Positions 1 through 47,457 of a stretch of 47,457 nt of DNA are shown piece after piece. The stretch comes from Patescibacteria group bacterium (GTDB lineage: Bacteria > Patescibacteriota > Gracilibacteria > UM-FILTER-43-11): assembly GCA_018813295.1 (NCBI GenBank), contig JAHJBZ010000076.1, forward strand, positions 1-47,457, in the 5' to 3' direction. The position numbers and the translations under genes were made by a program. Position 1 is the stretch's first letter; each line of letters opens with the position of its first letter. Under the pieces are notes generated by a model, which saw only the letters and a program-made list of their open reading frames with translations, was not told where the DNA came from and did no database searches.

Positions 1-49
1 AATACGAGCCACAGCGTAGCACGAGCCACGATGCGAGCCACCATTCGGG
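1..49. repeat. partial copy of the CGAGCCAC intergenic repeat
   Basis: Repeated CGAGCCAC words joined by short spacers, running into the end of the holin-like gene. The same words in the same order recur at 27553-27657 and 31559-31662, where they form the right half of a long hairpin. Here the left half lies outside the window. Confidence 0.7.
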
Positions 50-424
50 TTAGTTTTTCACTAGCCAATGAATAATCATATTGGCAAAGGCCATGATGAT
101 ACCTACATACAGGTAGGTGACCCAGCCGCCTTCTACTAGGATCGCCACATCCTTAAATTGCAGAACGTCTAATGCGTATTTGGCGAACCATACCAGAAAC
201 ATATTGATTACCAGGGTAAACAGGCCGGCTGTTATGAAAACAAAAGGGAGCGTGATTATTTTTATCAATGGTTTAATAAAGCCATTTAGTATGCCGAAAA
301 ATAATCCGGCAATTAGTAAGCCTTTCCAGCTACCTGTGACCATAAAACTGCCTTCCATGACATTAACTATAATGTATAGGGCTACAGCGTTGGCCAATAT
401 ATGTAGTATAAAGCGTTTTATCAT
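50..424 (-). CDS. phage holin family IV-like membrane protein (YvlD/DUF360 type)
   Basis: A 124-residue, almost entirely hydrophobic protein with about four predicted membrane segments. A glycine-rich middle (GLFFGILNGFIKPLIKIITLPF) matches the 'Mycobacterial 4-TMS phage holin, superfamily IV' family (PF04020), which is common in bacterial chromosomes with no nearby phage. Despite the family name the usual chromosomal members have no proven lysis role, and the function here is unknown. It is the most downstream gene of the minus-strand block, separated from ileS by a repeat-filled 100-bp gap. The family assignment is from recognisable pattern and length; the function is not assigned. Confidence 0.8.
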   Translation of the reverse strand: MIKRFILHILANAVALYIIVNVMEGSFMVTGSWKGLLIAGLFFGILNGFIKPLIKIITLPFVFITAGLFTLVINMFLVWFAKYALDVLQFKDVAILVEGGWVTYLYVGIIMAFANMIIHWLVKN

Positions 425-431
425 AATTTTT

Positions 432-515
432 TGTAAGTTTTAAGTTGTAAGTCTTAAGTCTTAAGCTTGGTTCTTTAGCTGAATCCTTATTCCTTACGGC
501 TTAAGACTTCGTAGG
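432..515. repeat. AAGTCTTAAG inverted repeat between holin-like gene and ileS
   Basis: Direct copies of AAGTCTTAAG and AAGTTGTAAG on the left face an inverted GGCTTAAGACTT on the right, so the gap can fold. The words belong to the same family as the 14-bp tandem array at 13302-13492. Confidence 0.65.
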
Positions 516-526
516 TATTTTACCAA

Positions 527-3500
527 TTAACGCTTAATTTTAATAGTGACTTCATCAAAATCTTCAAATTGATCAGGATCTTCTATATCCGATTCAATAG
601 AGGTTGCCAATGTCTCGGTTTTAATATAGTCGCCGAATTTATCTATTAATTCAGAGTCGACGTTAATTAAGGCGATTTGAATGCGGTCATCTACTTTGTA
701 ATCGGCGGCTTTTCTGAGTTCCTGTATCTGGCGTACAAGGTCACGTGCTCCACCTTCCAGCATCAGCTCCGGAGTTATTTTGGTGTCAAGCGCGACGAGA
801 ATACCCGCCTCTGTTTCTATATCTATGCCTTCTTTACCCATGTAGGCTATTTCCATTTCTTCAGGGGTAAGTTCGTAATCCAGAACTTTGATGTTGCCGT
901 CATCTAAACGTTCAAATTTACCGCTTTTAGCAGTCATTATGATGTTTTGGACATCCTTACCATACTTAGGACCAAGTAGTGCGGCATTCGGTTTTGCAAT
1001 GACCGTAGCAAGGTCACCTGGGTTTTCGATAAATTCAATTTCCTTAATATTCAATTCTTCCTTAATTATTTCAATTTGATCATCCAGAGTGGATTTATCG
1101 TATTGGTCTCCAAGTGCTATTTGTACTTTGGCAAGCGGTTGTCTTACTTTTATCTTTTGTTTAGCGCGTGCAGCAAGGCCAAGAGAGACAATTGTTTTAG
1201 CTACAAACATCTCTTCCTGCAGGCGAGGATTATAATCCTCGCCTTCGGAGGATGGATATTTGCTCAAGTGAACTGATTCTTCGCCAGTCAAATTTCTGTA
1301 AATCTCTTCACTGACAAATGGCATAAATGGCGCTATGATTTGGCAGAGTTTTGTAAGGACGGTGTAGAGCGTGGCATATGCCATACCTTTGTCTTCGTCA
1401 TCTTCGGATTTCCAGAAGCGTCGACGAGAGCGACGTATGTACCAATTTGTTAAATTATCTACGAATTTGTAAATTAAGTTACTGGCTTTCTGAAGGTCAT
1501 ATTTGCCCATCCATTCGGTTTCTTGAACAATTAATTTGTTCAGTTCTTGGAGGATCCATTGGTCCAATTTGTTTGATGATACCGGAAGGCGCGATTGGCC
1601 AATCGCGGCTTCGGTATCGCGGCTTGGTTCCCATTTATCAATATTCGCATAGGTCACAAAAAATGAATATGCATTCCAAATTGGCAGGATGAAATTACGC
1701 ACAACATCACTTACACCTTTTTCACTGAATCTCATATCATCCGCCTTAACAACAGGGGAGTTCATCAAGTAAAAGCGCATAGCGTCCGCTCCATATGTCT
1801 CCATAACATGGCTCGGGTCTGGGTAATTCTGCAGGCGCTTACTCATTTTCTGGCCGTCTTCTGCAAGCACAATGCCATTCACGATGCAGTTTTTGAACGA
1901 TGGTTTATTGAACAAGGCATTGGCGAGTACATGAAGTGTATAGAACCATCCACGGGTTTGATCCAAGCCTTCCGCTATATATTCGGCAGGGAAGTTGTTT
2001 TCAAACTTTTCCTTATTTTCAAAAGGATAGTGGATTTGTGCATATGGCATTGATCCTGATTCAAACCAGCAGTCGAGTACTTCGGGGATACGTTCGTATT
2101 TCTTTCCATCCTTTTCGATAATGATTTTATCCACAAAATGCTTGTGTAGATCTTCAATTTTTTCTCCAGAAAGATCTTCAAGTTCAGCAATTGAACCGAT
2201 AACAATTACATCTTCCGGGTTATCTGCATTGCGCCAAATTGGCAGTGGCGCACCCCAATAACGGTTGCGGCTGATTGCCCAATCACGGGCTCCTTCCAGC
2301 CATTTACCAAAGCGACCTTCCTGAATATGATCTGGGATCCAGTTGATATCTTTATTATTTTTGATCATCTGATCTTTGACTTTTTCCACATTCACAAACC
2401 AGGTTGAGATTGGTCGGTATACAAGTGGTGTGTCGCATCTCCAGCAAAATGGGTAGCTGTGATTAATAGTTTCGTGGCGGACTATTTTTTTCTCATTTTT
2501 CAGTTTTTTTATGATGAGTGGATTGGCTTCAAAAATATCCATTCCTTTATATTCATCAACGAGTTCATTGAATTTACATTCAGCATCAAGTGGGTGAACG
2601 GCTTCAATGTCGAGCGCTTTAAGCGTTGCCATGTCATCTTCACCAAATGGAGCCATATGTACTAGTCCTGTACCGTCTTCTAACGTTACAAAATTACCAA
2701 GAGTGACAGTAAAAGCTTTTGCTTCGGGTTTATCTTTAAAATAAGGCAGTAGGGGGTTATATTTTACCCCCTCCATTTCTTTACCTAAAAATTCTTCTTC
2801 TATCACGTACTCGTCAGGATTTTTGTAGTAGTCGGGAATGCGATCCAGAGCCATGATGTATTTTTCACCATTTTCGTCTTTTATCCTTGCGTAAGTTAGT
2901 TCTGGTCCGACTGCGATTGCTAAGTTGCTAGGCAATGTCCATGGGGTAGTTGTCCAGGCAAGCAGATAAACACCAGGGCTATCAGCTAGTTCAAATTTAA
3001 CCGTTACAGCGGGATCCTGTTTATCCTGATATCCCTGATTTGTTTCGAAATTGGAAAGGGGGGTGGCACAACGTGGGCAGTAAGGAACCACTTTAAAACC
3101 TTCGTATACATAGCCCTTGTCCCACAAACTCTTAAACACCCACCAGATGGATTCCATATACTCTGGATTCATGGTTTTGTAGTCGTTTTCCATATCGATC
3201 CATCGCCCCATTTTTTCTACAACCTTTTTCCACTCCTCGGTGTATCTGAGCACAACTGAGCGGCATGACTCATTGAATTTATCGATTCCATTTTCCTCAA
3301 TATCAGTTTTACTGCCCAAGTTAAGCTCTTTTTCAACAATATTTTCCACAGGCAGGCCGTGGCAGTCCCAGCCCCAGTTACGCTCAATTCTGTAGCCCTG
3401 CATGGTCCAGTATCTTGGAACTACATCCTTTAGCGTGCCAGCCAGCAAATGGCCGTAGTGGGGGAGTCCTGTGGCAAAAGGAGGACCGTCGTAAAAGACA

Positions 3501-3631
3501 TAATCTTTTGGGTTTTCCTCGCCTGCGGGCTTTTCGATTGATTTTTTAAAAGTGTTATTTTCCTTCCAATATTGGATTATTGCTTCTTCCATTTTAGGGA
3601 AGGATTGTTTTTGATTTACGGGGGTGAACAT
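527..3631 (-). CDS. ileS: isoleucyl-tRNA synthetase, type 2 (eukaryote-like)
   Basis: Charges tRNA-Ile with isoleucine in the cytoplasm and edits misactivated valine. The 1034 residues include the class I HIGH motif as HYGH (58-61) inside GPPFATGLPHYGH, the editing-domain stretch WTTTPWTLPSN (226-236), two CxxC-like pairs (CPRC at 185, CWRC at 396), the signature DQTRGWFYT (557-565) and KMSKR (595-599). The sequence around HYGH, the KMSKR form and the lack of a C-terminal zinc finger are typical of the eukaryote-like type-2 enzymes, which in other bacteria tolerate mupirocin. Two palindromes lie inside the coding sequence, at residues about 671-684 and 796-803, and look like in-frame insertions in surface loops. 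The start is the only ATG upstream of the conserved N-terminus. Confidence 0.97.
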   Translation of the reverse strand: MFTPVNQKQSFPKMEEAIIQYWKENNTFKKSIEKPAGEENPKDYVFYDGPPFATGLPHYGHLLAGTLKDVVPRYWTMQGYRIERNWGWDCHGLPVENIVEKELNLGSKTDIEENGIDKFNESCRSVVLRYTEEWKKVVEKMGRWIDMENDYKTMNPEYMESIWWVFKSLWDKGYVYEGFKVVPYCPRCATPLSNFETNQGYQDKQDPAVTVKFELADSPGVYLLAWTTTPWTLPSNLAIAVGPELTYARIKDENGEKYIMALDRIPDYYKNPDEYVIEEEFLGKEMEGVKYNPLLPYFKDKPEAKAFTVTLGNFVTLEDGTGLVHMAPFGEDDMATLKALDIEAVHPLDAECKFNELVDEYKGMDIFEANPLIIKKLKNEKKIVRHETINHSYPFCWRCDTPLVYRPISTWFVNVEKVKDQMIKNNKDINWIPDHIQEGRFGKWLEGARDWAISRNRYWGAPLPIWRNADNPEDVIVIGSIAELEDLSGEKIEDLHKHFVDKIIIEKDGKKYERIPEVLDCWFESGSMPYAQIHYPFENKEKFENNFPAEYIAEGLDQTRGWFYTLHVLANALFNKPSFKNCIVNGIVLAEDGQKMSKRLQNYPDPSHVMETYGADAMRFYLMNSPVVKADDMRFSEKGVSDVVRNFILPIWNAYSFFVTYANIDKWEPSRDTEAAIGQSRLPVSSNKLDQWILQELNKLIVQETEWMGKYDLQKASNLIYKFVDNLTNWYIRRSRRRFWKSEDDEDKGMAYATLYTVLTKLCQIIAPFMPFVSEEIYRNLTGEESVHLSKYPSSEGEDYNPRLQEEMFVAKTIVSLGLAARAKQKIKVRQPLAKVQIALGDQYDKSTLDDQIEIIKEELNIKEIEFIENPGDLATVIAKPNAALLGPKYGKDVQNIIMTAKSGKFERLDDGNIKVLDYELTPEEMEIAYMGKEGIDIETEAGILVALDTKITPELMLEGGARDLVRQIQELRKAADYKVDDRIQIALINVDSELIDKFGDYIKTETLATSIESDIEDPDQFEDFDEVTIKIKR
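1221..1244. repeat. 24-bp perfect palindrome inside ileS
   Basis: The left half AGGCGAGGATTA is followed directly by its reverse complement; flanking TCCT/AGGA can extend the stem after a small bubble. It encodes part of a loop of IleRS (GEDYNPRLQ) in a position where relatives have unrelated sequence. Confidence 0.75.
1578..1618. repeat. 41-bp imperfect palindrome inside ileS
   Basis: The outer arms are GATACCG and CGGTATC; the core is an 18-bp perfect palindrome (1590-1607) with half-site CGCGATTGG. It is translated in frame as part of DTEAAIGQSRLP, just before the conserved KLDQWIL segment of the anticodon-binding domain, where other IleRS enzymes need no such extension. Confidence 0.75.
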
Positions 3632-3638
3632 AACTTCG

Positions 3639-3670
3639 AATTTTAAATTTTAAATTTACAATTTTAAATT
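3639..3670. repeat. AT-only repeat between ileS and ridA
   Basis: Short copy of the ATTTTAAATTTACAATTTTAAATT family that occurs at several gene boundaries in the first 11 kb. It reaches into the stop codon of ridA. Confidence 0.6.
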
Positions 3671-4049
3671 AAAGATAAGCTATACAATCAATTTCTACCA
3701 ATACGTCTTTTGGTAATCTGCTTACTTCCACAGTCACTCTTGCTGGCGGGTTTTCTGGAAAATATGAGCCGTATATCTCGTTTACTGCGGTGAAATCATT
3801 TAAATCTTTTACGTACACTGTGCATTTGAGGACTTTTTCAAGATTGCTGCCAGCTTCTTCGAGTACGGATTTGAGATTTTCCATTACTTGTTTTGCTTGT
3901 TCAGCAGCGGTTTTGCCGACTGTTTCCATTGTTTCGGGATTTAGGGCGATTTGGCCGGAGCAATAAACGATTTCGTCATGCACTACGGCTTGGCTGTATG
4001 GGCCGATGGCTTCCGGTGCATTTATTGTTGATATAATCTGTTTAGACAT
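3669..4049 (-). CDS. ridA: RidA family enamine/imine deaminase
   Basis: Hydrolyses reactive enamine/imine intermediates released by PLP enzymes such as threonine dehydratase to 2-oxo acids and ammonia. The 126-residue protein is of normal length and full family pattern: GPYSQAV near residue 16, CSGQIALNP near 31-39, and PARVTVEVSRLPKDVLVEID with the carboxylate-binding arginine at about 103 and the conserved glutamate near the C-terminus. It lies 98 bp downstream of the threonine synthase gene on the same strand. That placement makes sense if threonine is passed to 2-oxobutyrate here, but no threonine dehydratase is in the window. Confidence 0.93.
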   Translation of the reverse strand: MSKQIISTINAPEAIGPYSQAVVHDEIVYCSGQIALNPETMETVGKTAAEQAKQVMENLKSVLEEAGSNLEKVLKCTVYVKDLNDFTAVNEIYGSYFPENPPARVTVEVSRLPKDVLVEIDCIAYL

Positions 4050-4058
4050 AATATGACG

Positions 4059-4144
4059 TTTTAATTTACAATTTACATTTTACAATTTACAAACAAATTT
4101 CAAATTTCAATATTTTAAAATTTAAAATTGTAAATTGTAAATTG
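4059..4144. repeat. about 85-bp AT-only inverted repeat
   Basis: AATTTACAATTTACA words on the left and the complementary TGTAAATTGTAAATT words on the right surround a CAAACAAAT centre. Near-identical units lie at 7004-7086 and 10238-10325, always between minus-strand genes. Confidence 0.7.
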
Positions 4145-4147
4145 CCG

Positions 4148-6025
4148 CTAGGCCTGGTTTTTCCACCAAAGTAAGTTATAAGCTTTTTCGAACGCATTTA
4201 CGGAGGCGACGATGATATCCGGAGAGGTAGCGTTGGCGATTACCTTATTCTTTTTATTGTCGGTAAACACTATTGTTACCTTTACCACGGCATCGGTTCC
4301 GCCTTGGGCTATTTCTACATTATAATCCTCCAAAGTTACGTTGATTCCGCCCTGGCCTTTGATAAGTTTTTTCATGGCTTTGATGATGGCATCGAACGGA
4401 CCAACTCCTTTTGAGTTGCTGGTCATTTTTTTGCCGTCATATTTTGCAAATACCGTTGCATTGGCTTGTTTTATTTTTGAATTCACTACTTCGAAGTTTT
4501 CGATCTCCAAAATTTTCTTCTTCACACTCAGGTCACTTAATGTTTCTTCGATGATATTCTGGAAGTCGGAGCGGGTGATGGTTTTGCCTTTCTGCTCAAA
4601 GTTTCTGGCTTCGTCGAGAATTTTTTGAACAATTTTTTTGTTCAACTTAATATCGAATTCTTTTTTCATAAAATCCTCGATTTGTTTTGCCGTAACTTTT
4701 CCTTTGAATAGAGAAATTTTTCCTCCGCCAATTTCTGCACCTCTAATCTGATAGATTTTATATTTCAAATAATTATCTATTTCATCCATGTCCGGTTCTA
4801 TAGATGGTGGGTCCGGAAGAATTTTGAGAGCGGAGATTGGATCCTTTAGTCCATTACCCGTAATGATAGTTACGATGGTGTCATCCGGTTTAAAGAAATT
4901 CTTTTCGGCCAGTTTTTTTATGGCGGCTATAGGCAGTGCGCCGCTTGGTTCTGCGAAAATACCTTCATTCTTGGCCATGGATTGCCCGGCTTTTAATGCT
5001 TCAATATCAGTAACTTCTACACCAAATCCACCTGAATCCTTAATCGTTTTAAGCACTATATGACCATCAACCGGATAACCAGCTGCCACTGCGGAACAAA
5101 CGGTTTGAGGTTTTTGAACTGCGGTAAATTTAAGCCGTTTTTTATTTGCCTGATTTACTATTGTATTACATCCCTCGGGTTGCACGGCGATTATTTTTGG
5201 AAGTTTATCGATTAATCCAAGCTCCTTAAAATCCAAAAATCCCTGCCATATAGCTGAGCAGTTTGTGCCGCAGCCTATAGGTACCACTATGTAATCCGGG
5301 CTTTTCCAGAACAATTGCTCCACTATTTCATAAGCCTGAGACTTTTGCCCTTCGCGCCTGAAAACATAATCACCAGCCAAATAGAAGTTGTGCTTCTTTG
5401 CCATTTTTTCAGCTAAATTCGCACAATCCGAATACGTACCGCGAACCTGGATAATGCGGGCGTTGTAGGAAAGTGCTTGCGAGAGTTTACCAATTGGGGT
5501 TCCTTCCGGAACTAAAACATAACAAGGTATGCCAGCAATGGAAGAGTAGGCGGCAACGCTGGCCGCCATATTACCGGTACTGGCCACACAAATAGCCTTA
5601 GCGCCTAGTTCTACGGCTTTTGTAACCTCAACCATTGTCCCCCTATCTTTAAATACACCGGTTGGATTGGCGCCTTCGTTTTTTAGGTAAAGTTTATTAA
5701 GTCCGTATTTTTTTCCTAAATTCCGTGCACGTATAAGCGGGGTGCCACCTTCACGTAAACTGATAACCTTTTCAAAGTTTTTTATTGGATAGAAATTCAG
5801 ATATTTGCGTGCTGAAATAGGGGATTGCTCAAGTTCAAATAAGTTTATACGGCTTTTAATAAGATCAAAATCATATTTAGCTATTAGCGGACCACCGCAT
5901 TTAGTGCAGCTGGTTACGCTTTCTGATTCATTGTGAGCTCGCTTACAATCAAAACATTCCAGATGATAGAATTCACCGTTCTTTTGTTTATGAGGCGCGC
6001 TAGTTGCTTTAGTTTTAACTGGCAT
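4148..6025 (-). CDS. thrC: threonine synthase fused to LeuA-type regulatory domain
   Basis: Converts O-phosphohomoserine to threonine with PLP. Residues 1-400 are a ThrC of the zinc-ribbon type: Cys24, Cys27, Cys40 and Cys43, the PLP lysine at 126 in NPTGVFKDRG, the phosphate loop STGNMAAS (149-156) and TGNGLKDP (389-396). Residues about 440-500 resemble the helical linker subdomain, and 505-620 the allosteric dimer domain, of 2-isopropylmalate/citramalate synthases: SKGVGPFDA (538-546), QGGTDAVVKV (574-583), TSPDIIVASVNAF (600-612). That domain binds leucine or isoleucine in its usual hosts. The fusion suggests feedback control of threonine output by a branched-chain amino acid; this is inference. 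ThrC alone is usually 350-450 residues, so 625 is clearly extended. Confidence 0.93.
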   Translation of the reverse strand: MPVKTKATSAPHKQKNGEFYHLECFDCKRAHNESESVTSCTKCGGPLIAKYDFDLIKSRINLFELEQSPISARKYLNFYPIKNFEKVISLREGGTPLIRARNLGKKYGLNKLYLKNEGANPTGVFKDRGTMVEVTKAVELGAKAICVASTGNMAASVAAYSSIAGIPCYVLVPEGTPIGKLSQALSYNARIIQVRGTYSDCANLAEKMAKKHNFYLAGDYVFRREGQKSQAYEIVEQLFWKSPDYIVVPIGCGTNCSAIWQGFLDFKELGLIDKLPKIIAVQPEGCNTIVNQANKKRLKFTAVQKPQTVCSAVAAGYPVDGHIVLKTIKDSGGFGVEVTDIEALKAGQSMAKNEGIFAEPSGALPIAAIKKLAEKNFFKPDDTIVTIITGNGLKDPISALKILPDPPSIEPDMDEIDNYLKYKIYQIRGAEIGGGKISLFKGKVTAKQIEDFMKKEFDIKLNKKIVQKILDEARNFEQKGKTITRSDFQNIIEETLSDLSVKKKILEIENFEVVNSKIKQANATVFAKYDGKKMTSNSKGVGPFDAIIKAMKKLIKGQGGINVTLEDYNVEIAQGGTDAVVKVTIVFTDNKKNKVIANATSPDIIVASVNAFEKAYNLLWWKNQA

Positions 6026-6057
6026 AAAAAAACACTCGATTAGACTTTAATGAGTGT
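6026..6057 (-). terminator. terminator-like hairpin touching the thrC start codon
   Basis: On the minus strand ACACTC pairs with GAGTGT (extra ATT/AAT pairs with one bulge) and is followed by seven T that end directly at the thrC ATG. It could be an attenuator or end an upstream leader RNA. A possible promoter TTGGAC-18 bp-TCTAAT overlaps it and would give a nearly leaderless thrC mRNA. Confidence 0.5.
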
Positions 6058-6345
6058 CTCGGGTCCAAATAATCGATTTAATAATATTGATTAGTGATTT
6101 TATAATTTTGAAGTACTTATAAAATATAAAATCCTTGTTCAATATTCATCATTCGGACAGGTACCACCTAGACGTTTTACTTAATTTAATTTGGTGACGA
6201 AGTGTAGTCTCCGGACGGGTCTAATAGCTTCGCAATTTTAAATTTGGAATTTTCAATTTTCAATTGCGGAGTTTTCTTCCGTCAGCTCGCCCCGTGATTG
6301 CGGAGCTCAAATGCTTTGACTTCAGTTTATGAGAAATGGAGGAAA
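6026..6345 (-). promoter_or_regulatory. long, possibly structured leader of thrC
   Basis: A 364-bp gene-free stretch upstream of thrC. Read on the minus strand it holds successive potential stems: AGCTC/GAGCT near 6300, CGGA/TCCG near 6275, GCGAAG/CTTCGT between about 6233 and 6199, then AGGTGGTACC (6170-6161) and finally the hairpin at the start codon. The GGTGGTACC core recalls the T-box element, but the rest of the 14-nt T-box does not match and the antiterminator cannot be drawn. An AT-only repeat (6233-6268) lies in the middle. RNA class not recognised. Confidence 0.3.
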
Positions 6346-6360
6346 AGTCAATTAAAAAAG

Positions 6361-6389
6361 CTTTAAGTCGTAAGTCTTAAGGATTAAGC
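6361..6389. repeat. AAGTCGTAAGTCTTAAG repeat copy
   Basis: One dispersed copy of the 14-bp unit seen as a tandem array at 13302-13492, ending at the stop codon of the dCMP deaminase gene. Confidence 0.6.
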
Positions 6390-6995
6390 TTATTTTTTTG
6401 CCTTTTCCACCTTCTTCTTTAAAACCGGAGAAATTTTGATGGGTTTGTTGTTTACCGTTGGGGTTCCAGACTTTGTTTCAACTCCATATTGGAATGTGTC
6501 ATCGATGATATCTCCTTTTCTCCAATCTTCTACCCATTCATCAACACTGAATATCTTGTAACCGCCATCTTTAAGTGAGCAGATTACGCGCTTGAGGCCA
6601 CAGTTAATGATCATTTTTTTACAGATAAAGCATGGGAAAGCATTCAGGGTTTGGGCTTTGTCATCTCCCTGGATCTTGCCGTAAATATACATATCTCCGC
6701 CTAATAAACTGGTACCGGATCTGGCGGCATTAATTATGGCGTTTTGTTCAGCGTGAACTGATCTACAAATTTCATATCGGTGGCCAGATGGAATACCCAG
6801 TTGTCTGCGCAAACAAAATCCGTGATCAATTGAGCTTTTGGTTCCACGAGGAGCTCCACAATATCCGGTAGATACGATTTGATCTTCTCTAATAATAACG
6901 CAGCCTATTTCCACCTTTGTGCAGGTACCGCGCTTGCAAACGCTTTTTGCGATATCGAGATAGTACTGATCTTTTGATGGGCGATTGTATTCCAT
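6390..6995 (-). CDS. deoxycytidylate (dCMP) deaminase
   Basis: Deaminates dCMP to dUMP, feeding thymidylate synthesis. The 201-residue protein has the zinc-binding HAE motif (VHAEQNAI, about residues 80-87) and the paired PCFICKKMI motif, plus the GYCGAPRGT segment that distinguishes dCMP deaminases (ComEB type) from cytidine deaminases. The lysine-rich C-terminal tail beyond about residue 160 is not needed for the fold. It stands upstream of thrC and downstream of a nucleotide kinase on the same strand. The start gives the normal N-terminus. Confidence 0.92.
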   Translation of the reverse strand: MEYNRPSKDQYYLDIAKSVCKRGTCTKVEIGCVIIREDQIVSTGYCGAPRGTKSSIDHGFCLRRQLGIPSGHRYEICRSVHAEQNAIINAARSGTSLLGGDMYIYGKIQGDDKAQTLNAFPCFICKKMIINCGLKRVICSLKDGGYKIFSVDEWVEDWRKGDIIDDTFQYGVETKSGTPTVNNKPIKISPVLKKKVEKAKK

Positions 6996-7003
6996 AGATT
7001 TAT

Positions 7004-7086
7004 TAATTTACAATTTTAAATTTACAATTTACAAACAAATCACAATCTACAATGTTTTAAAATTTAAAATTGTAAACTGTAAATTT
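7004..7086. repeat. about 85-bp AT-only inverted repeat
   Basis: Second copy of the element at 4059-4144: TTACAATTTTAAATTTACA on the left, complementary words on the right, CAAACAAAT in the centre. It overlaps the last codon of the kinase gene. Confidence 0.7.
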
Positions 7087-7642
7087 ATTTTGGAATTTGA
7101 TTATAGAACTTTAGGAATTCTTCCTCAACCCTTTCTAACGGCATGATGTTTTTAAATACATAATCAGCCATTTCAATGCATTTTCCAACCTGCTGGCCAT
7201 CTTCCGGTTCGCCTTCGCCCATTTCACGGCGAAGTTTCTTCTTAATCGCTTCCTTATCAAGTGTGTCATCGGGTCTTTTGCGGAAGAAAATACGATCGAT
7301 TATTGCATCCTCTGGAGCGGTATTGGCGATAAGAATAAAGTTTGGATGCTTTCTCAGCTCGGTGATTTCAGCTGGATTGCGAATGCCGTCTACCACCCAC
7401 TTATCACCTTCTTGCTTTTTGATGCCCTCAAGGGCGCGCATACCAAGAACACCAGCTCCAAATTCCTTTCGGAGACCTTGTCCTACATCCATCAATTCTT
7501 CGCGTTCTTCTGGCCTGCCCTGCCTTCTGCATTCCTCGCGAACCATGTCTGAAAGAGTTGCAACTTTATACCCCAATTTCTTGAGGGTTTCTATAAGTGT
7601 TGATTTTCCAGAGGCCATGGGCCCTGTTAAGCCTATTATCAT
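7085..7642 (-). CDS. P-loop nucleotide kinase (dephospho-CoA kinase-like/dNMP kinase-like)
   Basis: A 185-residue P-loop kinase: Walker A GPMASGKST at residues 7-15, a DGIRNPAEI segment near 100 that matches the archaeal-type UPF0200/dephospho-CoA kinase-like family, and a lid-like RIFFRKRPDD stretch. Related proteins act on deoxynucleoside monophosphates or dephospho-CoA, and the sequence alone does not decide which. A dCMP deaminase next door favours a nucleotide role (inference). It is probably co-transcribed with the EamA transporter gene, 9 bp upstream. Confidence 0.75.
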   Translation of the reverse strand: MIIGLTGPMASGKSTLIETLKKLGYKVATLSDMVREECRRQGRPEEREELMDVGQGLRKEFGAGVLGMRALEGIKKQEGDKWVVDGIRNPAEITELRKHPNFILIANTAPEDAIIDRIFFRKRPDDTLDKEAIKKKLRREMGEGEPEDGQQVGKCIEMADYVFKNIMPLERVEEEFLKFYNQIPK

Positions 7643-7651
7643 GATATAAAA

Positions 7652-8590
7652 TTAGTGTACCCAGTGCTTAGCATTCAGGTGCTTACGGTGTTCAGGATGT
7701 TTTTGATGATGAAGAGTTGCAAGAATTAAACCAATTACAATTAATAATCCTCCAACTATATGATGGAAAAATAATGTTTCGTGAAGTATGGATATGGCGA
7801 TAAAAACTCCATAAAGCGGTGAGCTCATACCTATTGTTGATGCCTCATTTGCAGGGATCAATTCTATAGATTTATACCATAAGTATTGGGCTCCAACTAT
7901 TGCCAACAGGGCAAATGCACATGTAATTATGAATGTATTTAGGTCAAATATTTTGCTAAAGCTGTGTTGAAAACCAAAAACAAATGGTACGAGTGTAAGG
8001 TTAAGTATTGCTCCCATAAGATTTCTAAAAAAAACTGTTAACTGCGGCGAAACATCACTTAAATAACGTTTGAAAACATTTGTTGAAAGAGCCCCAAAAA
8101 ATGCAGCTCCAAGCAGAAGAATATCTCCGCTCATAATACTTATTTCCTGAGTTAATCCTTTTGTGGCAATAAAATAAGCTCCTCCAAACATTATAAAAGT
8201 TCCCCAGATTTGTTTTGCGCCGACTTTTTCCTTTAGCCAGATTGCTGAAATTATACCTACTATAACCATTTGTGTTCTGCTGATAAGAACTCCGTTAATG
8301 GCACTGGTTTTTAGCAGACCGGTAAAAAGGAAAAGTGGTTGAATTACAGCTGAAAGAAGCCCCACAAAAACAAGTGCCACCATTTGCTTATACTTAAGCT
8401 GGCCGAAGTTTTTAATCTGCGACCATGCACCAAAGAAAAGCATTAGTGTTATAACTGAAAAAATCTGCGCTATAGCTGCGAGCGAGTAGGTTGAGAAATG
8501 CTGAAGAAGTACTTTACTGAATGTGGAGTAGCTCGAAATGAATACAGTAGATAGTAAAGCTGCCCATAAGCCTAATGTGGATTTTTTCAT
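7652..8590 (-). CDS. EamA/DMT superfamily transporter
   Basis: Integral membrane permease of 312 residues with about ten hydrophobic helices arranged as two tandem EamA repeats. The second half has the characteristic IPANEASTIGMSSPLYGVF region. Family members export amino acids or other metabolites, but the substrate here is unknown. It sits between the DUF1653 gene (5 bp upstream) and the kinase gene (9 bp downstream), so the three form a tight minus-strand operon. Confidence 0.9.
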   Translation of the reverse strand: MKKSTLGLWAALLSTVFISSYSTFSKVLLQHFSTYSLAAIAQIFSVITLMLFFGAWSQIKNFGQLKYKQMVALVFVGLLSAVIQPLFLFTGLLKTSAINGVLISRTQMVIVGIISAIWLKEKVGAKQIWGTFIMFGGAYFIATKGLTQEISIMSGDILLLGAAFFGALSTNVFKRYLSDVSPQLTVFFRNLMGAILNLTLVPFVFGFQHSFSKIFDLNTFIITCAFALLAIVGAQYLWYKSIELIPANEASTIGMSSPLYGVFIAISILHETLFFHHIVGGLLIVIGLILATLHHQKHPEHRKHLNAKHWVH

Positions 8591-8595
8591 AGTTT

Positions 8596-8820
8596 TTAGT
8601 TGCCGGTTCTTTCGAATCTGGGAATAAGTTTACCTTCTACCTTAACCTTCTCCCTGAATATCTCAAGCGGCCTAACCCAAAGCTGACGCTCTTTATCCAG
8701 CGACCTGTATACCACCATATCCTCTCCTGTTTCGGTGTGTTTGGCAATACTGATGACTTTATAAAGTCCTCCTTTGTAATGCTTATAAGTGCCTGCGCGG
8801 ATTAGAGATTTTTTTATCAT
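8596..8820 (-). CDS. DUF1653 domain protein
   Basis: Small 74-residue protein with the full DUF1653 pattern: YKHYKGGLYKVISIAKHTETGEDMVVYRSL, then LWVRPLEIF, ending PRFER. The family is widespread and short, with no established function. It is the first gene of a three-gene minus-strand operon and starts right after a CGCTATTGTGG-type hairpin repeat. Confidence 0.9.
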   Translation of the reverse strand: MIKKSLIRAGTYKHYKGGLYKVISIAKHTETGEDMVVYRSLDKERQLWVRPLEIFREKVKVEGKLIPRFERTGN

Positions 8821-8824
8821 AGTT

Positions 8825-8890
8825 TTCTCTTGTGGCGCTATTGTGGCGCTCTTGTGGCGCTATTGTGGACCACCATTGCGCTACGATTAG
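8825..8890. repeat. GTGGCGCTATT hairpin repeat
   Basis: Three direct copies of TTGTGGCGCT(A/C)T face an inverted ACCATTGCGCTAC. This is a GC-richer relative of the CGAATTGTGG/CGAGCCAC elements and fills the gap between purB and the DUF1653 gene. Confidence 0.6.
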
Positions 8891-8892
8891 AA

Positions 8893-10236
8893 TTATTTAA
8901 TAACTCCAGCCAACCCAATATATGTAGATGGAGTCAGTTTTAGGAGGCGGTCTTTGTCTTCTTTTGGCAACTTCAATTCTTTAATAAATTTTCGTACGGA
9001 TTCTTTGGTGATAGATTTTCCGCGAGTCAGTTCTTTTAATTTTTCATAAGCATTGGGAATGTTGTTTTTCCTCATTACGGTTTGAATTGGTTCAGCGAGA
9101 AGTGCCCAATTATTATCTAATTCTTCTTGTATAAATTTTTTGTTCAACTCAAGCTTTCCAAGCCCTTTTAACGTTGATTTGTAGGCCAAAACGCTGTACC
9201 CCCAAGAAATACCAATATTGCGTTGAACTGTGCTGTCGGTAAGGTCTCTCTGCATGCGGCTGATAGGAAGTTTCTCGGATAAATGACGGAGGAGGGAATT
9301 GGCGAGTCCAAGATTTCCTTCGGAATTTTCGAAGTCAATCGGGTTAACTTTATGAGGCATTGTTGAAGATCCAACTTCACCTTTTACAACCTGTTGTCCA
9401 AAAACTCCACGACTTATATAGCTCCAAATATCCCGATTGAAATCTATTAAAATTGTATTGAATCTTGCCATACCATCATAGATTTCAGACTGGTAATCAT
9501 GGGGTTCAATTTGGGTTGTGTATGCATTGAATGCAAGGCCGAGATTGTGAACAAATTTTATACTCAGCTTTATCCAATCTACTTTTGGATAAGCCGCTAA
9601 GTGTGCATTCCAATTTCCCGTAGCTCCGTTAATTTTTCCATAAACATCTTGTTTATCCAGTGCCTTCATCTGCCTTTCCAATCTCTTTGCAAATACCAAA
9701 AATTCTTTGCCAACAGTTGTTGGAGATGCAGGCTGGCCATGCGTGAGTGAGAGCATGGGAACCTTCTTCCATTTTCTTGCCAGACTGTTAATCTCTTTAA
9801 TCAAATCCTTCATCACCGGAAGCAGTACATGATTGCCGGCACCCTGAATCATTAGTCCGATTGCTAAGTTGTTGATATCCTCTGATGTGCAAGCGAAGTG
9901 AATAAATTCCAGATGCTTTTTAAGGCTGGTCTTTTCCAGTTTTTCCTTCATATAATACTCAACAGCCTTAACATCATGATTGGTCTTTTTTTCAATGTCC
10001 TTAACCCTTTTCGCCTCTTTCTCATCGAAATTCTTAATGAGATTTTCCAGAATTTTAATCTGAGGGTCAGTAAATGGCGAAAGCTCTTTAATCCCATGTT
10101 CTGCGGAAAGTGCCAAAAACCATGAAACTTCCACAATAAGGCGGTGCTTAATCAGCGCGTATTCGGAAAAGTAAGGGATTAGTTCTTCTACTTTATTGGC
10201 GTAGCGGCCATCTAATGGGGATAATGCTGTTATCAT
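8893..10236 (-). CDS. purB: adenylosuccinate lyase
   Basis: Cleaves SAICAR to AICAR and adenylosuccinate to AMP, both releasing fumarate. The 447-residue protein carries the signature GSSTMPHKVNPIDFEN (about 285-300) with its flexible catalytic loop, TSEDINN near 118 and LTHGQPASPTTVGKE near 165. The whole sequence resembles the longer E. coli-type PurB rather than the shorter Bacillus type. It is the last of three minus-strand purine genes (purC, purE, purB), separated by repeat-filled gaps of 37 and 86 bp. Confidence 0.97.
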   Translation of the reverse strand: MITALSPLDGRYANKVEELIPYFSEYALIKHRLIVEVSWFLALSAEHGIKELSPFTDPQIKILENLIKNFDEKEAKRVKDIEKKTNHDVKAVEYYMKEKLEKTSLKKHLEFIHFACTSEDINNLAIGLMIQGAGNHVLLPVMKDLIKEINSLARKWKKVPMLSLTHGQPASPTTVGKEFLVFAKRLERQMKALDKQDVYGKINGATGNWNAHLAAYPKVDWIKLSIKFVHNLGLAFNAYTTQIEPHDYQSEIYDGMARFNTILIDFNRDIWSYISRGVFGQQVVKGEVGSSTMPHKVNPIDFENSEGNLGLANSLLRHLSEKLPISRMQRDLTDSTVQRNIGISWGYSVLAYKSTLKGLGKLELNKKFIQEELDNNWALLAEPIQTVMRKNNIPNAYEKLKELTRGKSITKESVRKFIKELKLPKEDKDRLLKLTPSTYIGLAGVIK

Positions 10237-10237
10237 A

Positions 10238-10325
10238 TTTATTAATTTTAAATTTACATTTTACAATTTACAAACGAATTCTAAATTTCAATGTTTTAAA
10301 ATTTAAAATTGTGAATTGTAAATTA
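10238..10325. repeat. about 85-bp AT-only inverted repeat
   Basis: Third copy of the element described at 4059-4144, with the same CAAACGAAT-type centre and complementary flanks, overlapping the last codon of purE. Confidence 0.7.
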
Positions 10326-10772
10326 GAAGGATTCTTTTATTTCATTAATATGCTCGGCGATTTGTTTGCGGAGTTTTTTATCGGTAAGTGCCAGGATTCT
10401 TAGTGCGGCCATTGCGGCGTTTTGTGGGTCGATTACGGTCATTGCCGGAGTGTCGGATGGCATTTGGACAGAGGAGTGGATGTTTGTTAGGTAATCGGCT
10501 TTATCGCTGAATGGCGGGCAGGCTATTACCGGGTGAATTGAGTTAGCTGCGGTTACTCCGGATAAGCCATTACTCCTACCGGCGATTGTTATGTAAACAA
10601 TATCGTCATTGGATTTATTAAAGTCATTCACAATATCCAAAACAAGCTCTGGTACTTTGTGAGCAGATGCTACGTAGATTTCACTCGGGACGCCGAATTT
10701 ATCCAGATGCTGAGCGATTTTTCTTGCGTGGGCCTCATCGCTTTTAGACCCCATTAGGATTGGAACTAACAT
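10323..10772 (-). CDS. purE: class II PurE (AIR carboxylase)
   Basis: Makes CAIR from aminoimidazole ribonucleotide. The 149-residue protein has GSKSD (8-12) and SAHKVP (about 56-61). The AGRSNGLSGVTAANSIHPVIACPPF segment follows the class II pattern seen in animal AIR carboxylase and some spirochetes, not the AGAAHLPGM form of class I PurE. Class II enzymes carboxylate AIR directly with CO2 and need no PurK, consistent with the absence of purK beside it. It sits 37 bp downstream of purC and 86 bp upstream of purB. Confidence 0.93.
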   Translation of the reverse strand: MLVPILMGSKSDEAHARKIAQHLDKFGVPSEIYVASAHKVPELVLDIVNDFNKSNDDIVYITIAGRSNGLSGVTAANSIHPVIACPPFSDKADYLTNIHSSVQMPSDTPAMTVIDPQNAAMAALRILALTDKKLRKQIAEHINEIKESF

Positions 10773-10775
10773 AAT

Positions 10776-10811
10776 AATTAATTTTAAATTTTAAATTTAC
10801 AATTTTAAATT
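10776..10811. repeat. AT-only repeat between purE and purC
   Basis: AATTTTAAATTTTAAATTTACA word followed by ATTTTAAATT: half of the longer elements around it, overlapping the purC stop codon. Confidence 0.55.
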
Positions 10812-11784
10812 AAGCGGAGAAATAACTATTTAAATTTTCCTGGATTCTTTCGAGAGTAGGAATATCGGCATTGTAGTTGAATTCTTTGCCGGTTAGCTTT
10901 TCGTAAATGTCGATGTAGCGGTAGGAGAGTTCTTCTATTAAATCGTTTGGTGCTTCTGGTATTACCTCATCTTTATACGGATCGCAGTTGTCTTTGAACC
11001 AGAGACGGATGAACTCTTTGTCGAAGCTTTGGGGCTCCTGGTCGTTTGCCAGACGTTCTTCGTAGCTATCTGCCATCCAGTAGCGGGAGGAATCTGGAGT
11101 ATGCACTTCATCTGCAAGTATTATATTACCATGTTCGTCCTCTCCAAACTCGTATTTTGTATCAACTAAAATAAATCCCTTTTCCGCTGCAATCTCAGTA
11201 CCCCTTTTGAATATTGCGATGGCGTACTCTTCAATCTTATTCCATTTATCTTCTGGGACCAATCCCTGAGCGATGATTTCATCTCTGGAAATCTTTTCGT
11301 CATGCCCGGTTTCCGGCTTGGTAGTTGGTGTGATAATTGGCGTTTCAAATGCCTGATTTTTACTCATTCCTTCCGGGAGTCCTACTCCGCAAAACAATCT
11401 TTCTCCTTTTTCATAAGCCGTCCAGGCGGAGGTGCTGGTTGTTCCTGTTAAATACCCTCTAACAATTATTTCCACTGGGAAGATCTTTACCTTTTTAACA
11501 ATTGAAACATTTGGATCTGGGGTGGAAATCAGATGATTATCCACAATATCCTTTGTTTTATCGAACCAAAATCCGCTGAATAAATTAAGAACTGCGCCTT
11601 TGAATGGAATTGCACTCAAAACTCGATCAAAAGCAGATAGCCTATCTGTAGCAACGATTATCCTTTTGCCATCTTTTTCATATGTGTCGCGCACCTTACC
11701 TGTGTGGACTCTTTCAAATCCTTCGAAATTTGTTTCTGTAACTGTGTTTTTGAGATTAGCTTTTATTATTGCTCTATTTGGCAT
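10810..11784 (-). CDS. purC: SAICAR synthetase
   Basis: Joins aspartate to CAIR using ATP. At 324 residues it belongs to the longer (yeast Ade1-like) group. Motifs seen are HTGKVRDTY (27-35, nucleotide loop), TDRLSAFDRVL, VEIIVRGYLTGTTSTSAW and VDTKYEFG, with LADEVHTPDSSRYW for the metal and aspartate site. It is the first gene of the purC-purE-purB run. A promoter with TTGAAA and TATAAT at 17 bp lies upstream, giving a leader of about 75 nt. Confidence 0.96.
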   Translation of the reverse strand: MPNRAIIKANLKNTVTETNFEGFERVHTGKVRDTYEKDGKRIIVATDRLSAFDRVLSAIPFKGAVLNLFSGFWFDKTKDIVDNHLISTPDPNVSIVKKVKIFPVEIIVRGYLTGTTSTSAWTAYEKGERLFCGVGLPEGMSKNQAFETPIITPTTKPETGHDEKISRDEIIAQGLVPEDKWNKIEEYAIAIFKRGTEIAAEKGFILVDTKYEFGEDEHGNIILADEVHTPDSSRYWMADSYEERLANDQEPQSFDKEFIRLWFKDNCDPYKDEVIPEAPNDLIEELSYRYIDIYEKLTGKEFNYNADIPTLERIQENLNSYFSA

Positions 11785-11854
11785 CCTTTTTTGGTTAAGA
11801 GTTTAGTTTATATTATCAAAAAAAGTGGAGGGTTGGGAATTGTTTTATTTGTTA

Positions 11855-11883
11855 TTGACTTTTTTATCATTATATATTATAAA
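11855..11883 (+). promoter_or_regulatory. promoter of the 11907 gene
   Basis: TTGACT (11855-11860), a 17-bp spacer, TATAAA (11878-11883). It lies 23 bp before the start codon and overlaps the opposite-facing purC promoter. Confidence 0.55.
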
Positions 11884-11897
11884 TATAGTGTTTTCAA
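11869..11897 (-). promoter_or_regulatory. promoter of purC
   Basis: On the minus strand, TTGAAA (11897-11892), a 17-bp spacer, and a perfect TATAAT (11874-11869). It overlaps the divergent promoter at 11855-11883, so RNA polymerase should be able to occupy only one at a time. Confidence 0.6.
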
Positions 11898-11906
11898 TAT
11901 TATTTT

Positions 11907-12209
11907 ATGGGTTCAATTGAAGAAATACAAAGTTGGGAAGATTTAGAACAGTTTTGCCTTGAAGCTGTACCCGAGCCTAAACATGTGGCACTTAGGGAAG
12001 ATTTGGCTGATATAAGAAAAACTGTTGAAAGAAGATTGCAATCAGGTAATACAGAAGAAATACCTGCCGAGGAAGCCAGAAGGCTGGTGAATATTGTTAA
12101 TCGTGAATTGAAAACTACTATTAAAAGAATGGTGATATGTTTTGTTTATCGCGTGCTTAACAAAAAGGTATTTGAACCATCTGATTGTCAGCTGCCTGCT
12201 GAATCCTAA
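11907..12209 (+). CDS. small soluble protein, unrecognised
   Basis: A 100-residue, charged, mostly helical protein with an acidic N-terminal half and a basic C-terminal half; there is no signal peptide or membrane segment. I do not recognise the family. It is likely real because it has a good promoter (TTGACT-17-TATAAA) 23 bp upstream and a terminator hairpin 22 bp after its stop. It is transcribed divergently from purC, whose promoter overlaps its own, so its expression may oppose that of the purine genes (inference). Confidence 0.65.
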   Translation: MGSIEEIQSWEDLEQFCLEAVPEPKHVALREDLADIRKTVERRLQSGNTEEIPAEEARRLVNIVNRELKTTIKRMVICFVYRVLNKKVFEPSDCQLPAES

Positions 12210-12217
12210 AACATTAA

Positions 12218-12246
12218 TTGACCACTACCTTTTAACCACCTAAACT
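12218..12246 (+). promoter_or_regulatory. possible promoter of the M24 peptidase gene
   Basis: TTGACC (12218-12223), a 17-bp spacer, TAAACT (12241-12246). Transcription would start about 18 nt before the ATG, inside the terminator hairpin of the preceding gene. Confidence 0.4.
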
Positions 12247-12267
12247 AATTACAGTGGTTAATTTTTT
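12232..12267 (+). terminator. terminator of the 11907 gene
   Basis: Stem TTAACCAC/GTGGTTAA with a 14-nt loop, followed by six T. It ends three bases before the next start codon and overlaps that gene's likely promoter. Confidence 0.6.
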
Positions 12268-12270
12268 ATA

Positions 12271-13317
12271 ATGAAAAGAATACAAAAGCTTCAAAAGCAG
12301 GTTAAAAAGCTAAAACTCAGTGCCATTCTTATCTCTAAACCTGAAAACGTCCGTTATTTATGCGGGTTTACAGGAACAAATGGGAAGCTTTTTATTACGC
12401 CCAAAAAAGCCACTCTGATAACTGATTTCCGATATTTTGTTACAGCTCGCAAATTGGGGCTTGATTATTATGATCGAAAAGATGGGTACGGAAAGCTGAT
12501 TAGTAAGTATAAAACTGTTGGTTTTGAGGCTCATCACATCACGGTTAGCCGGCTTAAATACCTTAAAAAGGCTGTTTCCGGCGTTAAATTTAAACCTGCT
12601 CCGTATTTGGTGGAAGAGATGAGGATGATTAAAGATTCATCCGAAATTAAGATTATGAAAAAGGCTATTAAAATGGCTGATGAGTGTTTTAAGAAATTTG
12701 TTAAAACTATCAAAGTTGGTCAAAGTGAGGATGATATGGAATGGAATTTACACACTATTGCCCGCAAGCTTGGAGCGGAAGATTTTTCATTTCCTCCAAT
12801 CATTTGTTTTGGAAAAAACACCGCAGATGTTCATCATCAAAAGGAAGCAAATCGCCTGAAAAAAGGGGAGAAGATTTTGATTGATTTTGGAATAAAATAC
12901 AAAGAATATTGCACAGACATGACGCGAGTATTGTATTTAGACAAGCGGGATATGACTAAAGCTGAACAAAAAATTTATTCAATAGTTCTCAGGGCAAATC
13001 AGGAGGCAATTTCCGCTATCAAGGTCGGTAAAAAATTGAGTGAAATTGATAGGGCTGCCAGGTCGGTTATTGAGGAAGCAGGGTACGGAGAATTCTTCGG
13101 TCATTCCACCGGACACGGTGTTGGTTTGAAAATTCATGAGCTCCCACATGTTTCTGAAAAATCCGATGGAGTTGTAAAACCAGGTATGGTTTTTACAATC
13201 GAACCTGGAATTTATATTGATGGAAAAGGTGGGGTTAGATTAGAGGATATGATTTATGTGAATGAGAAGGGGAAGGTGGAGGTTTTGACTAAAATACCTA
13301 AAAGTCGTAAGTTATAA
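12271..13317 (+). CDS. M24 family Xaa-Pro aminopeptidase
   Basis: Removes N-terminal residues ahead of proline. The 348-residue protein has the creatinase-like N-terminal domain (VRYLCGFTGTNGKL) and a pita-bread catalytic domain with all five metal ligands visible: Asp in LIDFG, Asp in CTDMTR, His in GHSTGHGVGLKIHE, Glu in TIEPGIY and Glu in RLEDM. The last five codons (SRKL-stop preceded by K) are supplied by the first unit of the 14-bp tandem array that follows, so the repeat has replaced or created the natural C-terminus. The start codon lies three bases after a terminator hairpin. Confidence 0.93.
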   Translation: MKRIQKLQKQVKKLKLSAILISKPENVRYLCGFTGTNGKLFITPKKATLITDFRYFVTARKLGLDYYDRKDGYGKLISKYKTVGFEAHHITVSRLKYLKKAVSGVKFKPAPYLVEEMRMIKDSSEIKIMKKAIKMADECFKKFVKTIKVGQSEDDMEWNLHTIARKLGAEDFSFPPIICFGKNTADVHHQKEANRLKKGEKILIDFGIKYKEYCTDMTRVLYLDKRDMTKAEQKIYSIVLRANQEAISAIKVGKKLSEIDRAARSVIEEAGYGEFFGHSTGHGVGLKIHELPHVSEKSDGVVKPGMVFTIEPGIYIDGKGGVRLEDMIYVNEKGKVEVLTKIPKSRKL

Positions 13318-13492
13318 GTCGTAAGTCTTAAGTCGTAAGTTATAAGTCGTAAGTCTTAAGTCGTAAGTCTTAAGTCGTAAGTTATAAGTCGTAAGTCTTA
13401 AGTCGTAAGTCTTAAGTCGTAAGTTATAAGTCGTAAGTCTTAAGTCGTAAGTTATAAGTCGTAAGTCTTAAGTCGTAAGTTATAAGTCGTAA
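13302..13492. repeat. 14-bp tandem array, 13 full units
   Basis: Thirteen head-to-tail 14-bp units of two kinds, AAGTCGTAAGTTAT (A) and AAGTCGTAAGTCTT (B), in the order ABABBABBABABA, then a partial unit. It begins inside the last codons of the M24 peptidase gene. There are no spacers, so it is not a CRISPR. An inverted, diverged remnant (CTTAGGACTTACTCCTTAGG) follows at about 13505-13524. Confidence 0.95.
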
Positions 13493-13535
13493 TCTAGCTT
13501 AATTCTTAGGACTTACTCCTTAGGACTTGTAAAAT

Positions 13536-13559
13536 ATATACAAAGGTGGTATTGTATAT
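13536..13559. promoter_or_regulatory. inverted repeat, candidate operator
   Basis: ATATACAA and TTGTATAT, 8-bp perfect arms around AGGTGGTA, end 15 bp before the first HTH-module gene. The position suits autoregulation by the encoded protein; this is inference. Confidence 0.4.
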
Positions 13560-13574
13560 CTCCTTTTTTAATAT

Positions 13575-14216
13575 ATGAGCAAAGTTGACCACCCCACATC
13601 ACCGGCTGATGTTCAGTTAGATAAATATGATCTTGGTACCAGAGAGGGTATTGAGCAGTATATTGAGGATCTTATAGCTGAGTTCGGTTATATGTCTTTG
13701 GTGAGGATTAATGGATTGGCTGGGTTATTTCGCGGTCGTCTTGGGCGCCTATTATATTCTCCTGATTCCGATCCAATTACCCCTGATGAAAAAGAAGCAC
13801 TTTTTTCGGTTTACAGGCGCTTTATGGAGTCGAGGTTAACTGCGCAGATTAGTGGGGTACGAAAATCCAGCAAGACATTGGCTAAAAGTCCGTCTAAACC
13901 AAGAAAAACTGTTCCAAAAAAACGCGGCCGTAAACCCGAAGGCCCGCTTTTTGATAAATTAAATTTCATTCGTTTTATTAAGTATCTTCGGCGCAGGTTT
14001 GAGGGGCTAACTATAATGGAGATGGAGGATCACTGTAAAATGTCACGTGGTCGCATTTGCTCTTTAATGAGTCCTGCTCCTAATGGCTGCAAATATATTC
14101 GTGAAGAAGAAGTTGAAGCTCTTTACAGGCTTTATGATGGGCTCGAAAGTGGTGAGATCACCTATACTCCTGACAAGCGCAAGCAAAATGTAGTAATAAG
14201 AAAAAATTGTGAGTAA
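13575..14216 (+). CDS. protein with two HTH-like modules and an AT-hook-like linker
   Basis: Unrecognised 213-residue basic protein. It contains two copies of a module of about 70 residues: a helix, then (S/E)-x-x-R-x-N/C-K-M-S-RGR-hydrophobic pattern that looks like helix-turn-helix, then IREEEVEALYRLYDGLESGEI. Between them lies KKRGRKPEGP, close to the AT-hook core. The next gene is a paralog of the same layout and overlaps by 8 bp, so the two are translationally coupled. A DNA-binding regulator is the natural guess; no named family is recognised. Confidence 0.7.
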   Translation: MSKVDHPTSPADVQLDKYDLGTREGIEQYIEDLIAEFGYMSLVRINGLAGLFRGRLGRLLYSPDSDPITPDEKEALFSVYRRFMESRLTAQISGVRKSSKTLAKSPSKPRKTVPKKRGRKPEGPLFDKLNFIRFIKYLRRRFEGLTIMEMEDHCKMSRGRICSLMSPAPNGCKYIREEEVEALYRLYDGLESGEITYTPDKRKQNVVIRKNCE

Positions 14217-14727
14217 TAATTTAGATTCTCCACCACAGGCTGATTTCCCGGAAAACAGAATTCGTTTTGATAAAGAAGTGTGGCGTAAGCGTATTGATGC
14301 TGTTTTGGGTATGCATAGTCCGGGTTTGAAAATGAAAGAAATTGCTAAATTGGCTGATATGAACCGACGTCGTCTTAGTAGTCTTCTTCACGTTCCAACC
14401 TGCATTTGGATTAGAGCTCAGGAATTGAGAAAGCTTGAAGAAGTCATGCAGGGCTTGGAGGACGGAACGCTTGAATATAAAAAGAGAGGGCAGGGTCGTA
14501 ATCCTGAAGGGATACCTTTTTGCAGGGATAGCATTAGTCAATTAGTTAAGTATTATACTAAGCATTTTTCTGTAACGATGGATTTTGTTGCTATGGAAGC
14601 TGGTATGACCCCCGGGCGCCTTAGGGATTTGATGCGTAAAAGTGGGAAATATAAATATATTCGCGAAAGTGAAATTGAAGGGCTTTTTGGAGTGTACGAG
14701 AAGATGATACAGAGTAATAGAAAATAA
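14209..14727 (+). CDS. paralog of the preceding HTH-module protein
   Basis: A 172-residue protein starting at a GTG that overlaps the end of the upstream gene. Module 1 reads LKMKEIAKLADMNRRRLSSLLHVP...IRAQELRKLEEVMQGLEDGTLEY. The linker KRGQGRNPEG parallels the AT-hook-like linker of the neighbour, and module 2 reads VAMEAGMTPGRLRDLMRKSGKYKYIRESEIEGLFGVYEKM. The four modules in the pair clearly derive from one ancestor. The GTG start is chosen because the module pattern begins only about 20 residues later and the overlap implies coupling. Confidence 0.7.
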   Translation: MSNNLDSPPQADFPENRIRFDKEVWRKRIDAVLGMHSPGLKMKEIAKLADMNRRRLSSLLHVPTCIWIRAQELRKLEEVMQGLEDGTLEYKKRGQGRNPEGIPFCRDSISQLVKYYTKHFSVTMDFVAMEAGMTPGRLRDLMRKSGKYKYIRESEIEGLFGVYEKMIQSNRK

Positions 14728-14766
14728 ATTTATGAACTATTTTTTTATTCACGCAATAGTAAAAAC

Positions 14767-14794
14767 TTGCATGATTTTTTCTAGATAGTATAAT
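14767..14794 (+). promoter_or_regulatory. promoter of the 3D-domain protein gene
   Basis: TTGCAT (14767-14772), 16-bp spacer, perfect TATAAT (14789-14794), 47 bp before the ATG. Confidence 0.55.
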
Positions 14795-14841
14795 GCTTTG
14801 ATTTTTCCACTACGCATGTTTAGAACATAAAAATCAAAAAA

Positions 14842-16320
14842 ATGAATACTGCTCAAAAGAAAATCATCGGGATTTTTGTTCTCCTATTATATATATTAGC
14901 GCTCGCGCCAGTGTCTTTTGCCAGCAATGTATCCGCTACTTCCGGGCAAAAGCGTAAGTTTTTAGTAACTGGATATTATTCACCGCTTCCAAATCAATCC
15001 TTTTATGTAAGGGGTAGTTATGAGGCGGATGTTCGATTAAACGGACGCGGTACAAATGGTGCGGATGGTACTCAGGTTTACACAGGTATGCTTGCAGCAC
15101 CGAGAACCTATCCATTCGGTACTCGCATAAGCCTTCCTGGCTTAGGTGTTGGTGAGGTACATGATCGCGGTGGTGCGATACTTGCCGGTGCGGATTATGA
15201 TAGAATTGATGTTTGGATGGGGCATGGAGAAGAAGGTCTTGCGCGTGCACTTAATTGGGGCGCCAGAGTTGTTGAAGGTGAAATTTACTGGACTGCTCAC
15301 CAAATTGAGCCGGGTTTAAGCTTTAGTTGGATTGATTCTGGCTTGCCAGCTAGTATGGTTGATCGAATGAGAGCTAACACTCTTCAGAATCCAGCTGTTT
15401 TTAATAAACCGGTGACCACAACAAATACAACTGACGTTAAGGAGTTACAAGAAGCTTTAACCACATTAGGCTTTTATAGTGGTCCGGTTACCGGAACTTA
15501 TGGGCCTTTAACAACCCAAGCTGTTCTTGAATTCCAATTAGCAGAAAATGTTATTCCTAATGAAAATGCTGGTGGAGCCGGTAATTTTGGCCCAAAAACA
15601 AGTGCCAGGTTGCAAGAGATGTTGGAAGGTTATAATAATGAGGTTTTAAAAGAACGTGATCGTCTTGAGGGAAATAGGTTACTTCTTGCAGTCGGGCTTG
15701 GTAAAAATTCCGAAGGCGAAGATGTAGTGGCGCTTCAAAGAATGCTTTGGGAGCTTGGATATTATGATGGAGAGTTAAATGGCGAATATGATTCTGCAAC
15801 TATTGATGCTGTATTTGAATTCCAAAAAACCCATGGCATTTTAAACAGTGAATGGGATAGTGGCGCTGGATATTTTGGAAAGCAAACCTATGCCGCTTTA
15901 ACCGAAGTGGTAAATGAAAAGATTGAAAGAATTGCGAGCTATCCAATGCAGCTTCAGGTATGGGTGCCTGCAAAACGTGAGCTTCCTAAAATTGCGAATT
16001 TGACTCCGCCTCAGGAGATGATGGAGCGGCAGGAACTTCACTTTTCTCCTGATCTAGTTATTAAGAAGGAGATTCCGGAATCTACGCAGTTAGTTTATGA
16101 AATTGATTTAAATGATCGCAATGATCAAGTAAAACTTTTACAGGATATTTTAATTGAACACGGCTATTTAGCTGCCGGTCTTAACACTGGTTACTATGGA
16201 GGCGTTACCCAGCAAGCTGTCCTTAAATTCCAAATGGAGAAGGGGATTGTTGACTGCCCAGACGGAGCTGGGGCTGGACGCGTTGGACCGAAAACGCGGG
16301 CGGCACTTAACTTATTATAG
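14842..16320 (+). CDS. secreted 3D-domain cell-wall protein with three peptidoglycan-binding repeats
   Basis: Predicted exported cell-wall hydrolase of 492 residues. It has a signal peptide (about 1-28, hydrophobic core IFVLLLYILALAP). A 3D (double-psi barrel) domain spans roughly 40-150, with the three aspartates of the family visible in VHDRGGAI (Asp108) and DYDRIDVWMG (Asp120, Asp123). Three PG_binding_1 repeats at about 200-260, 290-355 and 425-490 each end in GxFGxKTxAAL-like sequence. This is the layout of YocH/Rpf-like or MltA-like lytic transglycosylases. It is monocistronic, with its own promoter and a strong terminator. Confidence 0.88.
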   Translation: MNTAQKKIIGIFVLLLYILALAPVSFASNVSATSGQKRKFLVTGYYSPLPNQSFYVRGSYEADVRLNGRGTNGADGTQVYTGMLAAPRTYPFGTRISLPGLGVGEVHDRGGAILAGADYDRIDVWMGHGEEGLARALNWGARVVEGEIYWTAHQIEPGLSFSWIDSGLPASMVDRMRANTLQNPAVFNKPVTTTNTTDVKELQEALTTLGFYSGPVTGTYGPLTTQAVLEFQLAENVIPNENAGGAGNFGPKTSARLQEMLEGYNNEVLKERDRLEGNRLLLAVGLGKNSEGEDVVALQRMLWELGYYDGELNGEYDSATIDAVFEFQKTHGILNSEWDSGAGYFGKQTYAALTEVVNEKIERIASYPMQLQVWVPAKRELPKIANLTPPQEMMERQELHFSPDLVIKKEIPESTQLVYEIDLNDRNDQVKLLQDILIEHGYLAAGLNTGYYGGVTQQAVLKFQMEKGIVDCPDGAGAGRVGPKTRAALNLL

Positions 16321-16342
16321 ATACTTTTAAGAGCAGTATTTA

Positions 16343-16372
16343 ACCAAAAAAGCCCGAGAGGGCTTTTTTGGT
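16343..16372 (+). terminator. strong terminator after the 3D-domain gene
   Basis: A 13-bp perfect stem (ACCAAAAAAGCCC and its complement) closed by a GAGA loop, with the T run inside the 3' arm; symmetrical, so it may work in both directions. Confidence 0.9.
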
Positions 16373-16687
16373 AATTACCAAATTCCAAGCACCAAATTCC
16401 AAATAATTTTCAATTTCCAAATTACAAACTAAAGCTCTTCTGAACACAAAATTTGTTCAGTAAATTGTTAAAATTTTGATCATACTATCAACCTTTATAA
16501 AGCCATATGTAAAATGTCTGAATACATTTATTGTCCAATATATAATATGCTCTGTCGACCCAAATTGTGTAGGTATACGGAGTTTTTATATCTTTGTCTA
16601 CACTACAGAATTGCTTATATTAAGTAAAACTTGATAGCCTAGGAGGTGCCGCTTTCTGCGCATTTTTATATTCTAAAAATTATTACC
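16373..16687. other. gene-free stretch of 315 bp
   Basis: The first 60 bp are AT-rich tandem words (CCAAATTCCAA). The rest shows no repeat or coding signal. A weak promoter may lie at TTGTCT (about 16593) with TATTAA 18 bp on. A perfect AGGAGG occurs at 16641-16646 but is 41 bp from the ATG used by the next gene, too far to serve it unless the RNA folds. Confidence 0.4.
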
Positions 16688-17284
16688 ATGAGTGAAAGTA
16701 CAGAGTTCGAAGCATATAGTGCTCCGTCTTTAACAGATGTTAGAGAAGTGTCAGATAAGCCAGATCAATTAGGAGCAACACCACGTGCCCATCTGAGATT
16801 GCAGCTAAAAAGGGATGTTGATGCAGCACTTGGTATTCCGGACACAAATCTTCCATCTTTAGATGAGCCAAGTGAAGATACTTTGGTACCTTTTGGCAGC
16901 GCTAAAGCAGCTGAGAATAAAGATATGTTTGCAGGGGATAATGAGGTGCGTATTAGTATGTTTTTAGAAATTCTTCATGGACATTACAGACCTTCGGAAA
17001 TTGTAATTTTACCAAGGTCTGTTGATTTTGGGGGTGGGGATGTAGATTTAACAGGTGCACAGTTTTTGGAGTATGCTGGCGGTGATGCTGATGAATGGGG
17101 CAGTCTTATGGATAAGTTCTTATTAACAAGCGGCTTAGGCTCTGATTCACAAGTGGCATTTTATGATGTAAATGATGGTTGTTGGTATTCTTTTGACGCT
17201 AAAACCGGCAGAGTATCAAAGTCTGCATTTACAGATGAGCATCTTAATGCTATTACCGAAGCACCTAAACCTACATTGCACTAA
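16688..17284 (+). CDS. soluble acidic protein, unrecognised
   Basis: A 198-residue acidic protein without signal peptide or membrane segment. The start at ATG 16688 (MSESTEFEAY) is preferred over a GTG at 16646 because the extra N-terminal residues look non-coding. The C-terminal half has a DVNDGCWYSFDAKTGRVSKSAF stretch suggesting a compact beta domain. I do not recognise the family. It is transcribed alone: a hairpin terminator follows 24 bp after the stop, and the next gene has its own promoter. Confidence 0.65.
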   Translation: MSESTEFEAYSAPSLTDVREVSDKPDQLGATPRAHLRLQLKRDVDAALGIPDTNLPSLDEPSEDTLVPFGSAKAAENKDMFAGDNEVRISMFLEILHGHYRPSEIVILPRSVDFGGGDVDLTGAQFLEYAGGDADEWGSLMDKFLLTSGLGSDSQVAFYDVNDGCWYSFDAKTGRVSKSAFTDEHLNAITEAPKPTLH

Positions 17285-17308
17285 TTTTTTGTTTTTTTAC
17301 ATAAACTT

Positions 17309-17346
17309 AAAAGTTCCGTTCGGAAGATCGGAACTTTTATTTTTTA
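17309..17346 (+). terminator. terminator after the 16688 gene
   Basis: 10-bp perfect stem AAAAGTTCCG/CGGAACTTTT with a 10-nt loop, followed by a T-rich tail. Confidence 0.85.
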
Positions 17347-17375
17347 TTGACAAATCTATGTGTGATGTGTACAAT
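17347..17375 (+). promoter_or_regulatory. promoter of the 17412 gene
   Basis: Consensus TTGACA (17347-17352), 17-bp spacer, TACAAT (17370-17375), directly after the preceding terminator. Confidence 0.7.
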
Positions 17376-17411
17376 AATATTGCTACAATTAGCTTAATTA
17401 ACTAGTAATTT

Positions 17412-18146
17412 ATGCCCCCCGAAGAAGCCCAAACCATAGGTGAAGGTGAGGATTCACGAGATACAGTTCTTTCGCCAGAACTGGCTCCTATGGACGATCT
17501 TCAAGAAAGAGCTGAAAGGCTGTTTCCTAATCAAGGTAATTTTGTTGTAGATACTTTGATGCCTTTATTTAATTCTAATGGAGATTCCGATGCACTCCTT
17601 GAGGCTTTTTTGGCTGCTGATAATCATATTCAATTAATTTCTGATTTGGTTGAAAGGGGTATTGAGCCTTCCAAGGATCAGCTTAAACTTATTCAATCTT
17701 TTGCTTTGGATAACAAGAGGCGCAAGAGAGCTGAAAGGAGAGCTGAATTAGCTGCACAATCATCAGGTCCTGAATCCAGGGAAGAAGGAGTGCAAGGTGT
17801 ACGTGAGCAAGCTACAGGCGCTTTATCTGGAGCTGAAAGTAATGTAGAAGTTTTAAGGCCAAGGCCTACATATGTAATGGCTTTTAAATATGCTGGCGGG
17901 CAGTGGCAGGGCGTTGTCCAAAGGGTTGATCGCTCTGAAGTTGATCAAGCTAAGAGAGCGCTTAAGAATGATTCTTTTGTAGCGACTGCAACAATGGTTG
18001 TCGATAGAGATGGAATTAGATGGAATGTGGAGATTGATGATACGTTTGTTACCAGCAGAAGAGCTGAATTGGAACAAATGCTTGCTGATACAGATGCTCT
18101 TACACAGTTTTTCCATCAAAATCGTCCTGATATGAGCTTTAGTTAG
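17412..18146 (+). CDS. soluble protein, unrecognised
   Basis: A 244-residue protein with an acidic N-terminus, a basic helical middle (RRKRAERRAELAAQ, about 97-112), a low-complexity linker, and a C-terminal domain from about 150 on containing YVMAFKYAGGQWQGVVQRV and a helical end. No signal peptide or membrane segment. The family is not recognised. A consensus promoter 36 bp upstream supports it as a real, independently expressed gene. Confidence 0.65.
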   Translation: MPPEEAQTIGEGEDSRDTVLSPELAPMDDLQERAERLFPNQGNFVVDTLMPLFNSNGDSDALLEAFLAADNHIQLISDLVERGIEPSKDQLKLIQSFALDNKRRKRAERRAELAAQSSGPESREEGVQGVREQATGALSGAESNVEVLRPRPTYVMAFKYAGGQWQGVVQRVDRSEVDQAKRALKNDSFVATATMVVDRDGIRWNVEIDDTFVTSRRAELEQMLADTDALTQFFHQNRPDMSFS

Positions 18147-18199
18147 AATTTTGATTTTTGATTCCTGATTCACGATCTATGATAAGGTCGTGATTATTA

Positions 18200-18262
18200 A
18201 AGATGTTTAACATTTAGCATCTAACATCTAGCATTTAACATTTAACATTTTTCATTTATATT
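18200..18262. repeat. CATTTAACATTTAA tandem repeat before prmC
   Basis: Direct copies of TTTAACATTTAGCATCTAACAT-like words; the complementary word AATGTTAAATGTTAAAT follows after prmC (19225-19243), so prmC is bracketed by inverted copies. Confidence 0.55.
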
Positions 18263-18268
18263 TGATGT

Positions 18269-19189
18269 ATGAGCATCAAGGAAATTTTACATTGGGGGCA
18301 TGAGCAGTTAATTCTAAAATCCGATTCTGCGCGGTTGGATGCGGAATTGCTACTTTCGCATGTGCTTAATAAACCAGTTACTTTTTTGCTAGCGCATGAC
18401 GATAAGGAGATTGGTTTTTTTAAGTTATGGCGCTACCGCCATCTAATCGAAGAACGGAAGGAGTATATGCCTGTGGCTTATTTAACCGGTCATAAGGAGT
18501 TTTATTGTTTGAATTTTGAGGTAAATCCTAGTGTGCTTATTCCGAGGCCGGATACGGAAATACTCGTTGAGTGTGTAATTTCGTATCTAAATGACCAAAT
18601 CCCTGCTGGCTCCACGGCTCTGCCTGGAGTCAGCAGGAAGTCTGGTAGTCGGACTTCGCTGACTCCAGGCAGAGCCGTGGAGCCAGCGAAGGTGGTTTTA
18701 TTGGATGTGGGAACTGGGTCCGCTTGTATACCAATTTCTGTTCTCAAAAATATACCTGGTATTAAGGCAGTGGCTACGGAGATTTCGGGGGCGGCTATGC
18801 GCGTTGCTAGGCGGAATATTAGGAAGCATCGGTTAAAAAGTCGAATTAAACTAATTAAGTCCGATTTGCTGGAAAATGTGCCAGCTGGGTTATTTAAAGA
18901 TCGTGAGGTTATTGCAGTTGCTAATCTTCCGTATATTCCAAAACAGTTTCAGGTAGATCCATCCACCAAATATGAGCCGGATGTGGCGCTTTATGGGGGC
19001 GAGGACGGGCTTGATATTTATAAAAGATTAGTCGATCAGTTAGCGGAAATAAAGCCACGTGCCATATTTTTTGAATTATTTGAGGAGCAGATTGCGATTT
19101 TGGCGTCCAGGATGCCGGGTTATGAGCTTAAATATGCCAAAGACATGACAGGGGAGGCGAGAGTTATGATGATGGAGAGAAATAATTAA
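18269..19189 (+). CDS. prmC: release factor glutamine methyltransferase with in-frame palindromic insert
   Basis: Methylates the GGQ glutamine of peptide release factors using SAM. The 306-residue protein has the helical N-terminal domain, LIPRPDTEILVE (about 89-100), SAM motif I VLLDVGTGSACIPI and the active-site tetrapeptide as NLPY (family usual form NPPY). Residues about 113-139 (AGSTALPGVS...LTPGRAVEPA) are encoded by a palindromic element of 83 bp and lie in the linker between the N-terminal and catalytic domains. The reading frame is kept on both sides, so the protein is probably functional. Start is ATG 18269. Confidence 0.93.
   Translation: MSIKEILHWGHEQLILKSDSARLDAELLLSHVLNKPVTFLLAHDDKEIGFFKLWRYRHLIEERKEYMPVAYLTGHKEFYCLNFEVNPSVLIPRPDTEILVECVISYLNDQIPAGSTALPGVSRKSGSRTSLTPGRAVEPAKVVLLDVGTGSACIPISVLKNIPGIKAVATEISGAAMRVARRNIRKHRLKSRIKLIKSDLLENVPAGLFKDREVIAVANLPYIPKQFQVDPSTKYEPDVALYGGEDGLDIYKRLVDQLAEIKPRAIFFELFEEQIAILASRMPGYELKYAKDMTGEARVMMMERNN
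18605..18687. repeat. 83-bp palindromic element inside prmC
   Basis: Two 30-bp arms, 18605-18634 and 18658-18687, are perfect reverse complements, starting GCTGGCTCCACGG; the 23-nt centre has its own AAGTC/GACTT pairing. The GC-rich composition contrasts with the surrounding gene. Confidence 0.95.
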
Positions 19190-19255
19190 CATTTTTCATT
19201 TATCATTTTTCATTTGCTGATGGCAAAAAATGTTAAATGTTAAATCTCAAGTGAT
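19189..19255. repeat. AACATTTTTCATTT repeat after prmC
   Basis: Direct CATTTTTCATTT words followed by the inverted AAAAAATGTTAAATGTTAAAT; belongs with the repeat at 18200-18262. A separate hairpin ATTTCACC/GGTGAAAT follows at 19262-19297. Confidence 0.5.
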
Positions 19256-19311
19256 AAATCTATTTCACCTTGATAGGTTGATTTTTTATGGTGAAATAGT
19301 ATCCTTCACCA

Positions 19312-19340
19312 TTGCGTTTTTGGCTTATTTTTGCTATAAT
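19312..19340 (+). promoter_or_regulatory. promoter of the surface protein gene
   Basis: TTGCGT (19312-19317), 17-bp spacer, perfect TATAAT (19335-19340), 23 bp before the ATG. Confidence 0.6.
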
Positions 19341-19363
19341 ATAAGGATTTAAAACTCAAAACG

Positions 19364-21835
19364 ATGAAATTAAAAATAAAAACATTAGCAGTTGTCCTAC
19401 TACTTGCTTTACAATCAGTAATTGTTCCGGCTGCGATGGCCGGCTTTCTGCCGGTTGCGGCGTATGGAACCGATACCATTGCCGGTTATGCAGCAAAGCT
19501 TAGTACTTCACTTATTACTCCTGGTCGGAGTGTACGATTTGTTGTTGAAAAGGCGGATGGTTCAGTTCTTCAGGTCGACGGGGAAGCGGATCTTGAGGGA
19601 ATCGCTGAAGCGGATTTATACGGTTATCAAACTAAGGTCGCAGGTCAATACAGAGTTGCTGTGGTTTACCCAGGGTCCTCTGATTCCTCTCCGCAAAGCT
19701 CGTTCACCGTTTATGCAGATCAGGTTTCCACAACCCAATCAATTATTACAAGTACAGACCAGATGATAACTGCTGATGGTGATGAGAAGACTTTTGTAAC
19801 GGTTACGCTTTATGATGCTTACAGAAATCCAATTAAAAATCATCATGTACAGCTCATATCCAGTCGATCAAAAGATAAGATTACACCTTTGAGCGATGGA
19901 GTTACAGATAGTAGTGGTCGTGCTAACTTTAAGGTGACATCTGAATATGATGGCGTATCTGTTTTTACTGCAATGGATGCAACTGTGAATAAAGTGCTTT
20001 CAGATCGTGAGGAAATAGTGTTTTTTGCTCCGATAGAAACAGCTTATGGTGGTTCAAATATTTTCTCTGCCAACCTTTTTACCGCTGATATTGGGCAAGG
20101 TGAGAGCAGTGAAGTTCTTCCTGGGCCGGTTGATTCTTTTGATATTGAAGACCTGCCTTCATCTGTAAAAGTTAATACAGATCAAACCATTACAGTTATC
20201 GCTCGTGATAAAGACGGGAACACGGCAAAAAACTATACCGGTACAATTCTCTTTTCTACACCGGATGATGAGCATGCGATTTTGCCTAATAACGGAGAAT
20301 ATACATTTAAAGAAACCGATCAGGGTGAATTTACGTTTAATTTAGCTTTGCGTTTTACCCAGATAGGAGATCAGGTTATTCAGGTCTTTGATAAAAATAA
20401 TTGGCAGATTTCCGGTGAACGTGAGCTTGAGGTTGTTCCAGCACAAGCTGTGGTAACGCCTGATGTTTCATCTACTCTTTCGATCAAGTCGCCTGTAGAT
20501 GGTGCAGAACTTGGCAGCACTCTTGTGGTTATTAGTGGCCAGGGTGATCCAAATATTAATTTGAAAGTTTTTGATAACGATGTGAAAATTGGTGAATCAG
20601 AAACCGATAGCGATGGATTTTTCAGCTATCAGGCGCAGAATCTGACAAGCGGTTCACATACGTTTTATGTGATGTCTGATAGTGGGTATGTATCCCGTTC
20701 AATAACTATTCAGGTAGATACAATACCTCCGGTTTTAAATTATTTTGATATTTCCCCGGATGGCATTGTTGCCCCTGGGACAGCTTTAACAATTACCGCC
20801 CAGTCCGAACCTAATTTGGAAGAGGTGAAGATCCGCATACAAGGCGCTCTAGAGGTATTGCCTCAATCCGGCAGCCAACCTGGTACTTATACAGCTACAG
20901 TTACGGCTCCTGTTATTGATGGATCTTATTCTATCGATGTGATTTTGATTGATAGTTTAGCCAATAAATCCGAGTTACTTAATCAAACAGTGGTTCAAGT
21001 GGCAACTGAAGAAGATGTCTTGCCTCCGACTGTATCCGGCGTAAGCGGCGCACCAGGTGATTCATCAGTAATACTTACATGGCATGAAGTAACCGGCCAT
21101 GAAACTGCTATTCAGAATTACCGCATTTATTTTGGCAATAAATATGATGAATTAAGTCAGGTAGTTGAAACTACTGGTGCTGTAACATCTTACACTCTCG
21201 AGAACTTAGTAAATAATACTCAGTATTTCTTTGCAGTTACCGCAGTTGATTCAAAAGGACTGGAAAGTGAAGATAAGAGCACAATTATTGCTGTTACGCC
21301 TGTATCCGATGAACCGGAAGTTACAGATGCCACTACAGAACCAACTGATGTAACGGTCGTGACTTTGCCAACAACTGCTCCGAGTTCAATTCAGGGGATA
21401 GCTTCGCAAGATTCAGTGATTCTTTCCTGGCAGGCTTCAACTGATCCAAATACTTATTTTTATAAGGTTTATTTTGGCATTCGATCTGGTCGGTATGATG
21501 ATTATGCTATTACTTCCGGCAGCAGCCCATCTATCACAATTAAAGATTTAATTACCGGAATTCCATATTATTTTGCTGTGGTTGCTTTGAATATTTACGG
21601 GCAGGAAATTTCAACATTATCTCAGGAATTTGCTGTAATACCTGCTGGTATCGGTTTTCATGCAGCATCTTCAACTGATCTGCAGACCACTTATTACACA
21701 GCACCTCTTACTAACACTCAATTAACTCAAGCTCCTGAAACAGAAGGCACTGGGCCTGAGGCTGTTTGGATTGTTGTGATTTCTTTAGTTGTTGCAAATT
21801 TCCTTTATAATCATAAGAAGAGAATACTTAATTAG
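19364..21835 (+). CDS. large surface protein with Ig-like and FN3 domains
   Basis: An 823-residue exported protein with a signal peptide (about 1-27, core LAVVLLLALQSVIVPAA). An invasin-like (Big_1) repeat sits near 120-215 (TSTDQMITADGDEKTFVTVTLYDAYRNPI). A second filamin-like/Big repeat lies near 255-355, an Ig-like domain near 370-455 (SIKSPVDGAELGST), another Ig-like stretch to about 545, and two fibronectin type III domains near 550-645 and 670-760. A C-terminal hydrophobic helix followed by NHKKRILN anchors it in the membrane. The architecture suggests adhesion or a surface spacer; the partner is unknown. It has its own promoter. Confidence 0.85.
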   Translation: MKLKIKTLAVVLLLALQSVIVPAAMAGFLPVAAYGTDTIAGYAAKLSTSLITPGRSVRFVVEKADGSVLQVDGEADLEGIAEADLYGYQTKVAGQYRVAVVYPGSSDSSPQSSFTVYADQVSTTQSIITSTDQMITADGDEKTFVTVTLYDAYRNPIKNHHVQLISSRSKDKITPLSDGVTDSSGRANFKVTSEYDGVSVFTAMDATVNKVLSDREEIVFFAPIETAYGGSNIFSANLFTADIGQGESSEVLPGPVDSFDIEDLPSSVKVNTDQTITVIARDKDGNTAKNYTGTILFSTPDDEHAILPNNGEYTFKETDQGEFTFNLALRFTQIGDQVIQVFDKNNWQISGERELEVVPAQAVVTPDVSSTLSIKSPVDGAELGSTLVVISGQGDPNINLKVFDNDVKIGESETDSDGFFSYQAQNLTSGSHTFYVMSDSGYVSRSITIQVDTIPPVLNYFDISPDGIVAPGTALTITAQSEPNLEEVKIRIQGALEVLPQSGSQPGTYTATVTAPVIDGSYSIDVILIDSLANKSELLNQTVVQVATEEDVLPPTVSGVSGAPGDSSVILTWHEVTGHETAIQNYRIYFGNKYDELSQVVETTGAVTSYTLENLVNNTQYFFAVTAVDSKGLESEDKSTIIAVTPVSDEPEVTDATTEPTDVTVVTLPTTAPSSIQGIASQDSVILSWQASTDPNTYFYKVYFGIRSGRYDDYAITSGSSPSITIKDLITGIPYYFAVVALNIYGQEISTLSQEFAVIPAGIGFHAASSTDLQTTYYTAPLTNTQLTQAPETEGTGPEAVWIVVISLVVANFLYNHKKRILN

Positions 21836-21900
21836 AAAATTCAAAATTCAAGATTAAAAAATTAATTTTGTAATTTTGTAATCTTGAATTTTGTAATAAA
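21833..21900. repeat. AATTTTGTAATTTTGTAAT inverted repeat
   Basis: AAAATTCAAAATTCAAGATT on the left is mirrored by AATCTTGAATTTTGTAAT on the right; a hairpin after the surface protein gene. Confidence 0.6.
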
Positions 21901-21903
21901 CAA

Positions 21904-23130
21904 ATGGTTAATCCAATCAGCTACATCATAAAAGACGTCAGACGAATTCCGTTAGGGGTGAAGTTGGTTGTTTTTGTGATTGTTTTAAGGACTATAGGAT
22001 GGGGATTCGTTGATCCTTATTATTCTATATTTATCGAAAATTTTAGTCAGAATTACACAGTTGTGGGGCTTTTTATGGCAATACTAAATATGGTTTCACT
22101 TTTTATGCTTATTCCTCTTATGAGGCTTACGGACAGGGTAAAAGATGCCCGTATTATGGAGGATGGAGAAATACTGTATTTTGCAGCAATGCTTCTTTAT
22201 GTTTTTGCGGGAATGACACAAAATGTAATATTTCTTATTATTGCCCTTTTTGTGAACGGAATAGCTCATCCGCTTTTAATTGTGGGTGCAGAATCGTATA
22301 TCAGAAAGCACAGTCATGGGGGCAGTGCACGGTCTTTTGGTTTTTATACTGCCCTGGGTCATTTCGGGTGGATTTTTGGTATGTTTATGGCTGCCTTTCT
22401 GATTCCGTACTACACTTTTAACACCATGTTCCTCTTTGTTCTTCCCGGAATTTTGATTAGCTTTTTTATTCTTCCAAAAATTCGTGAGAGGGGAATTACA
22501 TCTCTAATTCGCGGTTTTAAAAAATACTTCCATCGCACTCAGGATTTTAAAGATATATTATATGATTTAAAGGGTATTGATAAAAAAATGATTTTCTTTT
22601 TAATACTTGCGCTGTTTGATGGAATGATAATGATGTTTACTTATGTTTTTATTCCATTGTTTGCCCTGGTAATTAATTTGAGCTTATCTAAAATTGCCTT
22701 GCTTATGGCAGTTATGTATCTGCCTTTTATTTTTAGTTTTTTCTTTTCCGAAGTATCTGACAGACTTAGCAAGATGAATGTTATTGCAGTCGGGCTTTTT
22801 ATTGGTGCGGTCTCATTTGTTTTACTTACCTTTATTGTGCATCAGCTTTGGGTTGTAGTTCTTGCTTCCATGACTTCACTATCTCTGGCTATTATCAGGC
22901 CTGCGTATAATGGAATGATTACCCACTTATCTCCTCGCCGAATGCTTGGTGAAATTACGGGTTTAAATAATTTATTTGTCAGAATAGGATATATTATTGG
23001 TCCTATTTTCTCTGGAATTATCGCGGATCTTTACAGTATTCAGGTTGCATTTTTCTTAGTTGCGATTGTTGCTTTTGGATTGGGAGCTATAACCTTGCTT
23101 CTTAAGGCTCACGATCAACTTGCGGCTTGA
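21904..23130 (+). CDS. MFS transporter
   Basis: A 408-residue permease with about twelve hydrophobic helices in two halves split by a basic cytoplasmic loop (KIRERGITSLIRGFKKYFHRTQD, near 190-215). MLIPLMRLTDRVKDAR near 75-90 is the loop between helices 2 and 3 characteristic of the major facilitator superfamily. Substrate unknown; sequences like this are commonly annotated as drug or sugar efflux pumps. A lone gene between repeat elements. Confidence 0.88.
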   Translation: MVNPISYIIKDVRRIPLGVKLVVFVIVLRTIGWGFVDPYYSIFIENFSQNYTVVGLFMAILNMVSLFMLIPLMRLTDRVKDARIMEDGEILYFAAMLLYVFAGMTQNVIFLIIALFVNGIAHPLLIVGAESYIRKHSHGGSARSFGFYTALGHFGWIFGMFMAAFLIPYYTFNTMFLFVLPGILISFFILPKIRERGITSLIRGFKKYFHRTQDFKDILYDLKGIDKKMIFFLILALFDGMIMMFTYVFIPLFALVINLSLSKIALLMAVMYLPFIFSFFFSEVSDRLSKMNVIAVGLFIGAVSFVLLTFIVHQLWVVVLASMTSLSLAIIRPAYNGMITHLSPRRMLGEITGLNNLFVRIGYIIGPIFSGIIADLYSIQVAFFLVAIVAFGLGAITLLLKAHDQLAA

Positions 23131-23185
23131 AAATTTGAAAACTTGAAAATTTAAAAATTAGTTTTCAGATTTTCAATTTTTCAAA
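23129..23185. repeat. GAAAATTTGAAAACTTG inverted repeat
   Basis: GAAAATTTGAAAACTTGAAA faces TTTTCAGATTTTCAATTTTTC, a hairpin between the MFS and PfkB genes. Confidence 0.55.
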
Positions 23186-23215
23186 CCTGTAGTATCATAA
23201 TCACGAAAACAAAAA

Positions 23216-24304
23216 GTGAAAAAAACACCAAAAATATTCACCATCGGCGGGGCAACCTTTGATATTTTTATTAAGGCAGCTGATCAGGCGATTATGAGGC
23301 TTTCTACGCCGGATAAACGCGATGAGTGGCTTTGTTTGCGTTATGGCGGGAAAGTTAAAGTTGAAGAAATTATAGAAACTTTTGGAGGAGGTGCAACAAA
23401 TACAAGCGTTGCTTTCTCGCGAATGGGTTTTGATGCCAATTTTGTTGGCAAAATAGGTTCTGAATATGGTGAAAAAGTAATTAATAATTTAGAAAAAGAA
23501 GGTGTTTGTACAGATTTTGTCAAAAAAACCTCGCGAGACAAGACTGCTTTTTCGACAATAATTAATACCTTTGAAGGCGATCGCACTGTACTTGCTTATG
23601 CGGGAGCTAATAAATATTTTAATGTGAAGGATTTGCCAGTAAAAGAGCTTGAGAAAGCGGACTTCCTATTCCTAAACCATTTAACTGAGAAAAACAGCAA
23701 AATTCCTAAGGTTTTGCTTTCAATTTTAAAGAAAAATCCTAATATTAAGCTAGCTTGGAATCCAGGATATGAGCAATTGGCTCAAGGGGTAAAGAAATGG
23801 AAAGGCTTACTTGAAAGAACCGAAATTCTTTTTGTTAACAAAGAAGAGGCTTCACTTTTTACTAAAACCCATTATCAGCTTGCTGGAATAAAAAAAGACG
23901 ATCCCAGGTATCATGTACATGTTGCCAGTAAATTTTTACCTCCTTATGCGGATGATGTAAGTGAGATAATGCTTGAGTTCTTTAAGTATGGCGTAAAGAA
24001 TGTTGTTATCACTGATGGTAAAAATGGTGCTCAGGTAAGTGATGGAGAGCGGATTTATTTTTGTCCTGTGCTTTCCCATAAACGTACCGATACACTTGGA
24101 GCAGGAGATTCTTTTGCAAGCGGCTTTACATCAGCAAAAATTTTAGGTTATAATTTGAAAGACGCTCTGATATATGGTACACTCAACGCGAATTCTGTTG
24201 TTAATCAGTTTGGTGCTCAGGCAGGTTTGCTTACAAGAGCTGAAATGGATAAAAAGTTTAAGTCCCAAAAGATTTGTGTAACTAGCGCTAAGTTAACAAG
24301 TTAA
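23216..24304 (+). CDS. PfkB family sugar/nucleoside kinase
   Basis: Phosphorylates a sugar or nucleoside with ATP. The 362-residue protein carries GGGATNTSVAFSRMGF (about 59-74), the N-terminal PfkB signature, and DTLGAGDSFASGF (about 292-304), with the catalytic aspartate in GAGD. It is longer than typical ribokinases (about 310 residues) because of an insertion near 215-260 (KTHYQLAGIKKDDPRYHVHVASKF). It starts at GTG 23216. Ribokinase or adenosine kinase are possible; the substrate cannot be read from the sequence. Confidence 0.88.
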   Translation: MKKTPKIFTIGGATFDIFIKAADQAIMRLSTPDKRDEWLCLRYGGKVKVEEIIETFGGGATNTSVAFSRMGFDANFVGKIGSEYGEKVINNLEKEGVCTDFVKKTSRDKTAFSTIINTFEGDRTVLAYAGANKYFNVKDLPVKELEKADFLFLNHLTEKNSKIPKVLLSILKKNPNIKLAWNPGYEQLAQGVKKWKGLLERTEILFVNKEEASLFTKTHYQLAGIKKDDPRYHVHVASKFLPPYADDVSEIMLEFFKYGVKNVVITDGKNGAQVSDGERIYFCPVLSHKRTDTLGAGDSFASGFTSAKILGYNLKDALIYGTLNANSVVNQFGAQAGLLTRAEMDKKFKSQKICVTSAKLTS

Positions 24305-24352
24305 CATAAAAAATAAAAATAAAAATTATTAACCTATAACACAAAAATAAAA

Positions 24353-24968
24353 ATGGCCGATGATAAATTAAATAAAGCACATGAAGCTCTCGAAACAGCT
24401 GAGGCGGCTTTAAAATTGGCAAAACAACTTATTAGTGAGGTTGGTGATCTTCCAATGACCTCTAAAGGTGATACAAGGGCTTATGTAGATAAGGCTGCTA
24501 TTTTAACAAAATCTGGTGATGGTGAAGGACGTATTATCGAAGGTGTTTTTGATGGACAAAATATGTTGGATAAAAAAGGAACTGTTTATCCCGTTCCGGC
24601 TAATTATGCCAGTAAATCTAAGTTAGTTCCTGGAGATGTTTTGAAATTGACGGTCACGGAAGAGGGGAAATTCCTGTATAAGCAAATTGGTCCTGTTGAA
24701 CGCAAATCAATTGTTGGTCCTTTGGTTTATAATGAAGGTCAATACCAGGTACTTGCCGACGGAAAGGCATATAATGTACTGCTAGCCTCTGTTACATATT
24801 TCCGTGCTGCTGTTGGAGATGAGGTGTCTTTGATTATTCCAATGGAGGATAAAGATGCAGATTGGGGTGCTATTGAAGCGGTGCTTCCTAAATTTGGAGA
24901 AGTGGACGAAGAAAAGATAACTAAGAAAATGAAGGATGAGTTGGATATTGAAGAAGAGCTAGATATTT

Positions 24969-24970
<2 letters not shown>
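24353..24970 (+). CDS. soluble protein of unknown function
   Basis: A 205-residue acidic protein. Residues 1-30 form an alanine-rich helix (KLNKAHEALETAEAALKLAKQL). The middle looks like small beta barrels (GRIIEGVFDGQNMLDKKGTVYPVPANY; GDVLKLTVTEEGKFLYKQIGP), then DADWGAIEAVLPKFG and an acidic tail. No signal peptide. Beta-barrel pieces of this kind are common in nucleic-acid or translation-associated proteins, but I cannot name the family. It lies between a PfkB kinase gene and enolase, with a large hairpin repeat before enolase. Confidence 0.7.
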
Positions 24971-26370
<1,400 letters not shown>

Positions 26371-26371
<1 letters not shown>

Positions 26372-26406
26372 GTGGACTTATTGTTGGACTAATCGATAAG
26401 TCCACC
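26371..26406. terminator. hairpin after enolase
   Basis: An 11-bp perfect stem GGTGGACTTAT/ATAAGTCCACC starts at the enolase stop codon. It is not followed by a T run, so it may protect the mRNA 3' end or act as a weak terminator. Confidence 0.5.
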
Positions 26407-26559
26407 AAATAGTTCCTCAATTAGTTCTACTATCAGTTCTCCCATTAGTTATTAGGTAATAATTTCCTGGTTTGTGGAGTACAAAAAAATTGATTATTAG
26501 CGTTTTTGTTGGTACGCTGATGAGGATTTTTAGAGGCTTTACTTCTTAAATTTAAGATC

Positions 26560-27552
26560 ATGAAATTTAAAAATATTATTTCTTTAAAAGTATTTGTCCT
26601 TTTGGGCATTTCTCTTTCACTTCTTACTTCTTGTGGGGTTAAAGAATCTCCAGAACAAGTAATTGAAAATTTTAAACAACAAATTTCTGAAGTTCAGTCA
26701 GCTGTTATAACCTCTGAGGTTGTTATGACTGGAGTTGATGACGAAGATTCCGTTGATTTTACCGCTGACATCGATTTTCAATTTGATCGCAGTGATGAGA
26801 CTAATCGTAAGTCTGATATAAATGTTGTTATGGGTGGTATGATGACAGCAGCTGATAAAGTTTTAGAGGGTGATCTTGATTTTAACATACGCACTCTTGG
26901 TGAAAATTATTATGTTCAGCTGAATGAACTTGAGTCTAGTGATGAAACTATACAAAGTATTCAACCGTTCTTGGCTATTTATATTGGTAAATGGCTTCAT
27001 ATAGCGGATGATTTTATTCCGGAAAATATTCGTGAGCTTCAGCAAAAGAGCGAGGAGACACTTACAAAAGAAGCTCAGGTAAAGGAATTGTTTATAACAA
27101 CTAATTTGTTTGATGTTACCAAAGATTACGGGGTGGAAACTATTAACGGTAAGAAGGTGTATCACTTTGGGGTACAATTTAATGAAGCTGGTATTCAGGA
27201 TTATATACGCAAAGCTGCAGTTATTGATGGTCGTGAATTAACCGAGGCAGAAGTTGCGGAGGCTTCAAAAATTGCTTCTTATATCACTGATGCCCAGCTT
27301 TGGATTGGCACCAAAGATTATTATTTATACAAAGCATCTGCTTCTATGACTGGCGGCGCTATTCAAAGCAATGTTGATATGAACATTGATATTGTTATCG
27401 AAGCTGCAAATTATAATAAGTCTATTAACATCGAAGCCCCGGAAGATGCTCAGGAATTTAATCCATTGGAACTTCTTATGGGTTTTAGTACAGCCACCAT
27501 GGATATGAATGATGGTTTGGTGGAGGATGACCTTGGTGAGGTTGTTGAATAA
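26560..27552 (+). CDS. secreted lipoprotein
   Basis: A 330-residue protein with a lipoprotein signal peptide: hydrophobic core VFVLLGISLSLL and lipobox LTSC with the lipidated cysteine at about 25. The mature part has alternating beta-strand patterns with YYVQLNELE and DAQLWIGTKDYYLYKASASM, resembling the LppX/LolA-like half-barrel fold used by lipoproteins that bind lipids; the similarity is by pattern only. It ends in an acidic tail. A weak promoter-like TTGATT-17-TACGCT lies near 26490-26520. Confidence 0.75.
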   Translation: MKFKNIISLKVFVLLGISLSLLTSCGVKESPEQVIENFKQQISEVQSAVITSEVVMTGVDDEDSVDFTADIDFQFDRSDETNRKSDINVVMGGMMTAADKVLEGDLDFNIRTLGENYYVQLNELESSDETIQSIQPFLAIYIGKWLHIADDFIPENIRELQQKSEETLTKEAQVKELFITTNLFDVTKDYGVETINGKKVYHFGVQFNEAGIQDYIRKAAVIDGRELTEAEVAEASKIASYITDAQLWIGTKDYYLYKASASMTGGAIQSNVDMNIDIVIEAANYNKSINIEAPEDAQEFNPLELLMGFSTATMDMNDGLVEDDLGEVVE

Positions 27553-27657
27553 TTCGAATTGTGGCTCGAATAGTTGCTCGAATTGTGGTCCATCCGCCGC
27601 GGCGGACCACAATTCGAGCCACAGCGAAGCACGAGCCACAATCCGAGCCACAATCGG
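27553..27657. repeat. CGAATTGTGGCTCG hairpin element before proA
   Basis: The left arm has repeated TCGAATTGTGGCTCG words and the right arm the complementary CACAATTCGAGCCAC words; the centre is a GC palindrome CCGCCGCGGCGG. The open reading frame through it is fortuitous and should not be added to ProA. Confidence 0.85.
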
Positions 27658-27665
27658 AAAATTTT

Positions 27666-28937
27666 ATGAATCTTGAATCGCAAATTCAGAGGGCTAACCT
27701 GGCAGCACGCAAGTTAGCAATGCTTTCAGCTGAAGAGAAAAACAAAGCTCTTAAACGTATTTCAGAGTTGGTTTTAGCTGAAAGGGATTTGATATTGGCT
27801 GAAAATGCGAAGGATATGGAAGAAGGTGAGAAAAATAATCTTGGATCTAAATTAGATCGTTTGCTTCTTACAGAAGATCGTCTTAGGGGGATTTCTGATG
27901 ACACTTTAAACGTTGCGAGCCTTCCTGATAGCGTTGGGCAGGTTATTGATGAAACAGAACGCCCTAACGGCCTTAAAATCAGTCGTGTGCGTGTTCCAAT
28001 CGGTGTTATTGGAATAATCTACGAAGCCCGCCCAAATGTAACTGTAGATGCGGCCGTGCTTTGTTTAAAATCTGGTAATGCTGTTATTTTAAAAGGCGGT
28101 AGTGACGCCATAAACTCCAACCGCATTCTTGCCAAACTCATTCGCCAGGCACTTGAGGAAACCGGCCTGGACCCCGAAGCAGTTCAGTTTATCGATTCAA
28201 CTGATCGCGAGACTACGGTTGAACTCCTAAAAACAAAAGAGGGGATTGATTGTATTATTCCTCGCGGTGGTAAGGGACTTATTGATTTTGTTAAAGAGAC
28301 ATCCTCAATCCCCGTAATTGAAACAGGCGCAAGCGTGGTGCATGTTTATGTGGATAAGGCTGTGGACATTCAAAAAGCAGTTGATATCACCGTGAACGCC
28401 AAAACCCGCCGTGTTTCTATTTGTAATACGTTAGATGTTCTTTTGGTACATAAAGATATCGCATCTGAATTTCTGCCACAGCTTGCTGACGCACTTACAA
28501 AAAGAGCGGAGGAAGAAGGTCAGGAGCTTGTTGAAATTCATGCGGACGAACAAATTCAAAATTTGCTTAATCCTTATTCCTTAATCCTTAATGCTGCAGA
28601 TAAAGATTTTGACACCGAATTCCTCGACTACAAAATGTCTATCAAAACCGTTGGCAGCTTAGATGAGGCCTTGGATCATATTGCTGAGCACAGCCTTAAA
28701 CATTCTGAATCCATTGTGACGGAAGACAAAGAAGCTGCTGAAAAATTCTTAAAATCCGTTGATGCTGCTTGTGTTTACCATAACGCTTCCACACAGTTTT
28801 CCGACGGTGCGCAGTTTGGCCTTGGTGCAGAGATCGGCATTTCAACTCAAAAACTCCACGTCCGCGGCCCGTTTGCACTTGAGGGTCTTACTACGTTTAA
28901 GTGGGTGATAAGAGGTGATGGGCAGGTGCGGGATTAA
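27666..28937 (+). CDS. proA: gamma-glutamyl phosphate reductase
   Basis: Reduces gamma-glutamyl phosphate to glutamate semialdehyde with NADPH in proline synthesis. The start is placed at ATG 27666 (MNLESQIQRANLAARKLA) because the 35 codons upstream come from the repeat element. The resulting 423 residues match the usual ProA length. Visible motifs are the catalytic cysteine in RRVSICNTLDVLLVH (about residue 255), VPIGVIGIIYEARPNVT near 105-121, and the C-terminal ALEGLTTFKWVIRGDGQVR. proB is not in the window. Confidence 0.96.
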   Translation: MNLESQIQRANLAARKLAMLSAEEKNKALKRISELVLAERDLILAENAKDMEEGEKNNLGSKLDRLLLTEDRLRGISDDTLNVASLPDSVGQVIDETERPNGLKISRVRVPIGVIGIIYEARPNVTVDAAVLCLKSGNAVILKGGSDAINSNRILAKLIRQALEETGLDPEAVQFIDSTDRETTVELLKTKEGIDCIIPRGGKGLIDFVKETSSIPVIETGASVVHVYVDKAVDIQKAVDITVNAKTRRVSICNTLDVLLVHKDIASEFLPQLADALTKRAEEEGQELVEIHADEQIQNLLNPYSLILNAADKDFDTEFLDYKMSIKTVGSLDEALDHIAEHSLKHSESIVTEDKEAAEKFLKSVDAACVYHNASTQFSDGAQFGLGAEIGISTQKLHVRGPFALEGLTTFKWVIRGDGQVRD

Positions 28938-28938
28938 A

Positions 28939-29074
28939 TTGTCTGAACCTTGATTTTCTTGATTAAAGGATTTTTATGATTATCGTAGAGACGCGCCATG
29001 GCGCGTCTCTACGGTGTTTGTGTATAAAAAAATCATGTTCACCATTTAATCATAAGAAATCATGGTTCAGACAA
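28939..29074. repeat. TTGTCTGAACC inverted repeat with nested palindrome
   Basis: The left arm begins TTGTCTGAACC(T)TGATTT and the right arm ends with the complement GGTTCAGACAA at 29064-29074; imperfect pairing covers about 45 bp per arm. A 30-bp perfect palindrome (28984-29013, half-site CGTAGAGACGCGCCA) sits in the loop, so one repeat appears inserted in another. Confidence 0.8.
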
Positions 29075-29085
29075 CAGATGCAGTA

Positions 29086-29192
29086 AAATTACAAAATTAA
29101 TTGGTTTTTTTGTCGTAGAGACGTTGCAATGCAACGTCTCTACGGGGTAATATAATTTTGTAATAAATAATAATTAATTTTGTAATAAGAAA
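29086..29192. repeat. AAAATTACAAAATTAATTGG repeat with GTAGAGACG palindrome
   Basis: Same build as the element at 24969-25092: AT-only outer words and a central palindrome at 29114-29144 (half-site CGTAGAGACGTTGCA), ending just before purL. Confidence 0.8.
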
Positions 29193-29194
29193 GC

Positions 29195-31558
29195 ATGCCC
29201 GAATACCTTGAATTTTCCAAGATGACCGATGAGGAGGTCAAAAAGGTTTTAAAAGATAATAAAATCGGCCTTACGGTTCCGGAGGCCAGGAAGATTGAAA
29301 CAGATATTTTAGGACGTCCTCCAACGCTTACCGAAGCGGTAATTTGGGGTATTCAGGGGTCTGAGCATAGTTCTTACAGAAGTTCAAAACCATTTTTAAA
29401 ACAGCTTCCGACAAAAGCACCGAATGTAATTCTGGGGCCTGTTGAGGATGCCGGAGTTGTGGAGATTGCCCGTGACGGAGATGATCGTTGGGGACTTGTG
29501 ATGTCGCATGAAAGCCACAACCACCCAAGCCAGATCGTGCCGTATGAGGGCGCTGCAACCGGTATCGGCGGTAATGTCCGCGATGTGTGCTGTATGGGCG
29601 CGCGCGTAGTTGGAACCATGGATCCGCTTAGAATGGGAAATCTGGAGGTAAATGAATGCCGTGTGATTACAAATGAAGTGGTTCGCGGGATTGCCGGTTA
29701 TGGCAATCCAATCGGCGTGCCGAATTTGGGTGGGGATATTATTTTCAGCGATGCATTTAATGATAATTGTCTGGTTAATGTTCTTACCTTTGGAATAGTT
29801 AAGGAAAGCGAGATTATTCATTCTTATGTGCCGGAGGAAGCTGCTGATGTCGGTTACGATATTATAATTGTCGGCAAACCAACCGATAACAGCGGTATGG
29901 GCGGTGCCGCTTTTGCCAGTCTTGAATTGGATGAGAAGGATAAAGAGGCAAATAAGGGTGCTGTACAAGAGCCGAATCCATTCCTCAAACGCCATTTACT
30001 TGCGAGTACTTATGATCTCTATGATCGCCTTAAAAAGATGGGCAAGCTCGATAAAGTCGGTTTTAAAGACCATGGTGCCGGAGGCAATGTTTGTTCCACG
30101 GTTGAACAGGTTGTTGATAGGGGTTTTGGTGCTGAGATTGATGTAGAAAAAATTCATGTGGATATGGAAAACCTCCATCCTAGTATTATTGCCGCCAGTG
30201 AAACCCAGGAACGTTTTGCATGGACATGCCATCCGGAGCTAACCCAAATGATTCTGGATCACTACAACGTTAAGTGGGAGCTTGGAAAGGTTGCCAAAAA
30301 TGCAAAGGCTTCACTTGTCGGAAAAGTAAAACCCGGTGGCCAGTACGTGCTCTGGTATAAAGGCGAAAAGGTTGTCGATGCTCAGGCAAAGGATATCTGT
30401 GAAGGGCTTCAGTATAAAAGAGAGATTAAACCAAAAGACTACAGCCACTTAAAAGAGCCGGAAATTAATGAATCGGATTTGGATTACAATCAGCTGGCTC
30501 TTGATATACTTTCCGCGAGGAATGTCTGCAGTAAGCATTCCGTTTACAATAAATACGACAAAAACGTTCAGGGTAACTCTATTATCGAAGCAGGGGAGGC
30601 GGATGCCGGAGTTATTGCTCCGCTTCTTGAAAAAGAAGGAGTAAGCCCTAAAGTTCAAAAGACCGGTGTAGCCGTTGCCGCTGATGGCATTACTCGTTAT
30701 TCAAAAATTTCCCCATACTGGCAAGGTGCAAATGCAGTTGTGGAATCCATGAGAAATGTTGCTTGCGTGGGTGCAACTCCACAAGCTCTTACCGATTGTT
30801 TAAATTACAATAATCCAGAAGTCCCAGAGCTTATGTGGGAATTTACGGAGGGTGTACGCGGTATTGCGGAGGCCTGCAGAGCAATTCCATTAAAAGAATA
30901 TCCAGATAGCCCAACACCAATTATCTCCGGTAATGTTAGTTTGTATAATCAAATTGATGCTACAGCTGTTGTTGGTTGTGCCGGGGTAATCAAAGACTTC
31001 AACAAAGCTATTACCCCTCAATTAAAAGGGGAGGGGAATCAGATCTTTTTACTCGGTGACAGAAAAGATGAACTTGGCGGTAGCGAGTTCTATCATTTGC
31101 TCGGGCATTTAGGCGCTAACGTACCGCAAGCTGACTTTGAGCAAGCAAAGAATGAGATTTATACAGTAATCGATGCAATTGATTCAGGGCTTCTTGAGTC
31201 CTGTCACGATATTTCTGAGGGCGGTTTACTTGTTACTCTTGCCGAGATGACCATGCCGCATCCAAGATTTGGAGGTGGGGAGCTAGGGCTTGATATTGAT
31301 CTATCCGAAACAGGAAAAGATCTGAAAACCTATCAAAAGGCATTTGCGGAAACCGGTGGATTCGCAGTTGAGGTCAAACCTGAAAATGTTGATAAATTTA
31401 AGGAAATCTGCGAGAATTACAACCTCACTCCAATTAACTTGGGCACTGTAATTGCTGATTCTACTTTTACCGTGAAGGATGGTGATCAGGTTATATCCCA
31501 GCCACTCTCTAAATTACAAGATACTTGGTTGAATAGTTTGGCTAAGGAGTTAAAATAA
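29195..31558 (+). CDS. purL: phosphoribosylformylglycinamidine synthase, small-type PurL
   Basis: Makes FGAM from FGAR, ATP and ammonia in purine synthesis. The 787-residue protein is the small PurL type, which works with separate PurQ and PurS; neither gene is in the window. Motifs seen: GSEHSSYRSSK (about 51-61, the catalytic histidine), SHESHNHPSQIVPYEGAATGIGGNVRD (about 105-131), the second nucleotide-site sequence DISEGGLLVTLAEM (about 674-687). It lies 17 kb from the purC-purE-purB run and on the other strand, so the pathway is split. Confidence 0.95.
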   Translation: MPEYLEFSKMTDEEVKKVLKDNKIGLTVPEARKIETDILGRPPTLTEAVIWGIQGSEHSSYRSSKPFLKQLPTKAPNVILGPVEDAGVVEIARDGDDRWGLVMSHESHNHPSQIVPYEGAATGIGGNVRDVCCMGARVVGTMDPLRMGNLEVNECRVITNEVVRGIAGYGNPIGVPNLGGDIIFSDAFNDNCLVNVLTFGIVKESEIIHSYVPEEAADVGYDIIIVGKPTDNSGMGGAAFASLELDEKDKEANKGAVQEPNPFLKRHLLASTYDLYDRLKKMGKLDKVGFKDHGAGGNVCSTVEQVVDRGFGAEIDVEKIHVDMENLHPSIIAASETQERFAWTCHPELTQMILDHYNVKWELGKVAKNAKASLVGKVKPGGQYVLWYKGEKVVDAQAKDICEGLQYKREIKPKDYSHLKEPEINESDLDYNQLALDILSARNVCSKHSVYNKYDKNVQGNSIIEAGEADAGVIAPLLEKEGVSPKVQKTGVAVAADGITRYSKISPYWQGANAVVESMRNVACVGATPQALTDCLNYNNPEVPELMWEFTEGVRGIAEACRAIPLKEYPDSPTPIISGNVSLYNQIDATAVVGCAGVIKDFNKAITPQLKGEGNQIFLLGDRKDELGGSEFYHLLGHLGANVPQADFEQAKNEIYTVIDAIDSGLLESCHDISEGGLLVTLAEMTMPHPRFGGGELGLDIDLSETGKDLKTYQKAFAETGGFAVEVKPENVDKFKEICENYNLTPINLGTVIADSTFTVKDGDQVISQPLSKLQDTWLNSLAKELK

Positions 31559-31662
31559 ATCGAATGGTGGCTCGAATGGTGGCTCGAATAGTAGCTCGAA
31601 TGGTGGACCACAATACGAGCCACAGTGAAGCACGAGCCACAATACGAGCCACAATACGAAGC
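31559..31662. repeat. CGAATGGTGGCTCG hairpin element before holA
   Basis: Repeated CGAATGGTGGCTCG words on the left and CACAATACGAGCCAC words on the right form a long hairpin with centre GGTGGACCACAA. It is a sibling of the element before proA and of the half-element at 1-49. Confidence 0.85.
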
Positions 31663-32682
31663 ATGAAAAATCTATTCCTATTCACAGGCGATGAAACCTA
31701 CCTCATCAGTTCTCAGGTCAAGGCATGGCAGGAGGCGTTTTTGGAAAAGCATGGTGATATGAATTTGGCTGTGCTGGATGGGCAGGAAATGCCGCTTAAT
31801 GAGATCATGGCAGCTATAATTGCCGTTCCGTTTTTAGGAGAAAAGCGTCTTATTTTTGTTTATGGTCTGCCTGACTCCCCTAAAACCAGAAATGTTGATA
31901 AGGTTACGAAGAAGGATGAAAAAAGAGATGAAGAACTCAAAAAGCTTGAAAAGGATTTGGATGATATTCCTGATACAAGTGTGGTTGTTTTTGTTCAGCC
32001 AAACCCCGATAAACGCCGTTCATTTTATAAAAAACTATCAGCAAAAGCAGAAGTCAAAGAGTTTCCATTTATGCAGGGTAAAGCTCTCGTCGGCTGGCTG
32101 CAAAACGAAGTTAAAAAGAAAGGTTCTACAATTGATTACGATACATCTGAATATCTGATTTCCTTAACTGGTCAGAATTTGTGGAGACTTGCTCAGGAAA
32201 CTTCTAAAATAACCAGCCATAGCCCGGAAAGGCCTATTACAAGAGATATTATCGACCACCTTGTTATACCAACACTCGAAGCTAACGTCTTCCATTTTAC
32301 CGATGCCTTGGGTGCCAAAGATCATAAAAGGGCTATCCAGAAACTCCATCTTACAATGGCTGCCGGCGATAACCTACGCCCTGTTTTTTACATGATCGTT
32401 CGCCAGTTCCGCTTACTTCTTCAGGCAAGCGATCATGCGGCTAAGAATCCTAAAATCAATCCAACATCATTTGCTGCCACTCTAAAACTCCACCCCTTTG
32501 TAGCTCGCAATACCTTGGCTCAATTAAAGCATTTTAAGCAAAGTGAATTAAAAGACGCCTACAACCGGCTGCTCGAAATTGATACAGGCTTAAAAACCAG
32601 CAAGATACGTGTGACTGTGGAGGATCAGGGTGAATTAGCCTTGGCGATTGAGAGGTTTATTTTGAGGTTTTGTTGTGCGTGA
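31663..32682 (+). CDS. holA: DNA polymerase III delta subunit
   Basis: Clamp-loader subunit that opens the sliding clamp. From ATG 31663 it is 339 residues (MKNLFLFTGDETYLI); the 33 upstream codons in frame come from the hairpin repeat and are excluded. Motifs: GDETYLISSQVKAWQEAF in domain 1, VVVFVQPNPDKR in the Walker B-like region, and domain III with LRPVFYMIVRQFRLLLQASD. It is the last housekeeping gene before the cassette region. Confidence 0.92.
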   Translation: MKNLFLFTGDETYLISSQVKAWQEAFLEKHGDMNLAVLDGQEMPLNEIMAAIIAVPFLGEKRLIFVYGLPDSPKTRNVDKVTKKDEKRDEELKKLEKDLDDIPDTSVVVFVQPNPDKRRSFYKKLSAKAEVKEFPFMQGKALVGWLQNEVKKKGSTIDYDTSEYLISLTGQNLWRLAQETSKITSHSPERPITRDIIDHLVIPTLEANVFHFTDALGAKDHKRAIQKLHLTMAAGDNLRPVFYMIVRQFRLLLQASDHAAKNPKINPTSFAATLKLHPFVARNTLAQLKHFKQSELKDAYNRLLEIDTGLKTSKIRVTVEDQGELALAIERFILRFCCA

Positions 32683-32702
32683 TTAATGTCGGTTAGAAAC
32701 GA

Positions 32703-32709
32703 GTTAGCC
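32703..32709 (+). other. left core site GTTAGCC of cassette 1
   Basis: GTTAGCC followed by AAAATAC, 21 bp after holA. It is the exact reverse complement of the first box (GGCTAAC) of the attC-like site at 42815. The core plus its RAAATAY tail recurs at both other cassette boundaries. A second GTTAGAAAC lies 10 bp upstream, as in attI sites, but no full attI or attC stem is visible here. Confidence 0.55.
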
Positions 32710-32713
32710 AAAA

Positions 32714-32804
32714 TACTGCCCATTTTTCTTTTTATATTAGATAAGTCTTTTAGAACATTTTTAACAATTATTAAGACAAAATACAGGTACTCTTTCATGT
32801 TTTT
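32714..32804. repeat. left inverted arm of cassette 1
   Basis: Shares three blocks with the reverse complement of 42598-42703, in order: TACTGCCCATTTTTC (15 bp), a 26-bp block starting AGTCTTTTAGAACATTTTTA, and a 24-bp block starting TACAGGTACTCTTTCATG. The two stretches between blocks have diverged. Confidence 0.93.
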
Positions 32805-32837
32805 TAATGTAAAATGTTTTTGTAACTTACGAAGCCT

Positions 32838-35800
32838 ATGACTAATTTTATAACAAACGATGATGCCGATGATCTTAAGAAGCGCTTAATTCAGCTCATT
32901 CAAAAGAGTGAAGAGCTAAAATTTCTTGTTGGCTTCTTCTATTTTTCTGGAATCAGAGAACTCTATGAGGGTTTAAAATCAAACCCCGATACTGCAATAA
33001 AAGTTTTAGTTGGCTTAAATGTTGATCGTCATAATTTCGGCCTTATTGAGTTTGCAGACAATGAACAATTATCAGACGAGGAAAAAACTTATAAATTTTT
33101 TGAATCAATAAAAAAATCACTAAATACCGAAAATTTTGATACTCAGGAATTTTATGAACAAGTTAAATTTTTTGTGGAGCTAATTCAAGAAGATAAGCTC
33201 ATTATTCGAAAAACTTTTAATCCAAATCATGCTAAGCTATATCTTTTTCACCTTGAACAAGGGCAGGTGGGTAGGAAAAATTTATTTATTACGGGTAGCA
33301 GCAACCTTACAAAAGCTGGCCTTTCGACTCAAAATGAATTCAATGTAGAAATTGGAGATTATGGCTTTGAAGATGCCGAACAATACTTTGATGTACTATG
33401 GGCGGAAGCTGTGAAAATTACAGAATATGCTGATGTGAAAAACAAACTTATTGAAATAATCGAAAAAGACACTTTAGTTAAGGATATAACGCCATTTGAA
33501 GCGTTTTGTTTAGTTTTAAAAACTTATATAGATTCACGTGGACAAAAAGGAAGTGATGAGTCTATTAAGGGGGTGATGGAAAAGGCGGGTTATATTCCCT
33601 ATCAATATCAAGTCGATGCCGTTAAACAAGCCCTGGGCATGATAGAAGACTATAATGGCGTGATTGTGGCGGATGTGGTCGGGCTTGGTAAAACAATTAT
33701 AGCCTGTTCCATAGCCAGACAGCTTAAAAATCGTGGAATAGTAATTTGTCCACCAGGCCTGACTGGTGATAAGAATAAGGACTCTGGCTGGCAAAAATAT
33801 ATTGAAGAATTTGGTTTACACGATTGGGAAGTTTGGTCACGTGGTGATTTAAAAAATACGTTGAAATTTGTTAATAAAGCAAAAGATATTGATATTATCA
33901 TTGTCGATGAGGTTCATTGGTTTAGAAATCAAGACACAGAAAATTATGAACTTTTAAAAAATATCTGCAGGGAAAAGAAGGTTATTTTATTGACCGCAAC
34001 CCCATTTAACAATCGCCCAGGCGATATCCTCGCTCTTCTCAAGCTTTTTATTATCCCAAAAAAATCATCCATAACCTTGGAAAGTAATTTAGCCGATCAG
34101 TTCCAAAGCTTTAAGGGGTTATTTGACAGGCTTGGTTATATTAAAAAATATTGGGATTCTTCTGACAGTAAAAAAAGAGCCAAGGCGCAAAGCAAATATA
34201 AAGCCTTATTTGAGGAGGATAAAATAGATTTAAAAAAGGTGGCTGGCAAAGCTCGTTATCTTGCAGGCCAAATAAGAAATGTGATTGAGCCAGTAACAAT
34301 TAGGCGCAATCGTTTGGATTTGCAAAATAATCCTGAATATCAAAATGAGGTAAAGGAATTATCGAATGTTGCAGATCCAATTGAATGGTTTTTTGAATTA
34401 ACTAAAGAGCAATCTGAATTCTATACTGAAATAATCGAAGATTATTTTGGTGATGATGGCCGCTTTAAGGGTGCCATTTACAGGCCATTTGAATATGAAA
34501 CAGGCAATAAAGAAGAGAAGAGTGAGGACGAAAATCGGCAATTTCAACAACAGCGCAACTTATTCGACTTCATGCGACGACTGATAGTGAAACGCTTTGA
34601 GAGTTCATTTGGCTCATTTGAACAAAGTATTAAGAATTTCAAAAAAATCACAAAAAAGAGCCAAGAATTCATTCATAAAACAGGAGAATATATTCTAGAC
34701 CGCTCACTTTTAGAAAAAATTTATGAATTGGATGCTGATGAAATTGAAAATTCTCTTCTTGAGTATGAAGAAAGAATAAACAAGGGCGAATATCCAAAAA
34801 ATCACAAACGCTATAAACTTAAAGACTTTGAGGATAAAGATGGTTTTATGGCAGCCTTGGAGTCTGATTTAGAATTATTTGATGAAATTTTAAAAAAGCT
34901 TTCTCAACTAGATTTAATAAAGAATGACCCAAAAACTGCATGTTTAATCGAAAATCTCAAAAAGGAATTTTCACAGAAGCCAAATAAGGGGGAGCCAAAG
35001 CGTAAGATAATCATCTTTACTGAATACGTTGATACAGTAATTTACCTGGAAAAAGCACTCAAAAAAGATTACGGCAGCAAAACGCTTATAGTGGATGGAA
35101 AATTATCAGCCACAAAAATAAAACAGATAGATAGGAACTTTGATGCCTCTTATGCAGAGCAAGATAATGACTTTGAGTTACTGCTGTCATCTGACAAAAT
35201 CTCTGAAGGTTTCAATCTTAATAGGGCTGGAATGGTGATTAATTATGATATTCCATGGAATCCGGTACGAGTTATACAACGAGTTGGACGTATAAATCGT
35301 ATTAGTAAAAAGGTTTTCGATGAGCTAAATATAGTAAATTTTTTCCCAACCGAAAAAGGTGCAACATTGGTACAGTCGCGCGAAATAGCTACTAATAAGA
35401 TGTTTCTTATTCATACTGCACTTGGCGAAGATGCAAAGATTTTTGATATAGATGAGGAGCCAAGCCCATCAGGTTTGTACAATCGTGTTAATCAGAATCC
35501 TGACAAACAAGAGGAGGAAAGTTTTTATACAAAAGCGTTAAAAAAGTTTTTAAAAATTAAGAAGGATAATCCTGAACTTATTGAAAATTTAAAAACTTAT
35601 CCACCTCGCATTAAAGTTGCTAAACATGGAGCCGAAAATGAACTCTTGGTATTCTTTAAAAAGGGGCGCTTGTATGTAAGTGGTGCCCAAACAGATACGG
35701 AAAAAACCGAGCCATTCCAAACGACATTTGAAGATGTTTTTGATCGAGTTACCTGCGCCCCAAAAGAAAAAGCGCTTAATTGGAATAATGAGTCATTTTG

Positions 35801-36149
35801 GCAAACCTATAAGGCAATTCAGATTTTTCGTGATTATCGCCTTGGGCCAACAAATGAACAAAGCCTGGAAATGAGGGCTCAGAACAATCTTGACTATCTG
35901 ATTCGCAGTACTAACGAAAAATTAATGCCCCACAAGGATTTTCTTCGAACCCTTAAGGAAGATGTTTTAGGTTATGGTACTTTGGCAGATTACACATTAC
36001 GTCGAATTGCCAATTTTAAAGAAAATGATGCCAAAGATATTCAGGCTTTAAAAGGTGAAATTGGTGAAGATTATCTACTCAAAGAAAAAGATCGGCAAAA
36101 AGACCAAAAAAAAGAAATCATTATAGCTATTGAGAATAAAAAAATATGA
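32838..36149 (+). CDS. PLD-domain SF2 helicase
   Basis: A 1103-residue ATP-driven DNA helicase/translocase of a defence type. The N-terminal phospholipase D-like domain has NHAKLYLF (His130, Lys132) and GSSNLT (about 153). The SF2/SNF2-like core has Walker A ADVVGLGKTI (277-286), DEVH (355-358), TATPFNN (385-391), then a helicase C domain with FTEYVDTVIYLEKAL, SEGFNLNRAGMVINYDIPWNP and QRVGRINR (about 811-818). A C-terminal region of about 250 residues is not recognised. Its stop overlaps the next start in ATGA, so helicase and methyltransferase are translated together. Confidence 0.88.
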   Translation: MTNFITNDDADDLKKRLIQLIQKSEELKFLVGFFYFSGIRELYEGLKSNPDTAIKVLVGLNVDRHNFGLIEFADNEQLSDEEKTYKFFESIKKSLNTENFDTQEFYEQVKFFVELIQEDKLIIRKTFNPNHAKLYLFHLEQGQVGRKNLFITGSSNLTKAGLSTQNEFNVEIGDYGFEDAEQYFDVLWAEAVKITEYADVKNKLIEIIEKDTLVKDITPFEAFCLVLKTYIDSRGQKGSDESIKGVMEKAGYIPYQYQVDAVKQALGMIEDYNGVIVADVVGLGKTIIACSIARQLKNRGIVICPPGLTGDKNKDSGWQKYIEEFGLHDWEVWSRGDLKNTLKFVNKAKDIDIIIVDEVHWFRNQDTENYELLKNICREKKVILLTATPFNNRPGDILALLKLFIIPKKSSITLESNLADQFQSFKGLFDRLGYIKKYWDSSDSKKRAKAQSKYKALFEEDKIDLKKVAGKARYLAGQIRNVIEPVTIRRNRLDLQNNPEYQNEVKELSNVADPIEWFFELTKEQSEFYTEIIEDYFGDDGRFKGAIYRPFEYETGNKEEKSEDENRQFQQQRNLFDFMRRLIVKRFESSFGSFEQSIKNFKKITKKSQEFIHKTGEYILDRSLLEKIYELDADEIENSLLEYEERINKGEYPKNHKRYKLKDFEDKDGFMAALESDLELFDEILKKLSQLDLIKNDPKTACLIENLKKEFSQKPNKGEPKRKIIIFTEYVDTVIYLEKALKKDYGSKTLIVDGKLSATKIKQIDRNFDASYAEQDNDFELLLSSDKISEGFNLNRAGMVINYDIPWNPVRVIQRVGRINRISKKVFDELNIVNFFPTEKGATLVQSREIATNKMFLIHTALGEDAKIFDIDEEPSPSGLYNRVNQNPDKQEEESFYTKALKKFLKIKKDNPELIENLKTYPPRIKVAKHGAENELLVFFKKGRLYVSGAQTDTEKTEPFQTTFEDVFDRVTCAPKEKALNWNNESFWQTYKAIQIFRDYRLGPTNEQSLEMRAQNNLDYLIRSTNEKLMPHKDFLRTLKEDVLGYGTLADYTLRRIANFKENDAKDIQALKGEIGEDYLLKEKDRQKDQKKEIIIAIENKKI

Positions 36150-39100
36150 GTGAAGCAAGACAAATAATAGATACTATAATCAATAACTTTTCTCCTGATA
36201 AATTCAGTCGTTTTTTTCGTGAAAAAAGTCGTCAATTCAATGCGAATGAAGAAAATTATTCGCGTTATAACGATGATGATTTCAAAAACGGTATAAAAAT
36301 TGGTGAAATTAATTTTCAAGATAATGAAAGCTTGATTGCTTGTGCATTTGAAGTAAAAAAGCCACTTGCTGAACGTACCGGGAAAAAAGCGCAGTACGAA
36401 AAGGCTAAAAGTATTTTAAAGTCTGCCGAAAACCAACGATATTCTGCTGGTATTTTTATTTTTTACGATCCAAATGGCAATTTTCGCTTCTCATTAGTAT
36501 ATCCAGAAGCTATTGGCACCAAAAAACAATGGAGTAATTTTCGTCGATTAACCTATTTTGTGAGTAAAGATTTTACTAATAAAACATTTAAAAAACGTAT
36601 TGGAGATGGAGATTTTTCAACACTAGTCAAAATTAAAGATGCATTTTCGGTTGAAAAAGTTACCAAGGAATTTTATGAAGACATTGCCAATTGGTATTTT
36701 TGGGCAGTTGAACATTGCCAATTCCCCAAAGACGCAGAAGCGGCCGATAACGGCAGAAATATTGCGGTAATACGCCTTATAACCCGCATAATATTTATCT
36801 GGTTTATGCGAGAGAGAGGCTTGGTGAGCAAGGAACTATTTGTAAAAGGGAATATAAGTGAAATTTTAAATAAATTAGAAAGCGAAGAATCAACTTATTA
36901 TAAGGCAATTTTACAAAACCTTTTCTTTGCTACACTCAGCACAAAAAAAGAAGAGCGACAATTTAGTAGCGAAATACGAGGGCACAAAGGTTACAATCCT
37001 GATTTTGGCAATCAATATGTTTTTCGCTATCAAGAGGCTTTTAAGGAGCCAGAAAAAATAAAAGAATACTTCGGTAGCATTCCGTTTTTAAATGGAGGAC
37101 TTTTTGAATGCCTAGATGACAAGCCAAATGGAATTATTATAGACGGATTCTCCCGTGTTAAAAAAAATCAGCCAATCATCCCCAATTTTCTATTTTTTAG
37201 CGCCGAAAAGAAGGCTGATTTGAACACAGCTTACGGCACCAAAAACAAAACCTACAAAGTACGTGGGCTTTTGGATATTTTGTCTTCTTTCAATTTTACC
37301 ATAGATGAAAACTCACCTGATGATGCTGACATAGCCCTTGATCCTGAGCTTTTAGGCCGAGTTTTTGAAAACCTGCTTGCCAGTTTTAATCCGGAAACCT
37401 CTACCACCGCTCGCAAGGCTACCGGTAGCTATTACACGCCAAGGGAAATTGTCGACTATATGGTAGGAGAATCTTTGAAATCGTATTTCAAAACCCACCT
37501 TGAAGAATTAGGCAATATCGACGAAAAGTTAAATAATTTATTGTCCAATGCCAACGATAAAAATCCTTTTAGTGCGAATGACTCCAAAAAGCTCGTAAAA
37601 TTAATCGAAAATGTAAAAATAGTCGATCCTGCAGTCGGCTCAGGAGCTTTTCCCATGGGAGCACTGAATAAACTGGTTTTTATACTGAATAAGGTAGACC
37701 CAGGCAATGAACTGTGGAAGCAAGCTCAAATAGAAGCCGCTGACACAATACCCGACCCAAGTGTACGACGGGAAGCCAAGGCAAAGATCGCAGAATTTTT
37801 TCGCAATAAAAATGCCAACTATGGACGAAAGCTTTTCTTAATCCAAAGATGTATTTATGGTGTGGATATTCAACTAACCGCTGTAGAAATCACAAAATTA
37901 CGCTTTTTTATATCTCTTTTAGTGGACGAGGAAATTGATATAAAAAAAGGAAACTCGGGTATTGAGCCATTACCAAACCTAGACTTTAAGATCATGCAGG
38001 GCAATAGCCTTATTGAGCTGCTTGCCCCTGATCTACTAGCTAAAAATACAGACAGCGAACGTAGCAAACTCATCGATGAACTTAACGTGTGCAAAGACGA
38101 TTTTCTATCTATTTCCGATCCTATAGTGAAGAAAAAATGCAAAGAGCGAATACTGGAACTAGTGAGAACAATTGTTAATTATGACAAAGAGAAAGAGAAA
38201 AAGGAGCTAGAACGAAAATTAGGCTTTTTTAATGAGAAACAAAAGCTGTTCGATATGGCGGGTGACAATCTCGACCTAGACGACGCAGTCACAAAGCAGA
38301 AGGCAAAAATTTCTGCAGAGCTGAAGCAATTGGAAAAAACACAAGCCCTTTCACCAAAAGATCATTTCGAATGGCACCTACATTTTAATGAAGTATTTGA
38401 AAGCGAAGGTTTTGATATTGTAATAGGTAATCCGCCTTATGTAAGCGTTAAGGCAATTTCCGTAAAAGAAAAAAAGGTTTTATGTAGTTCGTTTGTAACT
38501 GGTGAAGGTCGTTTTAATTTATTTACTTTATTTATAGAAAGGGGGTATTTATTGCTTAGGGGTGCAGGAACTTTGACTTTTATTATCCCCGAAGGTATTT
38601 ATTCAAATATCGAATATAGACATACACGTAAATTATTACTTGAAAAAACAAAAATAAACAGATTGTGCCTATTCAGTTCCAGAGTTTTTGAGGCATCTGT
38701 TGACACAACAGTACTTAGTTTTTTAAAAATTCTTAAAAAGAATAAAAATATACCAATTGACAAAGATATTCAAGAAACAGAATTAGTCCTATCGCAAGAA
38801 AAAATATCAAAATATCCATTTAATATATTCCCCACCAAGTTAAAAAAAGAAACTACAAGGCTAATTGATGATGCCATCTTAAGTGATGATTATGACAGAA
38901 TTTTAGATTGCCTTGAGATTCAACAAGGCATAATTTACTCAGGTCAAAAAAAAGAGGATGTATTTTCAAATAAAATCATCAACAAAACTTATAAAAAATG
39001 TTTGGATGGCAGGGATATTCTTAAGTGGTTTATTAATTGGGACGCAAAAATAGAAAACAAATATATTTCCTATACTACACAATTGCATAGAGCGCGCGAG

Positions 39101-39532
39101 GAAAGATTATATTTAGCTAACAAAAAGATATTGATACCAAGAAGAGCTACAACTATCTATGGCACAATTGATGATATGCAATTTTATGTTTTAAATACTG
39201 CATATATTTGTTTGAACAAAAATGAAAAAGATTACTATATTGAATACCTATTGGCACTACTAAACTCAAGCTATATAAATTTTATATATAATCAATTATT
39301 TTTTGGATGGCAAATTACGATACCCGCATTAGAAATACTTCCAGTTAAAAAAATTAACAAAGCAAATCAAGAAGATTTTAAAGTTATCGTAGAGAAAATT
39401 ATTTTAGCTAAAAAACAAAATATTAAAGTTGATATAAGTACTTTTGAAAAGCAAATTGATCAAATGGTTTATAAACTCTACGAGCTGACACCGGAAGAAA
39501 TTCAAATAGTTGAAAAATCATTACCTAAATAG
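36146..39532 (+). CDS. Eco57I-like adenine methyltransferase with N-terminal nuclease-like domain
   Basis: A 1128-residue single-chain restriction-modification type protein. The N-terminus has D59...E69-V-K71 (ACAFEVKKPL), a plausible PD-(D/E)XK active site. The methyltransferase domain begins near 430 with TGSYYTPREIVDYMV and carries SAM motif I VDPAVGSGAFPMG (about 492-504) and IVIGNPPYVS (about 757-766), the N6-adenine NPPY motif. A C-terminal target-recognition-like region ends at about 1120. A translationally coupled PLD-helicase partner makes this a two-gene defence unit resembling, but not matching gene for gene, DISARM/BREX/type IIG arrangements. Confidence 0.88.
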   Translation: MSEARQIIDTIINNFSPDKFSRFFREKSRQFNANEENYSRYNDDDFKNGIKIGEINFQDNESLIACAFEVKKPLAERTGKKAQYEKAKSILKSAENQRYSAGIFIFYDPNGNFRFSLVYPEAIGTKKQWSNFRRLTYFVSKDFTNKTFKKRIGDGDFSTLVKIKDAFSVEKVTKEFYEDIANWYFWAVEHCQFPKDAEAADNGRNIAVIRLITRIIFIWFMRERGLVSKELFVKGNISEILNKLESEESTYYKAILQNLFFATLSTKKEERQFSSEIRGHKGYNPDFGNQYVFRYQEAFKEPEKIKEYFGSIPFLNGGLFECLDDKPNGIIIDGFSRVKKNQPIIPNFLFFSAEKKADLNTAYGTKNKTYKVRGLLDILSSFNFTIDENSPDDADIALDPELLGRVFENLLASFNPETSTTARKATGSYYTPREIVDYMVGESLKSYFKTHLEELGNIDEKLNNLLSNANDKNPFSANDSKKLVKLIENVKIVDPAVGSGAFPMGALNKLVFILNKVDPGNELWKQAQIEAADTIPDPSVRREAKAKIAEFFRNKNANYGRKLFLIQRCIYGVDIQLTAVEITKLRFFISLLVDEEIDIKKGNSGIEPLPNLDFKIMQGNSLIELLAPDLLAKNTDSERSKLIDELNVCKDDFLSISDPIVKKKCKERILELVRTIVNYDKEKEKKELERKLGFFNEKQKLFDMAGDNLDLDDAVTKQKAKISAELKQLEKTQALSPKDHFEWHLHFNEVFESEGFDIVIGNPPYVSVKAISVKEKKVLCSSFVTGEGRFNLFTLFIERGYLLLRGAGTLTFIIPEGIYSNIEYRHTRKLLLEKTKINRLCLFSSRVFEASVDTTVLSFLKILKKNKNIPIDKDIQETELVLSQEKISKYPFNIFPTKLKKETTRLIDDAILSDDYDRILDCLEIQQGIIYSGQKKEDVFSNKIINKTYKKCLDGRDILKWFINWDAKIENKYISYTTQLHRAREERLYLANKKILIPRRATTIYGTIDDMQFYVLNTAYICLNKNEKDYYIEYLLALLNSSYINFIYNQLFFGWQITIPALEILPVKKINKANQEDFKVIVEKIILAKKQNIKVDISTFEKQIDQMVYKLYELTPEEIQIVEKSLPK

Positions 39533-39546
39533 TAAAATTCATCCCC

Positions 39547-39765
39547 ATGCAAAGATATAATTTTAATGACATCTTTAGGGAGAATGCAGATGGCACTCTC
39601 ACACCCAAGAGAACCATACAACTTGGTGCAGCAACCCTTGGATCAAGTGTCACTTTTGGGCAGGGGGTATCTTTCGGAGGAGTTAATATTTTTCAATTCA
39701 AGGGGGCAGACATTGCCGGTGAAGAAGATAGTGGTGTTCTGGTAATAAAAGGATTTTATCAATAA
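39547..39765 (+). CDS. small protein of 72 residues, unrecognised
   Basis: Starts 14 bp after the methyltransferase stop, so it is probably in the same operon. The sequence is glycine- and phenylalanine-rich with short beta-type words (LGSSVTFGQGVSFGGVNIFQFKGADIAGEED) and no membrane segment. No family recognised. It may be an accessory of the helicase-methyltransferase pair; position is the only support. Confidence 0.55.
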   Translation: MQRYNFNDIFRENADGTLTPKRTIQLGAATLGSSVTFGQGVSFGGVNIFQFKGADIAGEEDSGVLVIKGFYQ

Positions 39766-39771
39766 TAACTT

Positions 39772-40179
39772 ATGAAGGATAAATTTATATCACTAGAAGA
39801 GGCCCAGAAAAATCAATCAGGAAATATTCCTGAACTTGATGACATGAATTCCCGTATAAAAGATCTGGAAAAAAAGATTAGCAATATTGAAAAGGGGGCA
39901 GAAAGGGCGCACGAACAGAATAGATCATCTTCAAATTTTATAATGTGGATAGTCGGAGCCATTGCGCTAGGCTTCCTTGTAATAATTACTCAGGTTTCCC
40001 TAGACTATTTTAAAAACAATCAAGAAAGATATGAGAAATTTATAAATAAAACGGAGGAAATAAGATCGGATTATTATTCAAAAAAAGAACTAGATTCCGC
40101 ATTGAATGAAACTAAAAATACTGCAGAAATTTTGAATTGTATTAAGACGAAAGGGTATTTTTCAATGAAATGTTTTTAA
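39772..40179 (+). CDS. coiled-coil membrane protein
   Basis: 135 residues: an N-terminal coiled coil (DMNSRIKDLEKKISNIEKGAERAHEQ, about 24-49), one membrane helix (FIMWIVGAIALGFLVIITQVSLDYF, about 56-80), then a second helical, charged segment. It starts 6 bp after the previous small gene. Single-helix coiled-coil proteins are frequent partners in defence operons, but the role here is unknown. Confidence 0.65.
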   Translation: MKDKFISLEEAQKNQSGNIPELDDMNSRIKDLEKKISNIEKGAERAHEQNRSSSNFIMWIVGAIALGFLVIITQVSLDYFKNNQERYEKFINKTEEIRSDYYSKKELDSALNETKNTAEILNCIKTKGYFSMKCF

Positions 40180-40197
40180 TAGATTGATAGCTACATC

Positions 40198-40965
40198 ATG
40201 TCTCAATACTACAACAGCCAGCGTAGCCGCAATATCTACAATCCAAACTCAAAAGAGCCGTTCAAGCTCAGCCGATCCAAGATAGAAAATTTCATGAACT
40301 GCCCACGATGTTTTTACATCGATCGCCGACTGGGTGTCGGGCAACCGCCGGGCTATCCGTTTAATTTAAATTCCGCAGTCGACAAACTCCTTAAGAAAGA
40401 ATTCGATAAACACCGCACTGCAGGCACTCCACACCCTATAATGGTGGCAAATAACATTGATGCTGTACCTTTTGTACACGAGATGATGGACGAGTGGCGG
40501 GAAAATTTTAAGGGTGTACAGTTTTTACATGAGCCCACTAATCTGCACATTACAGGCGCAGTGGATGATGTTTGGGTAAAACCGGACGGAGAACTGATCG
40601 TGGTCGACTACAAAGCCACCAGTAAGGCCGAGGAGATCACAGGACTCGATAAAGACTGGCAGATCGGTTACAAGCGCCAATCCGAAATTTATGAGTGGCT
40701 TTTGCGCATGAACGGTTTTAAAGTCAACGACACCGCCTATTTTGTTTATGCTAACGGTGACACGGAAAAAGGGGGTTTTGATAATAAGCTCGAGTTCGAC
40801 ACCCGCTTAATCCCCTACACCGGCAATGCCGACTGGGTGGAACCGGCTCTTTTTGAAATCAAAAAATGCCTGGATTCGGATAAATTACCAGAGAGCGGAG
40901 ATGATTGTGATTTTTGTTTGTATCGGGAATCGGTAGGAAGCGCAACTCAAGGCTTTGCGTCATAA
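40198..40965 (+). CDS. Cas4-like PD-(D/E)XK nuclease
   Basis: 255-residue nuclease of the PDDEXK_1/Cas4-RecB type. LSRSKIENFMNCPRCFY holds Cys35 and Cys38; the nuclease core has D124, then D137-Y-K139 in ELIVVDYKATS, and the QSEIY motif (Gln161, Tyr165). A C-terminal DDCDFC supplies two more cysteines, so a four-cysteine iron-sulfur site is likely. Codon and base use look GC-richer than the helicase and methyltransferase before it, so its link to them is uncertain. No CRISPR array or cas1/cas2 is nearby. Confidence 0.85.
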   Translation: MSQYYNSQRSRNIYNPNSKEPFKLSRSKIENFMNCPRCFYIDRRLGVGQPPGYPFNLNSAVDKLLKKEFDKHRTAGTPHPIMVANNIDAVPFVHEMMDEWRENFKGVQFLHEPTNLHITGAVDDVWVKPDGELIVVDYKATSKAEEITGLDKDWQIGYKRQSEIYEWLLRMNGFKVNDTAYFVYANGDTEKGGFDNKLEFDTRLIPYTGNADWVEPALFEIKKCLDSDKLPESGDDCDFCLYRESVGSATQGFAS

Positions 40966-41334
40966 AATTGACTTTAGGCTGATTCTGTGCTAAAATTCCC
41001 GAGCCTTTTTCGATAAGATTAAGGTATCTCCTTAGGTAGGCTTGAAGCATGAATACATGCAAAAAGCTAAACGCCATAAGGGGGCCGCCATCTGTCGGTC
41101 GGAGGAACCAATATTTTCGAAAGAAAATAGAAGTCACCCTCTATCAGAAGGAATGTCATCAAAACTTTCCGAAACTTGGAGGTTGGGGCGAAGGGAAACT
41201 TTTACCCCACCTCCACGCCCCAGCGGAAGGGAAACCAGCCGCCGAGGGGAAAAGAAAAGAAAACATTCCGCAAACGGAGGCAAGCCTATTTTAAAAAAAG
41301 GGCTTGCTTTCCCGAGCCTTAAACCAGAACTCAA
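40966..41334 (+). ncRNA. candidate structured RNA upstream of the reverse transcriptase
   Basis: 369 bp with no convincing gene. The part from about 41013 to 41310 is G/C- and purine-rich with several helices: GGAGGTTGGGG (41178-41188) against CCCCACCTCC (41205-41214), or alternatively GGGGCG against CGCCCC (41216-41221); then GCAAGCC/GGCTTGC (41280-41307). AAGGGAAAC occurs twice (41191 and 41227). TTCCCGAGCCTT occurs near both ends (about 40996 and 41309), framing the segment as a direct repeat. Placement immediately before an RT gene suggests a template or cofactor RNA. Confidence 0.4.
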
Positions 41335-42591
41335 ATGCCAATAATCGATCAATTAATAAATCAGGATTTATTAACGAAGCACTGGAACAAAATCTACGCC
41401 CAAAAATCAGAAGAAAAACGCTGGACATCAAGGGGAATAGACGACATCTCATTGAAAGATTTCGTGAAAAAAGAAGATGAAAATCTTAATATACTATTCG
41501 TTTCACTTGAAAAGCGGCTTTTTAGTTTTAGCCCTGCCAAAATTGTTAGAATTGAAAAACCAGATGGTGACGATAGATTTTTAGCTGTTCCGACTGTAAG
41601 AGATCGCATTGTCCACAGTGCGATACTAGAGATCCTAACAAGTATCTTTTATCCGCACATTAATACAGGCGTAAGTTATTGCGGTGTTAAACAGCAATTC
41701 AACAAAAAGGAAGATAGAGCACTAAATATACAAAAGGCTGTTATCAAGTTCATTGGACATGTCAAAAACGGGAACTTTTGGATATTCAAATCGGACATTA
41801 ACAAATTTTTTGACTTTGTTCCTAAGCAAAAGATGCTTGATAAAATTTTTTCAATTTTGCCAGACACCAGCCTAAACGATTTTATAAAACAAATTATTTA
41901 TTTTGAAATTGGGAACCTGGAAGAATTAAAACGCAAAAAATACCCTATTCCAAACCCTAAATTGGGTCTGGCTCAGGGGTCATCACTGTCACCTTTATTT
42001 TCCAACCTCTATTTAGCAAATTTCGATAAAAAAATGCCATTGTTATTCAATGACAGATTTATTAGGTACGCAGATGATTTTATAGTTGTTTGCAAAACGC
42101 AAAAAGAGGCAAAAGAAGCACAGCTAGAAGCCGAAAAGAACTTAAAAAATGAAGGTCTTTTACTTTCTCCTAAACCCAGCAAAACAAAAACTATAAATTT
42201 ATTGCAAAATAAAAATATTGATTTTTTAGGTCTAAATGTAAGCAGATTTACAATCAAACCAAGGCAAACTAAGGCTGAAATCAATAAATGGTTAAATGAG
42301 GACGTATTGAATTTTAAAAAAAATAAATATAAGTCCAAAAAAATAAAAAATCGTAAAACTGGTAAAATCAAAAAAGTCTCGGTGATCGAGCAAGTCAATG
42401 AAAAAATACAAGGTTGGTCTAATTTTTATAGGAGTTATCATGTCGATGATTTATATAATCAAATCAACAGATCTCTAACCCAAATATCGGAGAAAAATAT
42501 AAATTTAAAACTCTTGCAATTATTAGAACCGATTAAGCATAAAGGAATTCCAGATGAGCAAGAATGGCAACAGTACTTTAAAATCAATTGA
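41335..42591 (+). CDS. group II-intron-like reverse transcriptase
   Basis: 418-residue RNA-dependent DNA polymerase. RT motifs are visible: SRGIDDISLKDF (RT0/1), FLAVPTVRDRIVHSAILEIL (motif 2), KSDINKFFDFV (motif A), LAQGSSLSPLFSNLYLANFD (motif B), RYADDFIVVC (motif C, YADD about 244-247) and IDFLGLNVS (motif D/E). The C-terminus has IQGWSNFYRSYHVDDLYNQINRSL, similar to the start of maturase domain X, but no HNH endonuclease domain. No intron domain V or VI follows: the right inverted arm begins 6 bp after the stop. It is therefore a stand-alone RT in a defence cassette rather than a mobile intron. Confidence 0.85.
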   Translation: MPIIDQLINQDLLTKHWNKIYAQKSEEKRWTSRGIDDISLKDFVKKEDENLNILFVSLEKRLFSFSPAKIVRIEKPDGDDRFLAVPTVRDRIVHSAILEILTSIFYPHINTGVSYCGVKQQFNKKEDRALNIQKAVIKFIGHVKNGNFWIFKSDINKFFDFVPKQKMLDKIFSILPDTSLNDFIKQIIYFEIGNLEELKRKKYPIPNPKLGLAQGSSLSPLFSNLYLANFDKKMPLLFNDRFIRYADDFIVVCKTQKEAKEAQLEAEKNLKNEGLLLSPKPSKTKTINLLQNKNIDFLGLNVSRFTIKPRQTKAEINKWLNEDVLNFKKNKYKSKKIKNRKTGKIKKVSVIEQVNEKIQGWSNFYRSYHVDDLYNQINRSLTQISEKNINLKLLQLLEPIKHKGIPDEQEWQQYFKIN

Positions 42592-42597
42592 AGTCAA

Positions 42598-42703
42598 AAA
42601 AACATGAAAGAGTACCTGTAAAAAGGAAAGTTCTTGTTTGAAATACAAAAAATTGTTAAAAATGTTCTAAAAGACTTTTGTTTAGATTGAAAAATGGGCA
42701 GTA
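42598..42703. repeat. right inverted arm of cassette 1
   Basis: Inverted partner of 32714-32804 with the same three blocks; the arm ends GAAAAATGGGCAGTA. It starts almost at the RT stop codon. Confidence 0.93.
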
Positions 42704-42814
42704 CTCCTTCGCTCTCCACCTTCGCTAAAGCTACGGCGGATCGCTCGGCCCCACTGCGTTCTCGCCATGCGTACCCTATTTGATATAATAATGGATGTAC
42801 GCATGACTCGGGTC
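42704..42814. other. GC-rich stretch between right arm and attC
   Basis: 111 bp with no gene. It contains CATGCGTAC/GTACGCATG (42768-42803 region) as an inverted repeat around an AT-rich TTGATATAATAATGG. The word CCACTGCGTTC is shared with the loop of the second attC-like site, so this may be the remnant of another attC. Confidence 0.35.
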
Positions 42815-42902
42815 GGCTAACAGCAGTATATGTGGCTTATTACCTCAGCTCGGTAAACGCCCATATTGCTATCGCAACATCACATATACTGCAACGTTGT
42901 AC
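42815..42902 (+). other. attC-like recombination site 1
   Basis: GGCTAAC (42815-42821) and GTTGTAC (42896-42902) are the outer boxes; a 12-bp perfect stem GCAGTATATGTG/CACATATACTGC (42823-42834, 42881-42892) is separated from them by unequal unpaired bases (A against AAC), as in attC folds. The terminal loop has a small TACC/GGTA hairpin. The AACAGCA and GCAACGTTG words at its ends recur in site 2. Confidence 0.7.
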
Positions 42903-42970
42903 GAAATATGCTTTTCCTTTTACGGGCTATCGCCCGTTCACTTTTCCACAAGGTCAATTTCTTTTTTCTT
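42903..42970. repeat. left inverted arm of cassette 2
   Basis: Matches the reverse complement of 44461-44527 in TATGCTTTTCCTTTTA and in CACTTTTCC(A/G)CAAGGTCAA followed by TTTCTTTTTT. Between these blocks this arm has the hairpin ACGGGC-TATC-GCCCGT; the other arm has a different hairpin at the same spot. Confidence 0.9.
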
Positions 42971-42990
42971 TTTGAAAGAGGGGGAATATA

Positions 42991-43024
42991 GTGTTTCCTC
43001 CGCAAAGCTCCGGAAACGCTTTTT
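42991..43024 (+). terminator. terminator-like hairpin before the methyltransferase-like gene
   Basis: GTGTTTCC pairs with GGAAACGC (one G-T pair) and is followed by five T. It would stop transcripts entering from cassette 1, just before the cassette 2 promoter. Confidence 0.55.
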
Positions 43025-43026
43025 AA

Positions 43027-43055
43027 TTGAAATTTGGCTTAAATTAAGCTATAAT
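43027..43055 (+). promoter_or_regulatory. promoter of cassette 2 gene
   Basis: TTGAAA (43027-43032), 17-bp spacer, perfect TATAAT (43050-43055), 22 bp before the ATG. Cassettes usually lack promoters; this one does not. Confidence 0.65.
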
Positions 43056-43077
43056 TAACAGATTAACATATAGAAAT

Positions 43078-44385
43078 ATGGCAAAAAATAGAGATAAACC
43101 TCCTATTGAAGACAAGACAAAAGCACTGGATTCATCAAACAAAATAAAACAAAATGAAGATCATATTGCACTCACTGAACAAACAAGTGAAGTTCGAGAA
43201 GCAGTAGCGTCAATCACAAAAGAAACATGGAGAAAAGAACAAGAAAAAAGATATCGAGATTTGTTTGGAGATATAGAGGTAGAAGCCATTGTTGACAAGG
43301 AGTATTATGAACGAATATTTGCACAAATAAAAAAACGCTTGTTGCAAGATTTTTCTGATCTTGAAAATAAACGGAATAATTTAACATTTAATGAATTTAA
43401 ACAAGAAATAAGAGATCAATATTCAGGAAATGAAGAAATGTTAAAATTTTGGGATCAACAATTTTCAAGAATGGAATTAGATTATCAGCAGGAGATAGAC
43501 AAATGGGAAATAAAATCTCAAAAAGCCCTTGAAAGATTTAATGAAGAATTAGATAGGGACCCATTCTCTTCCGGATATATATATCCAGAGCAGGATAAAA
43601 AACGGATTGATAATAAGATTGGACAACTGAGAGCAAGTGATCCATGGGCTGTGGCATGTATTAGGACTTTCACGAATCGAGATTATTATGAAGAAGAAAG
43701 TTCTCCGGAGTATTTAGATGGACCTACTGATTCGCTATATTATATTGCCTCTTTTTTAAAGGGTGAGTTATTAGATGAACAAGATTTATTCGAAGATATT
43801 CAAGAAACACTTAAAGGCAAAAAAATACTAATTCTAGGTGATGATATTGGTACAGTATCAGGGATACTTAGACAATATGGTGCTGAAAGTTATGGAGTTG
43901 AAATAGATAAGTTAAAAGTAGCTATTGCTCATTCGGGAATTCTTGCCAAAGGGCAAAAGCCACAAACCCAAGTGATTGAAGGAAATATAGGAGACATAGT
44001 GAAGGAAGAAGATACGGCGCTGTTCCAACGACTTAAGGATCTGAGCCCTTTTGACATGGTTTATTCGTACCGCGTATTTAATCATGGATCAGGACTGGAA
44101 AGAGAATTACCCTTTGAGCAAAGTGCTGAAATTGATACTGACCCCAGCAAACTCATTGATTTAGAAAATTTTCAAACATTAATGAAAAGAAAGTTTGATG
44201 CTTTGCTTAATGAAAACGGCTTGCAGTTACATATTGGAGTGAATAGAAATCTCGAATACCTATTTCCAGCAGAGTATAGTGACAGAGGCGACATGTGGTT
44301 AACCGCAGTAAATAAAGAAGACACAGCCGGCGAAGGTGATTCCTTTATGTTAATTCCTAAAAAAGGAAGAAATTCACAGGAATAA
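43078..44385 (+). CDS. coiled-coil protein with Rossmann methyltransferase-like domain
   Basis: 435 residues. Residues 1-170 are highly charged and helical (KEQEKRYRDLFGDIEVEAIVDKEYYERIFAQIKKRLLQ), likely coiled coil. Residues about 240-340 form a class I SAM-methyltransferase-like fold: KILILGDDIGTVSGILRQYG (motif I), YGVEIDKLKVAIAHSG (acidic end of strand 2), QVIEGNIGDIV and FDMVYSYRVFNHG in the place of motif IV. The usual catalytic NPPY or DPPY is not present, so it may be a sensor or a methyltransferase for a non-DNA target. The sole gene of cassette 2. No named family. Confidence 0.65.
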   Translation: MAKNRDKPPIEDKTKALDSSNKIKQNEDHIALTEQTSEVREAVASITKETWRKEQEKRYRDLFGDIEVEAIVDKEYYERIFAQIKKRLLQDFSDLENKRNNLTFNEFKQEIRDQYSGNEEMLKFWDQQFSRMELDYQQEIDKWEIKSQKALERFNEELDRDPFSSGYIYPEQDKKRIDNKIGQLRASDPWAVACIRTFTNRDYYEEESSPEYLDGPTDSLYYIASFLKGELLDEQDLFEDIQETLKGKKILILGDDIGTVSGILRQYGAESYGVEIDKLKVAIAHSGILAKGQKPQTQVIEGNIGDIVKEEDTALFQRLKDLSPFDMVYSYRVFNHGSGLERELPFEQSAEIDTDPSKLIDLENFQTLMKRKFDALLNENGLQLHIGVNRNLEYLFPAEYSDRGDMWLTAVNKEDTAGEGDSFMLIPKKGRNSQE

Positions 44386-44408
44386 TTTCAAATCGTAGGT
44401 ATTAAGGA

Positions 44409-44457
44409 GTTGGCGGGGCGCAATTCACCCTCTAACCCCCTCTTGCGCCCCGCCAAC
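44409..44457. terminator. strong hairpin after the methyltransferase-like gene
   Basis: 15-bp perfect arms beginning GTTGGCGGGGCGCAA (44409-44423) with the complement at 44443-44457, loop of 19 nt, then an A-rich tail instead of T, so it may be an insulator or a terminator for the opposite strand. Confidence 0.55.
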
Positions 44458-44460
44458 ATT

Positions 44461-44527
44461 GAAAAAAAGAAATTGACCTTGCGGAAAAGTGATTTTCTTT
44501 CAGAAAATAAAAGGAAAAGCATACATC
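44461..44527. repeat. right inverted arm of cassette 2
   Basis: Inverted partner of 42903-42970, ending AAAAGGAAAAGCATACATC directly against the attC box GTACAAC; its internal hairpin is ATTTTC/GAAAAT. Confidence 0.9.
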
Positions 44528-44633
44528 GTACAACAGCACGATATCCGGTTCGCGCTTGGCTAACGCCAAATGCTCACCCAAATTTTCACTCCACTGCGTT
44601 CCGTGAAAACTTCGGATATCGGCAACGTTGGCC
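44528..44633 (+). other. attC-like recombination site 2
   Basis: Outer boxes GTACAAC (44528-44534) and GTTGGCC (44627-44633); inner stem CGATATCCG/CGGATATCG (44539-44547, 44613-44621); long loop with TTGGC/GCCAA and TTTTCAC/GTGAAAA hairpins. It shares AACAGCA at the left and GCAACGTTG at the right with site 1. Its last box is followed by GAAATAC, the same boundary tail. Confidence 0.7.
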
Positions 44634-44751
44634 GAAATACATTTTTACTATTCCCTTTTTACCACTCCGCTTTTCGGACTTTTAATAAGGAAGGGGCGAA
44701 TTGATTCTTTTTTTATAAGGGGGGGCTGTCTGCCTCCGGCAGCCAGTAAGG
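44634..44751. other. left end of cassette 3
   Basis: AT-rich DNA beginning GAAATACATTTTTACTATTC, likely the left inverted arm by analogy with cassettes 1 and 2; its partner would lie outside the window. It ends with a CTGCC/GGCAG hairpin (about 44729-44741). Confidence 0.35.
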
Positions 44752-44791
44752 ATGTTTTCTCCCGCTACAAAGAGCGGTCGAAAACATTTTT
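44752..44791. terminator. hairpin at the end of the caspase gene
   Basis: ATGTTTTC/GAAAACAT outer stem (44752-44759, 44780-44787) with inner CCGCT/AGCGG. The T run is on the plus strand, but the position just past the minus-strand stop codon suggests it also closes the caspase transcript. Confidence 0.55.
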
Positions 44792-45755
44792 ATATTCTTT
44801 TGTCATTCACGAGTTTCCAATAATGAAATCCTAAAGATGTTAGCTTGCAAGCCTTTGATTCCATAGCTGCAAAATACATATATTCAGTATTAACTGGGAC
44901 GATCAATCCAACACTTTGGAATTTCTGTAAATTTTTGAAAACACTTACATTTTCTGGTTTAGCATATGGTTCAACCACAACATGCTTGATATTCTCCGCG
45001 TTCGTATCTTCATATGATGGATTCAACTTAAATTCATCTTGTGGACTTGGGAAATATTCGACTATTTTCCTCAAAATATCTAAAGGAACTTGTGGAACTA
45101 TTGTTCGCAGAGAAGTAAATCTTGTTACATTTGTTTTAAATACTGGCCTTTGTTGCCAAGCACCAAGAGCTTGATCAATGTATGCATAAACTCCACCTGG
45201 TGAAATTTCTCCTCTTAAATCTGCAGCACCACCTTGAAGTGCAGAAAGTAATAAATTTGTAAAAACGCCATGCCCATTTATTTCCATTGCAGGCTCGTCA
45301 TCTCTACTTGCAGTCAAAATAGAAACACCTTCGTGTAATTGGGATAAATCTGCGTTAATATTTGGAGAACCCATGACCCCTGAATGGCAACAGTCAAAAA
45401 TTATAATTTTATCTTTAGCTTTTGACGCATTTGCTAATTGCAGTATTTCATACATTGAAATACCCTCATCATATTTTGCATGATCTGGTGTTACCAGATA
45501 ACCGCCGATTTCATTTAAGAACCCATGACCGGAAAAGTACAACAAAACCGTATCGTTTGTACCTGAAAAAAGTTCAACAATCATTGTTTTTAACACAGAT
45601 TTGGTTTGAACATCTGTTTCAAGCTTAACATCAAAGTTTGGCGAACCATCGCCATTAGTTTCTAAAATTGCTGCAACAGCAGACGCATCATTGATACATC
45701 CACGCAAGGGCGCGGTTGGGTAAGCATTGATTCCTACAACTAAAGCTTTTTTCAT
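44790..45755 (-). CDS. caspase-like (C14) protease effector
   Basis: 321 residues. The caspase-fold N-terminal domain (1-230) begins KKALVVGINAYPTAPLRGCINDA, with the catalytic histidine in YFSGHG (His77) and cysteine in IFDCCHSG (Cys123). ILTASRDDEPAME follows, as in metacaspase-like bacterial proteases. The C-terminal part (about 265-321), VFKNLQKFQSVGLIVPVNTEYMYFAAMESKACKLTSLGFHYWKLV, looks like a small winged-helix or sensor domain. The gene lies 12 bp downstream of a TIR-like gene on the same strand. In the described type IV Thoeris system a TIR-made cyclic ADP-ribose isomer activates a caspase-like protease that degrades cell proteins; this pair fits. Confidence 0.88.
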   Translation of the reverse strand: MKKALVVGINAYPTAPLRGCINDASAVAAILETNGDGSPNFDVKLETDVQTKSVLKTMIVELFSGTNDTVLLYFSGHGFLNEIGGYLVTPDHAKYDEGISMYEILQLANASKAKDKIIIFDCCHSGVMGSPNINADLSQLHEGVSILTASRDDEPAMEINGHGVFTNLLLSALQGGAADLRGEISPGGVYAYIDQALGAWQQRPVFKTNVTRFTSLRTIVPQVPLDILRKIVEYFPSPQDEFKLNPSYEDTNAENIKHVVVEPYAKPENVSVFKNLQKFQSVGLIVPVNTEYMYFAAMESKACKLTSLGFHYWKLVNDKRI

Positions 45756-45767
45756 AATTAAAATGTT

Positions 45768-46178
45768 TTAAAGTTTATTCAATTCGGCAACAATATCACT
45801 GATGTTCCATTTCAAAATGGACGCTCCATTTTCTCTCAAAGGAGCTGGGACAATATGGTTTTCGTCCTTGTAGATCCGCACACCAAACACTTTTTTATCC
45901 AAACTATAAGCTGTATTTAATTCCCATAAAACAGCCTCTCTTTTATATGTATTTTCACCAAAAAGACAAATCGTTACAGAAGTTTGATTAATTCTTTCTT
46001 TACAATTTGTTTTCCATTTCTCATCAAAAGGTTCATTCACCGAGTAATTAACAAACTCCAAATCAAATTTATCGCTTTTTGCCTGTTCGCATAATAGGGT
46101 TTTAGCGTGTAAATCATCCATGTGAAAACTAATAAAAACTCTCTTCTTTGACTTTTGAAAGACGGTTCCGTAAGACAT
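45768..46178 (-). CDS. TIR-like (ThsB type) signalling protein
   Basis: 136 residues from ATG 46178. The domain begins KRVFISFHMDDLHAKTLL and has TSVTICLFGENTYKREAVLWELNTAYSLDKKVFGVRI. The glutamate of the expected NADase site is Glu86 in LWEL. The pattern is the ThsB/MTH538 TIR-like family (PF08937), whose members make cyclic ADP-ribose signals on infection. A longer reading from 46268 would add a hydrophobic N-terminus, but a promoter (TTGACA-17-TAACAT) lies inside that stretch, so transcripts begin after the longer start. It is the first gene of the minus-strand pair. Confidence 0.83.
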   Translation of the reverse strand: MSYGTVFQKSKKRVFISFHMDDLHAKTLLCEQAKSDKFDLEFVNYSVNEPFDEKWKTNCKERINQTSVTICLFGENTYKREAVLWELNTAYSLDKKVFGVRIYKDENHIVPAPLRENGASILKWNISDIVAELNKL

Positions 46179-46209
46179 AATTAGTAATGTTAAGAATAAA
46201 ACTAAACCG

Positions 46210-46238
46210 ATGTTATCAAACTCAAATACATGTGTCAA
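46210..46238 (-). promoter_or_regulatory. promoter of the TIR-caspase operon
   Basis: On the minus strand consensus TTGACA (46238-46233), 17-bp spacer, TAACAT (46215-46210), about 32 bp before the chosen ATG. The -35 is overlapped by the imperfect inverted repeat GTGT...ACAC (46232-46250), a candidate operator. Confidence 0.65.
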
Positions 46239-46260
46239 GAAATAATACACTAAATACAGT

Positions 46261-46289
46261 TTGACCAAATAAGACGCATTTGATACAAT
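46261..46289 (+). promoter_or_regulatory. promoter of the LexA-like gene
   Basis: TTGACC (46261-46266), 17-bp spacer, TACAAT (46284-46289). Transcription would begin about 7 bp before the ATG, giving a very short leader. Confidence 0.65.
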
Positions 46290-46302
46290 CCAAGCATCCT
46301 CA

Positions 46303-46947
46303 ATGAAAATACCTATGTTGTCAGTACAAAATAAAATTCTGGCATTACTTCGCGACCAAGGCTCCGTACCTTTGAAGTACCGAGAAATTGGTCGTCGTAT
46401 TGGCGAACAATATCCGCAAACGGTAAAGCATCACATTGCAATTTTAAAAGATAAGCAGCTTATTCAAGAAAAAAACGGCTTGTTAGTTCTAAACAAAAAA
46501 GATCTCACAAGTGAAACTTTTCTAAATCTCCCTTTTTATGGAATAGCAAATTGTGGTCCAGCTACAACTTTTGCAGAAGATCGGATTGAAGGATTCATCA
46601 AAATATCAAAAAATGCTTTCCCAAAGGGTAACGTACAAGATTTTTACTTAATTCAAGCCTCTGGCAACTCAATGAACCTAGCACAAGTAGGACAAAGCAA
46701 AAAAAATATTGAAGACGGCGATATTGTTATTGTAAACGCAAAAGAACAGAGCCCACAAAACGGTGATTATGTTGTTTCCATAATAGATGGCTGTGCAAAT
46801 ATAAAGAAATTTAGCTATAATCCAAATGATGAACAGGTCGTTTTAATTTCAGAATCAACCGATAAATATTTCCCAATCGTACTTCACAAAAACGATGATC
46901 TGAATATTGCAGGAAAAGTTATCGATGTCCTAAAAATTTCTAATTAA
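46303..46947 (+). CDS. LexA/UmuD-like S24 self-cleaving regulator
   Basis: 214 residues. N-terminal winged helix (1-60: KILALLRDQGSVPLKYREIGRRIG...TVKHHIAILKDKQLIQ). C-terminal S24 domain: cleavage site Cys84-Gly85 in IANCGPAT (Cys-Gly as in UmuD rather than Ala-Gly as in LexA), nucleophile Ser123 in SGNSM, general-base Lys168 in CANIKKF. Such proteins are cleaved on RecA filaments after DNA damage, releasing repression. It is divergent from the TIR-caspase operon and 6 bp upstream of a restriction gene, so it probably represses one or both. Its target operator is not proven. Confidence 0.87.
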   Translation: MKIPMLSVQNKILALLRDQGSVPLKYREIGRRIGEQYPQTVKHHIAILKDKQLIQEKNGLLVLNKKDLTSETFLNLPFYGIANCGPATTFAEDRIEGFIKISKNAFPKGNVQDFYLIQASGNSMNLAQVGQSKKNIEDGDIVIVNAKEQSPQNGDYVVSIIDGCANIKKFSYNPNDEQVVLISESTDKYFPIVLHKNDDLNIAGKVIDVLKISN

Positions 46948-46953
46948 AATATT

Positions 46954-47457
46954 ATGGCAAACGAAAGAAAAACCGAAATAATCACAAGAGATCACTTTTC
47001 CCAGTTTTTGGATACTGTTTATATTGAAGAACAGCGCTCAGATAATCCAAAAATTGATAAGTTACTTAAAACCGCCTCAAAAAAAGGTGGCGGAAAAGGT
47101 TATCCTGAATTTATAATTAGTTACAAAACAAATCCTGATTTATTGATTGTTATTGAGTGTAAAGCTGATGTAACAAAACACGAAAGCAAAGATCGTGATA
47201 AATATTCGGAGTTTGCTGTTGATGGCGCTTTACTTTATGCTTCATATTTATCAAAAGGATTTGATGTTTTGGCAATCGCAGTTAGTGGCGAAACAAAACA
47301 ATCCTTAAAAATTTCTCATTTTTTGCATTTAAGAGATGAGAAAAAAGCTACTCCAATTTTCGGAGATAAATTTTTATCCGTTGATGATTATTTGAATGGA
47401 TATTTAAAAAGTCCTGAAAAATTTAGACAAGATTATAATTCACTTTTGGACTTCACG
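46954..47457 (+). CDS. PD-(D/E)XK restriction protein, truncated by the window
   Basis: 168 residues without a stop codon; it continues past the window. The nuclease motif is clear: P61-D62 followed by E68-C69-K70 in PDLLIVIECKAD. The FSQFLDTVYIEEQRS start and KSPEKFRQDYNSLL resemble the N-terminal restriction domain found in single-chain restriction enzymes fused to N6-adenine methyltransferases. Only the nuclease domain can be seen here. It follows the LexA-like gene by 6 bp, so the two are co-transcribed. Confidence 0.8.
   Translation, partial: MANERKTEIITRDHFSQFLDTVYIEEQRSDNPKIDKLLKTASKKGGGKGYPEFIISYKTNPDLLIVIECKADVTKHESKDRDKYSEFAVDGALLYASYLSKGFDVLAIAVSGETKQSLKISHFLHLRDEKKATPIFGDKFLSVDDYLNGYLKSPEKFRQDYNSLLDFT

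Follow-up and report, generated by a model that had tools for sequence, protein, structure and literature searches.

Long inverted arms lie just inside the ends of gene cassettes in a 47,457-bp stretch of DNA from a Patescibacteria group bacterium (hereafter the window, the whole stretch that was analysed), raising the question of what kind of system these cassettes belong to and what their arms might do.

Three cassettes behind an attI copy

The window carries three consecutive cassettes on the forward strand, inserted behind an attI copy that adjoins holA. Each starts with GTTRYRY and is closed by an attC-like hairpin, in which the R'' box is complementary to the cassette's own first bases (exact in 3 of 3); the cassettes abut, with boundary sites common to neighbours. 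The attI copy (TAATGTCGGTTAGAAACGA/G, 32684-32703, forward strand), which a preliminary description of this DNA had taken for an attC at the left end of cassette 1, follows holA directly and forms the left boundary of the array. Its 17 bases before the crossover GTT (ATGTCGGTTAGAAACGA) are identical to those of the attI adjoining an integrase gene elsewhere in this genome (contig C52), and AACGA/GTT also stands at the crossover in three other arrays.

Cassette 1 (32703-42896, forward, ~10.2 kb) encodes a PLD-SNF2 helicase, a type IIG-like methylase, small genes, a PD-(D/E)XK protein and a group II-like reverse transcriptase. Its 5' core, GTTAGCC (32703-32709), and its own R'' box, GGCTAAC (42815-42821), are exactly complementary. 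The latter opens attC1 (42815-42902, forward), which continues with L'' GCAGTATATGTG (42823-42834), L' CACATATACTGC (42881-42892) and R' GTTGTAC (42896-42902). Cassette 2 (42896-44627, forward, ~1.7 kb) encodes one 435-aa protein (43078-44385), for which Pfam, PADLOC, NCBIfam and PHROG gave no match, and its 5' core GTTGTAC is complementary to R'' GTACAAC (44528-44534) of attC2 (44528-44633, forward; R' GTTGGCC, 44627-44633). A start of attC2 at GGCTAAC 44558, as originally described, was dropped in favour of 44528, since GTACAAC agrees with the alignment of the family and is complementary to the core of cassette 2 itself. Inside attC2, GGTTC, CACCCAAATT and AACTTC are placed around two internal hairpins (alignment A1). 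Covariance model R1 scored attC1 at 65 bits (E 3e-13) and attC2 at 84 bits (E 7e-18), both being training sites of that model. Besides these two previously noted cassettes, both of which are present, a third had been overlooked: its 5' part (44627-47457, forward) runs off the contig end and carries caspase-like, TIR/ThsB-like, S24-like and other genes. The cassette 3 core, GTTGGCC, is complementary to an R'' box, GGCCAAC, on contig C10, which has 59 exact bases in common with 47072-47130 of the window. A transposon with terminal inverted repeats would encode a transposase between them; the larger genes of cassettes 1 and 2, and those in the visible part of cassette 3, included none.

All three cassettes have arms. 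Those of cassette 1, on the forward strand at 32714-32805 and 42597-42703, have the three-block structure attributed to them: block 1 (TACTGCCCATTTTTC, 15 bp) pairs 32714-32728 with 42689-42703, block 2 (30 nt, 97%) 32743-32772 with 42648-42677, and block 3 (24 nt, 100%) 32782-32805 with 42597-42620. Between the right arm and attC1, sequence and fold place a GC-rich side-hairpin insert (42704-42814, forward) terminating in ACTCGGGTC; such a hairpin of ~60-110 bp separates arm from attC in cassettes 1 and 3, and this insert type ('class B') recurs in many right ends of other cassettes. The cassette 2 arms (42896-42967 and 44463-44534, forward) align without gaps over 72 bp, through the GTTGTAC core. 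They bear the reported hairpins of different sequence at the equal place, ACGGGC-TATC-GCCCGT at 42922-42937 and ATTTTC-TTTCA-GAAAAT at 44492-44508, and in orthologues of this cassette both arms have changed together. For cassette 3, whose left arm spans 44627-44714 (forward), the missing right arm, R'' and attC were predicted beforehand and then located on contig C10 (locus L026, ~227-304, reverse strand; BLAST E 1.6e-6). Local alignment scores of the arms in cassettes 1, 2 and 3 were 43, 39 and 35, whereas shuffling gave at most 17, 16 and 13. Terminators were rejected as an explanation: the region holds 12 terminator-like sites against 9.4 ± 3.4 in shuffles, and although one of these falls on the mid-arm hairpin in the left arm of cassette 2, the paired arms extend far beyond a terminator.

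Sites and integrases across the phylum

Of 380 Patescibacteria genomes sampled, 64 have such sites according to a covariance model. Model R1 returned 239 sites in the 71 loci searched, in tandem and in one orientation, with inverted R and L boxes and cassette ends at GTT. Among 149 consecutive cassettes, the own R'' and R' boxes agree at all four variable positions in 84 and at three or four in 117, compared with 5.7% of mismatched pairs agreeing at all four; a circular intermediate would lead one to expect an R'' box that complements its own 5' core. The R box folds better on the bottom than on the top strand (medians 0.99 vs 0.93). Two plain sequence patterns contributed little: the neighbour pattern GGCTAAC...CAACGTT matched only the two sites of the window, and AACAGC...GCAACGTT was uninformative in 18 genomes of the order.

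A tyrosine recombinase gene adjoins arrays at G327:C23, G269:C3, G265:C39 and on the window genome's own contig C52, and at 11 named CPR loci a recombinase has sites inside the fetched flank. In all four testable arrays a predicted attI lies between the integrase and the first cassette, as a 7-mer core preceded by AACGA, 88-140 bp from the integrase start. The array of the window has no adjoining integrase and in this resembles CALIN (attC clusters without integrase), from which it differs in starting at an attI copy and in having its integrase on another contig of the same genome. With known integrons (class 1, the sedentary chromosomal ones of Vibrio, and archaeal ones; PMC9668308) the system has in common a divergent tyrosine recombinase, attI, same-orientation tandem cassettes, attC sites with R'', L'', L' and R' boxes, an R'' box complementary to the 5' core of its own cassette, and the GTT crossover. 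To judge from these sequence features, it is an integron-type system with its own integrase, attI and arrays, widespread in Patescibacteria. Our search of mainly open-access journal articles yielded no account of Patescibacteria integrons or armed cassettes, in line with the preliminary remark that no described cassette class with such arms was known to its author.

The differences from those integrons begin with the enzyme. The spacing from KGxKDR to HxLRH is 58-60 residues in CPR integrases vs 100-101 in classical IntI, with a gap in the alignment against 2A3V, and the CPR recombinases beside arrays are without the ~41-residue IntI insert. IntI is characterised by an extra domain in the region of patch III (Messier and Roy 2001, cited in PMC9668308). 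The IntI insert has been described as necessary for activity. Sequence comparison with structures and profiles places XerA-type tyrosine recombinases (PDB 5hxy; NCBIfam NF040815) closest to the integrase; the CPR proteins differ from XerA in adjoining attI and attC arrays and in their (K/R)SPL-like C-terminal tails, as in IntI. The attC sites differ as well. In integrons, the R''-L'' arm of attC carries extrahelical bases (PMC2727003), a feature absent from the Patescibacteria sites, in which the 11-bp L stem mostly has no mispairing and it is the L' side that carries an unpaired dinucleotide (alignment A1). The top is branched, with the conserved CACCCAAATT between two hairpins, and beyond R'' two pairing positions lead to a constant 2x2 mismatch (TACATC...GAAATA, giving CA opposite AA), followed by the long, cassette-specific arms. 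Patescibacteria cassettes also differ in reaching 10 kb and several genes.

Arms are conserved in structure and not in sequence

Complementarity between the own ends of a cassette is almost absent at offsets 9-10 (5-15%) and reaches 50-64% at offsets 11-23, vs 22-48% (mostly 22-35%) for mismatched ends. With the arm threshold set at the 99th percentile of mismatched end pairs, 57% of 84 cassettes lie above it (51% with wider windows), compared with 0 of 42 classical integron cassettes in the same test (2.4% with wider windows). Arms in other cassettes, asked for at the outset, are thus present in all three cassettes of the window and in about half or more elsewhere, and classical integron cassettes are without them; rather than marking one distinct mobile element, as had been suggested, they are a widespread property of Patescibacteria integron-type cassettes. 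Since as many as half of all cassettes stay below the strict threshold, long arms cannot be a general requirement.

The arms range from ~14 to 100 bp, and their sequence varies between cassette families while complementarity is kept. The covariation score of own arms is 0.762, vs 0.169 when shuffled and at most 0.218 when slid (418 double-change cells), which bears out the earlier proposal that structure, not sequence, is maintained. Taken at the sequence level, the arms are real and general among cassettes of this system, with conserved structure and divergent sequence. As a side observation, a GGGCA motif is weakly enriched in arms; we do not claim it as a common feature.

Two other origins of this pattern can be weighed here. 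Inverted blocks on either side of a tyrosine-recombinase core are reminiscent of phage attP arms, and by this resemblance the arms might be sites where a sequence-specific protein (a host factor or the N-terminal domain of the integrase) recognises inverted copies flanking the core. Arms of different cassettes are, however, alike in complementarity only, with no common sequence above the background of mismatched-pair scores, and we regard this reading as very improbable. The arms could also be functionless leftovers of cassette making or copying, through fold-back copying or homogenisation between ends. Other cassettes with different cargo carry the same end modules as cassettes 2 and 3, so ends are evidently copied and exchanged, and gene conversion could hold arms alike. 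Yet conservation is block-wise with unalignable spacers, mid-arm hairpins interrupt many arms and recur with different sequences in other cassettes, at the equal place in both arms, and the 2x2 mismatch is constant; none of this is expected from decay or homogenisation, and leftovers are in our view an improbable explanation.

A possible role in the free circle

In the circular cassette the arms lie on either side of the attC, as originally proposed. Since they come from opposite ends of a single cassette, this arrangement arises only after excision, or when those two ends meet. The two arms adjoining an attC within the array do not match each other: a pairing score above 14 was found across 0 of 103 array attCs and for 41% of own cassette ends. 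The earlier idea that arms merely stabilise the attC hairpin was given up, as the R box of the single-stranded site forms equally well without them (mean probability 0.97 without arms, 0.96 with arms), so that they are not needed for that single-strand step. G.T pairs in the arms are divided evenly between the strands (89 vs 88), as a double-stranded DNA inverted repeat would give. RNA hairpins were rejected, there being no such wobble bias and no Rfam match in the window.

The best explanation, to which we assign a probability of about 0.6, is that the arms make the free circle the preferred substrate for insertion at attI and leave arrayed sites quiet. As in integrons, the short, insert-less integrase would act on the folded bottom strand in both excision and insertion. 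Once the cassette is a supercoiled circle, its long inverted repeat would extrude and hold the attC in a cruciform, favouring insertion at attI, and an arrayed attC, having no matching arm beside it, would stay quiet.

The data also fit pairing of an integrated cassette's two ends. The arms might pair across the whole cassette on single-stranded DNA, as a panhandle that unites the flanking attCs and favours precise excision of a single cassette. Being the two ends of the same cassette, they could do so, and arm strength rises with cassette length (Spearman 0.40, p 1.7e-4), as expected if a longer loop needs closing, a correlation that fits the circle model alike. Such synapsis would nevertheless need single-stranded loops of up to 10 kb, and the arms have no G.T bias towards the bottom strand, which one-strand pairing would allow (for DNA, a weak argument); we consider it unlikely.

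If the free circle is indeed the favoured substrate, arms that join around the recombination site only after excision suggest a new control over when captured genes move, carried by the cassette itself. More broadly, and with rather less than even confidence, these arrays may represent a separate, widespread integron lineage that performs structure-specific cassette recombination without the IntI insert, in which a cassette's own long arms would restrict high recombination activity to the free circle. Such a switch, built into each cassette, would let large multi-gene cassettes, often for defence, enter and yet stay in the array. Integrons are a main engine of gene capture, known for the spread of antibiotic resistance, and a form of them that had been overlooked occurs here in tiny, mostly uncultured bacteria, where armed cassettes may be a main gene-exchange route in one of the largest bacterial groups. 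Their cargo includes restriction-modification and other candidate defence genes, and also metabolic genes. Searches demanding the IntI insert would probably miss these integrases, and a cassette system lacking it would open up the origin of single-stranded attC recombination to experiment. In Paenibacillaceae arrays with a short integrase (L116, L128, L161), only ~6-8 bp follow the mismatch and no long arms were seen among the few cassettes and sites inspected by eye; the signature CATC-RYRYAAC...GTTRYRY-GAAA occurs there too, at attC-like sites beside an insert-less integrase.

Inverted arms in the three cassettes of the window

The array in the window comprises cassette 1 (32703-42896), cassette 2 (42896-44627) and cassette 3, which runs from 44627 past the contig end. 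In the first two, the long inverted arms that the preliminary description had placed just inside the cassette cores are indeed present where it located them, with alignment scores far above the shuffled maxima. Cassette 1 carries three perfect or near-perfect inverted blocks of 15, 30 and 24 nt, while the 72-bp arms of cassette 2 extend on the left through the GTTGTAC core and on the right up to the R'' box of the attC hairpin. The hairpins of differing sequence noted at the same position of the two cassette 2 arms (42922-42937 and 44492-44508) are likewise real.

The sequence that follows the second attC, from 44627 on, resembles the left end of a cassette truncated at the contig end. If arms are the rule, its partner arm is thus predicted elsewhere in the genome, together with an R'' box reading GGCCAAC. 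The left end of cassette 3 matched a small contig of the same genome, C10 (E = 1.6e-6), which, when reversed, presents in order 59 bases identical to the window (47072-47130), genes, an inverted arm aligning over 81 columns and, after a GC-rich side hairpin, GGCCAAC with an attC-like hairpin. All three cassettes are therefore armed, the third via C10, and there is no armless member among the three, which the preliminary description had named as evidence against its reading. In each of them R'' exactly complements the cassette's own 5' core (GGCTAAC/GTTAGCC, GTACAAC/GTTGTAC and GGCCAAC/GTTGGCC). Beyond the 59 identical bases (4030-4088 of locus L026 on C10) the two contigs no longer match, so C10 may derive from a variant strain; the difference probably reflects variation between strains, including a deletion in cassette 3's restriction-methylase region.

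The site family and its distribution

A common form was aligned over 28 sites. In order, it consists of TACATC, R'' (RYRYAAC), A, an 11-bp L stem, GTT, hairpin A, CACCCAAATT and hairpin B, followed by AAC, an unpaired dinucleotide, L', RAAC, R' (GTTRYRY) and GAAATA. Arrays in other genomes were reached through a search pattern derived from cassette starts; a reversed control pattern also gave about ten matches, which indicates that many single pattern matches are due to chance. With a covariance model of the 28-site form, sites were located in 64 of the 380 genomes sampled from the phylum, which we infer to be Patescibacteria from genome sizes and from the named integrase relatives (Peregrini-, Nomura-, Moran-, Pacei-, Dojka-, Wolfe-, Magasanik-, Gracili-, Falkow- and Kuenenbacteria, and WWE3), and attC-like sites lay inside the fetched flank at 11 named CPR loci. 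Weaker matches to the model occurred near integrases lacking the IntI insert, at loci L116, L128 and L161 (Paenibacillaceae) and L119 (Treponema); the Paenibacillaceae sites, when read, shared a CATC...GAAA signature and a short extension past a 2x2 mismatch. We regard the novelty as provisional, since the literature searched included few subscription journals or preprints.

Arms are general, covary and are nearly absent from classical controls

Candidate cassettes (n = 149) were delimited by consecutive model-located sites in draft genomes, from which all results were computed; boundaries are model-dependent, and any site overlooked between two located ones would depress the percentages of armed cassettes. 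A cassette's own R boxes agreed at 4/4 variable positions in 84 of the 149, whereas mismatched pairs would give 5.7%. In these 84, the two ends stayed complementary past the R box: pairing was kept at offsets 7 and 8, was almost absent at 9 and 10 (5-15%), and at offsets 11-23 involved 50-64% of own ends versus 22-48% (mostly 22-35%) of mismatched ones. Because the covariance model spans the TACATC and GAAATA hexamers and not the arms, offsets past the hexamers are not circular. By gapped alignment, own arms exceeded the 99th percentile of mismatched pairs in 57% of cassettes, or in 51% when the windows were widened and the null made stricter; at the 95th percentile the share was 83%. We put the unselected offset profile first because the covariation set of 54 arm pairs was selected for at least 9/14 matches, which raises the percentage paired; its covariation score, with 418 double-change cells, was 0.762 versus 0.169 for shuffled pairs and 0.127-0.218 for slid structures. 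The arms are thus, as the preliminary description had asked of other cassettes, both general and covarying, and armed cassettes occur in named Gracilibacteria (L110) and Peregrinibacteria (L101, L103).

As a control, 20 loci adjoining classical IntI genes of Pseudomonadota provided 42 cassettes whose R boxes agreed at 4/4 positions. A single dense array (L291) supplied about half of these, and the control sites were located by a folding heuristic, unlike the model-located CPR sites. Own complementarity spanned 9-12 bp, with background beyond; none of the 42 had arms above threshold 14, and 2.4% had arms by the wider test.

Hairpins at offsets of about 20-52 are enriched (24% of left arms and 20% of right arms have a stem of at least 6 bp, versus 3.5% when shuffled), with a hairpin of at least 5 bp in both arms in only 10/55. 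At many right ends, including those of window cassettes 1 and 3, the arm is separated from R'' by an extra GC-rich side hairpin (in reverse, GACCCGAGC...). An orthologue of cassette 2 in another genome has arms altered together on both sides, and end modules are common to cassettes with different cargo.

Where the arms could pair

Pairs formed by a cassette's own two ends scored above 14 in 41% of cases, against 0/103 for a right arm and the next cassette's left arm, which flank one attC in the array. Arms can therefore pair around an attC only in the circle, or else across a single cassette. We favour the former, in which cruciform extrusion from the excised circle would present the folded attC; the main rival is that, within an integrated cassette, one end pairs with the other. 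Arm strength increases with cassette length (Spearman 0.40). Arm mismatches showed no preference for G.T on either strand (89 and 88), which argues against an RNA hairpin and is consistent with a repeat that is inverted at the level of double-stranded DNA. In the folded single-stranded site the R box formed at 0.97 without arms, 0.96 with arms and 0.92 with shuffled flanks, so that the arms at most protect from misfolding. Arms of unrelated cassettes had no common sequence, making a common sequence-specific protein unlikely.

attI and the integrase

Tyrosine recombinases of the XerA/integron-integrase family adjoin arrays, in divergent orientation, in three other genomes; the genome of the window has one as well, next to a site on another contig, C52. 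The 7-base attI core, predictable from the first attC of an array, was found in 4/4 testable arrays, 88-140 bp from the integrase start and with AACGA just before the core. At its left end (ATGTCGGTTAGAAACGA|GTT) the window array is identical to the C52 attI over 17 bases; the array is thus attI-bounded, without an adjoining integrase, and inserted straight after holA. In another genome of the same class (L083, 1471-3274), holA and the integrase gene are neighbours in tail-to-tail orientation.

The spacing from KGxKDR to HxLRH is 58-60 residues in the measured CPR integrases versus 100-101 in classical IntI, and about 43 residues are missing relative to the V. cholerae IntI structure 2A3V. A maximum-likelihood tree placed classical IntI in one clade (100/99) and the CPR integrases in a separate group (93/92) with one Spirochaetes protein inside, other short integrases standing alongside; the tree does not fix the order in which these groups branch.

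Cargo and other repeats of the window

Cassettes reach 10 kb; usual integron cassettes are far smaller. Those of the window encode a PLD-SNF2 helicase alongside a type IIG-like methylase and a reverse transcriptase, as well as a caspase-like protein alongside a TIR-like one. Elsewhere, L058 encodes an HpaII-type restriction enzyme and methylase, the methylase and helicase or nuclease-like genes of L061 are read from their translations as putative restriction-modification systems, and further cassettes hold genes for ABC transporters, for a Fic protein and for metabolism. The reverse transcriptase of cassette 1 is group II-like, with a weak maturase-domain match; in the same stretch (41000-42591) the long GC-rich region upstream of it (about 41000-41330), which no Rfam family fits, could be a structured RNA. 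The 435-aa protein of cassette 2 (43078-44385) matched nothing in Pfam, NCBIfam, PADLOC or PHROGs, and parts of it look methyltransferase-like on reading.

REP-like palindromes (GTAGAGACGTTGCAATGCAACGTCTCTAC and similar) lie between housekeeping genes at 25020-25052, 28984-29014 and 29113-29145. Tandem repeats of 12 bases (TCGAATGGTGGC) at gene starts (31560-31606 and around 27561) encode N-terminal VAR-repeats of the predicted HolA and a proA-like protein.
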